Of a stretch of DNA of 50,896 bases, positions 1 through 50,896 are shown piece by piece. Where the stretch lies: positions 1-50,896 of the forward strand of contig CACZFF010000029.1 in NCBI GenBank assembly GCA_902780385.1, given 5' to 3'. The notes below the pieces were generated by a model, which was given only the letters and a program-made list of their open reading frames with translations, made no database searches and was not told where the DNA came from. Within the stretch, counting starts at the first letter, position 1. The number at the start of each line of letters is the position of its first letter. The DNA is from an uncultured Lachnospiraceae bacterium (GTDB lineage Bacteria; Bacillota; Clostridia; Lachnospirales; Lachnospiraceae). A program made the translations under genes and the position numbers.

Positions 1-1
1 C

Positions 2-370
2 GCAGCCAATGTCCTGACATTCTGCTACGCTCTGTCCGGTTTCATGGCAGCGATCGCAGGTATCGTCTCCGTCGGCCGTTCCGGCATCTGCAACGGCGCA
101 AACGCCATCCAGCCCTACGACACTGACGCCATCGCATCCTGCGTCATCGGCGGCGCATCCTTCATGGGCGGCAAAGGTACAATGTTCGGCACCATCATCG
201 GCGCTCTGGTCATCGCAACCCTGAGAAACGGCTTCACCCTTCTGTCCGTTGACTCCGCGGTCCAGAACATGGTCCTGGGTCTCGTTATCATCGGCGCTGT
301 ACTCCTCGACGTCACACGTGAGTCTATGGCAGCAAAAGCACGCCGCAAAGAAGCAGGCGCAAAGGCATAA
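2..370 (+). CDS. sugar ABC transporter permease, RbsC family (3' end only)
   Basis: This is the C-terminal part of an inner-membrane permease of the ribose/galactose (RbsC/MglC) ABC family; the 5' end lies outside the window. The reading frame is open from base 2. The visible 122 residues contain the family's conserved stretch, DAIASCVIGGASFMGGKG followed by GTIIGALVIATLRNG, and end in a basic cytoplasmic tail rich in Lys, Arg and Ala. In the family this region forms the last membrane segments and contacts the ATPase. Substrate cannot be told from this fragment. It should belong to an operon entering from the left, which a terminator closes about 85 bases after the stop codon. Confidence 0.88.
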   Translation, partial: AANVLTFCYALSGFMAAIAGIVSVGRSGICNGANAIQPYDTDAIASCVIGGASFMGGKGTMFGTIIGALVIATLRNGFTLLSVDSAVQNMVLGLVIIGAVLLDVTRESMAAKARRKEAGAKA

Positions 371-413
371 TACAAGGATTGCGAAGGAAAGAAGCAGGCG
401 CGAAAGCGTAATA
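347..413 (+). repeat. imperfect 26-nt duplication of the permease 3' end
   Basis: Bases 347-372 and 388-413 are near copies (AAAGAAGCAGGCGC followed by a similar A/G-rich stretch and TAATA). The first copy encodes the last residues KEAGAKA and the stop codon; the second lies just downstream and is untranslated. It looks like a small local duplication. Confidence 0.7.
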
Positions 414-454
414 TACGGACGCGCCATTTCCATAAGTCAGACGCAAAAGAAAAC

Positions 455-489
455 ACATGCGGCGGGGAGATTCCCTGCCGCATGTTTTG
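455..489 (+). terminator. Rho-independent terminator after ABC permease
   Basis: ACATGCGGC (455-463) pairs with GCCGCATGT (477-485), with further GGG/CCC pairing towards the loop, followed by a short T run. It sits between the permease and the next gene. Confidence 0.7.
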
Positions 490-552
490 AAAATACTGTT
501 TGCAGACCAACCATCCTTTTCAAAAATCAATTATTACAAGGAGGTTTGTACT

Positions 553-1434
553 ATGGCCGGAAACATCAACCTTGATTCAGCCGAATATAATGCATTTGGA
601 CCCTGGGCATATGAGATCAGTGAAAAACACCCTCTGCCCCGCCTGTTTGCTCCCTATTTTACAGCTGACGACAAAGCAGTTATAAAGATCAAGATCCCGA
701 GAGAGATCGAGCGCAGAAATGCAAAACCAGGTATGGATCTTTACGACTACGTGGTCGCATTGTACGAGGACAGGCTCCTTGTCCTGAAACGCGAGGACGG
801 CACAGTGCTGGAAAAACAGATTCCTCTGAAGGAGTTCAAGGGTGTCAGGATCTATCAGAACCTGCTCAAAGGCGGATATACGGTCTTTTCTGCCAGGGGT
901 TCCATCTCTTTCCCTTTCAACTCGGTTTCTCTCGACCTGTTCCACAAACTGACAAATCTGACGCTTGAGAGAGTGAAGAGCCGGAGCAGGGATGTATCAT
1001 CTCTTCCGGTAACAGAGACAGCGCCAGAGTCCATGCTGCTGATCAACATGCTGCACGATGCAGAGATGAGAATACCCGACATCCGCGTCGGCGCCGTGCA
1101 GAAGAGCGCGGACGTACACCGCAAGGGTGCCACCCAGAATATGATCGAGCGCATGCTCTGGAAGGAGATGAATCCGGAGGCTCTCCATCTTTACACAGAT
1201 CAGTATCTGATCGTTTTTGAGAACGGGGTCTTCCCCAACCACATCGGAATGCAGGAATTCGGATACACACAGACCATCATTCCCTTAGACCGGATCGACG
1301 GAATAGAAGTTGCTCATTCCGAAGAATACTCTCTGCTGGAAGAAAGCAGACTGACATTGGGGCAGGATCGGATCGCTTACCATTTCGAAATAGACAATGA
1401 AGAAGTTTCAGCATTTTATAATGCCCTGAAATGA
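553..1434 (+). CDS. hypothetical protein, 293 aa, possible PH-like domain
   Basis: Start at 553 is set by a strong AAGGAGG upstream (539-544); an in-frame open stretch from 457 overlaps the terminator and is not used. No signal peptide or membrane segment is visible, so it should be cytoplasmic. Residues about 45-100 (YDYVVALYEDRLLVLKRE and following, alternating beta-type strands with a GxT turn) have the look of a PH-like beta domain, and a second strand-rich part lies near the C-terminus (DRIDGIEVAHSEEYSLL). I do not recognise the family and give no function. It is probably monocistronic: a terminator lies in front and a hairpin repeat directly behind. Confidence 0.75.
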   Translation: MAGNINLDSAEYNAFGPWAYEISEKHPLPRLFAPYFTADDKAVIKIKIPREIERRNAKPGMDLYDYVVALYEDRLLVLKREDGTVLEKQIPLKEFKGVRIYQNLLKGGYTVFSARGSISFPFNSVSLDLFHKLTNLTLERVKSRSRDVSSLPVTETAPESMLLINMLHDAEMRIPDIRVGAVQKSADVHRKGATQNMIERMLWKEMNPEALHLYTDQYLIVFENGVFPNHIGMQEFGYTQTIIPLDRIDGIEVAHSEEYSLLEESRLTLGQDRIAYHFEIDNEEVSAFYNALK

Positions 1435-1447
1435 TTCAGAGAGAGGA

Positions 1448-1467
1448 GGGGACGGTTCTCTGTCTCC
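1448..1467 (+). repeat. dispersed 20-nt repeat (GGGGACGGTTCTCTGTCTCC family)
   Basis: Single half-site copy, GGGGACGGTTCTCTGTCTCC, 14 bases after a stop codon. Other copies: 2421-2447 (inverted), 27477-27544 and 39102-39159 (both as inverted pairs), with degenerate forms near 4580 and 38312. Confidence 0.85.
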
Positions 1468-1506
1468 TCATCCATAGATCCATAGACTCATAAGATATTT
1501 TTACCG

Positions 1507-1546
1507 GGGCTCGTTTTCTGCCGCCAAAAGCGGCAGAGAACGGGCC
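1507..1546. terminator. hairpin between convergent genes
   Basis: GGGCTCGTTTTCTGCCGC (1507-1524), loop CAAAA, GCGGCAGAGAACGGGCC (1530-1546): a 17-bp stem with G-U pairs, between a plus-strand gene and the minus-strand vapC-like gene. T runs are weak on both sides, so termination is likely but not certain. Confidence 0.6.
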
Positions 1547-1551
1547 TCCAT

Positions 1552-1956
1552 TTACACAAAAACAATGCATTTTTCCTGATAATACGGGAGCAGTGAATCA
1601 TGTGTTATAAAAGTCATATTCTCCGCTTTTGCCTGCGAAATCAGCATCCTGTCAAAAGGATCATGGTGCGGCGGAGCACCATCGGCTCTGGTGATCGTCT
1701 CTAAAGCAAATACATGTCTGTCCCGTATCTCGACGGGCAGAAAGCCGGCATCCTGGCAGAAACCGGAAAGATCCTTTCCTGTGAACTGCACATTGTCAGG
1801 ATGAATGGCATGTTTGATTGAAATCTCCAAGATGGATACAGAACTGTAGTAAACTACGTTACCCTCATCCAGGATCAGATCTCTCGCTTTTTCGGGAAGA
1901 CGAGGGTCATCATTAAGAGCCCAGATCAGTATGTGCGTATCCAAAAGAATATTCAC
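1552..1956 (-). CDS. vapC: PIN-domain toxin, VapC family
   Basis: A 134-residue PIN-domain protein, expected to be a Mg-dependent endoribonuclease toxin. The family's acidic residues are visible: Asp in LLDTHILIWAL near the N-terminus, Glu in SILEISIKH around residue 45, and the two Asp of HHDPFDRMLISQA around residue 97. Length is typical for VapC. Its start codon overlaps the last four bases of the upstream antitoxin gene, so the two are translationally coupled. The subfamily with the HxDPFDR motif usually pairs with Phd/YefM-type antitoxins, as here. The RNA target cannot be predicted. Confidence 0.93.
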   Translation of the reverse strand: MNILLDTHILIWALNDDPRLPEKARDLILDEGNVVYYSSVSILEISIKHAIHPDNVQFTGKDLSGFCQDAGFLPVEIRDRHVFALETITRADGAPPHHDPFDRMLISQAKAENMTFITHDSLLPYYQEKCIVFV

Positions 1957-2192
1957 ATTGTACCTCCAAACATTCCTGCAATCTCATCGTTATATTGATC
2001 CAGATCATCAGGGGACTTAAGTTTCCCTTTCGCCACACCGATTCGCTTTGATACGGGGACATCGTTATATAAGACCATCTTGACCACAGGTTTCCCGTAT
2101 CTGGCGATGATTATGCGCTCTTCTTTACCTGTTTCTATCAGCCTCACAAGGTTTGACAGGTTCGTTTTGGCCTCCAGTATATTTACCTGCAT
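1953..2192 (-). CDS. antitoxin, Phd/YefM family
   Basis: A 79-residue antitoxin. Start at 2192 (MQVNILEAKTNLSNLV) is chosen because GGAGGT lies 7 bases upstream; a longer open frame to 2210 has no such site. The N-terminus matches the Phd/YefM DNA-binding fold (an opening strand, then EAKTNLSNLVRLIETGKEE), and the acidic C-terminus (DDLDQYNDEIAGMF) is the part that normally wraps the toxin. It should bind and neutralise the PIN toxin encoded by the overlapping gene and repress the operon. The promoter should lie between 2200 and 2290; no convincing -35/-10 pair was picked out. Confidence 0.9.
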   Translation of the reverse strand: MQVNILEAKTNLSNLVRLIETGKEERIIIARYGKPVVKMVLYNDVPVSKRIGVAKGKLKSPDDLDQYNDEIAGMFGGTM

Positions 2193-2420
2193 ACTTACAC
2201 CTCCAAACACACTTGCATTTCGTAAAACAACATACCTGACAGAGAAATATACTTGTCCGTACTGTTATAAATATGGTCTGAACTGACTATGTTGGTCTTC
2301 TTGACTATATTATGGCAGGTTGAGATTAAATCTCAAGGATTACTCGCTGAATCCATATCTAATTCTTGTAATGTCCCGCTTTGCAATGTCATAATTGAAT
2401 AGAACTCCGCGAAAAAAGAA

Positions 2421-2447
2421 GGAGACAGAGAACCGTCCCCTGTCTCC
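2421..2447 (-). repeat. dispersed 20-nt repeat, inverted copy
   Basis: GGAGACAGAGAACCGTCCCC followed by TGTCTCC: the reverse complement of the copy at 1448-1467, extended as in the inverted pairs at 27.5 and 39.1 kb. It lies just before the radical SAM gene. Confidence 0.85.
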
Positions 2448-2478
2448 TCCTGTCTCCCCCACGTAAGGAATGACTGCT

Positions 2479-3363
2479 ATGCATTTTGTGGACGCAAAGG
2501 GAATACTCACCGGCAAAGGCGGGTATTACGGCATGAATATATACAGGGGCTGTTCCCATGGATGCATCTATTGCGACAGCAGGAGCAGGTGTTATCAGTT
2601 TACCCATCCTTTTGAGGATATTGAGGTCAAGCAGAATGCACCGGCACTCCTGGAAGCGGCTCTCAGATCCAAAAGAAGGAAATGCATGATCGGGACCGGC
2701 TCTATGTCCGATCCATACATGCACTGCGAAGAACAGCTCGGGCTGACCAGGAAATGCCTGGAGATCATCCTGCGCTATGGGTTCGGGGCAACGGTCATCA
2801 CGAAATCTGACAGGATCCTGCGGGATATTGACCTGCTTGAGGAAATCAATCGTGAGAGCAGATGTGTGGTCCAGATGACGCTCACGACCTTTGACGATGA
2901 TCTGTGCAGAATCCTGGAGCCGAATGTGTGTAACACGAAGCGGAGGATCGAGGTTCTGGAAGAGATGCAGAAGAGGGGCATTCCCACGGTGGTCTGGCTG
3001 ACCCCGGTTCTGCCCTTTATCAATGATACAGAGGAAAATATCAGGGCAATTCTGGATGAATGCATTCGAGTCAGCGTGAAGGGGATCATCTGCTTTGACG
3101 TGGGGCTGACACTGAGGGCCGGCGACAGAGAATACTATTATGCGGCATTGGACAGACATTTTCCGGGGCTGAAACAGAGGTATATAAGCACGTATGGAAA
3201 TGCCTATGAACTGCCTTCTCCCAATGCCGGGGAATTGATGAAGCTGTTTGTAAAAACCTGCCAGGAACACGGCATACTCTGCAGATGGGAGGATTGCTTT
3301 CAATTTCTGCAGGAATTCCCTGAAAAGTATGAGCAGATGGATTTCTTTGATATACTGGAATAA
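2479..3363 (+). CDS. SPL family radical SAM protein
   Basis: A 294-residue radical SAM enzyme. The [4Fe-4S] cysteine motif is RGCSHGCIYC near residue 25 (CxxxCxxC), preceded by GMNIYRGC, a pattern typical of the spore-photoproduct-lyase-like (SPL/Rv2578c) group. Downstream are GTGSMSDPYMHCEE, a SAM-binding region, and VVWLTPVLPFINDTEENI, both usual in this group. Start at 2479 rather than 2470 because AAGGA (2465-2469) has proper spacing only to the later ATG. Members cleave SAM with one electron; the substrate of this branch is not established, and true spore photoproduct lyase is only one member. Single gene, with repeat sequences on both sides. Confidence 0.9.
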   Translation: MHFVDAKGILTGKGGYYGMNIYRGCSHGCIYCDSRSRCYQFTHPFEDIEVKQNAPALLEAALRSKRRKCMIGTGSMSDPYMHCEEQLGLTRKCLEIILRYGFGATVITKSDRILRDIDLLEEINRESRCVVQMTLTTFDDDLCRILEPNVCNTKRRIEVLEEMQKRGIPTVVWLTPVLPFINDTEENIRAILDECIRVSVKGIICFDVGLTLRAGDREYYYAALDRHFPGLKQRYISTYGNAYELPSPNAGELMKLFVKTCQEHGILCRWEDCFQFLQEFPEKYEQMDFFDILE

Positions 3364-3381
3364 ATATTTTTAAAACTCACA

Positions 3382-3410
3382 ATGCCTGTGCACAGGAGTG
3401 CTCCGGCATG
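3382..3410 (+). repeat. small hairpin sharing the 'tail' of the 17-kb structured element
   Basis: ATGCC, TGT, GCAC, loop AGGA, GTGC, TCC, GGCAT. The stretch AGTGCTCCGGCATG (3397-3410) is identical to 17111-17124 in the three-hairpin element near 17 kb and is followed by a similar A-rich tail. It is probably a degenerate remnant of that family. Confidence 0.5.
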
Positions 3411-3463
3411 CTGAAAAGATAAAAAAGTAATGGATCCTGTTTTGAAAAGAAAGGAGAGACCAT

Positions 3464-3637
3464 ATGCAGACATGGTATTACGTGGTTGTGAATATTGACG
3501 GCGATTATGCCAATCTTCGCCGCACAGATATAGAATCAGATGACCTGAAACTGGTGGCCCGCGCCCTGCTGCCGGCCGGGATCAACGAGGGAAGCAAACT
3601 GAAATACGAGATGTTTCAGTACGAATTGATCGATTAA
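3464..3637 (+). CDS. small hypothetical protein, 57 aa
   Basis: A short gene with a strong AAGGAGAG at 3451-3458 and an ATG six bases later. The product begins MQTWYYVVVNIDGDYANL and ends FQYELID; it alternates beta-like and acidic stretches, has no signal peptide and no membrane segment. Codon use matches the neighbours. Gene-like spacing from the stop at 3637 to the exonuclease gene (113 bases) leaves open whether they are co-transcribed. Family and function are not recognised. Confidence 0.65.
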   Translation: MQTWYYVVVNIDGDYANLRRTDIESDDLKLVARALLPAGINEGSKLKYEMFQYELID

Positions 3638-3750
3638 CGGCAGCCTGGAATTTTCTCTCAGCGGGGAGAGATACCGCTTCTATAAGTTTATAAGCGACGG
3701 ATAAAGACCTGCAAATGAGAGATGAAGACATTAGGAAGAAGGAGAAAACC

Positions 3751-4578
3751 ATGCTCAAACTAATATCCTGGAATATAGATTCCCTGAATGCGGCGCTGAC
3801 TTCTGCGTCTCCCAGAGCGCAGCTGTCCAGAGACGTGCTGGATACCCTTAAAAATGAGGATGCCGATATCATTGCCATTCAGGAAACGAAACTTCCTGTG
3901 ACGGGACCGTCCAAAAAACATCTGGAAGCTCTGACAGAGTATTTTCCCGGCTATGCGGTCGAATGGGTCAGCTCGGAGCCGCCGGCGAGAAAGGGCTATG
4001 CGGGGACCATGATCCTTTACAAGGAGGATATGAAGGCGGAAAAAATCGTCCCCAGGATCGGAGCGCCCGATACAATGGATGATGAGGGCAGACTCCTCGT
4101 CCTGGAGACGGATGATTATTATTTTGTGAATGTCTATACACCCAATGCGGGCGACGGGCTCAAGAGACTGGGCGACCGCCAGGAATGGGATAAACGATAC
4201 GCGGACTATCTCGCGGAGCTGGATCAGAAAAAGCCCGTGATCGCCTGCGGCGACTTCAATGTGGCACATCAGGAGATCGATCTGGCCCATCCCGAAAGCA
4301 ATCACATGTCTGCCGGCTTCACAGATGAAGAGAGGGAGGGCTTTACCAACCTGCTGGGCAGGGGCTTTGTTGATACTTTCCGCTATATCCACGGAGATGT
4401 CAAAAGCGTCTATTCCTGGTGGGCACAGAGGATCAAGACCAGCAAGATCAATAACTCCGGATGGAGGATCGATTATTTCCTGGTCAGCGACCGGATCAAG
4501 GACAGGGTTAAAAAATCCGAGATGATCAGCTCGGGTTCCCGACAGGACCACACGCCGATCCTGCTGGAAATCGATTGA
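3751..4578 (+). CDS. exoA: exodeoxyribonuclease III (AP endonuclease)
   Basis: A 275-residue Mg-dependent DNA repair nuclease of the ExoIII/APE family, cutting at abasic sites and removing 3' blocking groups. Start at 3751 follows GAAGGAG at 3737-3743; residues MLKLISWNIDSL form the family's opening strand. Visible motifs in order: IQETKLP (metal-binding Glu), VYTPNAGDG, CGDFNVAHQEIDLAHP (catalytic Asp/Asn), GWRIDYFLVS, and RQDHTPILL with the C-terminal catalytic Asp-His. Length and motif order are typical of Gram-positive ExoA. It appears to be a single gene. Confidence 0.96.
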   Translation: MLKLISWNIDSLNAALTSASPRAQLSRDVLDTLKNEDADIIAIQETKLPVTGPSKKHLEALTEYFPGYAVEWVSSEPPARKGYAGTMILYKEDMKAEKIVPRIGAPDTMDDEGRLLVLETDDYYFVNVYTPNAGDGLKRLGDRQEWDKRYADYLAELDQKKPVIACGDFNVAHQEIDLAHPESNHMSAGFTDEEREGFTNLLGRGFVDTFRYIHGDVKSVYSWWAQRIKTSKINNSGWRIDYFLVSDRIKDRVKKSEMISSGSRQDHTPILLEID

Positions 4579-4622
4579 GGGACGGTCCTTTTGTTTCTGT
4601 CCCCCTGTTTTTTGTGCGATAA

Positions 4623-4667
4623 GCCGCCAAGCGCATCTCGTACTTGCACGAAGATGCATTTGGCGGC
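4623..4667. repeat. hairpin in the exoA-dipeptidase gap
   Basis: GCCGCCAA (4623-4630) pairs with TTGGCGGC (4660-4667), with inner GCATCT/AGATGC. It lies between convergent genes. A degenerate GGGACGG repeat half with T-rich flank (4578-4612) directly after exoA may act as its terminator. The rest of 4579-4721 shows nothing else. Confidence 0.55.
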
Positions 4668-4721
4668 CAACGGTCAATCAAGTAGGAGCATCCTGCTCGA
4701 TTCCATTTCGGGCACAGTTTT

Positions 4722-5690
4722 TTACAGGGTATCCCTGATTACGCGAAACGCGTTTTCAAAGGCAATCTTATCAATTTCCGAGGCGGTGAAATCCTTTTCC
4801 AATCCCTCCAGGAGCAGCTGTGTTCCGCCGCAGTCTCCCCACTCCATAGTGCTCTCCATGCCGTCGTAGTCGGAACCCATCGCAAGAGCGTCTATGCCGG
4901 CGACATTCCGCATGTAGACAAGCTGGCGGGAAATGTCCTCGATCGACGTGTACAGATCCTGCTCGTCCTTCATGGGACGGACAAAGCGCGTGTAATAATT
5001 GACGCCCACGACACCGCCGCTCTCCGCCAGGGCGCGGAGCTGGTCGTCTGTCAGGTTGCGGGAGACATCGCACAGGCTGCGGGCGCAGGAATGGGAGGCG
5101 ACAAAGGGTTTGCGGCTGTATTTTACGACATCCCAAAAACCGCCCTCACTCAGATGGGAGACGTCGACGATGATCCCGAGCTCGTTCATCCTCTCCACAG
5201 CTTCAATGCCGAAAGGTTTGAGCCCCAGAGCATGCAGTCCGGAATCAGGGCTGTTGGGAAAGCCCAGACTGTTTTCATAGTTCCAGGTGAGGGTTATCAT
5301 ACGGACACCCTTCCGGTAGTAGTCATCCAACATTTGAATGTTTCCGTGGAGCAGGACACCGTCCTCGACAGTGAGCATTGCGCTGATGCGGTTTTGCTTC
5401 ACGTTTTCTTCCAGGTCACGGACAGTGAAGACCTGCGAGATTTCGTCTGAATTTGCCTCTGTTTCTTCCAGAAAGCGCTCATAGGCGAGGTCAAAATAGG
5501 CCTCCGGCGTAGTATAGCCTTCCAGCCTTTCCGCAGCACTGCCCGTGGGAACAAAGATGGCAAAGCATTGCAGCCCCACATTCCCGGCTTTTAATTTCGC
5601 CAGGCTGATATGGGCGTCCTGCATCTCCGACAGCTTTTTTCCCATCCAGAAATGCATGATCGTATCACAGTGTAAATCAATTATTTTCAT
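4722..5690 (-). CDS. membrane dipeptidase-like protein (peptidase M19)
   Basis: A 322-residue zinc dipeptidase of the renal-dipeptidase (M19) family, expected to hydrolyse dipeptides. Metal ligands and signatures are visible in order: DLHCDT near the N-terminus (HxD), MLTVEDGVLLHG (bridging Glu region), IVDVSHLSEGGFWDV, ASHSCARSLCDVSRNLTD, and GSDYDGME. Start at 5690 (MKIIDLHCDT) is preferred to 5744, because the extra 18 residues are not family-like. No signal peptide, so probably cytoplasmic. The upstream region carries a set of degenerate short repeats. Single-gene transcription is likely. Confidence 0.93.
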   Translation of the reverse strand: MKIIDLHCDTIMHFWMGKKLSEMQDAHISLAKLKAGNVGLQCFAIFVPTGSAAERLEGYTTPEAYFDLAYERFLEETEANSDEISQVFTVRDLEENVKQNRISAMLTVEDGVLLHGNIQMLDDYYRKGVRMITLTWNYENSLGFPNSPDSGLHALGLKPFGIEAVERMNELGIIVDVSHLSEGGFWDVVKYSRKPFVASHSCARSLCDVSRNLTDDQLRALAESGGVVGVNYYTRFVRPMKDEQDLYTSIEDISRQLVYMRNVAGIDALAMGSDYDGMESTMEWGDCGGTQLLLEGLEKDFTASEIDKIAFENAFRVIRDTL

Positions 5691-5733
5691 AGTACCAGCC
5701 TTATAATCTTTTATATATTTGCGGCCATGGTCT

Positions 5734-5811
5734 TGTGACCGCAAAAATGTGCGACTGCAAAAATGTACGACCGCAAATAGGTGTGACCGTACAAATATGT
5801 GACCGCAAACA
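5734..5811. repeat. five degenerate short direct repeats upstream of the dipeptidase gene
   Basis: Units of 14-18 bases on the plus strand, each beginning TGTGACCGC or a close variant (TGTGCGACTGC, TGTACGACCGC, TGTGACCGT, TGTGACCGC) and ending in A-rich bases, follow each other from 5734 to 5811. They precede the minus-strand dipeptidase start and the plus-strand pseudogene at 5920. A protein-binding array is possible; no function is shown. Confidence 0.7.
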
Positions 5812-5919
5812 TGTATGGTGAAATCTGAATACGGTAATAGTATACTACGCTGTCCGTGTTTATGTTCATGTTTAAGTTAATGAAACAATTTAGTTATATG
5901 TCAGGAAAGGAGCGGAGTT

Positions 5920-6304
5920 ATGAAAAAGAACCCTCGAGAGCTATGGCTATGAGGTCTTCCTGCCTCAGCGTGACGGGTTTCTGGCTCCTGAACTGGAAGG
6001 AAAGACTGCAGAGGAAAAAACACAGATGATCTTCCAGAAGAACAGGGATGAGGTGCTCAAAGCAGATATCCTCTTCATGGTACTGGATGGCAGAATTCCC
6101 GACGAAGGCGCCTGCGTTGAACTTGGCATCGCCTATGCAAGCGGCAAAAGGTGTTACGGTATCAAGGGCGACGCCAGATCGGTTGAACTTGATATGGACA
6201 TCAATCCCATGATCACCGGGTGCTTCACCAAACTCTTTTATAACCTGGACAACGAAGAACTGCTCAAGTCCCTGGAGGAGTATTTAAAAGAGAATCAATT
6301 ATAA
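5920..6304 (+). pseudogene. nucleoside 2-deoxyribosyltransferase-like, 5' part deleted
   Basis: A good ribosome binding site (AAAGGAGC) and ATG at 5920 begin MKKNPRELWL and then stop. From about 5930 a different frame reads ESYGYEVFLPQRDG, then LDGRIPDEGACVELGIAYA and MITGCFTKLFYNL, the central and C-terminal parts of the nucleoside 2-deoxyribosyltransferase/NTD family (substrate loop and catalytic Glu region). The family's opening strand and about 20 residues (the nucleoside-binding loop, usually containing an AGPLF-type motif) are missing. So an internal deletion joined the start codon to the wrong frame. A shorter product could start at 6026 but would lack the active-site N-terminus. Confidence 0.8.
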
Positions 6305-6319
6305 GAAAAACAGATCTTC

Positions 6320-6348
6320 TTGCAAGCAGATCGCGGAAGATGTATAAT
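6320..6348 (+). promoter_or_regulatory. sigma-A type promoter of the DUF3990/XRE operon
   Basis: TTGCAA (6320-6325), 17-base spacer, TATAAT (6343-6348). Transcription would begin near 6355, inside the following inverted repeat. Confidence 0.75.
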
Positions 6349-6354
6349 CCAATA

Positions 6355-6376
6355 AACTACGTCTGTGGACGTAGTT
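6355..6376. promoter_or_regulatory. perfect inverted repeat at the operon start (operator or leader hairpin)
   Basis: AACTACGTC, loop TGTG, GACGTAGTT. The 9-bp arms begin about seven bases after the -10 box, where an autoregulating HTH antitoxin would bind; as RNA it would be a 5' leader hairpin. The downstream XRE protein is the obvious candidate binder (inference). Confidence 0.65.
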
Positions 6377-6413
6377 TTGGCGATGGCTTTTGTCTCAGGA
6401 AAGGCTGATACAG

Positions 6414-7181
6414 GTGAGAAAGATCTATCATGGTTCTGTGCAAATCATAGAGAAGCCACAGTACGGTGCCGGCAGGAAGGACAATGATTATGGCTTAGGG
6501 TTTTACTGCACAGAAGACATAGAACTTGCGAAAGAATGGGCGGCTTCGGATGAGCGCGGCGGTTTTGTAAATTGCTACGAAGTGGAAGAGGACGGAATGT
6601 TTTTTCTGAATCTTCAACAAATAGCAGAGAGAAATGCCGCTCTTGAGGAGAATCGGATTCTTCAGTCTGCTCCGAAAAGCAGGGAGCACTCCAATGAGGT
6701 ACAGTCTTTGCAGCGTTTGAAGGAAAATGGAATATTTTCTGCTGAAGAGCTTATAGTCCTGCGATGGATGGCCCTTCTTCTGGACAACAGGGCAATCAGG
6801 CTGGGAAGTCCGGTCGAGAGAAGAGGGATGGAATACCTGCTCTCATTTTTTCTTCCGGATATCTCGAAGTATGATTTCCTGATAGGATACAGGGCGGATG
6901 ATTCATATTTTTCATATGCACGCGCGTTTTTGAGCAATACATTGACGATCGGACAGCTGTCTGCAGCGATGCGCCTGGGAGATCTCGGGCTTCAATATGT
7001 GATAAGGAGTCAACGTATGTTTGACAGAATCCGCTTCCTTGAGGCGATTCCTGTAGATGGATGTGTTTATTTCCCGAGGAGGATGCAGAGAGACCAGGCT
7101 GCCAGACAAAAGTTCCGCAGGATGCTGGAGGAAGATGCAGAGAGAGGCAGGCATCTCAGTGATTTGATGAGGGGAAGATAG
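6414..7181 (+). CDS. DUF3990 protein, probable ADP-ribosyltransferase-fold toxin
   Basis: A 255-residue protein. A GTG start at 6414 is chosen because AGGAAAGG (6397-6404) is correctly spaced; a TTG at 6390 lacks a site. The first 75 residues (KIYHGSVQIIEKPQYG, then YGLGFYCTEDIELAKEWA and NCYEVEEDGMFFLNL) match DUF3990, a family related to ADP-ribosyltransferases with YHGS and GFYCT-type motifs. Residues 90-255 are helical and may include an extra domain. It is the first gene of a two-gene operon with an XRE-domain protein 19 bases downstream and a dedicated promoter, the layout of a toxin-antitoxin unit. The toxin role is inferred. Confidence 0.82.
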   Translation: MRKIYHGSVQIIEKPQYGAGRKDNDYGLGFYCTEDIELAKEWAASDERGGFVNCYEVEEDGMFFLNLQQIAERNAALEENRILQSAPKSREHSNEVQSLQRLKENGIFSAEELIVLRWMALLLDNRAIRLGSPVERRGMEYLLSFFLPDISKYDFLIGYRADDSYFSYARAFLSNTLTIGQLSAAMRLGDLGLQYVIRSQRMFDRIRFLEAIPVDGCVYFPRRMQRDQAARQKFRRMLEEDAERGRHLSDLMRGR

Positions 7182-7200
7182 AAGACCGGGAGATAGCTCA

Positions 7201-7851
7201 ATGAGGGGAACATATTCTGAGATCTATCTGGATGATGCCATAAGAAATATGGGTGAAATGATTGAATATGGGGAAGAAGCCTGCGGCGTGAATCAGGATT
7301 TCCTGCTGAGGATGTTTATTCGCAGCGGATATGCAGGCCGATGGGAGAAAGGGGATCCAAGGGTCATCTGCGGCCTTTCCGGCACTGAACTGTGCCGCCG
7401 TCTGATTGATGGCTCTTTTACAGGCAGGGAGACCAGGCCTGCTCCGATTGTCCGGTATGACACAGGGGAGGCATATTGGAGAGGATTTGTGCTGGCCTAT
7501 TATCAGTGGCGGAGCGGCAGAACGTTTTCGGAAATCCTTATGTTTATTGGACGGAAGGATCTTCAACGCATGTATACCGCTTATCACACTGCTTCGGAGG
7601 AAAAGACGGCAGATGAACTCGAGGCACTGCTGCTGCGAAGAGACAGCATCTCACGACTGCAGTTGTATCGGAAAAGACTGGGTATGACGCAGCAGGAACT
7701 TGCTGTGCGATCGGGTGTCAATCTGCGGACCTTACAGGAGTATGAGGCTGGAAGGAAGAACCTGCGTCAGGCGGCTGCTGAGAAGGTTCAGTCATTGTCC
7801 GCAGCCCTCTGGTGCAGTCCATCGGATCTGATCGGCACATCGCAGGACTGA
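7201..7851 (+). CDS. XRE-family protein with N-terminal extension, probable antitoxin/repressor
   Basis: A 216-residue protein with a C-terminal XRE helix-turn-helix (RKRLGMTQQELAVRSGV, then RTLQEYEAGRKNL; about residues 157-205). The N-terminal 130 residues (YLDDAIRNMGEMIEYGEEAC, LLRMFIRSGYAGRWEKGDP, WRGFVLAYYQWRSGRTFSEI) are an unassigned helical domain that recurs beside DUF3990 proteins. Start at 7201 follows GGGAG. The gene directly follows the DUF3990 gene, so it is the natural partner for neutralisation and for binding the inverted repeat at 6355-6376. The HTH lies at the C-terminus, opposite to most small antitoxins. Confidence 0.82.
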   Translation: MRGTYSEIYLDDAIRNMGEMIEYGEEACGVNQDFLLRMFIRSGYAGRWEKGDPRVICGLSGTELCRRLIDGSFTGRETRPAPIVRYDTGEAYWRGFVLAYYQWRSGRTFSEILMFIGRKDLQRMYTAYHTASEEKTADELEALLLRRDSISRLQLYRKRLGMTQQELAVRSGVNLRTLQEYEAGRKNLRQAAAEKVQSLSAALWCSPSDLIGTSQD

Positions 7852-7928
7852 AATGATGTATTTGTTAGTGTGTATTGAAAAAAGAACCTGGTCGAGATCT
7901 GCATGATACATTTTGGGAGGAAAAATCA

Positions 7929-8531
7929 ATGTGGGATATTTTGAAGATGCAGTGGACCAGAGAGCCGGAAAAATACAGCATTCAATCGGACCGGATTGAG
8001 ATCACGACTATGCCCCATACCGATCTCTGGCAGAGAACCTATTACCATTTCCGCAACGATAATGCGCCGGTGCTTCAGATGGAAACAGAGGAAAAGTTTT
8101 TCTCTTTCATTGTGAAAACCGATTTTTCAGAAAGCGGACACCGCTTTGATCAGTGCGGAATTGTCATGTATCTGGATTCGGAGAACTGGCTCAAAGGCTC
8201 TGTCGAGTATGAAAACGAAGAGTTTCAACATCTGGGGTCCGTGGTCACCAACCACGGCTATTCCGACTGGGCGACGACGGCAATTCCTGCGGATGTGAAA
8301 ACCATGTGGTATCGCTTCAGCAGGCGCGAGGATGACTATTGCATCGAATGCTCTCAGGACGGAGAGCATTTTACGCAGATGCGTGTCTGCCATATGTGGG
8401 AAGGCGCCGGCAAGATCCGCTTCGGAATCTATGCCTGCAGCCCGGAAGATTCCAGTTTTAAAGCGGTATTTACCAATCTGGAGATTACAGAGTGCGCCTG
8501 GAAGGCACACGACGGACAGCAGCCGGATTGA
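7929..8531 (+). CDS. DUF1349 family protein (concanavalin-like fold)
   Basis: A 200-residue protein of the DUF1349 family, a jelly-roll/concanavalin-like fold. Typical elements: a Trp-rich N-terminus, FFSFIVKTDFSESGHRFDQC, GIVMYLDSENWLKGSVEYE, MWYRFSRREDDYCIECSQDG, and a final IRFGIYACSPEDSSFKAVF. Start at 7929 has GGGAGG eight bases upstream; the open frame from 7875 does not. No signal peptide, so cytoplasmic. The family is often near sugar metabolism genes, but its biochemical role is not settled. It lies between the DUF3990/XRE pair and the GpsA-like dehydrogenase gene, apparently independent of both. Confidence 0.88.
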   Translation: MWDILKMQWTREPEKYSIQSDRIEITTMPHTDLWQRTYYHFRNDNAPVLQMETEEKFFSFIVKTDFSESGHRFDQCGIVMYLDSENWLKGSVEYENEEFQHLGSVVTNHGYSDWATTAIPADVKTMWYRFSRREDDYCIECSQDGEHFTQMRVCHMWEGAGKIRFGIYACSPEDSSFKAVFTNLEITECAWKAHDGQQPD

Positions 8532-8650
8532 TTATTATTCGGAATCCCCATTGTTGATGTCTGCGCACTGAGATGCTACGGCATGAGCGGAAAGATTAAC
8601 ATGGGAAAATCCCCGGCAAATCGAGTTATAAGCTATACAAGGAGGAACCC

Positions 8651-9694
8651 ATGAGCGTTATCACATTCGTATGTGCAGGGCAGATGAACTCTGCCATCAC
8701 ATTCCCTGCCTTTGAAAACGGACACGAGGTCAGACTGGTCGGATCTCCCCTGGACAGGGATATCATCGATGGACTTCGCAGGGACAATTTTCATATCACT
8801 CTGAAAAGAACCCTGCATGACGGGATCAAATATTATCAGATTGAGGAGCTGCAGGAGGCCCTGCAGGGCGCGGATCTGATCCTGGGCGGCGTCAGCAGCT
8901 TCGGTCTCGACTGGTTCTGCGACGAGATCCTTCCGGTTCTCCCTGAGGAGGTTCCTCTTCTGACGGTCACAAAGGGCATGGTCGACCTGGAGGACGGCAC
9001 CCTGGTACCCTATCCCGCTGTTTTCGAACAGCGGCAGCCTGCAGGAAAACATATCAATTTCAACGCCATCGGCGGTCCCTGCACCAGCTATGAGCTGGCG
9101 GACCACGATGACAGCCATGTCGCCTTCTGCGGCAAAGAAATGGAGACCTTAAAGAAGATCAAAGCCCTGCTTGCAACCGACTACTATCACATCAGTCTCT
9201 CAACTGATGTTGTCGGCGTAGAATGTGCCGTGGCCATGAAAAATGCCTATGCACTCGGTGTCTCTCTGGCAGTCGGCCTGGCAGAGAAGCGCGACGGAAA
9301 GATCGGCGCTGTCCACTACAATTCCCAGGCTGCCCTCTTCGGACAGGGCGTCAAGGAGATGATGCAGCTGCTGGCCCTGATCGGCGGCGGCCCCGAGAAT
9401 ATCATTCACGGCGCGGGGGATCTGTATGTCACGATCTTCGGCGGACGCACCCGCAGGATCGGAACCCTGCTGGGCAGGGGCCTGACCTTTGATCAGGCTA
9501 TGGAAGAACTGAAGGGTGTCACTCTGGAATCTATCGTCATTGCGACCAGGACCGCAAGGGCAGTCAGAAAGCTGGCGGAACGCGGCCTGGTCAGTCTGGA
9601 TGACTATCCCCTCCTCATGCATGTGGACGAGATCATCAACCGGGGTGCCGAAGTCAATATTCCCTGGGAGAAGTTTACCACGGTCGTCCAATAA
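8651..9694 (+). CDS. GpsA-like NAD(P)-dependent dehydrogenase, copy 1
   Basis: A 347-residue oxidoreductase related to NAD(P)H-dependent glycerol-3-phosphate dehydrogenase. It has an N-terminal Rossmann motif (MSVITFVCAGQMNSA), LTVTKGMVDLEDGTL, the active-site Lys in AMKNAYALGV, and the C-terminal HGAGDLYVTIFGGRTRRIG signature that parallels the GpsA GLGDL region. AAGGAGG is correctly placed. A second copy at 32241-33287 is almost identical along its length and sits in the polyol PTS operon. This copy stands alone, with a terminator after it. Because both differ clearly from housekeeping GpsA in the Rossmann loop, the natural substrate may be another phosphorylated polyol rather than glycerol-3-phosphate (inference). 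Confidence 0.85.
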   Translation: MSVITFVCAGQMNSAITFPAFENGHEVRLVGSPLDRDIIDGLRRDNFHITLKRTLHDGIKYYQIEELQEALQGADLILGGVSSFGLDWFCDEILPVLPEEVPLLTVTKGMVDLEDGTLVPYPAVFEQRQPAGKHINFNAIGGPCTSYELADHDDSHVAFCGKEMETLKKIKALLATDYYHISLSTDVVGVECAVAMKNAYALGVSLAVGLAEKRDGKIGAVHYNSQAALFGQGVKEMMQLLALIGGGPENIIHGAGDLYVTIFGGRTRRIGTLLGRGLTFDQAMEELKGVTLESIVIATRTARAVRKLAERGLVSLDDYPLLMHVDEIINRGAEVNIPWEKFTTVVQ

Positions 9695-9849
9695 ACGGCA
9701 GGACTGCTGTGACAGGCGCGGCACAGCTTCAAGACTTACACGCGGTTAATGCGCGATGAAGGAAGCTCCCCTTTTTTATGCGTTTTTATGCGTATCCCAT
9801 GACCAAAGTTACGGGCATTGCGTGAAGAATCCGACCAAGGAAAAAAAGT

Positions 9850-9894
9850 ACCGGTGCAGCCTCCTGACAGAGCAGTCAGGGAGGAGGCACCGGT
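9850..9894. terminator. bidirectional terminator
   Basis: ACCGGTGC (from 9850) pairs with GCACCGGT (to 9894); inner GCCTCC/GGAGG and TGAC/GTCA pairs extend the stem. T5 follows on the plus strand and an A run precedes it. It separates the plus-strand dehydrogenase from the minus-strand EamA pseudogene. Confidence 0.8.
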
Positions 9895-9937
9895 GTTTTT
9901 CATGATTTAAGGGCAGTAAATCGAACAGGATAATTCT

Positions 9938-10637
9938 TCACAATGTTTTTACCCGTTTCAGACCTGTGGGAAGAGTGATTTTGAGAGGCTTGTCCTGTGA
10001 AGAAAGCCAGGCACCGACGATCATCAGGATCAGGGCGGCGATAAAGAGCAGTCCCGGAGCAGATTCCCTTGACCATGACGATCTGCAGAGGATCCTTCGA
10101 TGACAGTCTCCTGGTGCAGTTGTTTTCAATGCCCCAGCAGATGCAGGCGAGCAGAGCAAACAGGGAGCCTGAATTAAACTGAAGACTCGAGAGATCTTCA
10201 AAGGACAGGAGGGCGCAGGATGCAGTGACAAAGAGGATCCCCAGCCAGAGTCGGGGGGAAATCGCCTCACTGAAAACCAACAGGGCAATGACGGCTGTGG
10301 CGACGATCTCGAAGTTGTTGAGCAGGGATACATTGGCGGCTGTGGTCATGGTAAGTCCCAACAGCAGACAGATCGGTGCCGCAATATCCAGGATGACCAT
10401 GGCGATTGTATAGGGCAGCTCCTGCCGGGTAAGGCGGGATTCTGTTCCCTGCTTTCCGGATACCTTTCTGATAAGTGAGATCAGGACCATACCAAGGCCT
10501 GCGCCGACATAAAGAAATCCTGCCATCAGGGTGGAAGGCAGAGCATCCAGCAGCAATTTGGAAAAGGGTGTACTCAGGGCATACAAGCCGGCCGCAAGGA
10601 TCGCCAGAAATATGCCGTGTCTCATGTTTGATTTCAT
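9938..10637 (-). pseudogene. EamA/DMT family exporter, internal deletion and frameshift
   Basis: The first frame (from 10637, MKSNMRHGIFLAILAAGLYA) gives six hydrophobic segments of a drug/metabolite (EamA) transporter: PFSKLLLDALPSTLMAGFLY, ANVSLLNNFEIVATAVIALL and WGIENNCTRRLSSKDP are characteristic. After VMVKGICSG the homology jumps to another frame, LLFIAALILMIVGAWLSSQD, which is the usual last membrane segment and tail, ending at 9938. About 80-90 residues (membrane segments 7-9) are missing, so the protein cannot be a full ten-helix transporter. Divergent from a TetR gene that probably regulated it. Confidence 0.82.
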
Positions 10638-10652
10638 TTTTAAGATTTCTCT

Positions 10653-10688
10653 GAACAAAATATTTGATAACGAACAAAGTGTTTGATA
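10653..10688. promoter_or_regulatory. paired 17-nt direct repeats, probable TetR operator
   Basis: GAACAAAATATTTGATA (10653-10669) and GAACAAAGTGTTTGATA (10672-10688) differ at two positions and are spaced 19 bases, nearly two helical turns. They lie between the divergent EamA pseudogene and the TetR gene. Confidence 0.6.
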
Positions 10689-10853
10689 TTATCATAATTA
10701 AATAAAAAACGCGGGACAAGAAGCAGATATGAGCGGATGTCCGTTACTGAACAATTCCGGCTATTTGTTCGATATACGCGGCCGGATTTCTTTTATATTC
10801 TTTTATATATGTTTGCAGCCGTACAGGTTGGATTTGTTTGGAGGATCTGGACA

Positions 10854-11408
10854 ATGGATCGGAGACAGCAGAAGACACGAAGAGCAATCTTTCAGGCCTT
10901 TAACAGGCTGCTGGAGAAAAAGCATTTCAACAATATTACTGTCCAGGAGATACTGGATGAGGCAGATGTCGGCAGAAGCACTTTTTATTCTCATTTTGAG
11001 ACCAAGGACGCCCTGCTGAAGGCGATGTGTACCGATATTTTTGACCATATTTTTTCACATGAGCTTCATTCGGAGACATCCCATGATTTCTCTGCATCCG
11101 ACCACAGTCTGCAGGAAAAGATCACTCACCTGCTCTACCATCTGAAAGATAATCAGAGTAATGTCCTGGGTGTTCTGTCCGGCGACAGCGGAGAACTCTT
11201 CATGCGGTATTTCAAGGAATATCTGGCTGCTATGTTTGAGCAGTATCCTGAAAGCATCCGGCAGGATGTCCCGCGGGAATTTGCCATAAATCACCTGGTG
11301 GGAAGCTTTGCGGAAGCAGTGAAGTGGTGGATCGGACAGAAAATGAAGATGCCGCCGGAAGAGGTGGCAGACTGCTATCTGAAGCTGACGGGCTACCAAA
11401 ATGTCTGA
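10854..11408 (+). CDS. TetR/AcrR family transcriptional regulator
   Basis: A 184-residue regulator. Start at 10854 (MDRRQQKTRRAIFQAF) follows GGAGG at 10841-10845; the open frame extends upstream to 10737 without family similarity. The N-terminal helix-turn-helix is typical: KKHFNNITVQEILDEADVGRSTFYSHFETKDALL. The remaining 130 residues form a variable ligand domain of the TetR_C_33-like type (VLSGDSGELFMRYFKEYL, then FAINHLVGSFAEAVKWWI). It is divergent from the EamA exporter remnant with direct repeats between them, so it probably repressed that exporter; with the exporter broken, the regulator may be an orphan. Confidence 0.92.
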   Translation: MDRRQQKTRRAIFQAFNRLLEKKHFNNITVQEILDEADVGRSTFYSHFETKDALLKAMCTDIFDHIFSHELHSETSHDFSASDHSLQEKITHLLYHLKDNQSNVLGVLSGDSGELFMRYFKEYLAAMFEQYPESIRQDVPREFAINHLVGSFAEAVKWWIGQKMKMPPEEVADCYLKLTGYQNV

Positions 11409-11450
11409 AATATTGCGCACTATTTATAGGGGAGAAAGAAAGGATCCGTT

Positions 11451-13166
11451 ATGTCCGGTTATAACAAGCATCCGTCAATACATATTGAGAACAGTGATGG
11501 AAAAGTATTCAGAGGAGATGAAGACATTCTCCGCTGTCTGCGGGCAGAGCTTTCCGGTGATCAGTGGACGTTGATCCTGGAGACCTATCCCGGTGTCAAT
11601 GAGGAACGGATGTACCGGATGCTGGAGGAACTGCATCCGGATCTGATCGTATCAGCCCGGGATATTCTCAGGGAGCCGGAGACGCTGAATGCCCGGCTTG
11701 ACTGTATTCTCACACAGGACCGTGTCTTCGGCCGCATGTACAGCGGCGGGCTCATGGATTTTGCCGATCCCGAAAAAGCGGACAGGCTCAGAGCGCAGAT
11801 TGCAGGAAGCAGAGGAAAAACCGTCGTTTTTGGATTCGGGGCTTCCCTTCTTGCTGACCGGGGGCTCTGTGTTTTTGCGGACATAAACCGCTGGGAGATC
11901 CAGCTGCGCTATCGCGCCGGCATGTCCAATTACTTAACTGACAATCCCGGGGAAGATATTCTTACAAAGTTCAAGCAGGGGTATTTTCTGGAGTGGCGCA
12001 TTGCGGATAAGCTCAAGATGTCCTTCCTGGACAAAATGCGGTATTTTATAGATGCCAACCGGGACGAGGATCCGGTCATGATCCGAAGAGACCTCTTTGA
12101 GGAGGCTCTTCAGAAGGCGGTCTCGGGACCCTTCCGTGTCGTCCCCTATTTTGATCCGGGTGTATGGGGAGGCCAGTGGATGAAAAGGGTCTGCGGGCTG
12201 GATCCGGAGAAGGACAATTATGCATGGAGCTTCGACGGAGTGCCCGAGGAGAACAGTATTTGCTTCGACTTTGGCGAAACGCGCCTGGAGATGCCGGCCA
12301 TGAACCTGATCCTCCGCCATCCCAAGGAACTTCTGGGCCAAAAAGTGTATGCCCGGTTTGGTGCGGAGTTCCCGATCCGCTTCGATCTGCTGGACACCAT
12401 GGGCGGGCAGAACCTGTCCCTGCAGGTGCATCCGACGACTGATTATATACGCCGGAACTTCGGAATGGCATATACCCAGGATGAGAGTTATTATATATTG
12501 GATGCGGAAGAGGGAGCCTGCGTCTATCTGGGGCTGAAGGAAGGCGTTAAGGTCGAAGATATGATCGCGGATCTTGAGGCCGCGCAGCAGGATAGCAAGC
12601 CTTTTAACGCGGAAAAATATATCAACAGAATCCCTGCGAAAAAGCACGACCATTTCCTGATCCCCGCGGGGACCATCCACTGTTCGGGCAAAGGCGCAGT
12701 GGTCCTCGAGATCAGCGCGACGCCCTATATCTTTACATTTAAACTCTGGGACTGGGGACGACTGGGACTGGACGGCAGGCCCAGGCCCATCAACATCGGC
12801 CGCGGGGCAGAGGTCATCGCGGAGCGGCGGACGGACTGGGTCATGGAGAACCTGGTGAACCCGGTTTGTACCCTGGCTGACGATGAGCATTACACGGAAG
12901 AACATACAGGACTTCATGAGCTGGAGTTCATCGAGACCAGGCGCTTTACCATTCGGGACCGGGCAGAAATCGACTGCCATGAGAGTGTCAATGTCCTGAA
13001 TTTTGTCGAAGGGACAGCCTGTCTTGTCGAAAGCGCTGACGGGAGTTTCGATCCCTTTGAAGTGCACTATGCAGAGACTTTTATCGTTCCGGAATGTGTA
13101 GGAAAATACCGTCTGAGGGCAGTCGGAGGACCGGTCAAAGTCATGCAGGCCTATGTGAGAACTTAA
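11451..13166 (+). CDS. manA: class I mannose-6-phosphate isomerase with N-terminal extra domain
   Basis: A 571-residue protein. The C-terminal 360 residues are a cupin-type class I phosphomannose isomerase (mannose-6-phosphate to fructose-6-phosphate, zinc enzyme). The family order is seen: PYFDPGVWGGQWMKRVC, then QNLSLQVHPTTDYIRR (Gln and His zinc ligands), YYILDAEEGACVYLGLKEGV, and PAGTIHCSGKGAVVLEIS (His ligand). The first 200 residues (DEDILRCLRAELSGDQWTLI, LIVSARDILREPETLNARLD, VVFGFGASLLADRGLCVFAD) form a separate domain resembling a kinase-like nucleotide-binding fold without a clear P-loop. This long architecture occurs in Firmicutes; its job is unknown to me. The gene starts 42 bases after the TetR gene. 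Confidence 0.9.
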   Translation: MSGYNKHPSIHIENSDGKVFRGDEDILRCLRAELSGDQWTLILETYPGVNEERMYRMLEELHPDLIVSARDILREPETLNARLDCILTQDRVFGRMYSGGLMDFADPEKADRLRAQIAGSRGKTVVFGFGASLLADRGLCVFADINRWEIQLRYRAGMSNYLTDNPGEDILTKFKQGYFLEWRIADKLKMSFLDKMRYFIDANRDEDPVMIRRDLFEEALQKAVSGPFRVVPYFDPGVWGGQWMKRVCGLDPEKDNYAWSFDGVPEENSICFDFGETRLEMPAMNLILRHPKELLGQKVYARFGAEFPIRFDLLDTMGGQNLSLQVHPTTDYIRRNFGMAYTQDESYYILDAEEGACVYLGLKEGVKVEDMIADLEAAQQDSKPFNAEKYINRIPAKKHDHFLIPAGTIHCSGKGAVVLEISATPYIFTFKLWDWGRLGLDGRPRPINIGRGAEVIAERRTDWVMENLVNPVCTLADDEHYTEEHTGLHELEFIETRRFTIRDRAEIDCHESVNVLNFVEGTACLVESADGSFDPFEVHYAETFIVPECVGKYRLRAVGGPVKVMQAYVRT

Positions 13167-13290
13167 TGCAAGTCAGAGATACTCCGGGCGGAGTGTCCGG
13201 TGAAGAATCTGCCGGTCTATGCGGACCGGGCAGAATTTCAATTGCGGAATAACTCACCCGGCAGAATATAAACTGAGGAGGAAGGATGAG

Positions 13291-14397
13291 ATGATCAGTA
13301 CCATCAGGAAAACCATACAAAAACGAAGGGCAGCTGCGCTGGCCGTCCTTGTGTTGCTCTGTCTGCTGACGGCAGGATGCGGAGGCCGATCAGCGAAGCA
13401 GGCCGGGAAAGATCAGTCAGGCAGTGCGCAGGAGCAGGCCGGGGGAGACCAGTCGGGCGGTGCGCAGCAGCAGACCGGGGAAGATCAGTCGGGCGGTGCG
13501 CAGGAGCAGGCCGGGGAGGCTGAGACCCGCGGTCCTGTCCGGATCGGCGTCCTGCAGATTGCGGACAGCTTTCCTCTGTATGTGGCCGTAGAGGAGGGCC
13601 TTTTCCAAAAACACGGTCTGGATGTGGAGATCATCGAGTTTCAGAGCGCCTCCGACCAGTCTGTCGCCTATGAGGCAGGGGAACTGGACGGAATGATGAC
13701 CGATATGATCGTCCAGAGCCTGATCAATAAATCCTCGGCGGAAGACGGGATGAAGACGGTGGCTATGGCGTTCGGCGGCGATGCCTCGGAGGGCAGGTTT
13801 ATCGTGGCGTCCTCACCGGATTCCGGGATTTCTGCCCCGGAACAGCTTGCCGGCAGCAAGATCGGCATTTCTGAAAACACCATGATGGAATATCTGGTGG
13901 GGCGCTATCTGGAGGACCTGGGTGTGGACCTGTCCTCTGTAGAGATGGTCAATATTCCCAAGCTGACCCTGCGCCTGGATCTGCTCATGGAAGGCAGTGA
14001 CATCCAGGCGGCGATCCTGCCGGATCCCCTGGCGATCGAAGCCGAGTCCCGCGGATGCGGCACCGTGATCGACGACACGAAACTCGGGAAAAACTATTCG
14101 CAGAGTGTCGTCACGCTTAGAAAAGCCCTGATCGAGGATGGGGCGGGCACTCTTGATGCCTTCCGGGATGCCTATAACGAAGCCATTGAGAAGATCAATG
14201 CAGATCCCGATGCCTGTCTGGAATTGTTCTATGAGAAGGCAAATGTAGCCGAACCTCTTCAGGGCAGATATGGAGTTCCCTCCTATACGCCGGACTGCGT
14301 GCCGACAGAGGAGGATGTCGCAAAGATTGAGGAATTTATGGTGAAGAAGGGGCTTTTAGACAGTCCTTTTTCCTACGAGGAAATGGTAGTACAATGA
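13291..14397 (+). CDS. ABC transporter substrate-binding lipoprotein, NMT1/SsuA type
   Basis: A 368-residue lipoprotein. Start at 13291 has GAGGAGGAAGG upstream. A lipobox signal peptide is clear (ALAVLVLLCLLTAGC, cleavage before Cys30). A Gln/Gly/Ser linker of three 12-residue repeats follows, then a NMT1/THI5-like binding domain: RIGVLQIADSFPLYVAVEEG, VEIIEFQSASDQSVAYEAGE, DGMMTDMIVQSLI and FIVASSPDSGIS. This family binds sulfonates, nitrate, pyrimidine precursors or related small organics. The stop codon overlaps the ATPase start (ATGA), and a permease follows, forming a complete importer. Confidence 0.93.
   Translation: MISTIRKTIQKRRAAALAVLVLLCLLTAGCGGRSAKQAGKDQSGSAQEQAGGDQSGGAQQQTGEDQSGGAQEQAGEAETRGPVRIGVLQIADSFPLYVAVEEGLFQKHGLDVEIIEFQSASDQSVAYEAGELDGMMTDMIVQSLINKSSAEDGMKTVAMAFGGDASEGRFIVASSPDSGISAPEQLAGSKIGISENTMMEYLVGRYLEDLGVDLSSVEMVNIPKLTLRLDLLMEGSDIQAAILPDPLAIEAESRGCGTVIDDTKLGKNYSQSVVTLRKALIEDGAGTLDAFRDAYNEAIEKINADPDACLELFYEKANVAEPLQGRYGVPSYTPDCVPTEEDVAKIEEFMVKKGLLDSPFSYEEMVVQ
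13399..13506 (+). repeat. three 36-nt tandem repeats in the lipoprotein linker
   Basis: Units at 13399, 13435 and 13471, with a partial fourth, each begin CAGGCCGGG or CAGACCGGG and encode a 12-residue flexible spacer such as QAGGDQSGGAQQ. Copy number probably varies between strains. Confidence 0.85.
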
Positions 14398-15191
14398 CAA
14401 ATCCGTCAGAAAATATCATTGTAGAGGCAAGGGATGTCTCCTTTTCTTATCCGGAGGAGCCGGACCGGTATGTCCTTAATAACCTGAATCTGCAGGTCAG
14501 CAGGGGCGAATGTGTCGCGATCCTGGGCGAGTCAGGTGCGGGAAAGACCACTCTTTTAAAGCTGCTGTGCGGGCTTTTGCAGCCTGCACAGGGTCAGATC
14601 CTGTTTGAGGGAAAGCCCCTGCAGGGACCCCGGAATGATATTTCGCTCATTTTTCAGAATTATGGTCTTTTTCCCTGGAAGACGGTGCGGGAGAATATTC
14701 TCCTTCCCGCGCGGCTGCGAAAAAAAAGGGTGGACGAAAACGAACTGGCAAAGCTGCTGGATTATCTGGGCCTTCGTGAGTTTGCCCGCAGGTTCCCTGC
14801 GGAGCTGTCAGGGGGACAGCTGCAGAGGACTGCTCTGGGAAGGGCGGTCATGAGCGGGGCATCCCTCCTTCTGATGGATGAACCCTTCTCTGCGCTGGAT
14901 CTTCGCAACCGCACCCGCCTGCAGAGCTTTATGAAGACCTTTCTGGAGGATACGGGCATGACCTCTGTGATCGTAACCCACAGTATCGAGGAGGCACTTT
15001 GCATGGGCGACCGTGTCGCGGTTTTTGATCCGGAGAGGGGAAGGATCCGGACGATCCGGGAGGGCTGTCGGCAGGAGACTGACCCCGATCCGGCTATGCT
15101 GGATGAACGCAGCCGCAGGATCCGGGAATCCCTGTTGCAGATGCAGGAAGCGGGCTGCCAATCTGACGAGAGGAAGGTCCCGGACAACTGA
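14394..15191 (+). CDS. ABC transporter ATP-binding protein, SsuB/TauB type
   Basis: A 265-residue ATPase. Walker A is GESGAGKTT around residue 43, the Q-loop FQNYGLFPWKTVREN, the signature LSGGQLQRTALGRAV, Walker B LLLMDEPFSALD, and the H-loop VTHSIEEAL. The FPWKTVRENI form of the Q-loop is typical of nitrate/sulfonate/taurine importers. The start overlaps the lipoprotein stop by four bases, so the genes are translationally coupled; the permease follows after 19 bases. It powers import of the ligand bound by the upstream lipoprotein. Confidence 0.95.
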   Translation: MTNPSENIIVEARDVSFSYPEEPDRYVLNNLNLQVSRGECVAILGESGAGKTTLLKLLCGLLQPAQGQILFEGKPLQGPRNDISLIFQNYGLFPWKTVRENILLPARLRKKRVDENELAKLLDYLGLREFARRFPAELSGGQLQRTALGRAVMSGASLLLMDEPFSALDLRNRTRLQSFMKTFLEDTGMTSVIVTHSIEEALCMGDRVAVFDPERGRIRTIREGCRQETDPDPAMLDERSRRIRESLLQMQEAGCQSDERKVPDN

Positions 15192-15210
15192 TAACTGATA
15201 ATGGAGAACA

Positions 15211-15975
15211 ATGATGACAAAAAGAACGATGGCAGGGACTTTCCTGAGCATTGCAGCTCTTCTGCTCCTGTGGCAGATCGCTTCAATAGGGCTTGATCGG
15301 TATTTCCTTCCGTCACCTTCTGAAACGCTGGTTACCCTTGCGGGACTGCTCAGAGAAGGGAAGACCTGGATGCATATAGCGGCCAGCTTTCGGCGCATCA
15401 CTTTGGGGACACTTCTGGGACTTGCCTGTGCTGTCCCGCTGGGCATCCTCATGGGAAGGTCTCCTGCGGCAGATGCGGTGCTGGGTGCTTTTTTCAGGCT
15501 GGTCTATCCGGTGCCCAAGGTCGTCTTTATGCCGATCATTGTCGTGATGCTGGGAATCGGGGACAGTTCCAAAATCTGCCTGATCTTCCTGGCGATTTTT
15601 TTTCAGATTACGATTATTATCCGGGACAGTACTGCGGCGATTGATCCGGCTTTGTCGGACGTGATGAGAAGCATGAAGGCAGGACCGGCAGACACCCTCC
15701 GCCACCTGATCCTGCCGGGCATCACACCCGGAATCCTGACTGCCCTGAAAGCTTCCCTGGGAACTTCTGTCGCCCTGCTTATGATCACGGAACTTTTCGC
15801 CTCTACTTCGGGACTGGGCTATTTTATCATGAATTCCATGGATGCCAGAAAATACCCGGAGATGTACAGCGGAATCCTGCTGCTCATGGGCATGAGTGCC
15901 CTGATGTACGCTTTTCTGGAGATCGCCGAGAGGCTCCTGTGCAGATGGAGATACGGCAGTCCGATAAATACATGA
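15211..15975 (+). CDS. ABC transporter permease, SsuC/TauC type
   Basis: A 254-residue inner-membrane permease with about six hydrophobic segments, beginning with an N-terminal one (LSIAALLLLWQIASIGL) followed by YFLPSPSETL, a pattern seen in SsuC/ThiX. The cytoplasmic EAA-like loop is SMKAGPADTLRHLILPGITPG, which meets the ATPase. Two adjacent ATGs (15211, 15214) are possible starts. It completes the binding protein-ATPase-permease operon. A hydroxymethylpyrimidine or sulfonate substrate is possible, but nothing in the sequence decides it. Confidence 0.94.
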   Translation: MMTKRTMAGTFLSIAALLLLWQIASIGLDRYFLPSPSETLVTLAGLLREGKTWMHIAASFRRITLGTLLGLACAVPLGILMGRSPAADAVLGAFFRLVYPVPKVVFMPIIVVMLGIGDSSKICLIFLAIFFQITIIIRDSTAAIDPALSDVMRSMKAGPADTLRHLILPGITPGILTALKASLGTSVALLMITELFASTSGLGYFIMNSMDARKYPEMYSGILLLMGMSALMYAFLEIAERLLCRWRYGSPINT

Positions 15976-16029
15976 CGTAATCATGGACGAATCATGGATG
16001 AATATGTCGATGAATATGGCATTGAAGAG

Positions 16030-16058
16030 TTGTCATCGCATAGGGAATCCATTATAAT
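16030..16058 (+). promoter_or_regulatory. sigma-A type promoter of the esterase gene
   Basis: TTGTCA (16030-16035), 17-base spacer, TATAAT (16053-16058). The esterase start codon is 49 bases further, with AAAGGAG in front of it. Confidence 0.8.
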
Positions 16059-16106
16059 CGACAAGTCTGTGTAAAAATAATGTCTTTTCTGAAAGGAGAT
16101 TTATAA

Positions 16107-16859
16107 ATGTACAAGGAAGAGATTACACATTACAGTGAAAACCTGAACAGAGACATGCATATTATGATTTACGGCCACGACGGAGTTCCCTTCCTGGCTT
16201 TTCCCACACAGGACTCTCTCTGCCACAACTATGAAGAGTTCGGAATGATCAATGAGCTGAGCGGTTACCTGGAAGCAGGGAAGATCCAGTATTTTGTCGT
16301 GGATACGATCGACAAGGAGAGCTGGTCGGAAGGCGACCCTGATTATGGCCGCAGAGCATGGAAGCAGGAACTGTATTTCCGCTATATCGTCTACGAAGCA
16401 ATGCCGATCATCCTGGACAGGACCGGCGGAAAGCTTCCCATGACGACAGGCTGCAGCCTGGGTGCAAATCACGCTGTGCTCACCGTGCTCAGGAGACCGG
16501 ATCTGTTCTCCGGGTGCCTGGCCCTGTCGGGTCTGTATGACAGCAGTGTCTTCTTCAAGGGCTGGATGAACGAGACCCTGTACGACAATTCTCCCGAGTG
16601 CTTCCTGACCAACATGTCTCCCGACCACCCTTATATTGAAGAGTACAATAAGAAGCAGATCATCATCTGTGTCGGTCAGGGCGCATGGGAAGATGACGGC
16701 ATCCGCTCGCTCAGATATCTTGAGAGCATTTTCCGCGAGAAAGGCATCAACGCATGGTGTGATTTCTGGGGATATGATGTCAATCATGACTGGCCCTGGT
16801 GGTTCAAGCAGATGCACTATTTCCTTCCCTTTATTTTTGAAAAATGGGGGATTCAGTAA
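16107..16859 (+). CDS. alpha/beta-hydrolase esterase (esterase D-like family)
   Basis: A 250-residue cytoplasmic esterase of the putative-esterase (Esterase D/FrsA-like) family. The nucleophile elbow is GCSLGA around residue 117 (Ser119), the acid is likely in the GQGAWEDDG region, and the catalytic His in YDVNHDWPWW near residue 231. The early motif MIYGHDGVPFLAFPTQD forms the oxyanion strand. Start at 16107 follows GAAAGGAG. It has its own promoter and is followed by an uninterrupted 20-bp palindrome and a long structured region. Substrate unknown; similar proteins hydrolyse short acyl or acetyl esters. Confidence 0.88.
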   Translation: MYKEEITHYSENLNRDMHIMIYGHDGVPFLAFPTQDSLCHNYEEFGMINELSGYLEAGKIQYFVVDTIDKESWSEGDPDYGRRAWKQELYFRYIVYEAMPIILDRTGGKLPMTTGCSLGANHAVLTVLRRPDLFSGCLALSGLYDSSVFFKGWMNETLYDNSPECFLTNMSPDHPYIEEYNKKQIIICVGQGAWEDDGIRSLRYLESIFREKGINAWCDFWGYDVNHDWPWWFKQMHYFLPFIFEKWGIQ

Positions 16860-16876
16860 ATAACAAACTGTCCCTG

Positions 16877-16896
16877 GCAGTGCTCCGGAGCACTGC
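16877..16896. repeat. perfect 20-bp palindrome
   Basis: GCAGTGCTCCGGAGCACTGC, with no spacer, 17 bases after the esterase stop. Its GTGCTCCGG core recurs in the tail of the structured element that follows and at 3398. Confidence 0.8.
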
Positions 16897-16963
16897 TGAA
16901 GAGATCCGCTACAGCTATGATCCCGATTCTGAAGAACCGAACAGAGTGGTATTTTTTATAAAA

Positions 16964-17142
16964 GAAGAGTGAAAAATATTGCCGATGCAATATTTTTCAC
17001 TCCGGATGTTTGTGCCGGAGCACAAACATCCCCTGATGTCAACGAGAAATCGTCTTCACGAATTTCTCGTTGACGATGCCTACGCACTGAAGACGATGCC
17101 TACGCACTGAAGTGCTCCGGCATGTTTTGGAAGAGTGAAAAA
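16964..17142 (+). repeat. structured element A: three hairpins with loop-tail complementarity
   Basis: H1: GAGTGAAAAATATTGC (16967-16982), loop CGAT, perfect complement to 17002. H2: GGATGTTTGTGC (17004-17015), loop CGGA, perfect complement to 17031. H3: 17038-17073 with loop CTTC and one bulge. A 20-nt tandem repeat (17072-17111) follows. The tail GTGCTCCGGCA (17112-17122) is the exact complement of TGCCGGAGCAC in H2 (17013-17023). GAAGAGTGAAAAA stands at both ends (16964-16976 and 17130-17142). Element B near 29.4 kb has the same order. Probably a structured RNA or cruciform-forming mobile element; no coding frame. It occupies most of the 411-base gap. Confidence 0.75.
17072..17111 (+). repeat. 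exact 20-nt tandem duplication inside element A
   Basis: GACGATGCCTACGCACTGAA occurs twice, head to tail, between hairpin 3 and the tail of element A. Confidence 0.9.
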
Positions 17143-17196
17143 AACCGGCTTCGGCCCAATGCCTTTAAGTCACTGGCATTGGGCCGAAGCCGGTTT
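17142..17196 (-). terminator. terminator of the minus-strand MalEFG-type operon
   Basis: A perfect 22-bp stem (17142-17163 with 17175-17196, core CCGGCTTCGGCCCAATGCC) with an 11-base loop. On the minus strand it is followed by seven T. A second smaller hairpin with a T9 run lies at 17217-17243 on the plus strand. Confidence 0.88.
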
Positions 17197-17270
17197 ACGT
17201 AAAAGTTTCTTCTGCTGCGGGGCCTTAAGGGGCCGTTTTTTTTTATGGACATTTAAGCAAACACACAATA

Positions 17271-18128
17271 TTACCCTTTGACACCGCCGCTCAGTCCATC
17301 GACGTAATATTTCTGCATGCGCAGGAACAGGATGGCGATCGGGATCGAGATCAGCACCGCCCCGGCCGCAAAGCATGTGTACCAGTTATCGATGTATTCC
17401 TTCTCCAGCATTTTCCACAGACCGATCGCGACCGTGTACTGATCCGCATTGGCGCGGCAGATGACCTTTGCGAAGATGAAGTCAACCCAGGGAGCGATGA
17501 AAGAGGTCAGGATCGTGTATATAATGATCGGCCTGGACAAAGGAAGCGTGATTTTGGTGAAGACCTGCCAGTGTGTGCAGCCATCGATCATGGCAGCCTC
17601 ATCGATCGAAATGGGTATAGTGTCAAAAAAGCCCTTGGCGATCTGGAAGGAAAGCGCTGCTCCTCCGGAATAACACAGGATGAGAGCAAGCGGGATCAGC
17701 GATCCTTCCGTCAGCCCCACAGCTTTCAGGATGAAATAGACCGCGACCATGCTCATGAATCCGGGGAAGAGCCCCAGGATCATAGCCATGTTCATGTAGG
17801 GCTTGCGGAACTTAAAACGAAGCCTCGAGAGGCAGTAGGCGACACTGAGCACAAAGAAGGTGGACAAAATGCAGGAAAACACTGCGATGATCAGTGTATT
17901 TGTAAACATTCTCGGGAAATTCAGGATGGTTGTGTCCGTAAAGAGCTTTTTGTAGTTGGCCAATGTGTAAGATTTTGGAAAAAATGTCGACACATAGGAT
18001 CCCTTTTCCGCGCGGAAGCTGGTGAGAATGACCCAGAAGATGGGGAACAGCCAGATTACAGCCAGGACTGCCAGGATGATATGCACGATCACATTATTGC
18101 GGGTTCGCTTTGTTTTTGCGCTGTTCAT
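17271..18128 (-). CDS. sugar ABC transporter permease, MalG type
   Basis: A 285-residue inner-membrane permease of the carbohydrate-uptake (CUT1) family with six hydrophobic segments. The cytoplasmic EAA loop reads DEAAMIDGCTHWQVFTKITL, and the C-terminus YVDGLSGGVKG is the MalG-type ending that reaches into the ATPase. It overlaps the stop of the MalF-type gene by one base. No ATPase gene is near, so a shared MsmK-type ATPase elsewhere is expected, as is usual for CUT1 importers in Firmicutes. Confidence 0.95.
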   Translation of the reverse strand: MNSAKTKRTRNNVIVHIILAVLAVIWLFPIFWVILTSFRAEKGSYVSTFFPKSYTLANYKKLFTDTTILNFPRMFTNTLIIAVFSCILSTFFVLSVAYCLSRLRFKFRKPYMNMAMILGLFPGFMSMVAVYFILKAVGLTEGSLIPLALILCYSGGAALSFQIAKGFFDTIPISIDEAAMIDGCTHWQVFTKITLPLSRPIIIYTILTSFIAPWVDFIFAKVICRANADQYTVAIGLWKMLEKEYIDNWYTCFAAGAVLISIPIAILFLRMQKYYVDGLSGGVKG

Positions 18129-19504
18129 CAGAAACCTCCTTCTTCCTTGTAGGATTTAGTGTTGCGGTAAGTCAGCAGGGAGCCGACAGCAAGGATGACG
18201 AAGGTCAGGATGCCGACGACCGCGCCGATGTTATAGTACTGCTTCTCTATGGTCAGCTTGTAGAGCCAGGTGACCAGAAGATCTGTATCGCCTGCTGTGG
18301 AGGCCAGGTTGGTCACAGGGTCGCCGCCGGAAAGAAGGTAGATCACATTGAAGTTGTTCACATTCGCCGTAAAGGTGGCAATCAGGTAAGGTGTCGTCAC
18401 ATAGAACATATAGGGCAGGGTGATCGAGAAGAACTGCTGCACCTGGTTTGCTCCGTCCACCTCGGCTGCTTCATAAAGGTCTGCAGGAATGTTCTGCAGA
18501 ACGCCCGTCAGCTGCAGGAGGGTATAGGGCACGCCCACCCAGATATTGATGACGATGACGGTGATCCTTGCCCATGTAGCATTGGTAAAGAAAGGCAGGC
18601 TTGATCCGGCGGGGATCAGACCGACATTGCGGAGCATCACATTGACGGCGCCTTCCGGCTGCAGCATGGTGCGCATGATCAGCAGGGAAACGAACATGGG
18701 CACTGCGCAGGACAGCACAAAGCAGAACCTCCAGAAGCCTTTTATTTTCGTGTCTTTCCGGTTGATCAGGATCGCCAGGATCATTCCGAAGAAGTAGTTG
18801 GTGAAGGTCGCGAAAAAGGCCCAGACCAATGTCCAGAGGAGGACTTTCCAGAATGTACCGCCCAGAACAGAACTTCTGTCAAAGAGAGTTGCAAAATTCC
18901 TAAGCCCGACCCAGTCAAACAGCACCAGATGGTTGCCTATCTTGCTGTAATTGGTAAAGGCCATGCAGATCATATAGATCAGGGGCAGGATTGTGAGCAC
19001 AATAATGAAAAACATGGGCGGTGTCATGAGTGTATAAGGCAGGTTTTCATCCAGAAGGCTTTTCAGGTCCTCTGTAAAAGAAGGCACATGGCTGCCCGCC
19101 CGGTCCAGCATTTCCGCCCTGTAGACGCTCCGCATACCGGCGCGCCAGATCACGAAGAACAGGACAATGATCATGATGATCCCCAGCCCGTTGAGCAGGA
19201 TCAGAATGGACTGGTCGCCTTTGGTATACAGATATACCTGAAGCTCTTCGTTCCAGACCTCTTTCTGCGGCACTGATCCGAGACCGGCCAGCATGGCGAG
19301 ACTGTGGAAGCCGCTGCGGATCATGAACATCACAAAAGCGATCTCTATTGCCAGATAAAGAGCACCCTTGATGACCTGTTTGTGTAATAAACAGCCCAGT
19401 CCCATGACCAGCGCAGAGAGTCTGGTCTTAGTCCCTCCGCTTTGTAGGATTTGTGACAGGCTTGGGTTTGACCGGCCGACATAGCTTCTGTTTTTTTCTT
19501 TCAT
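18128..19504 (-). CDS. sugar ABC transporter permease, MalF type
   Basis: A 458-residue permease of the CUT1 family, partner of the MalG-type protein. It has a long N-terminal part with extra hydrophobic segments (LGCLLHKQVIKGALYLAIEI and IIMIIVLFFVIWRAG) and a periplasm-side domain, as in MalF. The EAA loop is YEAAEVDGANQVQQFFSI. The gene is between binding protein and MalG genes in the order E-F-G. Long MalF proteins like this usually serve maltose/maltodextrin or related oligosaccharides, but the substrate is not proven by sequence. Confidence 0.95.
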   Translation of the reverse strand: MKEKNRSYVGRSNPSLSQILQSGGTKTRLSALVMGLGCLLHKQVIKGALYLAIEIAFVMFMIRSGFHSLAMLAGLGSVPQKEVWNEELQVYLYTKGDQSILILLNGLGIIMIIVLFFVIWRAGMRSVYRAEMLDRAGSHVPSFTEDLKSLLDENLPYTLMTPPMFFIIVLTILPLIYMICMAFTNYSKIGNHLVLFDWVGLRNFATLFDRSSVLGGTFWKVLLWTLVWAFFATFTNYFFGMILAILINRKDTKIKGFWRFCFVLSCAVPMFVSLLIMRTMLQPEGAVNVMLRNVGLIPAGSSLPFFTNATWARITVIVINIWVGVPYTLLQLTGVLQNIPADLYEAAEVDGANQVQQFFSITLPYMFYVTTPYLIATFTANVNNFNVIYLLSGGDPVTNLASTAGDTDLLVTWLYKLTIEKQYYNIGAVVGILTFVILAVGSLLTYRNTKSYKEEGGF

Positions 19505-19522
19505 GTCGATTCCTCCCCTTTT

Positions 19523-20773
19523 CTACTGGATTCCGTTGCTGTTCATGGCTTTATTCATCGCTTTTGTCTGTTCTGCGGCGTTTTTGTGCGTCACAGTACC
19601 GTTGCGGATCGATTTGCCCATGTTTTCGATCGGTGCCCAGCAGTTCGCCATACGGGAGACGAAGGGCTGGAGTTTGGATGTCCTGTCAAACGTTTCGTTC
19701 TGAGCCAGGAAAACGGGATCTGAGGTGATGACGGGATCCTCCTGAAGCTCTGTTGAACATGGGATCACGGAACGAAGCTCATAGTGAAGTCTCTGCGCTT
19801 CTGCGCTGCCCAGATAGATTGCAAGCTCAACCGCGGGAACCATGTACTCGGAATGGGCATTTACACCGATCGCTTTGGAACCGGAATAGGCGTACATCTG
19901 CCTGGGGGTGCCGTCCAGTGTATATTCGGGAAGAGCGGCTGCTCCCAGGTTATCACCCAGAATGTGCTTGACACTTTCGTAGTCCCAGGAACCGGAAAAA
20001 ATAGCGTTGATGGATCCGTCCCGCAGGCCGGCCATTCCGGAACCGTCCGCATCCACAACAAAATGGGGATTATGGATCAGGTCGATCAGGTAATTTGTGA
20101 CTTCAACCGCATTATCGCCGCCGAAGTCCACCCCTTCTTCTTCCCGGGTGCCGTCGCCGAACATGGTGCAGCCGTTTCCGAAATAAAAGGAAGGCAGATA
20201 CCAGCCGTTTGTAAAGGGAAATGACACGACGCCCTTCTGCAGCATTGTCTCAAGACTCTTTATATCTTCTTCCGAGAACACGCTCTTGTCGTAATACATA
20301 AACCATGTGTTTGTCGTGAAAGGAACACCGTAGAGAAATCCGTCCAGGGTGACGGAATTCAGCAGTGCCTCACTGGCATTCTCACGGATCTGCTTCTCGT
20401 ACTTGCCGCCAAACTTTGCAATCGCCTGGGAATCTGTCAGGGTAGTGATATTGTCATTGGCGTACATAAAGACATCTGCACCTGCCTCCGGGTCCTGCGC
20501 TATGGAGTTGGCAGCGGTCGCTTCATCTGCAATACCGTACACGAATGTGATGTCCCACTCGGGATGCTGCTCCGCAAAGGCTGCGCAGCATTTCTGCAGC
20601 CACTCTCCGGAACCCCTGGACTGATCTTCCGAAGGCGACCAGACCATCAGCCTGACTTTTTCGCTGTCGCCTTCTGATCCCCCTGCAGCGCTGCATCCGG
20701 CCATAACCGACATGACCGCCAGAAACAGCAGAACAGCAGCTGCAGCTGAAAGGCGTTTCCATTTCTGCCTCAT
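19523..20773 (-). CDS. sugar ABC transporter substrate-binding lipoprotein, MalE type
   Basis: A 416-residue extracellular lipoprotein. The signal peptide ends in the lipobox VMAGC (Cys26). The mature part follows the family-1 (MalE) pattern: VRLMVWSPSEDQSRGSGEWL, AAFAEQHPEWDITFVYG, DVFMYANDNITTL, SAIFSGSWDYE-like GSINAIFSGSWDYES, and a C-terminal ENMGKSIRNGTVTHKNAAEQ that closes the fold. It delivers its sugar to the MalF/MalG pair encoded just downstream (18 bases). The upstream 263 bases should contain the promoter. Confidence 0.95.
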   Translation of the reverse strand: MRQKWKRLSAAAAVLLFLAVMSVMAGCSAAGGSEGDSEKVRLMVWSPSEDQSRGSGEWLQKCCAAFAEQHPEWDITFVYGIADEATAANSIAQDPEAGADVFMYANDNITTLTDSQAIAKFGGKYEKQIRENASEALLNSVTLDGFLYGVPFTTNTWFMYYDKSVFSEEDIKSLETMLQKGVVSFPFTNGWYLPSFYFGNGCTMFGDGTREEEGVDFGGDNAVEVTNYLIDLIHNPHFVVDADGSGMAGLRDGSINAIFSGSWDYESVKHILGDNLGAAALPEYTLDGTPRQMYAYSGSKAIGVNAHSEYMVPAVELAIYLGSAEAQRLHYELRSVIPCSTELQEDPVITSDPVFLAQNETFDRTSKLQPFVSRMANCWAPIENMGKSIRNGTVTHKNAAEQTKAMNKAMNSNGIQ

Positions 20774-21036
20774 TCAGATACCTCCTTCGCCCGTTCTAAT
20801 CAATTTTTGCTGACTCCTGTCAATTCCTGATAGATTAGTAAACAACTTTGAGCATTCTCTCTCGATCAGAGTTATTTTTAGCGGCTTTCTTTGCTATATG
20901 ATGCAAGAAAGTGTCTCAGATCTGATCGATAAGTGTTATGATAAAAAAAATATTAATCATTGTTTATGCATTTATCAAGTAGAGGTATTGACTGTAGAAG
21001 TATTAACTGAGGTATTAGATAAAGGAGGAGCGTTCT
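20774..21036. other. intergenic region between MalE-type gene and nucleoside permease pseudogene
   Basis: AT-rich divergent control region. TTGACA-like and TATAAT-like hexamers occur on both strands but no pair has convincing spacing. AAAGGAGG before 21037 is the ribosome binding site of the broken gene. No ORF or clear inverted repeat. Confidence 0.4.
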
Positions 21037-21754
21037 ATGGAACTGTCCAAACGGACTAAGACCGGCGGCAGAAATAAGCCTATAAACAGGTTTCGATGGA
21101 GTGTTTTGCTTATTCTTCTTGTCACGATATGTATTCAGGGCCTTTCTGCCTGTTCGTTTTCACCAAAGAAGACAGCGCTTCGGGTGCTTATCATACCCAA
21201 ATTTGAGATTGGTCAGATGAGCGGGGATTGCGGACTATGAATACAAATCTCTGAATTCCGACCTTTGCGAGAAGGCTTTTGAGATGATCAAAGACTGTCC
21301 GCTGCAGACCACGGAAGAAGCAAAGACAGTCATGAGGAAAAATATCGCAGCCTATGAAGAGGAAGATATTCTTCCTGCGGTCAAGAAGGGCACTGCTCTT
21401 ACAGGGGATAATTACTGGAAAGGTATTTTCGGTCATGCGACGGCAGATTTTATCGCGGACTATTACGGATGCGCGGATCCCTATATGGTCACTGAGATGG
21501 AAGAGATCGCAATCGCGAATGCTGCAGATTGCTTTGATCTGCTGGACCGGATCATTTCACTGCGCGTCATCGTAAATATGGATGTGTTCCTGAATAATGA
21601 GACCCCGGAGAGTACCTGGGGCGAATACAAAAGCTTCAATGAAAAGGTGGAGAATGACAATACGGAGACCCTGGATATCTTTGAACCGGCCATGCATAAC
21701 TTGTTTGATACCGCTCGCGTGGTGATTGATGCCGCAATAAAAGGGGAATTATAA
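21037..21754 (+). pseudogene. purine nucleoside permease-like (NUP) lipoprotein, internal deletion
   Basis: The first 63 codons from 21037 encode a lipoprotein signal (LLILLVTICIQGLSAC) and RVLIIPKFEIGQMSGD, the opening of NUP-family nucleoside permease/phosphorylase-like proteins. Then the frame runs to a stop at 21240. From about 21231 another frame reads DYEYKSLNSDLCEKAFEM and continues through IAAYEEEDILPAVKKGTALT, NYWKGIFGHATADFIADYYG and MEEIAIANA to 21754, the family's C-terminal third. Roughly 150-180 central residues are gone and the frames do not match, so the gene is dead. Confidence 0.78.
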
Positions 21755-21830
21755 TATTATCGGCTGAAAAATAGTATCAGCTGATAAGGCAGGATGCAGC
21801 AGAATATACGATTTGAAAGGCGGTAGGCAC

Positions 21831-22805
21831 ATGATGAAAAAAATATCGGTCCGTTTATGTCTGATAATGTTGATGATCATCATACCCGTGCAGAGTGTAA
21901 GCGCGTACGAGGACTGGGTCAAACAATATCTGGATCCGGCAGATCATAAAATAGAGATGGGCGATGAAACCGGGTATGCGAATTGCTATGCGGCTTATCT
22001 CGATGTGGTTGAAAAATGTATTGAACAGTACGGAGATACAGATTATGCTGACGGGCCGTCCTCCGGAACACAGATAACAACAGGGCTCTCTTTTCTCAAG
22101 CTTGTTGATTTCAACGGAGACGGAACAGAGGAACTGGTGCTTGTTTTCAACTCCCGCCCTAAAGAAGACGCCGGCCGCTATACTACATGGGACTATGTTT
22201 TCAATGTCTGGAGTTTTGACGGGGAGCAGGCTGTTCTGCTTCAGGATGGAACGGGTCTGTTTGGCACAAATGGCGGAATACAGACTGTATGCTTTGTGAA
22301 AAATCAGTATGGGTCTTTCCTGCGCAGAGGCGCTGCAGACAGCTTTCAATATTATTTTTATTATGGATATAAAAAAGACAATGATTTCGGGCTCGCCAAA
22401 GTTCTTGTCTGGGAAGAACTTTATGATGAAGCGGCAGGAGATATGAGGCGGGAATACACCGTTGACGATGAACTTGTATCTGAAGAAAAGTACAATGCCG
22501 AAATGGAGACCTGGAATGGCAATTCTTCAGATTCGGAGGCCTTCCTTCTGACCCCCTGGAATACAGAAGAGAAGGAGAAGACGAAGGCTGTGATCGATGA
22601 GACGATGCGCTTTCTGCAGCAGCACTCCCGGGACAAGGAGGAACCCGAGGAGAAGGAGGAACCAAAGGAGAAAGAGGAACCAAAGGAGAAAGAGGAACCT
22701 AAGGAGAAGGAAGAACCCCGGGAAAAGGAGGAAGCCGGGGACAAGGAGAAAACGAAGGAGATTTCAGTACCTGAATGGCTGCTGCATATCGGTGAAAAGC
22801 GGTAA
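21831..22805 (+). CDS. secreted hypothetical protein with acidic/basic repeat tail
   Basis: A 324-residue exported protein. Start at 21831 or 21834 (MMKKISVRLCLIMLMIIIPV) behind GAAAGGCGG; signal peptide cleavage is likely after VSA. The body contains KLVDFNGDGTEELVLVFN, a calcium-loop-like FG-GAP/dockerin type motif common in lipoproteins and secreted proteins of these bacteria, and WDYVFNVWSFDGEQAVLL. The C-terminal 50 residues are repeats of KEEPKE with net mixed charge, ending WLLHIGEKR. No anchor motif is visible. The repeats are encoded by 18-base units from about 22634 to 22736. Function unknown. Confidence 0.8.
   Translation: MMKKISVRLCLIMLMIIIPVQSVSAYEDWVKQYLDPADHKIEMGDETGYANCYAAYLDVVEKCIEQYGDTDYADGPSSGTQITTGLSFLKLVDFNGDGTEELVLVFNSRPKEDAGRYTTWDYVFNVWSFDGEQAVLLQDGTGLFGTNGGIQTVCFVKNQYGSFLRRGAADSFQYYFYYGYKKDNDFGLAKVLVWEELYDEAAGDMRREYTVDDELVSEEKYNAEMETWNGNSSDSEAFLLTPWNTEEKEKTKAVIDETMRFLQQHSRDKEEPEEKEEPKEKEEPKEKEEPKEKEEPREKEEAGDKEKTKEISVPEWLLHIGEKR
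22634..22736 (+). repeat. 18-nt tandem repeats encoding KEEPKE-type tail
   Basis: Five imperfect units of the pattern GAGAAGGAGGAACCAAAG within the 3' part of the secreted-protein gene; a likely site of length variation. Confidence 0.8.
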
Positions 22806-22879
22806 AGCGACAGTAAATATTGCGGCTGAGGTCATATAGGGAATCGGCTGCACTTATATAATATGCAAGGAGGCACTAA

Positions 22880-23557
22880 ATGAAATTCTGTATTGATGAT
22901 GCAAATGTAGAGAAGATCCGCCGCATTTATGAGTATTATCCGGTTGACGGTGTTTCCACCAATCCTTCGATCCTGGCAAAATCCGGAAGAGACCCCTATG
23001 AAGTACTGAAAGAGATCCGCTCTATTATCGGTGAGGACGGAGAACTGTTCGTGCAGGCCACTGCGGCGACGGCAGAGGGCATGGTGGAGGAAGCCCACAG
23101 GATCGTGGAAGTGCTGGGAAAGACCACCCTGATAAAGATCCCCTGTGTTCCAGAAGGCTTCAAAGCCATGAAAGAGCTGAAAAAAGAGGGAATCCGCTTC
23201 ATCGGCACTGCGATCTACACAGCAATGCAGGGCTTCCTGGCAGCCAAATGCGGCGCGGAGTATGTGGCTCCCTATGTAAACCGTATTGACAACATGGGCT
23301 TTGACGGGGTGCAGGTCTCCAAGGACATCCATGACGCGATCACGGCAAACGGCCTGGACAGCGGCCTTCTGGCAGCAAGCTTCAAGAACAGCCAGCAGGT
23401 TCTTGAACTGACAAAGTATGGCGTGAAGGCAGTTACGGTAGCACCGGATGTCATCGACGGCCTTGTAAAGAACGCAGCGATCGACGCGGCGATCGATCAG
23501 TTCACCAGGGACTTCCAGGGGCTGGTCGGAGAAGGAAAGACAATGGCTGACTGCTGA
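22880..23557 (+). CDS. fsa: fructose-6-phosphate aldolase / transaldolase-like protein
   Basis: A 225-residue class I aldolase of the FSA/TalC group. Motifs in order: FCIDDANVEKIRRI, VSTNPSIL, FVQATAATAEGMVEEA, IKIPCVPEGFKAM with the Schiff-base Lys86, GTAIYTAMQGFLAAKCG and YVNRIDNMGFDG. The length fits the short FSA subfamily rather than 310-residue transaldolases. AAGGAGG stands before the ATG and a terminator follows. It carries out a reversible C3 transfer or aldol cleavage on fructose-6-phosphate-type substrates. A C-terminal fragment of a close paralogue lies at 38814-39017, after the polyol operon. Confidence 0.93.
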   Translation: MKFCIDDANVEKIRRIYEYYPVDGVSTNPSILAKSGRDPYEVLKEIRSIIGEDGELFVQATAATAEGMVEEAHRIVEVLGKTTLIKIPCVPEGFKAMKELKKEGIRFIGTAIYTAMQGFLAAKCGAEYVAPYVNRIDNMGFDGVQVSKDIHDAITANGLDSGLLAASFKNSQQVLELTKYGVKAVTVAPDVIDGLVKNAAIDAAIDQFTRDFQGLVGEGKTMADC

Positions 23558-23601
23558 TTTACGGTCAGGGTACAGGATATTTTGGGTATAGTTCAGGAAA
23601 A

Positions 23602-23650
23602 CAGGTGCAGATTCCTTTTGGGGCGGTTGCACCTGCTTTTTTTCGTTTTT
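23602..23650 (+). terminator. terminator after fsa
   Basis: CAGGTGCA (23602-23609) pairs with TGCACCTG (23628-23635), followed by a long T-rich run. Confidence 0.85.
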
Positions 23651-23736
23651 TTTGAATGGACATTTATTTACATTAGATTTGCAAGGTGATAAATTAAAAC
23701 GGTATAACGATTATAAATGAGTTATATACAGCAAAT

Positions 23737-24291
23737 ATGAATGTATCGTCACCTGACATGTTTTTTGAAAATAAGGATGTGGAAGCAACTGAGGATGCAA
23801 AAGCAGCTGAAGGTGAGACAGCGGAAAATGCTGCTGTTACGAAAGATGCAGATGCAGACGAAAATGCGGAAGCAGCGGAGAACAGTGCAGCACAGACTGA
23901 AACAACGACCAGGACAAGGGTCTACACCAAGGTGACAAAGGAAGCAGAGCCGACGACGAAGGTCAGATACATCTACAACGATGAGGACGGCCGGCTGACC
24001 GTCACCGGCATCGAAGCCAATGACGCGGACCGCGGTGAGACTGCAACATTCGTCAACAAGTACACTCCTCCCAAGACGCCCGACAAACCTGATAAACCGG
24101 ACAAACCTTCAAAACCTTCAAGACCTTCAAATCCTTCAAATCCTTCGAATCCGCAGAGAAGGAACCCTCCTACGGGAGACAGCAGCAATGTAATGCTGTG
24201 GCTCATTCTTCTTGCAGGTGCAGCGGCAGCTGTCGGCACGCTGATCTATGTGCGCCGCAAAAACCGCGAAGAGGATGAGAAGGCTGCCTGA
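23737..24291 (+). pseudogene. remnant of an LPXTG-type surface protein (Cna-B pilin-like)
   Basis: The 184-residue frame has no signal peptide and no ribosome binding site. Its second half is a typical wall-anchored tail: ATFVNKYTPPKTP (the end of a Cna-B/SpaA-type pilin domain), a Pro/Lys/Ser spacer (KPDKPDKPSKPSRPSNPSNP), the sortase motif NPPTGD, the membrane segment VMLWLILLAGAAAAVGTLIY and a basic end RRKNREEDEKAA. The first 60 residues are acidic low-complexity. The large N-terminal part expected for such proteins is absent, so this is a 3' remnant after deletion rather than a working gene. Confidence 0.7.
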
Positions 24292-24358
24292 AGCACATAG
24301 AATAACGAAGGGCACGTCATCACATTGCGGACGGCACTAAGTTAAACAGGCAATGAAA

Positions 24359-24393
24359 AACCGCCCCGGATCATTCGTGATCCGGAGGCGGTT
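24359..24393 (+). terminator. terminator hairpin
   Basis: AACCGCCCCGGATCA, loop TTCG, TGATCCGGAGGCGGTT (24378-24393): 15-bp stem with one mismatch, then CTTCATT. The remaining gap to 24704 shows no convincing gene; a 61-codon frame at 24412 lacks a ribosome binding site. Confidence 0.8.
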
Positions 24394-24704
24394 CTTCATT
24401 ATTGGACTTATATGGACAGGTTTAAATCTTTGAGCAGCTCTGAAGATACATATCCCGAAAATCAAGAAAAAACCCGGTATGGGAAATCAACTCTTGATAC
24501 ATTGTCTAAAGGACAATATATTATAGTCAATAGGAATTTCTGCCTCATATATATCTTCCGGCAGGGAACGGCTGAGAGGCGGCCGGCAGGAAGATAAAAG
24601 GGATTTATATAAGGCAGAATTGTATAGAAGAGTTTAAAATAAAAAGTGATGAAAACACACCAGGTTGAAAAAGCTTATGGGGAATAAGAAAGGAGAAGAA
24701 ACTA

Positions 24705-25928
24705 ATGATACTTCATCAGATCATCACGTCACTGTTGGAAACAGATGCCTACAAGCTGTCCATGGGGCAGGCAATATACCATTATTTCAGCAGATACAAG
24801 ACGACATGGTCATTTAAGTGCAGAAATAAAGACGTACATTTCACACCTGAGATGGTACATGAGATCCGTCAGCAGATACAGGTTTACTGCAATTTGCGGT
24901 TTACAGAGGACGAGCTGGCCTATATTGACAAGATCCGCTGGATCAAAGGCTCCTATGTCGATTTTCTCCGTCTCTGGAAGCCCAGGTTCGAAGATTTCGA
25001 GATTACAAGTGATGCGGAATGCGGGCTTTCCATTGAAACCAGAGGAACCTGGCTCAATACGTCCATGTATGAGATTCCGGTTCTTGCCATTGTGAATGAG
25101 GTATACTTCCGCATGGCACATGGTTACGACAGTCTGTTCGCGGGCTTCAAGGAAAGGCTCGAAGAGAAGATCGGATGGCTGCAAAGGGATGAACTGTGCA
25201 TCGGGACCTTCAGTGAATTCGGGCTCCGCCGCAGGCTTTCTGCGGAAGCGCAGGACCTTGTGGTCAGGCGCCTGAAAGAGGCGGACCTCGGCAGTTCTGA
25301 TTTTATCGGAACGTCCAATGTATTCCTTGCAAAGAAATACGGCCTTGTTCCGGTCGGAACGATGGCACACGAGTGGATCATGTGCGTCGGACAGGGAGAC
25401 CACAGTCAAAATCCCGCCTATTCCAACCGCCATGCACTGGATGCATGGGTGAAGGAATACGGCGTCCTGAACGGAATCGCCCTTACGGACACAATCACAA
25501 CGGACTGCTTCCTGCGTGATTTTGACCTTACTTTTGCCACCCTGTTCTCCGGGACACGGCACGATTCCGGCGACCCCTATGAATGGGGAGAGAAGATGAT
25601 TTCCCACTATGAGTCTCTGGGAATCGACGCAAAGACCAAGACCCTGCTGTTTTCCGACAGCCTGAATTTTGAAAAAGCTGATGCTATAAACAGCTATTTC
25701 CGCGGCAGGGCCAAGGTTGCGTTCGGAATCGGAACATACCTGTCCAATGACACAGAAGTCCCGGCACTGAACATCGTCATGAAGACCACTGCCTGCAACG
25801 GACAGGCCGTTGCAAAACTGTCAGATACACCAGGAAAAGGCATGTGCAAGGATGAGAGTTACATCCAGTATCTTGAAACCTGTATCCGATGGAGGATGGA
25901 ACACTTGCCGCACTCGCTGGCAAAGTGA
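24705..25928 (+). CDS. pncB: nicotinate phosphoribosyltransferase
   Basis: A 407-residue enzyme of the NAD salvage (Preiss-Handler) pathway, joining nicotinate and PRPP with ATP to nicotinate mononucleotide. Family motifs: LLETDAYKLSMGQAIYHYFS at the N-terminus, FGLRRRLSAEAQDLV, GTSNVFLAKKYGLVPVGTMA followed by HEWIM, DTITTDCFLRDF, TRHDSGDPYEWGEK and FGIGTYLSND. Length matches the E. coli-like PncB group. AAAGGAGAAG lies ahead of the ATG. Single gene, ended by the hairpin near 26015. Confidence 0.96.
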   Translation: MILHQIITSLLETDAYKLSMGQAIYHYFSRYKTTWSFKCRNKDVHFTPEMVHEIRQQIQVYCNLRFTEDELAYIDKIRWIKGSYVDFLRLWKPRFEDFEITSDAECGLSIETRGTWLNTSMYEIPVLAIVNEVYFRMAHGYDSLFAGFKERLEEKIGWLQRDELCIGTFSEFGLRRRLSAEAQDLVVRRLKEADLGSSDFIGTSNVFLAKKYGLVPVGTMAHEWIMCVGQGDHSQNPAYSNRHALDAWVKEYGVLNGIALTDTITTDCFLRDFDLTFATLFSGTRHDSGDPYEWGEKMISHYESLGIDAKTKTLLFSDSLNFEKADAINSYFRGRAKVAFGIGTYLSNDTEVPALNIVMKTTACNGQAVAKLSDTPGKGMCKDESYIQYLETCIRWRMEHLPHSLAK

Positions 25929-26014
25929 GACGGAAGGCTCTTACAAAGACAGCATAGATCGCATTCGGCCTACAAGACACGCAAAATGATCCGGAAACTG
26001 AATGGAAGAACAAT

Positions 26015-26048
26015 GGCTCTTCACCTTAGCGGGTGGAGGGCCTTTTTT
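26015..26048 (+). terminator. terminator after pncB (CTTCACC/GGTGGAGG type)
   Basis: GGCTCTTCACC, loop TTAGCG, GGTGGAGGGCC (26032-26042), T6. Nearly the same hairpin recurs at 39171 and 44611. Confidence 0.8.
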
Positions 26049-26187
26049 GTTTGTGGTAAAAATAAAAGAACTATGGTAGGGTAAAAGTACACTATTCGGG
26101 ACATTGCGTCACACTCAAAACGACAACAGCACAAAGAGGATTTTTACCGGGATGCAATGATCCAGTTTTGACAGAAAGGTATTTATT

Positions 26188-27471
26188 ATGAGTGAAACCA
26201 GGACAATACGGATTACATCCGGCGACAGCTTACATACGTATGGAAGCATTGGAACTATGGATTATACGGTGAGACTAAGTGTCAGACTTGACAGCCTGAT
26301 CGATGGAGAGGTGCTGAAGACTGCACTGGAAAGTACGCAGAAGCGCTATCCGTATCTGAAACTCAGAATGAAAAAACAGGGAGCTGACCTATACTACGAA
26401 GAAAATCCTCTTCCGGTCTGTCTCTTCAATACGGACCGGAGGATCAGCCTCAACTGTGAGGAGACTAATTATCATATTTGGGCTGTCTGTTATAAAGACG
26501 ACTATGTCTATCTTGATTTCTACCACGGAATCTGTGACGGGACCGGAATGTACATGGTCCTGAGCACGCTTTTGTATTATTACATTGACGGTAAGTACGG
26601 GAATTGTGACAGCACAGGGATCAGGACTCTTGAAGACCCCATAGATGAAAGAGAAAGCATTGACCCGACGGATTCTATACCGCCAATGGATCCGGCTCTT
26701 CTGGCCAAAGCTGGAGTCAACATTGAACCCGCGTTTTCACTGATCAGCGATGGAGAGACGACACTATCAGATCATGTGATCGTAAGGGATGTGATGATTC
26801 CGGACAAAGAACTGCTTAAGTTCACTTCGGAAAATGACGCGAGCCCGGGAACATTTTTAGCTGTGATCATAGCAAGAGCAATTGAACAGTGCACTCCCGT
26901 AAAAGATAAAGAGCTCCGCGGATCCTATGTGATAAACGCCAGACCCATGCTGGACTTTCCTTATACGCATCATAACTGTGTAAACACTGTATTTGCCAAT
27001 TTCAGTGACCGGTTCATGGCAATGCCGATCGACCGGCAATGTACCGCCATGCGGGGGATGACGATCCTTCAGAGCGATCGGGACAGGGTATCTTTTGCAA
27101 TCATGAGGGGCAACCTTGTGCGCCAAATGTGTCTGCAGGCTCCGACCCTCGAGGCAAGAAAGGCGGCCTTCGGCCAGAGTCTTGCCAAAGGAACAGATCT
27201 CTTCACCTTTATGGTGAGCTATGTCGGTAAGTGGAAATATGAGGCATTGGGGAAGCATATAGTGGAATTCTGGACACATGTACCCCCGGCAAACAATTTC
27301 CTTGTAGAACTGGCTGCTGTAAAGGGCAGCATTTTCCTTTCATTCCATCAGAGATTCAAGGAGGATAAGTATTATAAGGCAGTCCTGAAACAGCTTGAGG
27401 ACATTGGCATTCCCTATATCGAGAAGAGGGTAATGGAGAACGATATTTCATATTTTCCGGATGTAATGTGA
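26188..27471 (+). CDS. condensation-domain-like acyltransferase
   Basis: A 427-residue protein with the chloramphenicol-acetyltransferase/NRPS-condensation fold. The catalytic HxxxDG motif is YHGICDGTG around residue 112, preceded by strands like VYLDFYHG; an N-terminal LKTALESTQKRYPYLKLRM segment and the later YVINARPMLDFP region match stand-alone condensation or alcohol-acetyltransferase-like (PapA5/AATase) proteins. No carrier or adenylation domain is nearby, so it probably transfers an acyl group between free or CoA-bound small molecules. Start at 26188 follows AGAAAGG. A strong inverted repeat begins five bases after the stop. Substrate unknown. Confidence 0.82.
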   Translation: MSETRTIRITSGDSLHTYGSIGTMDYTVRLSVRLDSLIDGEVLKTALESTQKRYPYLKLRMKKQGADLYYEENPLPVCLFNTDRRISLNCEETNYHIWAVCYKDDYVYLDFYHGICDGTGMYMVLSTLLYYYIDGKYGNCDSTGIRTLEDPIDERESIDPTDSIPPMDPALLAKAGVNIEPAFSLISDGETTLSDHVIVRDVMIPDKELLKFTSENDASPGTFLAVIIARAIEQCTPVKDKELRGSYVINARPMLDFPYTHHNCVNTVFANFSDRFMAMPIDRQCTAMRGMTILQSDRDRVSFAIMRGNLVRQMCLQAPTLEARKAAFGQSLAKGTDLFTFMVSYVGKWKYEALGKHIVEFWTHVPPANNFLVELAAVKGSIFLSFHQRFKEDKYYKAVLKQLEDIGIPYIEKRVMENDISYFPDVM

Positions 27472-27476
27472 AAGAG

Positions 27477-27544
27477 GGGAGACAGGGGACGGTTCTCTGT
27501 CTCCCTTTTGTGAAATGGAGACAGAGAACCGTCCCCTGTCTCCC
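27477..27544. repeat. inverted pair of the GGGGACGGTTCTCTGTCTCC repeat
   Basis: GGGAGACAGGGGACGGTTCT and the rest of a 28-base arm (27478-27505), an 11-base loop, then the perfect complement (27517-27544). It forms a 28-bp hairpin directly after the acyltransferase stop codon. Confidence 0.9.
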
Positions 27545-27558
27545 TGTCTCCCCAAAAC

Positions 27559-27611
27559 GTGATATAGCTCAGCAAGCCGGTACAGACCCTCATCGGGGTC
27601 TGTACCGGCTT
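27559..27611. terminator. bidirectional terminator with GTGATATAGCTCAG box
   Basis: GTGATATAGCTCAG (27559-27572) precedes a perfect 16-bp stem, AAGCCGGTACAGACCC (27574-27589) with 27596-27611, and a T-rich end. It lies between convergent genes. The same box plus CCGGT hairpin recurs at 39038, 43170 and, degenerate, 49569. Confidence 0.85.
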
Positions 27612-27666
27612 GTTTATTTTCTTTATCGCCCGGGACGCGCGAGCGAGTCCTGAACATTAGTGTCTT

Positions 27667-28761
27667 TCAGGAGCGGAGAGAATAAGCCGATGCCTGGCCG
27701 GTAGTCCGGCGGGCAATCAGTTTGGGATCATATTCCATACGGATGATCATGTCGCTGTCAGCACCGGATCTCCTGCTGATATTTTTGCGGTAAATCATCT
27801 CGACAGCCATATGTCCCTTCTGCAGGGAGAAGTGCTCCACGGTCGTCAGCGAGATTTGCGGCATGGCGGAGTACAGATTGTTGTCAAATCCGGCGACGCT
27901 GACATCTTCCGGAACCCGGATTCCGCGGTCCGCAAGGGCAGCAAGAATACCGAAAGCTATATCGTCGCTGTTCCCGACAAAGGCTGTAGCCGGTGTAGCT
28001 GCGTCCAGGGCGCGAATCGTCATATCGTAGCCGGTGCGGTATTCCGCGCCGGTATGCGGATACTCCGCATAGGCTTTCTGCGTAGGGCAGAAGAGCTTGA
28101 TGTAAGCCGGATTAAGCCTGTTCTCGCGATAATATTGCTGCATACCTGACAGTCTGCGCGTGCGGCTGAGTTCTTTTTTGACGACCGGTCCGGAGATAAA
28201 GGCGATGTGCTTGTGACCCAGCTCCAAGAGATGCTCCGCCATCAGCCTGCCGGGCTTCTGGCTGTCCAGCTCCACTGAGTTGAAACGGATTCCCTCAGGC
28301 TTATCTCCGATTGAAACCACCGGAATGCGTCCGGCGAGAGCATTGGCTTCCGTATACTTGGTCAGCGGATAGAGGGAAATCACACCCGCAAGTTCATTTT
28401 CGGCAAAAAGGTGGAAGTAGGCATCCTCCCGCTCTGCACTCCGGAAAGTCACAGCCGTCAGGGAGGTGTAGCCATATTCCCGGGCCTTCTCAATAATGGA
28501 ATGAATGACAGAGCTGTAATAGCCGTTGGAAATCGTCGGGCACAGGATCATGATCGTCTGCGACAGAGACCGGTCCGGTGCCTGTTTCTTCTTTTCCGGC
28601 TTCTGATAGCCGAGCGACTTGGCTGCCTTCTTTACTTTCTGCACCGTCTCCTCTCCGAAGGAGACGTTTTTCTTTTCACTCAGAATCATGGAGACTGTCG
28701 ACTGGGAAACGCCCGTGTATTCAGCGATGTCCCTTGTCGTTACTTTGTTTCTCTTGCCCAT
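27667..28761 (-). CDS. LacI family transcriptional regulator
   Basis: A 364-residue regulator. Start at 28761 (MGKRNKVTTRDIAEYTG) follows GAGGAGG; the longer frame to 28851 is not used. The helix-turn-helix and hinge read TTRDIAEYTGVSQSTVSMIL and VKKAAKSLGYQ, followed by a periplasmic-binding-protein-like effector domain (ILCPTISNGYYSSVIHSIIE, HKHIAFISGPV, TAFVGNSDDIAFGIL, ISLTTVEHFSLQKGHMAVEM). It is divergent from the polyol PTS operon and is its likely regulator; repeated TTTGATTAA half-sites between them are candidate operators. Confidence 0.94.
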   Translation of the reverse strand: MGKRNKVTTRDIAEYTGVSQSTVSMILSEKKNVSFGEETVQKVKKAAKSLGYQKPEKKKQAPDRSLSQTIMILCPTISNGYYSSVIHSIIEKAREYGYTSLTAVTFRSAEREDAYFHLFAENELAGVISLYPLTKYTEANALAGRIPVVSIGDKPEGIRFNSVELDSQKPGRLMAEHLLELGHKHIAFISGPVVKKELSRTRRLSGMQQYYRENRLNPAYIKLFCPTQKAYAEYPHTGAEYRTGYDMTIRALDAATPATAFVGNSDDIAFGILAALADRGIRVPEDVSVAGFDNNLYSAMPQISLTTVEHFSLQKGHMAVEMIYRKNISRRSGADSDMIIRMEYDPKLIARRTTGQASAYSLRS

Positions 28762-28903
28762 CTGTATCCTCCTCTTTTTTGAAAATACAGGCGGTTTTCC
28801 TTCAACAGCCTGTAAGCAGGACAGCAGTATTCTTCGGCGCGCAAGACCCACGTGCGAGTCCTGGATGCATGCCGCAACAGTGAAAAAAATCTTTTTTGAT
28901 TTA

Positions 28904-28958
28904 TTTTGATTAACATGGAGCGGGAGTTTTTTTATTAATCAAAACCACGCTTTGATTA
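28904..28958. promoter_or_regulatory. TTTGATTAA half-sites, candidate LacI operators
   Basis: TTTTGATTAAC (28904-28914) and the inverted pair TAATCAAA (28936-28943) and TTTGATTA (28951-28958), with a further GTTAATCAAA at 29065. They lie in the divergent region between the LacI gene and the PTS operon. The assignment to this LacI protein is inference. Confidence 0.5.
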
Positions 28959-29096
28959 CTAATATTTTAACAATGATTAATGGTTCCTGCAACATATTGC
29001 ACTCAAAAAGGCACTTTTGCAATCTATGACAGTGTTTTTTACTTCATCAGCCTGTAATCTGGCTGTTAATCAAATGAAAAATATTAATAAAAAATG

Positions 29097-29120
29097 GCCT
29101 GAAACCCTTATATTTACTGG
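29097..29120. repeat. 24-nt dispersed repeat, copy 1
   Basis: GCCTGAAACCCTT then ATATTTACTGG; 22 of 24 bases match 43092-43115. It sits in the long leader of the PTS operon. The remaining part of the 727-base gap (28762-29488) holds the half-sites above, an ATTGC/GCAAT inverted repeat (28996-29023) and a weak promoter candidate with TTGACA at 29132. Confidence 0.7.
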
Positions 29121-29334
29121 CTTTCACAGGTTTGACATGCACCAAAGCACATGTTAATGTCTTATCAGAAAAACAAACACAAATCCGCGGCGGAACAAAC
29201 AGAATGGACGGAAAGAAGCAAAGTAAACAATACATCACTTCCATAATGACCGGACTGCAGCAAGGTCATAGTAACCGGAACGAAAACAGGAAACAAGGGC
29301 GCGGACAGCAGTGTACAGAGCGCCTGACAAGGAG

Positions 29335-29488
29335 GAAGAGTGAAAAATAATACTGATGCATTATTTTTCACTCAAGAGGTTTGCGTCGAAGCGCCGCAAA
29401 CCTCTGCCGGAGCCCATCGGAGAAATTACCTTCGTGATTTCTCCTCGGGTGTTTCAGCCCAGAAGCGCTTCGACAAGGAGGAAAAAGA
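29335..29488 (+). promoter_or_regulatory. structured element B: three hairpins with loop-tail pairing, leader of the PTS operon
   Basis: H1: GAGTGAAAAATAAT (29338-29351) with 29360-29373. H2: GAGGTTTGCG (29376-29385) with 29395-29404. H3: GGAGAAATTAC (29419-29429), loop CTTC, 29434-29444. The tail GCGCTTCGAC (29465-29474) is the exact complement of GTCGAAGCGC in the H2 loop (29385-29394). It ends immediately before AAGGAGG (29475-29481), the PTS gene's ribosome binding site. Hairpin order and the GAGAAAT-CTTC-ATTTCTC core equal element A at 17 kb, while the loop-tail pair has different bases. A translational control RNA is the best reading. Confidence 0.65.
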
Positions 29489-30949
29489 ATGGGAAGCAAT
29501 TCAACGGTTACCAAAGCAGCTCCCCGGGAGAAGACATCCATATCTCAGAAGCTGCAAAAATTCGGGGCATTCCTCGCCGGAATGGTCATCCCCAACATCG
29601 GAGCATTTATCGGCTTCGGCCTGATCACAGCATTTTTCCTGGCGACAGGATGGACGCCGGATGAACGTCTCGCAACACTGATCTCACCGATCCTGAACAA
29701 TCTGCTGCCTGTGCTGATCGCTTATACCGGTGGTAAGATGGTCGGCGACAACCGGGGCGGTGTTCTGGGTGCATTCGTCACTGTAGGTGCGATCGTAGCA
29801 GTTGAAGGAACTCCGATGTTCATGGCTGCCATGATCCTCGGACCGCTTTCCGGCCTGATCATCAGAAAGTTTGACCATGCGATAGACGGAAAGATCCCCG
29901 GCGGATTCGAGATGATCGTCAATAACTTTTCTCTCGGTATCATCGGCGCAATCCTCTGCTGCTTCGCTTATCTGGTATTCGGACCTGTCATGCATACCGT
30001 GACAGCGGTCCTTACCAACGGCGTCAACTGGATCATCGCACACAATGCGCTCCCGCTCTCTGCGATCTTCGTAGAGCCCGCCAAGGTCCTTTTCCTCAAC
30101 AATGCACTGGACCATGGTATTTTCGGTCCGATTGGATATGAGCAGGTTAAGACAATGGGTCACTCGGCACTCTTTATGCTGGTTCCCAATCCCGGCCCCG
30201 GTCTTGGTCTCCTTCTTGCCTACTGGGTATTCGGTAAGGGCGAGATGAAGGAAGCAGCTCCCGGCATGATCCTGATCCACTTCTTCGGCGGCATCCATGA
30301 AGTATATTTCCCCTATGTCCTCTCCAACCCCGTTACGATCATCGGTATGATCGCCGCAGGCATCGTCGGAACCGGCACACAGACACTGCTGAATGTCGGT
30401 ACAGTTGCAACCCCCTCTCCGGGAAGTATCTTCTCCGTCATCGCCCTGTCACCCCCTAACTGCATGTTCGGCGTTCTTCTCTCCGTCGTAGACTCCTGTC
30501 TGGTCTCCTTCCTGCTCAATGCGATCTTCGTACGGATGCAGTACAGAAAGAACGCGGATACTGCACTGGATACTTCCGTCATTCCGGAGGGTCTGCCCGG
30601 TGCAGGAGAAGGCACAGCAGCTTCCGGTGCTCGGACAGTGGATCAGCTTGATCTCAGCAATATTCATCTGATCGTTGTTGCGTGTGACGCAGGCATGGGT
30701 TCCTCCGCGATGAGCGCAGCAGCCCTGAAAAAGAAAGTGAAGGCTGCAGGCCTCCCGATTGAAGTCATCAACTATGCAATCTCCAAGATCCCCGCGGAAG
30801 CGGATCTGGTCATCACACATGAGAAGCTGACAGGCACGGCCCTGGCGGCGCAGCCCGACAAACAGCATCTCTCGATCAGCAATTATCTCAAGGCACCTGA
30901 ATATGATGAACTTGTGGAGAGACTGCTGGATGAGCATGAAGGCCTTTGA
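29489..30949 (+). CDS. PTS mannitol-family EIICB component
   Basis: A 486-residue phosphotransferase permease. Residues 20-345 are the mannitol-type EIIC domain (LQKFGAFLAGMVIPNIGAFI, LPVLIAYTGGKMVGDNRGGV, GFEMIVNNFSLGIIGAILCC, ILIHFFGGIHEVYFPYVLSN with the substrate-binding HEVYFPY). A linker is followed by an EIIB domain whose phosphorylated Cys399 stands in VACDAGMGSSAMS. There is no EIIA; it is supplied by the next gene. First gene of the operon, with AAGGAGG directly after the structured leader. It imports and phosphorylates a hexitol-like or other polyol; mannitol itself is uncertain because no MtlD accompanies it. Confidence 0.93.
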   Translation: MGSNSTVTKAAPREKTSISQKLQKFGAFLAGMVIPNIGAFIGFGLITAFFLATGWTPDERLATLISPILNNLLPVLIAYTGGKMVGDNRGGVLGAFVTVGAIVAVEGTPMFMAAMILGPLSGLIIRKFDHAIDGKIPGGFEMIVNNFSLGIIGAILCCFAYLVFGPVMHTVTAVLTNGVNWIIAHNALPLSAIFVEPAKVLFLNNALDHGIFGPIGYEQVKTMGHSALFMLVPNPGPGLGLLLAYWVFGKGEMKEAAPGMILIHFFGGIHEVYFPYVLSNPVTIIGMIAAGIVGTGTQTLLNVGTVATPSPGSIFSVIALSPPNCMFGVLLSVVDSCLVSFLLNAIFVRMQYRKNADTALDTSVIPEGLPGAGEGTAASGARTVDQLDLSNIHLIVVACDAGMGSSAMSAAALKKKVKAAGLPIEVINYAISKIPAEADLVITHEKLTGTALAAQPDKQHLSISNYLKAPEYDELVERLLDEHEGL

Positions 30950-30972
30950 GGAAAGGAGGGAGGTAAGTAAGT

Positions 30973-31968
30973 ATGACCACAACTGTAATTATTGTATTGA
31001 CGATCGTCATTGTAGTCGGTGTGTTTATTATGGATCATTTTGCGATCCAGAGGGAAAAGGAGCAGCAGGAAGCAGCAAGAAAGGCACGTGAAGAGCGCAG
31101 GGCTGCCAAAGCCAGAGAACAGGAGCTCGAGACAGCAAAAGCTGCGGCGGCAGATAAGGATGCGGGAAAAGAAGCCGTCAGCAACGCTAGAAAAGAGACG
31201 GCAGACGGCAGGACTGTGGATCTTCGTTCACTGAACAATATCACATTCGCCTGCGACGCAGGCATGGGAACATCTGCCATGGGCGCAGTCGTCCTGCAGA
31301 AAAAGCTGGAGGCAGCCGGACTGAACAATGTTGTGGTTTCCCACTGCTCTGTATCCAGGATCCCGGAGGATGCCAGGTACATCGTCTGCCCCAAGGAGCT
31401 TGCAGTCCAGGTCGCAGATGCACATCGGACGGCACGCATCATCCCGATCGAAGAGTTCATGGATGCGCCGGAATATGAAAAGATCGTTAAGGAATTCGTC
31501 GCTGCCAAGACAAATACGAATGTCCTTACAGATCAGAAGGATTATCACGGAGGCGTGCTTCTCAAAAAGAATATCCGTATGAATCTTCCCTCAAAAGACA
31601 AAAATTCCGTCATCCGGGATATCGGCAATGCCCTGGTTGAATGTGGCTATGTCACTCCCAAGTATGTAGACGGAATGATAGCAAAAGAGGAAGTCTTCAA
31701 CACATGTATCGGAAATCACCTTGCGATCCCTCACGGCATTGAGAGTGTGATCGGCGAGATCAGAAACTCCGGCCTGGCTATCTTCGGCTACCCCGATGGC
31801 GTGGACTGGGGAGAGGGAGAGACTGCAAAGCTTGTCATCGCAGTCGCTTCTGCCGGAGATGACCACGTCGAGACACTCGGAAAGATTGCCGGTAACTGCG
31901 GCTCCGAGGAGGAAGTCGAAGAGATCCTCAAAATGAGCGTAGACCAGATCTATGACCTGTTTGCGTAA
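30973..31968 (+). CDS. membrane-anchored PTS EIIBA component, mannitol family
   Basis: A 331-residue protein of unusual layout. Residues 1-22 are one hydrophobic segment (VIIVLTIVIVVGVFIM); residues 30-80 are a charged Lys/Glu/Ala-rich coiled-coil-like linker; residues 85-180 are a second EIIB domain with Cys94 in FACDAGMGTSAMG; residues 190-331 are a mannitol/fructose-type EIIA with the phospho-His254 in LAIPHGIESVI. Only 23 bases separate it from the EIICB gene, so the EIIA probably passes phosphate to either EIIB. Two EIIB domains in one transporter and an N-terminal membrane anchor on EIIBA are not the standard MtlA layout. Confidence 0.9.
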   Translation: MTTTVIIVLTIVIVVGVFIMDHFAIQREKEQQEAARKAREERRAAKAREQELETAKAAAADKDAGKEAVSNARKETADGRTVDLRSLNNITFACDAGMGTSAMGAVVLQKKLEAAGLNNVVVSHCSVSRIPEDARYIVCPKELAVQVADAHRTARIIPIEEFMDAPEYEKIVKEFVAAKTNTNVLTDQKDYHGGVLLKKNIRMNLPSKDKNSVIRDIGNALVECGYVTPKYVDGMIAKEEVFNTCIGNHLAIPHGIESVIGEIRNSGLAIFGYPDGVDWGEGETAKLVIAVASAGDDHVETLGKIAGNCGSEEEVEEILKMSVDQIYDLFA

Positions 31969-32240
31969 CAGCTTCTAATCTCCGCGGAAAAGAAAAGGGA
32001 GAAACCGCACCGGTACTTGTATGGGACGGAGAAAAAACGGCCCGCAGAAAAAGAGAAAGAAAAAAGAAAAAGAAAAAAGAGTACAGGTGCGGACTCCGGG
32101 GGACAGGAGCATACTGTCCCCCGAAAAGGAAAAAAGAAAAAGAGTAAAAAAGAAAAAGAGCCAAAAGGAAGCAGCATTAGAAAACATAAATTCAGACATA
32201 TTTTCAGAATGATCATAAGAACGATTTAAGGAGGAAAACC
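31969..32240 (+). other. purine-rich spacer inside the polyol operon
   Basis: From about 31985 to 32170 the plus strand is almost pure A/G (runs such as AAAGAAAAAGAAAAAAG). CCGCACCGGTAC (32005-32016) can pair with GTACAGGTGCGG (32081-32092), enclosing one A/G run, and GGGGGACAG/CTGTCCCCC forms a hairpin at about 32099-32122. No convincing ORF. It ends with AAGGAGG before the dehydrogenase gene. Confidence 0.6.
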
Positions 32241-33287
32241 ATGAGCGTTATTACATTCGTATGTGCAGGACAGATGAACTCGGCAATCACATTCCCCGCT
32301 TTTGAAAACGGCCACGAGGTAAGACTTGTAGGCTCCCCTCTGGACAGGGATATCATCGACGGTCTCCGCAAGGACAATTTCCATATCACCCTGAAGAGGA
32401 CCCTGCATGACGGGATCAAATATTATCAGATCGAGGAACTGCAGGAGGCGCTTGAAGGCGCAGACCTGATCCTGGGCGGTGTCAGCAGCTTCGGTCTCGA
32501 CTGGTTCTGTGACGAGATCCTTCCGGTCCTCCCTGAAGAGGTCCCGCTCCTGACAGTTACCAAAGGCATGGTCGACCTCGAGGATGGCACACTGGTTCCC
32601 TACCCCACTATTTTTGAGCAGCGTCAGCCCGCCGGAAAGCATATCAATTTCAATGCGATCGGCGGTCCCTGCACCAGTTATGAGCTGGCGGACCACGATG
32701 ACAGCCATGTTGCCTTCTGCGGCAAAGACATGGAGACATTAAAGAAGATCAAAGCCCTGCTTGCAACTGACTATTATCACATCAGCCTTTCCACTGACGT
32801 TGTCGGTGTGGAGTGCGCAGTAGCAATGAAGAATGCCTATGCACTGGGCGTATCCCTTTCTGTCGGCCTTGCAGAAAAGCGCGACGGCAAGATCGGCGCT
32901 GTCCACTACAATTCCCAGGCTGCTCTCTTCGGACAGGGCGTCAAAGAGATGATGCGGCTGCTGGATCTGATCGGCGGCGGCCCCGAGAACATCATCCACG
33001 GCGCGGGAGACCTCTATGTCACCGTCTTCGGCGGCCGCACCCGCAAGATCGGAACCCTTCTCGGCAGAGGCCTGACCTTTGACCAGGCAATGGAAGAGCT
33101 GAAGGGCGTCACCCTCGAGTCCATCGTCATTGCGACCAGGACTGCAAGAGCTGTTAAAAAACTGGCGGCACGCGGTGTGGTAAGCCTGGATGACTATCCG
33201 CTCCTTATGCATGTGGATGAGATCATCAACAATGGCGCGGAAGTGAATATTCCCTGGGAGAAATTCACTATGGTCGTAGAGAAGTGA
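32241..33287 (+). CDS. GpsA-like NAD(P)-dependent dehydrogenase, copy 2 (operon copy)
   Basis: A 348-residue paralogue of the protein at 8651-9694, identical over long stretches and differing at scattered positions (for example RKDNFHITLKRTL versus RRDNFHITLKRTL). The Rossmann start, active-site Lys in AMKNAYALGV and HGAGDLYVTVFGGRTRKIG are conserved. Here it sits between PTS genes and transketolase genes, so its substrate is probably the phosphorylated polyol made by the PTS, oxidised at a secondary hydroxyl to a keto-phosphate (inference). Strong AAGGAGG ahead. The stop is 95 bases before the transketolase start. Confidence 0.86.
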   Translation: MSVITFVCAGQMNSAITFPAFENGHEVRLVGSPLDRDIIDGLRKDNFHITLKRTLHDGIKYYQIEELQEALEGADLILGGVSSFGLDWFCDEILPVLPEEVPLLTVTKGMVDLEDGTLVPYPTIFEQRQPAGKHINFNAIGGPCTSYELADHDDSHVAFCGKDMETLKKIKALLATDYYHISLSTDVVGVECAVAMKNAYALGVSLSVGLAEKRDGKIGAVHYNSQAALFGQGVKEMMRLLDLIGGGPENIIHGAGDLYVTVFGGRTRKIGTLLGRGLTFDQAMEELKGVTLESIVIATRTARAVKKLAARGVVSLDDYPLLMHVDEIINNGAEVNIPWEKFTMVVEK

Positions 33288-33382
33288 CGGCATCCGGCCC
33301 TGGGCAAAGAAGCAGGAAAAAGGAAAGAACTGCATCAAAAGGAAAAAGAAAAAAGAAAATGATGAATAAGGAGGAATCCCTT

Positions 33383-34237
33383 ATGACACCGGAGAAGATC
33401 AGAGAACTGAAACTGTTTGCAAACCGGGGAAGGATGAACATCATCCGCGCCACACATGCCGGCAACTCAGGCCATCCCGGCGGCAGCCTGTCATCCATCG
33501 ACCTCATGACCTACCTCTACAAAGTAGAGATGCGGGTCAATCCGCAGGATCCCAAGGCTGAGGACCGCGACCGCTTCGTCCTTTCCAAAGGACACTGTGC
33601 ACCCGGCCTCTACTCTGTATTGGCGCAGTGCGGGTATTTCCCGGAAGAGGACCTCGTCACGCTCAGACAGCTCGGTTCCCATCTCCAGGGTCATCCCAAT
33701 ATGAATATGACACCCGGGATCGACTTCTCCACCGGCTCTCTCGGGCAGGGCTTTTCCGCAGCCACGGGAATGGCCAACGCGGCCAAAAACGTCCTGCACA
33801 GAGATATCAATGTCTACGCTCTTCTGGGAGACGGAGAGCTCGCCGAGGGTCTTGTCTGGGAAGCTGCAGAATATGCGGCGCAGTACCGGCTTGACAACCT
33901 CTGCATTGCGGTGGATATCAACGGACTTCAGATCGACGGAGCCACAAAAGACGTCATGAATATGGAACCGATCGATGCCAAGTTTGAAGCGTTCGGATTT
34001 AATGTTGTCAGGATCAACGGCCATGATTTTAATGAGATCGAAAAGGCATTCACAGCTTTTCATGATGCCAGGGGTCAGGGGAAACCCACTGCGATCCTGA
34101 TGAATACGACCAAAGGCAAGGGAGTCTCATTTATGGAAAACCAGGCCAGCTGGCATGGAAAGGCGCCCAATGATGAGCAGTTCGCACTGGCAATGGCAGA
34201 GCTGGAGGCAGAAGAGAAGAAGATCCTGGCAGCATAA
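33383..34237 (+). CDS. transketolase, N-terminal (ThDP-binding) subunit
   Basis: A 284-residue first half of a split transketolase. Start at 33383 (MTPEKIRELKLFANRG) has AAGGAGG (33368-33374); an upstream open frame is not coding-like. ThDP pyrophosphate-binding elements: HAGNSGHPGGSLSSIDLMTY, FVLSKGHCAPGLYSVLA, GSLGQGFSAATGMA, and the GDGELAEGLVWEAAEYAAQY to NLCIAVDINGLQIDG region (GDGx(25-30)N motif). Together with the C-terminal subunit gene downstream it transfers two-carbon units among ketose and aldose phosphates. Split forms are common in Firmicutes and archaea. Confidence 0.96.
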   Translation: MTPEKIRELKLFANRGRMNIIRATHAGNSGHPGGSLSSIDLMTYLYKVEMRVNPQDPKAEDRDRFVLSKGHCAPGLYSVLAQCGYFPEEDLVTLRQLGSHLQGHPNMNMTPGIDFSTGSLGQGFSAATGMANAAKNVLHRDINVYALLGDGELAEGLVWEAAEYAAQYRLDNLCIAVDINGLQIDGATKDVMNMEPIDAKFEAFGFNVVRINGHDFNEIEKAFTAFHDARGQGKPTAILMNTTKGKGVSFMENQASWHGKAPNDEQFALAMAELEAEEKKILAA

Positions 34238-34275
34238 AGCCATGGTCAGTAAACAGCTTCCTGTTGCATATCCGT

Positions 34276-34583
34276 AGACAATGCCCCCCGTTGGTTATGG
34301 GTATGTGTGTAAGGAACTGTATACTCATACCTCCCGAAAGCTGCACAGGCGTTTCTTTCGGATTTGAAAAGAAAAGCCATGCAGCTTTCGGAAGATCAGA
34401 TAGTTACTATTCACAGTCCCTTCGGAACTGTGAAAGTAACTTGCGTTTGCCCATTCCAAATGCTCTTCGAGCATGGGCAAACGCCGTTATACTCGGGTTT
34501 TTGCATGAAAAAACACATGCAAAAACACCTCGAACGCGGAGAATGTGAATAGTAACATCAGATAACAGTTCCTTAAGACAATG
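34276..34583 (+). repeat. structured element C between transketolase genes
   Basis: The 8-base direct repeat AGACAATG stands at both ends (34276-34283, 34576-34583), exactly 300 bases apart. Inside: AAGGAACTGT/ACAGTTCCTT (34311-34320, 34565-34574); a long hairpin from CCGAAAGCTGCA to TGCAGCTTTCGG (34334-34391); GTTACT-TTCACAGT hairpin (34403-34440); GCGTTTGCCCAT hairpin (34443-34484) whose loop TTCGAG is complementary to CTCGAA near 34529; GTTTTTGCATG hairpin (34497-34526). GTGAATAGTAAC (34545-34556) can compete for pairing with 34403-34414. No ORF is supported. Confidence 0.7.
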
Positions 34584-34610
34584 ACCAAGAAAGGAAAAAG
34601 GAGATTGACC

Positions 34611-35546
34611 ATGGCAGAAATGAAAAAGATCGCAACAAGAGAAAGCTACGGAAATGCCCTGAAAGAACTGGGCGCAGTGAATGAAAAAGTCGTCGTCATC
34701 GATGCAGACCTTGCGGGATCCACAAAGACCGCGGTTTTCAGAAGTGCATATCCTGAACGTCATTTCAACTGCGGAATTGCAGAGTGTAACGTGATGGGTA
34801 CGGCTGCCGGAATGGCATCCATGGGACTGGTTCCCTTTGCCTCCACGTTCGCAATGTTTGCAGCGGGCCGCGCCTTTGAGATCGTCCGCAATTCCATCGG
34901 TTATCCGCATCTGAATGTCAAGATCTGTGCAACCCACGGAGGAATCTCTGTCGGAGAGGACGGTGCCTCTCACCAGTGCTGTGAAGATATTGCACTTATG
35001 TGCACGATCCCGGGCATGACTGTCATGTCCCCCGCGGATGACGTGGAAGCCAGAAAGATGGTCCACGCCGCCGCAGAACTGGAAGGCCCCTGCTATATCC
35101 GTTTCGGACGCGCAGCAGTTCCGGTTTTCCATGAGGAGAACTATGACTTCAAGGTCGGCAAAGGCGAAGTCCTCAAAGAGGGGAACGATATTGCCATCAT
35201 AGCCAACGGAGTCATGACCTATGAAGCCATCCAGGCGGCACAGCAGCTGGAAAAAGAAGGAATCAATGCCCGCGTGATCAACATCGGCACGATCAAGCCT
35301 ATCGACAGGGAGATCGTCCTGGCGGCGGCGAAAGAATGCAAAAAGATCATCACCTGTGAAGAACACAGTGTGATCGGCGGTCTCGGGGCTGCTGTCTGCG
35401 AAGTCCTTGAGGAAGAATGCCCCGTCCCCGTCCGCCGCATTGGTGTCAAGGATGTATTCGGACATTCAGGCCCCATGCTGGAAGTTATGAAAGACTTCGG
35501 CCTTTGTGCGGACAATATTGTAAAGCAGACAAAGGATTTCCTGTAA
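34611..35546 (+). CDS. transketolase, C-terminal subunit
   Basis: A 311-residue second half of split transketolase, with pyrimidine-binding and C-terminal domains. Start at 34611 (MAEMKKIATRESYGNAL) follows AAAAAGGAG; an ATG at 34581 is further upstream without a site. Motifs: KVVVIDADLAGSTKT, HFNCGIAECNVMGTAAGMAS (the Glu that activates ThDP), THGGISVGEDGASHQCCEDI, CYIRFGRAAVP and CEEHSVIGGLG. It follows the N-terminal subunit gene, separated by structured element C, which could uncouple the expression of the two halves. Confidence 0.96.
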   Translation: MAEMKKIATRESYGNALKELGAVNEKVVVIDADLAGSTKTAVFRSAYPERHFNCGIAECNVMGTAAGMASMGLVPFASTFAMFAAGRAFEIVRNSIGYPHLNVKICATHGGISVGEDGASHQCCEDIALMCTIPGMTVMSPADDVEARKMVHAAAELEGPCYIRFGRAAVPVFHEENYDFKVGKGEVLKEGNDIAIIANGVMTYEAIQAAQQLEKEGINARVINIGTIKPIDREIVLAAAKECKKIITCEEHSVIGGLGAAVCEVLEEECPVPVRRIGVKDVFGHSGPMLEVMKDFGLCADNIVKQTKDFL

Positions 35547-35572
35547 TACGAAAGATCAGGAGGAAAAAGAAT

Positions 35573-37030
35573 ATGTATGACGTAATCATCATCGGCGCAG
35601 GCGTCACGGGAAGTGCGGTCGCACGCGAACTTTCCCGCTATAAACTGAATGTCTGTGTCCTGGATAAAGAAGAGGATGTCTGCTGCGGCACATCCAAAGC
35701 CAACAGTGCCATTGTCCATGCCGGATTTGATGCGGCAGCCGGTTCTCTTATGGCCCGTTTCAATGTGCGGGGCAATGAGATGATGGACGATATTTCCAGA
35801 GATCTGGATGTTCCCTTTAAACGCAACGGAGCAATGGTCGTCTGCATCAATGAGTCCGAAAAGGACGGCCTGCAGGAACTGTATGACCGCGGTATCGCAA
35901 ACGGTGTCAAGGGTATGCAGATCCTGACCAGGGAGGAAGCTCTGGAGAAGGAGCCCAACCTTTCCGAGAACGTAGTGGCAGCGCTCTATGCACCCACCAG
36001 CGGGATCATCTGCCCCTTCATTCTCAATATCGCAATGGCGGAAAATGCCAATGCCAACGGAGTTGAGTTTTTCTTCAACACTGAGGTGGAGGCGATCACT
36101 CCCGCAGTCTGTGGCAGATCCGGAGATCCCATCTGGAAGCTCCGCACAAACAACGGCGAATACAAGGCAAAATATGTCGTCAACGCGGCAGGTGTCTACG
36201 CGGATGTCTTCCACAACATGGTAAGCGCCGACAAGATCCATATCACTCCCAGACGCGGTGACTATTGCCTTCTGGACAAGAGCGCGGGAAATCACGTCAG
36301 CCACACTATTTTCCCTCAGCCCACAAAGTTCGGTAAGGGCGTCCTGGTCGCTCCCACCGTTCACGGAAATCTGATCGTCGGACCGACAGCAGTCGACATC
36401 GAGGACCGCGAAGGCAACAACACGACCGCGGCCGGAATCGGCGACCTGATCGCCAAGGCAGGCGACCATGTCCGCAATCTCCCGATCCGCCAGGTCATCA
36501 CTTCCTTCGCAGGCCTCCGCGCCCATGAGGACGGCCATGAGTTTATCATCGGCGAAGTAAAGGATGCTCCTCACTTCATTGACTGCGCAGGTATGGAATC
36601 CCCCGGACTGGCATCCTCCCCTGCCGTAGGCGAGTATGTGGGAGCTATGCTCAGGGAAAAGATGGGACTTGAAGAGAAGGAAGAGTGGATCGGCACCCGC
36701 AAGGGCATCCTCAATCCCGCCAATCTTTCTATCGAAGAACGCAACGAACTGATCAAAAAAGAACCTGCCTACGGAAGGATCATCTGCCGCTGCGAGATGA
36801 TCACTGAAGGCGAGATCATTGATGCCATCCACAGACCGCTCGGCGCCCGCTCCCTCGACGGGATCAAGCGCAGGACCAGGGCAGGCATGGGCCGCTGTCA
36901 GGCTGGCTTCTGCTCCCCCCGTTCAATGGAGATCATCAACAGGGAGCTCGGAATAGCCATGGAGAAGATCACCAAACTCGGCGGCGATTCGAAGATGGTT
37001 CTTGAGAGAACAAAAGGAGGTGCACAGTAA
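35573..37030 (+). CDS. FAD-dependent oxidoreductase, GlpA-like with BFD-type [2Fe-2S] domain
   Basis: A 485-residue flavoprotein. Start at 35573 (MYDVIIIGAGVTGSAVAREL) has CAGGAGG. Residues 1-370 are a DAO/glycerol-3-phosphate-dehydrogenase-like domain (GxGxxG; CGTSKANSAIVHAGFDAA; FAGLRAHEDGHEFIIG). The C-terminal 100 residues carry a BFD-like iron-sulfur site, IICRCEMITEGEIIDAI and GRCQAGFCSPR. This is the GlpA/LhgO-like subunit of the anaerobic three-gene module found in many Firmicutes with the two following genes. It oxidises a 2-hydroxy acid or glycerol-3-phosphate-like substrate and passes electrons onward. The next gene overlaps by one base. Confidence 0.92.
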   Translation: MYDVIIIGAGVTGSAVARELSRYKLNVCVLDKEEDVCCGTSKANSAIVHAGFDAAAGSLMARFNVRGNEMMDDISRDLDVPFKRNGAMVVCINESEKDGLQELYDRGIANGVKGMQILTREEALEKEPNLSENVVAALYAPTSGIICPFILNIAMAENANANGVEFFFNTEVEAITPAVCGRSGDPIWKLRTNNGEYKAKYVVNAAGVYADVFHNMVSADKIHITPRRGDYCLLDKSAGNHVSHTIFPQPTKFGKGVLVAPTVHGNLIVGPTAVDIEDREGNNTTAAGIGDLIAKAGDHVRNLPIRQVITSFAGLRAHEDGHEFIIGEVKDAPHFIDCAGMESPGLASSPAVGEYVGAMLREKMGLEEKEEWIGTRKGILNPANLSIEERNELIKKEPAYGRIICRCEMITEGEIIDAIHRPLGARSLDGIKRRTRAGMGRCQAGFCSPRSMEIINRELGIAMEKITKLGGDSKMVLERTKGGAQ

Positions 37031-38307
37031 TGGCTGCAAGGAATTCCTATGATATCGTCATTGTCGGCGGAGGCCCAGCCGGTCTTGCCGCAGCTGTTGC
37101 CGCAAAAAAAGCGGGCACGGACAGCATTCTGATCATCGAACGTGACAAAGAGCTGGGCGGCATCCTCAACCAGTGCATCCACAACGGATTCGGACTTCAT
37201 ACATTCAAAGAGGAGCTGACCGGTCCCGAGTACGCATACCGCTTTATCGAGCAGGTCTATGACCTGGGCATTGAATACAAGCTGGACACTATGGTCATGG
37301 ATATCTCCCGCGACAAGGTCGTCACCGCCATGAACCGCACAGAGGGTATGTTCCAGATCCAGGCGAGTGCCGTCATCCTGGCCATGGGATGCCGTGAGCG
37401 TCCCAGAGGCGCCCTGAACATTCCCGGCTACCGTCCTGCAGGCATCTACAGCGCAGGCACTGCCCAGCGCCTTGTCAACATGGAGGGCTATATGCCCGGC
37501 CGCGAGGTCGTCATCCTCGGCTCCGGCGATATCGGCCTCATCATGGCGCGCCGAATGACTTTTGAGGGAGCAATCGTCAAGGTTGTCGCCGAGCTCATGC
37601 CTTTCTCCGGCGGCCTGAAACGAAATATCGTTCAGTGCCTGGACGACTATGGCATCCCGCTCAAGCTCTCCCACACGATCGTGGACATTGAGGGCAAGGA
37701 GAGAGTGACTGCGGTCACGATTGCCGAGGTCGGCCCCGACATGAAACCCATCCCCGGCACCGAGGAGCGCTACACCTGCGATACTCTGCTGCTGTCCACA
37801 GGCCTCATTCCGGAGAACGAACTGTCCAGAGGCGCCGGCGTTGAAATGAACGCTGTTACAAGCGGTCCCATCGTCAACGAGATCCTTGAAACCAGTATCC
37901 CCGGCGTATTCGCCTGCGGCAACGTCCTCCACGTGCACGACCTTGTTGACTACGTTTCCGAAGAGGCGACCCGTGCCGGAACAAACGCTGCAAACTATGT
38001 CCAGAACGGATGTGCAGATGAGAAGAGCGGTACAGATATTCAGCTTGTTGCAACAGAAGGCGCACGCTACACCGTGCCCTCTACAATCAACGTCTCCCGC
38101 ATGGAAGACAACCTGACTGTCCGCTTCCGTGTCGGCGCCGTATACAAAGACAGCTATGTCAGCGTCTTCTTCGACGATGAACGCGTCCAGCACCGCAAAA
38201 AGAGAATCATGGCGCCCGGTGAGATGGAGCAGATCATCATCCAGAAGAAAAAACTGGCGGACTACCCCGACCTCAGGACAATCACCGTCAAGATCGAAGC
38301 CGAGTGA
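37030..38307 (+). CDS. NAD(P)/FAD-dependent oxidoreductase, GlpB-like partner
   Basis: A 425-residue pyridine-nucleotide-disulfide-type flavoprotein: FAD motif YDIVIVGGGPAGLAAAVAAK, GGILNQCIHNGFGL (a Cys near the flavin), AVILAMGCRERPRG, NAD motif EVVILGSGDIGLIMARRM, and the end motif VFACGNVLHVHDLVDYVSEE. It overlaps the preceding gene by one base (TAATG), so the two are translationally coupled. In the module it probably moves electrons between the GlpA-like flavoprotein and a nucleotide or soluble carrier. An inverted repeat of 34 bases lies in the gap before the DUF1667 gene. Confidence 0.92.
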   Translation: MAARNSYDIVIVGGGPAGLAAAVAAKKAGTDSILIIERDKELGGILNQCIHNGFGLHTFKEELTGPEYAYRFIEQVYDLGIEYKLDTMVMDISRDKVVTAMNRTEGMFQIQASAVILAMGCRERPRGALNIPGYRPAGIYSAGTAQRLVNMEGYMPGREVVILGSGDIGLIMARRMTFEGAIVKVVAELMPFSGGLKRNIVQCLDDYGIPLKLSHTIVDIEGKERVTAVTIAEVGPDMKPIPGTEERYTCDTLLLSTGLIPENELSRGAGVEMNAVTSGPIVNEILETSIPGVFACGNVLHVHDLVDYVSEEATRAGTNAANYVQNGCADEKSGTDIQLVATEGARYTVPSTINVSRMEDNLTVRFRVGAVYKDSYVSVFFDDERVQHRKKRIMAPGEMEQIIIQKKKLADYPDLRTITVKIEAE

Positions 38308-38323
38308 GTCAAGAGGGACGGTT

Positions 38324-38357
38324 CCGGCTGACTCATTGCAAGCAATAAGTCAGCCGG
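38324..38357 (+). repeat. intercistronic hairpin
   Basis: CCGGCTGACT (38324-38333) pairs with AGTCAGCCGG (38348-38357), with inner ATTGC/GCAAT and a two-base loop. It is preceded by a degenerate GGGACGG repeat half. It lies inside the oxidoreductase operon and may protect or divide the transcript. Confidence 0.75.
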
Positions 38358-38443
38358 GACATCTCATGAACTCCGGGTGGATCAACGAGAAACATCCCTG
38401 GAGACTCAAAGTCCCCTTACAGTGGATTAGGAGAGAATAGATT

Positions 38444-38806
38444 ATGGAAAAAAAGAATCTTACGTGCATTGGCTGCCCCATGGGCTGCCAGATCACTGTG
38501 GAATTTGAAGGCGAAGAAGTCTTCAGTGTGACAGGCAACACCTGCGCGATCGGCGATAAATATGCCCGCCAGGAGGTCACCCACCCCGAGCGGACAGTCA
38601 CCTCGACTATCATTGTCACAGGCGGGGATAAGGAACGCTGCAGCGTCAAGACCAAAGGCAATATCCCCAAGGAAAAGATCTTTGCCTGCATGGACGCGAT
38701 CAACCATGTAAAGGCCCCCGCACCGGTCCGCATCGGTGACATTGTGATCGAAAATGTGTGCGGCACAGGCGTAGATGTTGTTGCCACAAAAAACGTCTCC
38801 CTGTAG
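38444..38806 (+). CDS. DUF1667 protein, third subunit of the GlpAB-like module
   Basis: A 120-residue DUF1667 protein. The N-terminal LTCIGCPMGCQITVEFEG has the CxxCxxxC arrangement of a likely iron-sulfur or metal site, and a fourth Cys is in GNTCAIGDKYA. The rest (VTHPERTVTSTIIVTGG, CSVKTKGNIPKEKIFACMDA) matches the family closely. In Firmicutes it follows GlpA-like and GlpB-like flavoproteins, and is thought to be a small electron-transfer subunit; this is inferred from context. GGAGAG precedes the start. Confidence 0.92.
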   Translation: MEKKNLTCIGCPMGCQITVEFEGEEVFSVTGNTCAIGDKYARQEVTHPERTVTSTIIVTGGDKERCSVKTKGNIPKEKIFACMDAINHVKAPAPVRIGDIVIENVCGTGVDVVATKNVSL

Positions 38807-38813
38807 AATCGTT

Positions 38814-39017
38814 TCTGCCAGAGGTCTTCTGGCAGCCAGCTTCAAGAACAGCCGGCAGATCCTTGAGCTGACCAGATACGGCGTGAAGGCAGTGACTGTC
38901 GTGCCCGATGTTATTGACGGATTCGCCGGAAATGCGGCGATTGATACGGCAATCGCACAGTTTACTGAGGACTTCCGGGGCCTGGCCGGCGAAGGGAAGA
39001 CCATGGCTGACTGCTGA
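38814..39017 (+). pseudogene. C-terminal remnant of a fructose-6-phosphate aldolase
   Basis: The last 67 codons, GLLAASFKNSRQILELTRYG through AAIDTAIAQFTEDFRGLAGE to GKTMADC, align without gaps to the C-terminus of the intact aldolase at 22880-23557. The catalytic Lys and the first 160 residues are missing; the homology begins eight bases after the DUF1667 stop. The polyol operon therefore once ended in its own transaldolase-like gene, now deleted except for the 3' end; the copy at 22.9 kb may supply the activity. Confidence 0.9.
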
Positions 39018-39037
39018 GTAAGCTGACTTCCAAGATA

Positions 39038-39096
39038 GTGATATAGGTCAGAAAAGCCGGTGCAGGTTCCCTGGTGGGAGGGCTGTACCGGCTTTT
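39038..39096 (+). terminator. terminator with GTGATATAGGTCAG box (end of polyol operon)
   Basis: GTGATATAGGTCAG (39038-39051), then AAAAGCCGGT (39052-39061) pairing with ACCGGCTTTT (39087-39096), with further inner pairs. Confidence 0.75.
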
Positions 39097-39101
39097 CCGG
39101 G

Positions 39102-39159
39102 GGAGGAGACAGGAAGGGGACGGTTCTCTGTCTCCTGAGAACCGTCCCCTGTCTCCTCC
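39102..39159. repeat. inverted pair of the GGGGACGGTTCTCTGTCTCC repeat
   Basis: GGAGGAGACAGG, AA, GGGGACGGTTCTC (39102-39128), loop TGTCTCCT, then GAGAACCGTCCCC and TGTCTCCTCC (39137-39159): a long hairpin with a two-base bulge. Confidence 0.9.
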
Positions 39160-39170
39160 GAACAGCAGCG

Positions 39171-39204
39171 GCTCTTCACCTTAGCAGGTGGAGGGCTGTT
39201 TTTT
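39171..39204 (+). terminator. terminator of the CTTCACC/GGTGGAGG type
   Basis: GCTCTTCACC, loop TTAGCA, GGTGGAGGGC (39187-39196), then T7. It is a third hairpin in a row before vanR. From 39205 to 39379 nothing further is clear except probable vanR promoter sequences. Confidence 0.75.
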
Positions 39205-39379
39205 TATTTGATGTCTGAGGGGGCATTAGTTTATGCTATTATTATATGTGAGCGGGTGAACCTGGAATCTTTGATGGGCACGGAACCGTGGAATATCAAG
39301 ATGATCTTGAAGGCTCGATCATAACGGTTATACGTATGGTGCTCCTATACATATACGGATTGAAGAAAAGGCAGCGTAC

Positions 39380-40078
39380 ATGAAAGAAACAATACTTGTA
39401 GTGGATGACGAAAAAGAAATTGCAGATCTCCTGGAACTGTATATCAGCGCAGAAGGTTATACTGTGGAAAAGGCATATACAGCGGCGGAGGCATTCGAGA
39501 TCGTGCGCAGCAGGCAGATAAGTCTGGCACTTCTTGATGTGATGCTGCCGGATATCAATGGATTTGAACTTTGCAGAAAGATCCGGGAGGAGTATGTTTT
39601 CCCTATCATTATGCTCACAGCAAGATCTGCCGATATCGATAAAATCAACGGACTGACACTCGGCGCGGACGATTATGTGACAAAACCGTTCAATCCATTG
39701 GAAGTGGCAGCCAGAGTCAAGACGCAGCTTAGAAGGTTCACACAGTATAATAATAATGAGCAGAAGAAAGAGGAAAAGAGTTTCTATGACAGAAACGGAC
39801 TGATAGTAGATCCGGAGACTCACACCTGTACATTGTACGGAAAAAAGATCCAGCTGACACCTATTGAGTTTGACATTCTCTGCTGTCTGTGCAGACGCCC
39901 GGGTAAGGTCGTCTCCTCTGAAGAACTCTTTGAAGAGGTTTGGAAAGAAGCGTACTTTGAGGGGAACAATACAGTTATGGCACACATTGCAAGGCTGCGG
40001 CAGAAACTGAACGAGCCGCCGAGAAAACCGAAGTTTATTAAAACTGTCTGGGGAGTGGGGTATAAAATTGATCCGTAA
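39380..40078 (+). CDS. vanR: VanR-type OmpR family response regulator
   Basis: A 232-residue response regulator. Receiver domain with phospho-acceptor Asp53 (LALLDVMLPDINGFE), acidic pair DDE at residues 9-11, and Lys in DDYVTKPFNP. The C-terminal winged helix (IQLTPIEFDILCCLCRRPGK, NTVMAHIARLRQKL, KTVWGVGYKI) is of OmpR type. Overall closest in look to VanR proteins of glycopeptide-type clusters. The kinase gene overlaps its end by 11 bases. No vanHAX-type ligase genes follow, only vanY. Confidence 0.93.
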   Translation: MKETILVVDDEKEIADLLELYISAEGYTVEKAYTAAEAFEIVRSRQISLALLDVMLPDINGFELCRKIREEYVFPIIMLTARSADIDKINGLTLGADDYVTKPFNPLEVAARVKTQLRRFTQYNNNEQKKEEKSFYDRNGLIVDPETHTCTLYGKKIQLTPIEFDILCCLCRRPGKVVSSEELFEEVWKEAYFEGNNTVMAHIARLRQKLNEPPRKPKFIKTVWGVGYKIDP

Positions 40079-41234
40079 GTATTGGAAGTATTTGAGGTTT
40101 ATCATTATTCCGCTGGTGCTGATGATCGTGTCGGGGCTGTTTTTTGCCTTGCTGGACCGGATTTCTAACGGCATATTGGCAGAATGGTTTGAAAGAATGT
40201 TTATGTTTGAGTATCAGGATACCGCCAGTGACGGTGCGACGATCATCATCCGTCAGATTGACTGGGAGAACCTGAAGTGGTATGTGGTTACCTTGTCGAT
40301 CTTTGTGATCATGGTCATCTCCTGGGTGATGATCGTCGCGGCAGATGTACTTTGTCTGCGGGAGCGCAGAAAGCATTCCCGTACCGCGGCGGAGTATCTG
40401 CGGCGATATCTTGTCGAGGAAAACGCGGTGCCGGCAGAAACGGTGCCGGAAGACTCGGAGATCTTTGCGGGGATTAACGAGGCCAGACTGAAGATCAGTG
40501 AGCAGAAAGTGCAGCTTCTCCGGGAAGCACAACGGAAGAATGACCTGATCACCTACCTGGCACACGATTTGAAAACACCGCTCACGAGTGTGCTGGGATA
40601 CCTGACGCTTTTAAACGATGAACCCGAAATGGGTGTCCGGCAGCGGGCGAGATTCACCGGGATTGCACTGAGAAAAGCACAGAGGCTGGAAGATCTGCTG
40701 GATGAAATATTTGAGATCACGCGTTTTGACATCGCAAATATCGAACTCCAGAAGGAAGAGGTCAATCTTTCGGCAATGCTTGAACAGATTATCTCTGAAT
40801 TTGAACCTCTCCTGACAGAGAAAAACCTCATCATACAGTCCGAGATCGAGAAAAAGCTGTCTCTTAATTGTGATGTAGATAAAACAGAACGAATCATTGA
40901 CAACATCATTCGAAACGCGGTCAGCTACAGCTTTGAAAACTCAGTCATCCACATCTCCCTTAAGGAGGAAGACACAAGCGCGGTCTTTTGTTTTGAAAAC
41001 CGTGGAAAGACGATACCGCAGGAAAAACTGGAAAGAATTTTTGACCGCTTTTACCGGGCGGACCAGTCCCGGAGTTCTTCAAGCGGCGGCAGCGGACTCG
41101 GACTGGCCATTGCAAGATTGTTGGCACAGGCTCACGGGGGCAGTATTACCGCGGAGAGCTATGAGAATACTATTCTGTTTACCCTGACAATGCCGGAGTG
41201 CCGCAAAGAAAAGCCGAAGCCGGCTTCCGTGTAA
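40068..41234 (+). CDS. vanS: VanS-type sensor histidine kinase
   Basis: A 388-residue membrane kinase. A TTG start at 40068 lies inside the vanR end, as in known vanRS pairs. Two membrane segments (FIIIPLVLMIVSGLFFALL; YVVTLSIFVIMVISWVMIVA) flank a short external loop. The phosphorylated His166 is in LAHDLKTPLTSVLGY; N box NIIRNAVSYSF; F box ERIFDRFYRADQSRSSSSGG; G box SGLGLAIARLLAQAHGG. It should phosphorylate the VanR protein in response to a cell-wall signal. Because no resistance ligase is present, the pair probably controls only vanY or remote genes. Confidence 0.93.
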   Translation: MIRKYWKYLRFIIIPLVLMIVSGLFFALLDRISNGILAEWFERMFMFEYQDTASDGATIIIRQIDWENLKWYVVTLSIFVIMVISWVMIVAADVLCLRERRKHSRTAAEYLRRYLVEENAVPAETVPEDSEIFAGINEARLKISEQKVQLLREAQRKNDLITYLAHDLKTPLTSVLGYLTLLNDEPEMGVRQRARFTGIALRKAQRLEDLLDEIFEITRFDIANIELQKEEVNLSAMLEQIISEFEPLLTEKNLIIQSEIEKKLSLNCDVDKTERIIDNIIRNAVSYSFENSVIHISLKEEDTSAVFCFENRGKTIPQEKLERIFDRFYRADQSRSSSSGGSGLGLAIARLLAQAHGGSITAESYENTILFTLTMPECRKEKPKPASV

Positions 41235-41316
41235 ATTTGTAAGAAATACAGAAGAAAAACTGAAAACACACAGCCTCCTGCCACGCTACGATAGCAGCAG
41301 AACAGGAGGTGTTTTT

Positions 41317-42033
41317 ATGAGAAGATTTTTAACTTTGCGTTTGATCCTTATTTTTGCTGCCGGAATCGTTCTTGCTTTCGGGATCGCCCTTTCTGCCAGG
41401 ATCGCCCTTTCTGCCGGGATCGTGCCGGACATGGCTTTTCCGGATATTTCATTTTACTCTGCTCCCGCTCAAGAAGCTGTCTATGAACCGGAGAAATGGA
41501 ACCTGATCCTTGTGAACAGTGATCACTGCATTCCTGATAATTATTATGTGGAATTGATCAGGCTCGAGAATGGCGGCACCGAAGTGGACATGAGGATTCT
41601 TCCCGATCTTCAGAATATGTTTGACGATATGCGGCAGCAGGGACTGGATCCAGTGGTCGGCGAGGGCTACAGGACCAACAGGGAGCAGAAAAAGATGTTA
41701 TGGAACAAAAGATTTGAATTACTGCGGCAGGGTTATTCCTGTCATGAGGCAGCGGCCATGGCAAAAGAATGGGTTGCAGAACCCGGGACGAGCGAACATG
41801 AACTGGGGCTTGCCGTCGATATTAATTCTATAAGCGGAGAGCAGGAATTTGATATATATCGCTGGCTGGCCGATAATGCGCACAGGTATGGTTTTATACT
41901 GCGATATCCGGAAGGAAAAGAGGCGATTACAGGAATTGCTTATGAACCGTGGCATTATCGGTATGTCGGAAAAGCGACTGCAGAAGAAATCTATGATACG
42001 GGGCTGACACTTGAAGAATATCTCGTTCCTTGA
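41317..42033 (+). CDS. vanY: VanY-type D-alanyl-D-alanine carboxypeptidase (M15B)
   Basis: A 238-residue zinc carboxypeptidase anchored by one N-terminal hydrophobic segment. Zinc and catalytic residues: His161 and Asp168 in SEHELGLAVDI, Glu210 and His213 in EPWHYRYVG; GEGYRTNREQKKML is the upstream VanY/DdcY signature. It removes the terminal D-Ala of peptidoglycan stems outside the membrane. AACAGGAGG precedes the start, 82 bases after vanS, so it is probably part of the vanRS operon. Without VanA/VanG-type ligase it should not give glycopeptide resistance alone. Confidence 0.94.
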   Translation: MRRFLTLRLILIFAAGIVLAFGIALSARIALSAGIVPDMAFPDISFYSAPAQEAVYEPEKWNLILVNSDHCIPDNYYVELIRLENGGTEVDMRILPDLQNMFDDMRQQGLDPVVGEGYRTNREQKKMLWNKRFELLRQGYSCHEAAAMAKEWVAEPGTSEHELGLAVDINSISGEQEFDIYRWLADNAHRYGFILRYPEGKEAITGIAYEPWHYRYVGKATAEEIYDTGLTLEEYLVP

Positions 42034-42174
42034 AGGATATGACCTCGCTGACATTAGACGTAAATGAAGGAATGGACAGTATTCAAAGCTTTTGGATTGA
42101 TAATATAATTTTTGGTGAATTGGTTTTTTTATATATTTGTCGAAAATTATAAAGACGGAGATTGGCATGATAAC

Positions 42175-42958
42175 ATGATAATAAGTAGGGAGAAGGAACA
42201 AAAGAAGCTCAGAGATTTGTACGAAAGCGGGCGGGCAGAGTTCGTTGCCGTATACGGGCGAAGAGGAGTTGGAAAAACTTTTCTTATTGATGAAGTCAAT
42301 TGTAATTGCATTGAACTCGAAAAACAGGGGACTAACGAGAAAAGAACTGTTGGACAAAACCGGTATCACGGACAGCGGTTCGCTGAGTAAACAGCTCAAA
42401 GCGCTGGAATCAGGAGCGTTTATCATTAAGTATGACTCTTTCGGGAATGGAAAAAGAGACAGTTATTACAAGTTATCTGATCCGTTTTGTATTTTTTATC
42501 TAAGATTTGTCAGTGACAGTTCTCCAAGAAAAAAGAAAGAGTGGGTAAATATTGCAGATTCACAATCTGTCGTGAGCTGGAATGGCCTGGCGTTTGAAAA
42601 TCTTTGTTTTAACCATATAAAGCAGATCAAAGCCGCTCTTGGTATCAGTGGAGTCAGCACCGAAGAGTCATTGTGGTCCAAAAAGGGAACAGATGATGCT
42701 GAAGGAGCCCAGATCGACCTCATAATTGAAAGAAAAGATAATGTTGTAAATATGTGTGAAATTAAGTTCTACAATGATGAGTATACTGCTAAAAAAGAAT
42801 GCCATTTTGCACTTGTACGAAGAGAACGTCTTCTTCGCGAAACTCTATCGAAGAAGATTTCGATTTACAATACATTGATTACAACATTCGGGTTGAGACA
42901 TGTGGAGTATTATGGCGATTTCGTCAACACTATTACATTGGATGAATTGTTTCAATAA
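42175..42958 (+). pseudogene. archaeal-type ATPase with DUF234 nuclease-like domain, internally deleted
   Basis: From 42175 the frame reads MIISREKEQKKLRDLYESGR and the P-loop AVYGRRGVGKTFLIDE, the start of ATPases of the archaeal_ATPase/DUF234 group. After about 42290 the homology continues in another frame, with the winged helix NRGLTRKELLDKTGITDSG, then YKLSDPFCIFYLRFV and the C-terminal nuclease-like domain (AQIDLIIERKDNVVNMCEIK). About 200-250 residues holding Walker B and the sensor region are missing. The C-terminal part (42245-42958) could be translated alone, but no ribosome binding site supports it. Confidence 0.82.
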
Positions 42959-43091
42959 GTGGCAGCACAGGAATACGGGACGGTATTCGGACACTTCACT
43001 GAAAAAGTGTAGGAAATTATGAGAAGATACAAGAGGTTATAAAAAGGTGATAAAAATACTGTTTGTCTGCCACGGCAGGGTATTCCTTTTT

Positions 43092-43115
43092 GCCTGAACC
43101 CCTTGTATTTACTGG
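43092..43115. repeat. 24-nt dispersed repeat, copy 2
   Basis: GCCTGAACCCCTT then GTATTTACTGG, matching 29097-29120. It is followed by an imperfect TTTGGGACACTTTTGGGACA repeat (43140-43159). Confidence 0.7.
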
Positions 43116-43169
43116 ACTTCCGGGGAATCCGGACAGGAATTTGGGACACTTTTGGGACAATTGAAGATC

Positions 43170-43228
43170 GTGATATAGCTCAGAACAGCCGGTACCGGCT
43201 CCTGATGAAGGAGCTTGCACCGGCTGTT
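43170..43228. terminator. hairpin with GTGATATAGCTCAG box between convergent genes
   Basis: GTGATATAGCTCAG (43170-43183), AACAGCCGGT (43184-43193) pairing with ACCGGCTGTT (43219-43228), then TTCTGTT. It ends the ATPase pseudogene and, on the other strand, the AraC gene. Confidence 0.8.
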
Positions 43229-43254
43229 TTCTGTTCGGCTGGAAAAGAATGGTT

Positions 43255-44106
43255 TTAGTGATGAGTTGTATCCACGCCCTGGCTTTGAGACGGAAGAACA
43301 GGTCCGTCCGGATCAGCTGTCCTTACCCGATGCTGATTTCTCCAGGTGCGGGGTGAACATCCTTCTGCGTTGGTAAAGAGCTTGATGAACCCTTTAAAGG
43401 AAAAACCTGTTTTTTCAGCGATTTCAGTTATGGACCATTCAGTGCGGATGAGAAGATTTTTTGCATAATCAAGTTTCTTGCGGTTTGCGTATTCGACAGG
43501 GGAGTATCCCGTGTCCCTTTTGAACCTGCGCGAAAAATGAAAGCTGCTCAGAGACACAGCATCCGCAAGTTCTTCCAGCGTGATGCGCTGATCGATATGG
43601 TCATTGATATATCCTGTGATCACATCTATGTACGATGCAGCTGCTGCATCTGTTCCTGTTCCGCTGTGGAGATAGCGGAATATTTCATATACCCGGAGTG
43701 ATTCGTCGAACTCCGTCTCCGTCTTTCCCTCATCGTAAAACTGCAAAGTCTTTTTTAAAAATTCTCCGAGTGCGGCTGCGCGCTGCTTTTCTACAAGCGG
43801 TCCCTGATGAGCCAGGATATGCTGGCATATTTCATGTGCATTGGATCCTTCGAAATGCAGGTAGTAAAACTCCAGGCCGTCCATGTCGGAATAATAATAG
43901 TGAGGCTCCCGGCAGTCCACAAGCATAGCGTCCCCTGCCAGAAGCCGGTAGGAGCCGCCTCTGTAGTCTACACGCAGGCAGCCTGCCCGGACACAGAGGA
44001 TAAGGAACGGAGAAAAATAATCCCTTCGGATCGAATAGGCATGTGTGCAGTAGTAGTGCCCGATCTGCGTGATATAAAAGTACAGCTTTTCTGCAGTCGG
44101 ACGCAT
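43255..44106 (-). CDS. AraC family transcriptional regulator
   Basis: A 283-residue regulator: an N-terminal cupin-like effector domain (YRLLAGDAMLVDCREPHYYY, LEFYYLHFEGSNAHEI) and a C-terminal double helix-turn-helix (ITLEELADAVSLSSFHFSRR, then SITEIAEKTGFSFKGFIKLF). Start is placed at 44106 (MRPTAEKLYFYITQIG) because the sequence beyond it on the opposite strand is coding DNA of another gene (Gfo/Idh remnant). The open frame continues to 44592 only as a shadow. Thus a deletion junction abuts the start codon, the native promoter is probably lost, and a few N-terminal residues may be missing. It likely once regulated sugar genes. Confidence 0.85.
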   Translation of the reverse strand: MRPTAEKLYFYITQIGHYYCTHAYSIRRDYFSPFLILCVRAGCLRVDYRGGSYRLLAGDAMLVDCREPHYYYSDMDGLEFYYLHFEGSNAHEICQHILAHQGPLVEKQRAAALGEFLKKTLQFYDEGKTETEFDESLRVYEIFRYLHSGTGTDAAAASYIDVITGYINDHIDQRITLEELADAVSLSSFHFSRRFKRDTGYSPVEYANRKKLDYAKNLLIRTEWSITEIAEKTGFSFKGFIKLFTNAEGCSPRTWRNQHRVRTADPDGPVLPSQSQGVDTTHH

Positions 44107-44502
44107 GTGGACATCCGCTGTCAACGCAGGTGATATGACCTCCCAGCATATCCGCATCGTCGGCTCCAAGGCTTCCCTGGAGTGGAACGATTCCACGGCA
44201 GACAGACTGATCTTCGAGGAGAAGGGAAACCCCAGCAGGTCCTGACCAGAGGAATGGATTATCTCGATGACCTTGCAAAAGAAGATGAGCGTCTGGGCGC
44301 ACTCCACTTCGAAGGTCTCCCGGAGTCCTGGGCAAACGTCTGTACCCGCTTTGCCATCGTCATGGATGCCAAAGACAGGGGAGATGAAGAGACCGTGAAG
44401 AACACGATCTATCCCGATATCGATGCGGGCATCGACGGGATCCGCTGGATCAACGCCTGTGCAGATTCGGCCGATAATGGCTCCGTCTGGACAAAGTTCT
44501 GA
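44105..44502 (+). pseudogene. C-terminal remnant of a Gfo/Idh/MocA oxidoreductase
   Basis: From 44105 the frame reads MWTSAVNAGDMTSQHIRIVG and SKASLEWNDSTADRLIF, typical of the C-terminal sheet domain of Gfo/Idh/MocA dehydrogenases. Near 44217 a one-base deletion shifts the frame, which then continues GKPQQVLTRGMDYLDDLAKE, FAIVMDAKDRGDEETVKNTI, DAGIDGIRWINACADSADNG and SVWTKF to a stop at 44502. The NAD-binding Rossmann half is absent. The remnant is back to back with the AraC gene, so both were probably one sugar-catabolic locus before deletion. Confidence 0.72.
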
Positions 44503-44541
44503 CCCTTCAATAACAAAGATCAGACTGCTGATTCTATAAAG

Positions 44542-44599
44542 CAAACCGGTGCTGTCTCCATGATTGGAATGGTCTCCAGGACGGAGGTGCACCGGTTTG
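44542..44599 (+). terminator. terminator hairpin after Gfo/Idh remnant
   Basis: CAAACCGGTGC (44542-44552) pairs with GCACCGGTTTG (44589-44599), then TTTTG. Confidence 0.75.
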
Positions 44600-44610
44600 T
44601 TTTGCGGCGG

Positions 44611-44640
44611 CCCTTCACCTGCGGGTGGAGGGCTGTTTTT
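44611..44640 (+). terminator. terminator of the CTTCACC/GGTGGAGG type
   Basis: CCCTTCACC, loop TGCG, GGTGGAGGG (44624-44632), then CTGTTTTT. The 60 bases after it also resemble those after the hairpin at 39171, so a longer block was duplicated. Confidence 0.75.
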
Positions 44641-44710
44641 CTATTTGATGTCAGGGAGAGTATTGTTTTATGCTGGAGCATTCAACAGACTCTCTTAAGT
44701 GAGCAGGATA

Positions 44711-45577
44711 TCATTGGCCGGCAAGAGTTTCCGTTATGGATTGGAAGAACTCTTTGCTCCACATATCCAACGAAGCCGGATTTCGAATAAAAGGAAGAAC
44801 ATCACCTTTTGCCTGTGCGTAATCTATTTGTTCAAAACGTCGGAACAGAATCTGTTTGATTTCATCCAGTGACATGTCATTTCCCGCCCCTTCAAACCCG
44901 GAATCCACCAGTCTTGCATTCAGATGTTTCAGATTTACAGGAGTCTGACGGGCAAGATAAAAAACATAATCATACAAGTCTCGCCCTTTAACACGATTCT
45001 TCCATGCTCTGCAGATAACGGCATGCATTTTACCGGCAAACAAAGATGGCATATCATACAGGTTTATTTCATATGGTATAGGAAGCAACCTGAACTGCCG
45101 CTTAAATCCCGCATATGGAGGGGGTGTTGTATCCACTTCAAATTTGACTTTGATCAGTTCAGAACCTACGATTGTCTTTGCGAGCCGTTCATCCGCATAA
45201 CAGAGCAGGATATGCTCTCTTGTATTGCCTTTCACAAAAGCTGACAGTACATCGGAATCTTTGGCCTTCGCTTTGGATTCTGCTTTGAAGCGGAATCCAT
45301 ATGTCAGCAGTTCCTTTTCCAGAGCAGGAAGATAACCATCTAAACGAAAGTTGGAGTCCGGAGTCATGAGAGAGAAATCCAGATCCTCCGAAAACCGATC
45401 AAGACCGTAAAAGATTCGAAGCGCAGTTCCACCGTAAAAAGCCGCAGTCTGAAAAAAACCGGCGCGGGATAGTCCGCACAGAATAATCTCCTGAACCACT
45501 TCTTTGATGCTGTTCTTCTTGTCAGTCAGTGTTGCAGATTCATGCTGAGACAGCATTTGATTTATAATATTATCCAT
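44711..45577 (-). CDS. abiEii: AbiEii-type nucleotidyltransferase toxin
   Basis: A 288-residue nucleotidyltransferase of the AbiEii/AbiGii family, toxin of the AbiE phage-defence toxin-antitoxin system. The signature FYGGTALRIFYGLDRFSEDL with DFSL (residues about 47-71) includes the catalytic Gly and Asp residues; later VKFEVDTTPPPYAG and AGKMHAVICRAWKNRVKGRD, then LYDYVFYL, are the typical KGRDLYD region. Length is as expected. The start overlaps the end of the antitoxin gene by eight bases. AbiEii proteins transfer nucleotides, in studied members to tRNA 3' ends. All motifs are intact, so it should be functional. Confidence 0.94.
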   Translation of the reverse strand: MDNIINQMLSQHESATLTDKKNSIKEVVQEIILCGLSRAGFFQTAAFYGGTALRIFYGLDRFSEDLDFSLMTPDSNFRLDGYLPALEKELLTYGFRFKAESKAKAKDSDVLSAFVKGNTREHILLCYADERLAKTIVGSELIKVKFEVDTTPPPYAGFKRQFRLLPIPYEINLYDMPSLFAGKMHAVICRAWKNRVKGRDLYDYVFYLARQTPVNLKHLNARLVDSGFEGAGNDMSLDEIKQILFRRFEQIDYAQAKGDVLPFIRNPASLDMWSKEFFQSITETLAGQ

Positions 45578-46163
45578 GTCGTTTGATCTCCTTTAACAAG
45601 GATATCAGCAGTTTGTGATTTGCTGTATGATATAGCCCTGCGAGTGCCATCATCTCATAAACGTCGATGTTACGGAAGGCTTCTTTGTCAATCCGAAGAT
45701 CATCAAACAGGAGCTGGCGGAGCTCCTTCCTGTTTGCGCATGGGGAACAGGTATATAGATAATCGCAGACAGCCTTTTCCGCAGACGAAATGACAAAGCC
45801 ATATCCATTTTCTTCGTACAGCCTGGTGCCGTAAGGAAATGCAGGTGTAGGTATATCCCGGTATGTGAATACTCCAAACGGTGTGGAATATTGCTTTTTC
45901 CTTTTCTTTCCGCAAGTTGCGGACGTGAAAGCATATACGGCTTCGGGGATCAACCCGTGCCATGCAAGCGCGAACTCAAAAGAGAGATATGACGGACCGT
46001 AAATGATTCCTGCCAGATAATGGCCGGGGATGGAACGGTCGGTTTCGTATAGACCTTTAATGATTGGAACCAGGTCACCGCTTTTGACCATCCGGGCAAT
46101 CTTTGCCGCAGGATTAGCGTAAGTATTGTATTGTTGAATAAGCATTGAAGTTGTTTTTATCAT
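45570..46163 (-). CDS. abiEi: AbiEi-type antitoxin
   Basis: A 197-residue antitoxin and repressor. Start at 46163 (MIKTTSMLIQQYNTYANPAA) follows GGTGGTG; the frame reaches 46211 without a site. The N-terminal 60 residues are a winged helix (AKIARMVKSGDLVPIIKGLY), followed by the AbiEi C-terminal domain: IYGPSYLSFEFALAWHGLIP, EAVYAFTSAT, GVFTYRDIP, and EKAVCDYLY. It neutralises the AbiEii enzyme without direct binding in studied cases and represses its own promoter, which should lie in 46165-46235. Confidence 0.93.
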   Translation of the reverse strand: MIKTTSMLIQQYNTYANPAAKIARMVKSGDLVPIIKGLYETDRSIPGHYLAGIIYGPSYLSFEFALAWHGLIPEAVYAFTSATCGKKRKKQYSTPFGVFTYRDIPTPAFPYGTRLYEENGYGFVISSAEKAVCDYLYTCSPCANRKELRQLLFDDLRIDKEAFRNIDVYEMMALAGLYHTANHKLLISLLKEIKRHG

Positions 46164-46232
46164 ATAATCACCACCAACTGCAATAATAATGCATTTTATG
46201 GTGAAAAACAATGGATAATTAATGTTTTTTAA

Positions 46233-46412
46233 AAACCGGTAGAGGGCGATTTCGAATCTGCGGAGTGTTATCTTTCCCGCTATGTATGGAAGAAAATTGA
46301 AGGCTTCTCAAGCGAACGCGTTGCTCAGCTTCAGGAATACCTCGAGTCAGTGGGGCATATCATAATAAGACTTGCCAGGGAAGGAGGCTTTGAGCATGCC
46401 GCGAATTTTTAA
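46233..46412 (+). pseudogene. 3' remnant of an unknown gene upstream of DUF4160
   Basis: An open frame without start codon reads GDFESAECYLSRYVWKKIEG, then ERVAQLQEYLESVGHIIIRL and REGGFEHAANF, stopping at 46412. The coding look and the overlap of its end with the DUF4160 start (and with that gene's AAGGAGG) suggest a truncated upstream partner gene of the DUF4160 operon. Family not recognised. Confidence 0.5.
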
Positions 46413-46737
46413 AATCGGTGGGTATCTCCTGTACTTTTGGTCTAACGAAAACTCCCCTCTTGAACCAGTGCATGTTCATGTAAGTAAAGGAATTCCTTCC
46501 GAAGGTACTGCAAAAATCTGGATAACCAGAAGCGGGAGATGTTTATTGTGTAATAATAACTCTCATATCTCGCAAGCTTGTGAACTGGCAGAAAAACTGA
46601 ATGTCAGAAATCTCTTGCTCTACCATACGGAAGATAAGAATCTGGCTGAGAGAAATAGACTTTATCTTGAGGAGGGCTCACAGTACTATCACGGGAACCT
46701 GTTTGTCCAGGATGATCTGGATTCGATATCGCTGTGA
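46396..46737 (+). CDS. DUF4160 domain protein
   Basis: A 113-residue protein. Start at 46396 (MPRIFKIGGYLLYFWSNENS) has AAGGAGG (46381-46386). The opening matches DUF4160, with the typical EPVHVHVSKG after it; AKIWITRSG and the final helix follow. DUF4160 proteins often accompany DUF2442 proteins in toxin-antitoxin-like pairs; here the neighbour is only a remnant. The C-terminus (SQYYHGNLFVQDDLDSISL) is not typical and its gene end overlaps the minus-strand rloB frame, so a junction may have replaced the original 3' end. Confidence 0.72.
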   Translation: MPRIFKIGGYLLYFWSNENSPLEPVHVHVSKGIPSEGTAKIWITRSGRCLLCNNNSHISQACELAEKLNVRNLLLYHTEDKNLAERNRLYLEEGSQYYHGNLFVQDDLDSISL

Positions 46738-47324
46738 ATCGCGGCAAAATCGGGCAAAACAGGTCTGTTAGAAAGGACTGATTTCTTGCCTTCAGGCATT
46801 CGCTAAGCTTTGGCCAGTATTCATCCCGATGAAGGTCTGATTGCAGGAACATGAAATGTAGTAGGAACCATAGCTCGATGCACTGGTTCGACCATATGGG
46901 ATGATATCTGGTTTCCTCTGTGCCTTCTGCCTCACAAAGTTCAACAGTATGGTCAAAGTTCTCTGCTGGAAAGTCATCTTTATCAAATACCAGCCAGACA
47001 TGCTTATAAACATTGTTGCTGCGTGCTACGTCTTTCACAGCCCGGTTGAACAGGTTTACAGTGTTGTCGCCCTTTCCTGAGATATCCAGATGAATACGAT
47101 CTCGATACTTGGCATCGATCGTTTCTTTTATTCTCTCAACATATTTTGGCTCGGTTTTTGGTCTCCGCTCCGCTTCGGTCGGCTCAGAACCGATGTCCCC
47201 CGGACATCGTGAGCCCTTCGGAAACGATCAGATGATATTCCGGAGAAATCATTTGCCGGGAATCACGACGGGGTTTCATCCAGGACTTGCCCATGTCGGA
47301 TTTTTTAAGAGGTTTACGGCTCAT
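46604..47324 (-). pseudogene. rloB: rloB / AbiLii-like, interrupted by a palindromic insertion and truncated
   Basis: The start MSRKPLKKSDMGKSWMKPRR (47324, behind GGGAGG) leads to QMISPEYHLIVSEG, then meets a stop inside a palindromic stretch (47160-47215). After it another frame continues TEPKYVERIKETIDAKYRDR, LDISGKGDNTVNLFNRAV, VWLVFDKDDFPAENF and YHPIWSNQCIELWFLLHF, the RloB (Toprim-like) signature with VFDKDD. The C-terminus is lost near 46780, where the frame turns into antisense of the DUF4160 gene. RloB proteins pair with an upstream ATPase as in AbiL; here only the ATPase is intact. Confidence 0.82.
47158..47215. repeat. palindromic miniature insertion in rloB
   Basis: On the plus strand: GGCTCA (47181-47186), CGATGTCC (47191-47198), loop CCC, GGACATCG (47202-47209), TGAGCC (47210-47215), flanked on the left by a CCGCTCCGCTTCGG stretch. 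Removing about 55-60 bases restores continuity between VSEG and KTEP of the rloB product. Confidence 0.65.
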
Positions 47325-47326
47325 CG

Positions 47327-48529
47327 TCACACCTCCCAGCTCAGCATATTCTTAAGATAAGGGTCAGCCCCATACCGTCCTTCCAGATACTGCTTATCAT
47401 AAGCAGCCGTGTTGTTGATGGGATCGTTATTTTTCTTACGAAGCTCAGAGAGAGAATAGACTTCACTGCTGTTTTCTGAATCCAAAGCGGCGAACCAGAT
47501 CTCATCCCTGCGGAAGATGCTGTTCTTCATTGTGGACATGTCATGCGAAGTGAAGAGCAGCTGTGCTCCCTTCTTATTGATCTCCGGATTCGTAAAGAGC
47601 CGGATTACATAACGAAGAAGTTTCGGATGCAGCTTGGCATCCAGTTCATCAACGATTACCAGACGCCCCTCCTTCAGAGCCATCAGGATGACCGGGAGCG
47701 CAGCGAACAGCTTCCTGGTTCCATCGGATTCGCTGGAAAACGGGAGTTCATAGAGCGCATCATGCAGAGTTCTCTGTAGGTAGAATTCATTGCTCTGCTG
47801 ATCAAAACGGTACCCGGTGATGCCGATTCCCATGTCATTCATCATGGTAAGGAACTGCTTCTTTGATACGTCATCATCGGAGAGAAGGATCTGCTGCTCT
47901 GCCAAAGGATTTGCATAGTCGCGGATGATGCACTCTTCAAACCAACGAATGACTTCTACGATCACGGGGATGGAATAGTTGATCGCAAGGAAGGAGAGCA
48001 GAGGCATTTTGGAATTTACTTCAGTGTTGATGTTCTTGCTTCCGAGAATTGTCCCAAGGAAAATCTCTCCATGATCCCGCTCAAAGATCCTGGCAGCCCG
48101 GCTGGCACCGAGCTTGCGGCGATAGAGCGTTTCCTCCTCTATTTCGCCGTGAAGAAGTACAATAAAGTAGCGGTATTCATATTCACCGATGCGGAAAAAC
48201 AGCTGGAAACGGGAAGGATCTTCCCGGGAATCCTTGTCGAACAGATACGGGACACAGGAAACCTTCTGCTGCATGATGAAGCGGGCGTGATTCTTGCCAA
48301 GCTCATAAACTGGTTCTGTGACAAGTGAGATCACGCATCCCAGAGCTGCAAGAAGGTTGGACTTGCCTCCTCCATTCGGACCGTAGATCACACCGACCGG
48401 CAAAATATCATTTCCTTTTTCAGTCTTTATAAGGCTGTCCTTGAACTCCGAAAGAGCCGCTGCCTGGAAATCGAATGTGGTTTCATCCCGATAGGAACGG
48501 AAATTGCTGAATGAAAACTGACATAGCAT
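47327..48529 (-). CDS. AAA-type ATPase of an AbiL-like (ATPase-RloB) defence pair
   Basis: A 400-residue ABC/SMC-like ATPase of the AAA_15/AAA_21 group. Start at 48529 (MLCQFSFSNFRSYRDETTFD) follows GAAGGAGG. Walker A GVIYGPNGGGKSNLLAAL, signature-like SSESDGTRKLFAALP, Walker B GRLVIVDELDAKLHPKLL, and the H-switch LLFTSHDMSTM are intact. Two bases after its stop the rloB-like gene begins, the AbiLi-AbiLii arrangement of abortive infection systems. Because the partner is broken, the system is probably inactive, unless the ATPase acts alone. Confidence 0.9.
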   Translation of the reverse strand: MLCQFSFSNFRSYRDETTFDFQAAALSEFKDSLIKTEKGNDILPVGVIYGPNGGGKSNLLAALGCVISLVTEPVYELGKNHARFIMQQKVSCVPYLFDKDSREDPSRFQLFFRIGEYEYRYFIVLLHGEIEEETLYRRKLGASRAARIFERDHGEIFLGTILGSKNINTEVNSKMPLLSFLAINYSIPVIVEVIRWFEECIIRDYANPLAEQQILLSDDDVSKKQFLTMMNDMGIGITGYRFDQQSNEFYLQRTLHDALYELPFSSESDGTRKLFAALPVILMALKEGRLVIVDELDAKLHPKLLRYVIRLFTNPEINKKGAQLLFTSHDMSTMKNSIFRRDEIWFAALDSENSSEVYSLSELRKKNNDPINNTAAYDKQYLEGRYGADPYLKNMLSWEV

Positions 48530-48995
48530 GATAGTCACCTCCTTCATCTGGTTTTATTCAGTGCCCATGATAGCATGAATCTATGAATAACTCAATGTTT
48601 AAAGCTGAAATATGAAAAATAATTTTATATACATGGATTAAAAATGGGGTTTGGGATATTTAGATGATGTTTAGCTGTAGCTGACTGCTATATGCTTTGG
48701 GAGAGAGTGTCGACTGCGAATCGGAAGGCTGGATTCGGCAACGACATCCACAAAGGCATTTGTCAATATCGATTAGTGACTGTTGAAGCTCTTTTGCAAA
48801 TATGGAAAATAACGAAGAACTGTGATAGGGTGGAAGCAGTAAAAATGGTATAGATCAACAACTATGCCTGAGCAGTGAAATCCATGAAAAAGAATCACGC
48901 GGAATTGGCAGAGTGCAGGATGGCTGTACATATGAGCTGTATCATTTCTATAAGTATAATTTGTCCCCAACTTGGGGACGATTTAAAGGATGCTT
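48530..48995. other. 466-base region without intact gene
   Basis: AT-rich near 48540-48680, probably the promoter region of the ATPase gene. Between 48890 and 48995 the plus strand reads RGIGRVQDGCTYELYHFYKY and PTWGRFKGCL in an open frame without start, possibly the end of a deleted toxin-like protein before the small gene at 48996. Nothing else is clear. Confidence 0.35.
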
Positions 48996-49256
48996 ATGAG
49001 CATTTATGGCGATATGAACTATTATGGGTATTTACTCAAAATCGAAGACTCTCGTATATATTACGAATATGGATGTGGCCTGGATAATACGACAGGTATT
49101 TTGGTGATTGATAAAGAGGAAGAAACCTGGAATAATGAGAAATTCCCAGACGGCATCGAAGTCGAGACCACAATGTTCCGTGGGTTTGCAAATAAGGTTT
49201 TAGGGGAATGTATTAAAGGCGAAATCCGCGAAAAGGTTTCTCGTGAAATTGGGTGA
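48996..49256 (+). CDS. small hypothetical protein, 86 aa, possible immunity protein
   Basis: Begins MSIYGDMNYYGYLLKIEDSR with AAAGGA ten bases upstream and ends REKVSREIG. It is strand-rich and acidic (IYYEYGCGLDNTTGILVIDK, EEETWNNEKFPDG), which is the style of small immunity proteins of polymorphic toxin systems. A possible toxin-end fragment precedes it, and another truncated gene faces it. Family not recognised, and the minus-strand frame over the same bases competes for part of it. Confidence 0.5.
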   Translation: MSIYGDMNYYGYLLKIEDSRIYYEYGCGLDNTTGILVIDKEEETWNNEKFPDGIEVETTMFRGFANKVLGECIKGEIREKVSREIG

Positions 49257-49309
49257 GAAAATATCGCAATTCCGGAGTTACCATGGAGGTCAAGTAATAG
49301 GATGGATTT

Positions 49310-49432
49310 ATGATACATCCAAAAGGCAAAATCAATGAGCAAAAGAACACAATGGGAATCGACAGAATACTCTACGGACGTAATATAGCTATCATGTAAA
49401 TTATAATGCTTTACAAAAGACTCAATAGTCAT
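49310..49432 (-). pseudogene. 5' remnant of a small gene, possible immunity protein
   Basis: ATG at 49432 with GAGGAG nine bases upstream begins MTIESFVKHYNLHDSYITSV and continues CVLLLIDFAFWMYH, a pattern (xLHDSxI then IDFxxW) seen in small immunity-like proteins. Beyond about 49310 the frame becomes the antisense of the 48996-49256 gene, so the 3' part is probably deleted. Confidence 0.45.
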
Positions 49433-49568
49433 GGTTATACTCCTCTTTGAGGTAAAATATGAGATGCTCTGGAACCTCGTCTACAAGGGTTACCATCTTT
49501 ATCCAGGTACATATCCGAAAGCAAAAATAGTTGGTGATTAGTTGAACTAATCTCGGGGGATGATGATT

Positions 49569-49625
49569 GCGATTTAACTCAGAAAGCCGGGGCATGATCC
49601 ATGGGTGGATGCATGCACCGGCTTT
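49569..49625 (-). terminator. hairpin with degenerate GATATAGCTCAG box
   Basis: GCGATTTAACTCAG, AAAGCCGG (49583-49590) pairing with CCGGCTTT (49618-49625), with inner GCATG pairing. It lies behind the minus-strand HigBA pair. Confidence 0.65.
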
Positions 49626-49676
49626 GTATGTGCATCAGAAAAGCAAGAAATATTTCCTGTGTTGGACGGGAATCCT

Positions 49677-49976
49677 TTAAATCCGCGGCTGTGCCTTTTC
49701 ATGCCCTATTTCGGCAACTAAACACAGACCGAGTTCGCGGAAGATTTTCAGGAGTGTGCTGAGATTCGGTATGCTTTTGCCGGATTCGATCCTGGCTACG
49801 GAGGAATGCGGCAGCCCGCAAAGGGCAGCGAGGTCCCGCTGTGAAAGATTAAGATCATGGCGCCGTTCAATCATGGTGCCTACGATCTGGGAAATAGCTT
49901 CAGCCTCATCAATATCTTTTGCGATCTCAGGGTTTTCAGCCCTGACATGGTTTTTGTAATCTGTCCAGGTAGCCAT
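49677..49976 (-). CDS. higA: HigA-type XRE antitoxin
   Basis: A 99-residue helix-turn-helix protein. Start at 49976 (MATWTDYKNHVRAENPEIAK) behind GGGGTGAG. The XRE domain is LNLSQRDLAALCGLPHSSVA followed by RIESGKSIPNLSTLLKI; the N-terminal helix DIDEAEAISQIVGTMIERRH is normal for HigA-like antitoxins. It follows the toxin gene by five bases, the usual reversed HigBA order. It should neutralise HigB and repress the operon. Confidence 0.92.
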   Translation of the reverse strand: MATWTDYKNHVRAENPEIAKDIDEAEAISQIVGTMIERRHDLNLSQRDLAALCGLPHSSVARIESGKSIPNLSTLLKIFRELGLCLVAEIGHEKAQPRI

Positions 49977-49981
49977 ATTTC

Positions 49982-50341
49982 TCACCCCTTTCTGGCAATC
50001 CAGTCGTCACGTTCGGCTTTTGCCTTCCTGATTTCCCGCCTGGGCGTCTTTTGTGTTGTCTTTCGGAACTGATGCAGCAGAACGTAAGTGTTGTCTTTGT
50101 GATAGAAAAACAGAACTCTGTTGTTTCCCGGCCGCAGCTCCCATATATCTTCTTCCAGATGTTTGGTAACTGGCTCACCAAGTCGTGTTCCATGGTCTTC
50201 CAGAAGCTGTATGTACTGGATGATCTGTTTGTGCTGGATCCGGGCATCCTTGTTGGTTACAGCTCTTTTCTGTAAGTCATCGAGGAAATTCCATAATTCG
50301 GAAACACCATCAGCAGTAGAGTAAAATTCGATGTTGAACAT
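49982..50341 (-). CDS. higB: HigB-type toxin (RelE superfamily, phage Gp49-like)
   Basis: A 119-residue RelE-fold toxin of the Gp49/HigB group. It reads MFNIEFYSTADGVSELWNFL, IQYIQLLEDHGTRLGEPVTK, HLEEDIWELRPGNNRVLFFY and LLHQFRKTTQKTPRREIRKA. The ELRPG-nnRVLFF strand and the basic FRKTTQKTP region are the ribosome-dependent mRNA-cleavage face in characterised relatives. All motifs look intact. First gene of the pair; its promoter should lie within 50342-50420. Confidence 0.92.
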   Translation of the reverse strand: MFNIEFYSTADGVSELWNFLDDLQKRAVTNKDARIQHKQIIQYIQLLEDHGTRLGEPVTKHLEEDIWELRPGNNRVLFFYHKDNTYVLLHQFRKTTQKTPRREIRKAKAERDDWIARKG

Positions 50342-50896
50342 AGTGTACTCCTAAAGGCATATTTATGGTAGCAAAAATGCGTCCAAATAACAAGTCCTAA
50401 GTCGATGATATGGCGGACGCACTTTGTGCCGGAAATTAGATTATATACAGAGGTACCACTTACAATTATTCAGAGCTGCCTTCTTCAGCTTCCTGGCACA
50501 GCTGACAGTGAGATGAAAGTGATGGGCGGTTTCCTTCCAGTCGCCTGGAAGAAAGTCTGTGCTGTGTCACAGTGGCTGGCCTGTTAACGACCCTGATAAA
50601 AAGGAAGTTTGTTTCGATACTATGTTTCTTGTTATTCCTGATATAGCTGTTATTCGGCAGGAAGATATAAGATAGTGTTAAACATGGACACAGAACATAC
50701 GTTCTATTATATTATTATATACAACCGTACGTTCGATTCAATAGAAAGATTGTATTTTTGCATTTTTCCTCAGAGGAATACCTTGCAGATATTTCCATAC
50801 TCTTCTTATTCTTTCGAAAGATGATATGTGAAAATAAAACAGGTTATTCCATAAGAATGGTTGGTTGGATGACAGATTGAGTAATAGCAGGTGCTC
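50342..50896. other. right-end region without recognised gene
   Basis: No frame with gene-like composition was found; a 60-codon frame at 50405 has no ribosome binding site. The segment 50690-50740 is AT-rich and carries a LexA-type box, so it is probably the control region of a gene beyond the window. Confidence 0.4.
50693..50704. promoter_or_regulatory. LexA-type (Cheo) box
   Basis: GAACATACGTTC fits the Gram-positive SOS box GAAC-N4-GTTC exactly. A weaker related site, CAACCGTACGTTCG, lies 18 bases further (50722-50735), with TATTATATAC-type -10 sequence between them. Confidence 0.55.

Follow-up and report, generated by a model that had tools for sequence, protein, structure and literature searches.

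A family of small three-hairpin elements with a covarying loop-tail helix in Lachnospiraceae

The window, a 50,896-nt stretch of DNA from an uncultured Lachnospiraceae bacterium, contains two small elements, A and B, each made of three hairpins (H1, H2 and H3) followed by a tail (Table 1). Rechecked coordinates placed both elements where the original prediction had located them, and its claim of exact reverse complementarity between each tail and the apical stretch of the same element's H2 was borne out. Both elements fold better than dinucleotide shuffles (z of -10.6 for A and -6.3 for B; 0/200 shuffles equally good in each case). Element B is a canonical copy, placed before an mtlA-like gene. 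Element A is a variant of a subfamily that lacks a Shine-Dalgarno (SD) sequence; such variants sit elsewhere between genes. This membership was overlooked in the first reading. A 20-bp tandem unit between H3 and the tail is present in A and absent from B.

Table 1. Parts of elements A and B and the gene 3' of element B, by position in the window
Feature	Position	Strand	Remark
Element A, H1 hairpin, 36 nt, GAGTGAAAAAT...ATTTTTCACTC	16967..17002	+	arms identical at 15 places in the genome
Element A, H2 hairpin	17004..17031	+	pseudoknot 5' strand: apical TGCCGGAGCAC (17013-17023); homologous loop-tail helix covaries
Element A, H3 hairpin	17038..17074	+	read in the sequence, folded
Element A, 20-bp unit GACGATGCCTACGCACTGAA, two tandem copies, interval from H3 to tail	17072..17111	+	coordinates rechecked
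Element A, tail GTGCTCCGGCA	17112..17122	+	3' strand of the pseudoknot; coordinates rechecked
GAAGAGTGAAAA, SD-less end after element A	17130..17141	+	SD and start codon lie here in canonical copies
GACAAGGAGGAA, SD-bearing direct repeat, 5' side of element B	29326..29337	+	single copy kept at element-free locus L351
Element B, H1 hairpin	29338..29373	+	sequence, folding
Element B, H2 hairpin	29375..29405	+	pseudoknot 5' strand: apical GTCGAAGCGC (29385-29394)
Element B, H3 hairpin	29413..29449	+	outer stem CCC/GGG (many relatives: CGC/GCG)
Element B, tail GCGCTTCGAC	29465..29474	+	3' strand of the pseudoknot; coordinates rechecked
GACAAGGAGGAA, second direct-repeat copy	29472..29483	+	SD AGGAGG (29476-29481) ahead of the downstream start codon
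Mannitol PTS transporter gene (mtlA-like), directly 3' of B	29489..30949	+	PRK15083, E 1e-167; TIGR00851, E 2.2e-126; both under curated cut-offs

Family members and their distribution

The original prediction held that A and B belong to a family and proposed a covariance-model search for further members. We found many. The window's own genome has at least 43 good-scoring copies, A and B included (150 candidates scored). The family was matched in 46 of the 62 genomes of the genus (49 candidates scored per genome) and in 50 of 348 Lachnospiraceae genomes sampled, in 48 genera (8 candidates per genome). Matches per genome ranged from none to more than 100; one 2.7-Mb genome (G298) had 128, with 150 candidates scored. 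Because a limited number of candidates was scored in each genome, these figures are minimum estimates of copies and genomes; all genomes compared were drafts, many of them MAGs. In a class-wide sample (7 candidates scored, again a lower bound), 6 of 391 genomes matched model R2, and four of these were Lachnospiraceae. We judged the matches outside Lachnospiraceae (G522 and G632) to be due to chance because H1 matched but little else did.

The element is about 135-150 nt long. Pieces consisting of H1 only occur in the window's genome, and tandem copies of the element exist. The statement that the element is not a named RNA held: Rfam 15 gave 0 matches in the window at gathering cut-offs. Six element loci compared with Rfam at E values up to 1 gave nine matches, all under gathering scores and to unrelated families. 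Identity with a known RNA family was rejected because no match in the window or at the six loci reached the cut-off. Searches that detect close relatives alone gave no match for element A in phages or for one relative (L205) in plasmids (both by blastn), and two H2 patterns had no match in viral contigs; a phage, viral-contig or plasmid origin was dropped. No description of the element was found in the literature searched, to which most subscription papers do not belong, and we do not claim its absence from print.

Conserved fold and loop-tail pairing

Copies of the element share a fold of five helices, pseudoknot included, across 48 genera. In the alignment, 95.9% of 4439 cells were paired, two-sided changes occurred in 44 of 49 pairs, and the whole-structure covariation score was 0.385 compared with 0.112 for shuffled alignments. 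Alignment A1 comprised 36 of 37 hand-picked compact copies (L078 was left out), and alignment A3 comprised 29 loci from the Lachnospiraceae-wide search plus 60 hand-picked from the same list.

We found that loop and tail, the sequences of which vary freely among copies, change together, as the original prediction had claimed. Among 94 copies from other genera, the pseudoknot helix alone had a covariation score of 0.242 compared with 0.132 when shuffled (0/500 shuffles), and versions of the helix slid out of register scored at most 0.075. With 45 distinct H2 loop stretches, also from other genera, the loop-tail helix of a copy scored 20.2 with its own partner and 15.5 with swapped partners (0/5000 permutations). 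The copies of one genome are kin and their counts are not independent; the covariation tests are shuffles and swaps, with no correction for the tree. Judged by comparison of sequences, the loop-tail pairing is real and recurs with different sequences more than expected by chance. None of the outcomes that the original prediction had named as speaking against it (no homologues, independent change of loop and tail, an Rfam match) was observed. Pairing between the tail and the SD (CUCC-GGAG) showed no covariation beyond composition (190/500 shuffles were as good) and was rejected as a conserved helix.

A fold of this kind might be expected of a true cis-regulatory RNA class, such as a translational riboswitch or a protein-bound leader, that responds to some general signal and came to be distributed over 5' UTRs, with exchange between the pseudoknot and a further hairpin, H4, as the switch. 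Consistent with this, H4 competes for the tail strand (67 distinct tails; score of 8.61 with own and 7.56 with swapped sequences, 0/5000), and some unpaired bases are conserved, namely YGAT within the H1 loop and GAT and AGA/ATC flanking the outer stem of H3. Blocking the pseudoknot strand in folding shifted the mean openness of the SD from 0.25 to 0.39, compared with 0.28 for a control stretch; with the tail strand blocked, 16 of 89 copies turned less open at the SD. The place of the element, adjoining SD and start codon, would also fit. However, 7 of the 67 distinct tails had no H4 by the criterion used, and the free change of loop and tail and the range from none to more than 100 matches per genome also speak against such a class. 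Furthermore, where a riboswitch would call for related functions, ten hand-picked downstream proteins had ten different ones (mtlA-like, sigF, a teichoic-acid-export-like ABC ATPase, phosphofructokinase, tyrS, porC/korC-like, mnmG, metK, glutamine-synthetase-like and aspartate-dehydrogenase-like). We consider a regulatory class of this kind rather unlikely.

Position beside start codons and insertion sites

By lenient criteria, 88 of 94 matches to model R1 had, close to their end, a start codon opening at least 60 codons. Because R1 models part of the SD and start region, model R3, which was built without the tail or the SD, was used as a fairer test. An SD and a start codon followed by at least 80 codons were found for 31 of 42 R3 copies in the sense orientation, for 0 of 42 in antisense, and at 113 of 1680 random positions; these copies are from other genera, and the 40 loci used with R3 were hand-picked (18 from G298, 8 from G312, 5 from G210, 4 from G177 and 5 from G073) from genomes that also feed alignment A3. 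The comparison indicates that copies in other genera are mostly placed in sense just 5' of a start codon, with the tail adjoining the SD. The first reading had overlooked two things: that an SD and a start codon adjoin the tail, and that insertion occurs between a native SD and its start codon. In the window's genome, a place in the 5' UTR is no rule, because 9 of 30 distinct copies (38 matches merged to 30) were near a start codon.

The original prediction had allowed for two readings, a pseudoknot formed by RNA and a structure selected at the DNA level. The sense-only position in 5' UTRs favors RNA as the selected form but does not prove it.

The element begins with GTGTGAAA or GAGTGAAA and ends with an SD. 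This SD is of the AATGGAGG type (GACAWGGAGG in B-like copies). An NTG lies among the first bases of H1 (GTGTGAAAAAT, GAGTGAAAAAT) in 86 of 91 copies; by lenient criteria its frame has no stop within the element in 46 of 91, compared with 0 and 11 for the other frames. This could indicate a leader-peptide attenuator, in which ribosomes start from the native SD at the NTG and their passage unfolds the element and couples it to the gene. However, relatedness of the copies inflates the open-frame count, and a stop precedes the gene in that frame in about half of the copies. We regard a leader peptide as very improbable.

Five of nine loci had a continuous empty site in a sister species, and at these the element had entered between the native SD and the ATG. 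The SD stretches to the left and right of one element were often alike, with at least 11 identical nt in 23 of 94 copies (2.0 expected by swapping) and at 11 of 40 further loci (1.7 expected, after removal of two copies that duplicated a third). These stretches are too alike for an SD to be brought by the element in every case. Of the five empty sites, two indicated no target duplication and one more had only a crossover-like joint. We did not take simple target-site duplication of the SD to be the rule because at two of the five (L218/L275 and L186/L276) the right-hand SD does not duplicate the native one.

These findings bear on whether the element is a repeat at the DNA level (MITE- or REP-like), with hairpins that are ends recognized as single-stranded DNA and a place in 5' UTRs that reflects preference for SD-like targets plus survival of harmless insertions. 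Insertion differences between sister species, the excess of left/right SD identity that target duplication would give, and the presence of SD-less types in other intergenic places are consistent with this notion. The non-native right-hand SDs argue against it, as does the failure to see terminal inverted repeats in the ends examined (by eye, the 5' and 3' ends are not complementary, and an H1 hairpin is at one end only). Ten of 16 carrier genomes had no Y1 transposase match and two more had only a fragment, although a helper may have been lost since or may be missing from a draft; the transposase was commoner (11/15) in the genomes without an element match in the genus or Lachnospiraceae search. 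We found no support for Y1 transposase as the helper, and overall a DNA-level repeat seems improbable.

RVT_1 had no match in 5 of the 16 carriers, and neither RVT_1 nor Y1 transposase was matched in 5 of 16. Upstream copies truncated at the 5' end (L266, L274, L244 and L234) hint at reverse transcription; the H1-only pieces and the carriers without RVT_1 speak against it. These carriers and the lack of an Rfam match in the window give no support to a group II intron derivative or IStron.

Proposed role in translation initiation and related systems

Sequence comparison establishes the family, its fold with covariation, its position and orientation, and the insertion differences between sister species. 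We suggest, with a probability of about 0.6, that the family constitutes a mobile 5'-UTR cassette, non-autonomous and moved by a helper, which takes over translation initiation, and that its SD-less types are derived. The element would insert in sense between the SD of a gene and its start codon, and its 3' end would bring a new SD. The gene should still be readable because the SD of the element then lies at normal spacing from the start codon. In the transcript, H1, H2 and H3 would fold locally, and the tail, just 5' of the SD, would dock into the H2 loop as a pseudoknot. The element would then act as RNA, with translation of the gene beginning from the element's SD. A docked tail may keep this SD open; CUCC or CUUC of an undocked tail could pair with the SD or form the local hairpin H4, and initiation would be lowered. 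A putative helper would move the element, and SD-less variants in the lineage of the window (types I and II, A among them) would be derived forms that multiplied in other intergenic places. The spread of the family, its covarying fold, its position, the empty sites and tandem copies, the mixed set of downstream genes and the shift in SD openness speak for this reading. Against it stand the tail-SD pairing without covariation, the 16 of 89 copies that turned less open, the leader frame open in only about half of the copies, the 9 of 30 copies near a start codon in the window's genome, the likeness of left and right SD stretches, and the carriers without a match to Y1 transposase or RVT_1.

A bolder version is possible, if doubtful: a mobile translation-initiation region that seeks the gap between SD and start codon may have replaced the ribosome-binding sites at over 100 genes in certain genomes, with the pseudoknot as shared translational control. 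A transposable 5' UTR would then have created a regulon.

The common view of small mobile repeats is that they are parasitic DNA and interfere with any gene they strike. The element described here would bring its own ribosome-binding site and land where one is needed, ahead of genes such as tyrS, metK, mnmG and sigF, and it occurs across 48 genera of a major family of the gut and rumen. Should the pseudoknot control the SD, a single element family would determine how a few per cent of all genes are translated in some species, and relatives would differ in expression in part through differences in insertion. This makes a clear testable case of a mobile element that spreads before essential genes without breaking them.

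The preQ1-II and SAM-II translational riboswitches have a loop-tail pseudoknot directly beside the SD, and the element resembles them in this respect. Unlike them, it is present in many copies per genome before unrelated genes, its loop and tail sequences are not conserved, and no Rfam family matches it at the cut-off.

BOX elements of Streptococcus pneumoniae are, according to the available text of their description, modular boxA-boxB(n)-boxC interspersed repeats with strong secondary structure that are transcribed in the 5' or 3' parts of operons, have a reported effect on the downstream gene and are thought to be non-autonomous (PMC3049150). The element here is likewise a small, structured, interspersed repeat, presumed non-autonomous, near a downstream gene; compared by description, BOX differs in that the available text has no mention of a pseudoknot, ribosome binding or insertion between SD and start codon (PMC3049150). 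REP and REPIN sequences, associated with TnpA-REP (RAYT) Y1 transposases, are described in the portions available as high-copy palindromic repeats thought to be non-autonomous (PMC3116915, PMC3733652, PMC8266576); a REP is a palindrome of 20-40 bp that carries GTAG or CGTC as a terminal tag on one side (PMC3733652). In contrast, the element here has three hairpins plus a loop-tail helix within its 135-150 nt and is sense-only in the 5' UTRs of other genera, neither its size nor its ends fit those of a REP, and most carriers (10/16) have no Y1 transposase match. MITEs and Rickettsia palindromic elements are short non-autonomous insertions near or inside genes, and the available text of a MITE review has no mention of Shine-Dalgarno, start codon or ribosome (PMC10969869). 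The element here differs from these in that, with no terminal inverted repeats seen, it lies mostly before reading frames and delivers an SD.

Structure and distribution of the element family

We found that elements A and B lie at the places named in the original prediction and are built as it described. Rechecking the sequence showed that in each the tail is the exact complement of the apical part of hairpin H2 (table). Both elements fold far more strongly than shuffled sequences.

Coordinates of elements A and B and of individual copies elsewhere
Feature	Location	Positions	Sequence or remark
Element A	window	16964-17142	
A, H2 apex	window	17013-17023	TGCCGGAGCAC
A, repeat between H3 and tail	window	17072-17111	20-bp unit GACGATGCCTACGCACTGAA, twice in tandem
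A, tail	window	17112-17122	GTGCTCCGGCA
Element B	window	29335-29488	
B, H2 apical stretch	window	29385-29394	GTCGAAGCGC
B, tail	window	29465-29474	GCGCTTCGAC
H1-only match to the model	G000:C42 (own genome)	14227-14262	
H1-only match to the model	G000:C26 (own genome)	32508-32543	
L017, interrupted H2	G000:C40:64318	from ~601, minus strand	other palindromic stretch containing GGGGACGGTTCTGTGTCTCC
L313, short copy	G083	1501-1576	H1 and H3 largely missing; H2 present, as are tail, start codon and SD

Reading 5' to 3', H1 comes first (as a rule GTGTGAAAAAT or GAGTGAAAAAT; loop YGAT). H2 follows, with an arm of ~9-12 bp and a loop of ~6-16 nt, and a short linker leads to H3, whose outer stem varies (CGC/GCG, CCC/GGG or GGC/GCC). 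The spacer behind H3 often folds into a small hairpin, H4. Next comes the tail, which complements the H2 loop, and after a further 1-4 nt a Shine-Dalgarno (SD) sequence and a start codon.

The window's own genome, a 3.3-Mb draft of which the window forms contig C29, carries exact H1 arms at 15 places (both strands listed for each) and one H2 type at 27. A composite sequence of this H2 type, used as BLAST query, matched 23 of 146 genomes, own genome counted. We hand-picked 36 compact copies and built from them a covariance model, R1, in which the three hairpins are paired and the tail is left unpaired. Among the best 150 of 1271 candidates in the own genome, at least 89 rows had E<=0.01, several of them antisense echoes of palindromes, and at least 43 had E<1e-8. 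The proposal that A and B belong to a family held up: within the genus, R1 matched at least 46 of 62 genomes and, across Lachnospiraceae, at least 50 of 348 sampled genomes (48 of 333 genera). With a further model, R2, at least 6 of 391 genomes in a class-wide sample were matched, four of them Lachnospiraceae. The two matches outside the family Lachnospiraceae resemble chance matches to H1 and were rejected as members. The few queries used against phage records, plasmid records and viral contigs gave no match. Rfam gave none at its cut-offs, in agreement with the earlier view that this is not a named RNA motif.

Some copies are incomplete. Five in the own genome (L031, L033, L035, L039 and L044) have no H1 or just its 3' arm, and at L031 a further hairpin, with a run of T after it, directly adjoins the copy. 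The short copy at L313 retains loop-tail complementarity.

The helices covary, by counts that span related sequences and are not tree-corrected. In A3, an alignment of 94 matches from other genera, 95.9% of 4439 cells were paired and 44 of 49 pairs had two-sided changes. The covariation score was 0.385, versus 0.112 for shuffled and at most 0.063 for slid versions. The loop-tail helix was not built into R1, because the tail was left unpaired in that model. This helix alone was 92.6% paired in A3, with two-sided change in 7 of 9 pairs (a count reached by 14/500 shuffles). Its predicted covariation was borne out by a score of 0.242 versus 0.132 for shuffled (0/500 shuffles) and at most 0.075 for slid versions. 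Loop and tail vary together: for 45 distinct loop stretches the helix score was 20.2 with the true partners and 15.5 after swapping (true value reached by 0/5000 permutations). Pairing is kept in pairs as different as CCGGAGCGT/ACGCTCCGG, CCGCAGACGT/ACGTCTGCGG and TCGCAGGCAC/GTGCCTGCGG, besides that of B, and likewise between TTCCGAAGCGTAA and its 13-nt complement. In some copies it is weak (e.g., 4 bp at L251).

Position before genes and possible mode of action

We found that in other genera the element typically lies directly before genes. A start codon opening at least 60 codons was present between -25 and +40 nt relative to the match end in 88 of the 94 family-wide R1 matches. Because R1 covers part of the SD/start region, we built R3 from H1-H3 only and ran it on ten genomes carrying the element. 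The 40 new loci, picked by hand, held 42 matches; in 31 of these, an SD and a start opening at least 80 codons followed H3 at 31-53 nt. By the same criterion, antisense positions gave 0/42 and random positions 113/1680. Among the 11 misses, L385 and L400 run into a second copy, and L408-L410 are one repeated unit. In these last three loci (genome G210) the flanking letters, the tail and the start of the downstream reading frame are all identical, which suggests that a larger repeated unit may have carried the element along.

The own genome differs, as a start was nearby in only 9 of 30 distinct copies. Most copies read there are of types I and II, in which GGTCGGAAAGAGTGAAA or similar replaces the SD after the tail; we infer that these types derive from the canonical form. 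Element A is one of these. A small reading frame upstream of it ends in the element, whose GAGTGA provides the stop codon, as read by eye against genome G028. Other type I copies read (e.g., L010 and L018) have a single copy of the 20-bp stretch that is doubled in A. Element B keeps the canonical form, upstream of an mtlA-like gene. At six loci (L188, L229, L240, L216, L231 and L248), a frame from an NTG in H1 crosses the element in frame with the downstream gene and could add an N-terminal extension of ~47 residues.

Judging from place and spacing, the downstream gene would, after insertion, be translated from the SD supplied by the element. The tail would dock into the H2 loop immediately beside this SD. 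In an energy calculation without the pseudoknot, the SD was mostly paired (mean openness 0.25, 89 copies). Blocking the tail strand, which mimics docking, raised this to 0.39, and blocking a neighbouring stretch gave 0.28; 38 copies became more open and 16 less open, versus 21 and 10 in the control. The calculation agrees weakly with the docked state being the open state of the SD. H4 and the pseudoknot compete for the tail strand, and H4 fits its own tail better than swapped tails, although 7 of 67 distinct tails do not form it. Because the strand is shared and H4 is matched to its own tail, exchange between the two is possible. Tail-SD pairing was frequent, yet showed no covariation. The fold may serve regulation, or may simply be compact enough to leave the SD free at any insertion site.

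Insertion sites

We searched with the joined flanks of nine copies from the sister species G073 and G452. For five, the sister had a single continuous match, i.e., an element-free site. L187, L217 and L228 have the element in both species; genomes of other genera have a continuous match without room for it at the L187 locus (G076 and G068) and the L228 locus (G075, G076, G066 and G074). At L221, the remaining locus, the element is absent from the sister, but the upstream sequence there is not alignable. This sister locus (L308, G452:C38) has GGAATGGAGGTTATCATG before the start, resembling the element's right-hand end.

In each of the five element-free loci, the point of insertion falls after the native SD and before the start codon. 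In L218/L275 (native AAGAAGAGGTGTACT^GATATG), the native SD stays on the left, and that on the right belongs to the element. L186/L276 shows the same pattern, with a few bases differing near the joint. The joint of L222 resembles a crossover inside GGAGG, the native and element SDs of L216 are too alike to tell apart, and the right-hand SD of L224 is similar to the native one.

Left and right SD stretches shared at least 11 identical nt in 23 of 94 copies, versus 2.0 expected by swapping (0/5000 permutations), and in 11 of 40 additional loci, partly from the same genomes, versus 1.7 expected (0/5000). The 19 copies of genome G298 alone gave 5/5000. Part of this likeness is due to tandem copies, in which the left flank is another copy's tail (L266 and L274). 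Its excess over swapped pairs indicates that the SD was probably duplicated in some insertion events or by later exchange, with a joint that is not uniform.

Element B occupies the same site in genome G055 (upstream flank identity 84%) and is missing from the matching site in G026, where both flanks are 93% identical and a single copy of AGCGCTTCGACAAGGAGGAA is left. The G026 site may have been empty originally and never have held B. The flank identities suggest that G026 is the nearer relative; if so, the comparison suggests that B was lost there by recombination of the direct repeats flanking it. In G028, the matching site is without A.

Mobility and comparison with known elements

We saw no terminal inverted repeats in the element ends. 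No Y1 transposase was found in 10 of 16 carrier genomes, and two further carriers had a mere fragment; among 15 genomes with no element match, 11 had it. In 5 of 16 carriers RVT_1 gave no match, and the same five had no Y1 match either. It must be assumed that a different kind of helper moves the element, or that the helper has since been lost.

We found no published description of the element in the literature searched, coverage of which is incomplete. It failed defining tests for REP/REPIN elements, MITEs, Rfam families and derivatives of group II introns. The element has the appearance of a pseudoknotted translational leader. It works like BOX, a small interspersed repeat (PMC3049150). We rate the element as a non-autonomous interspersed element, set apart by its position and by its cargo, a ribosome-binding site.
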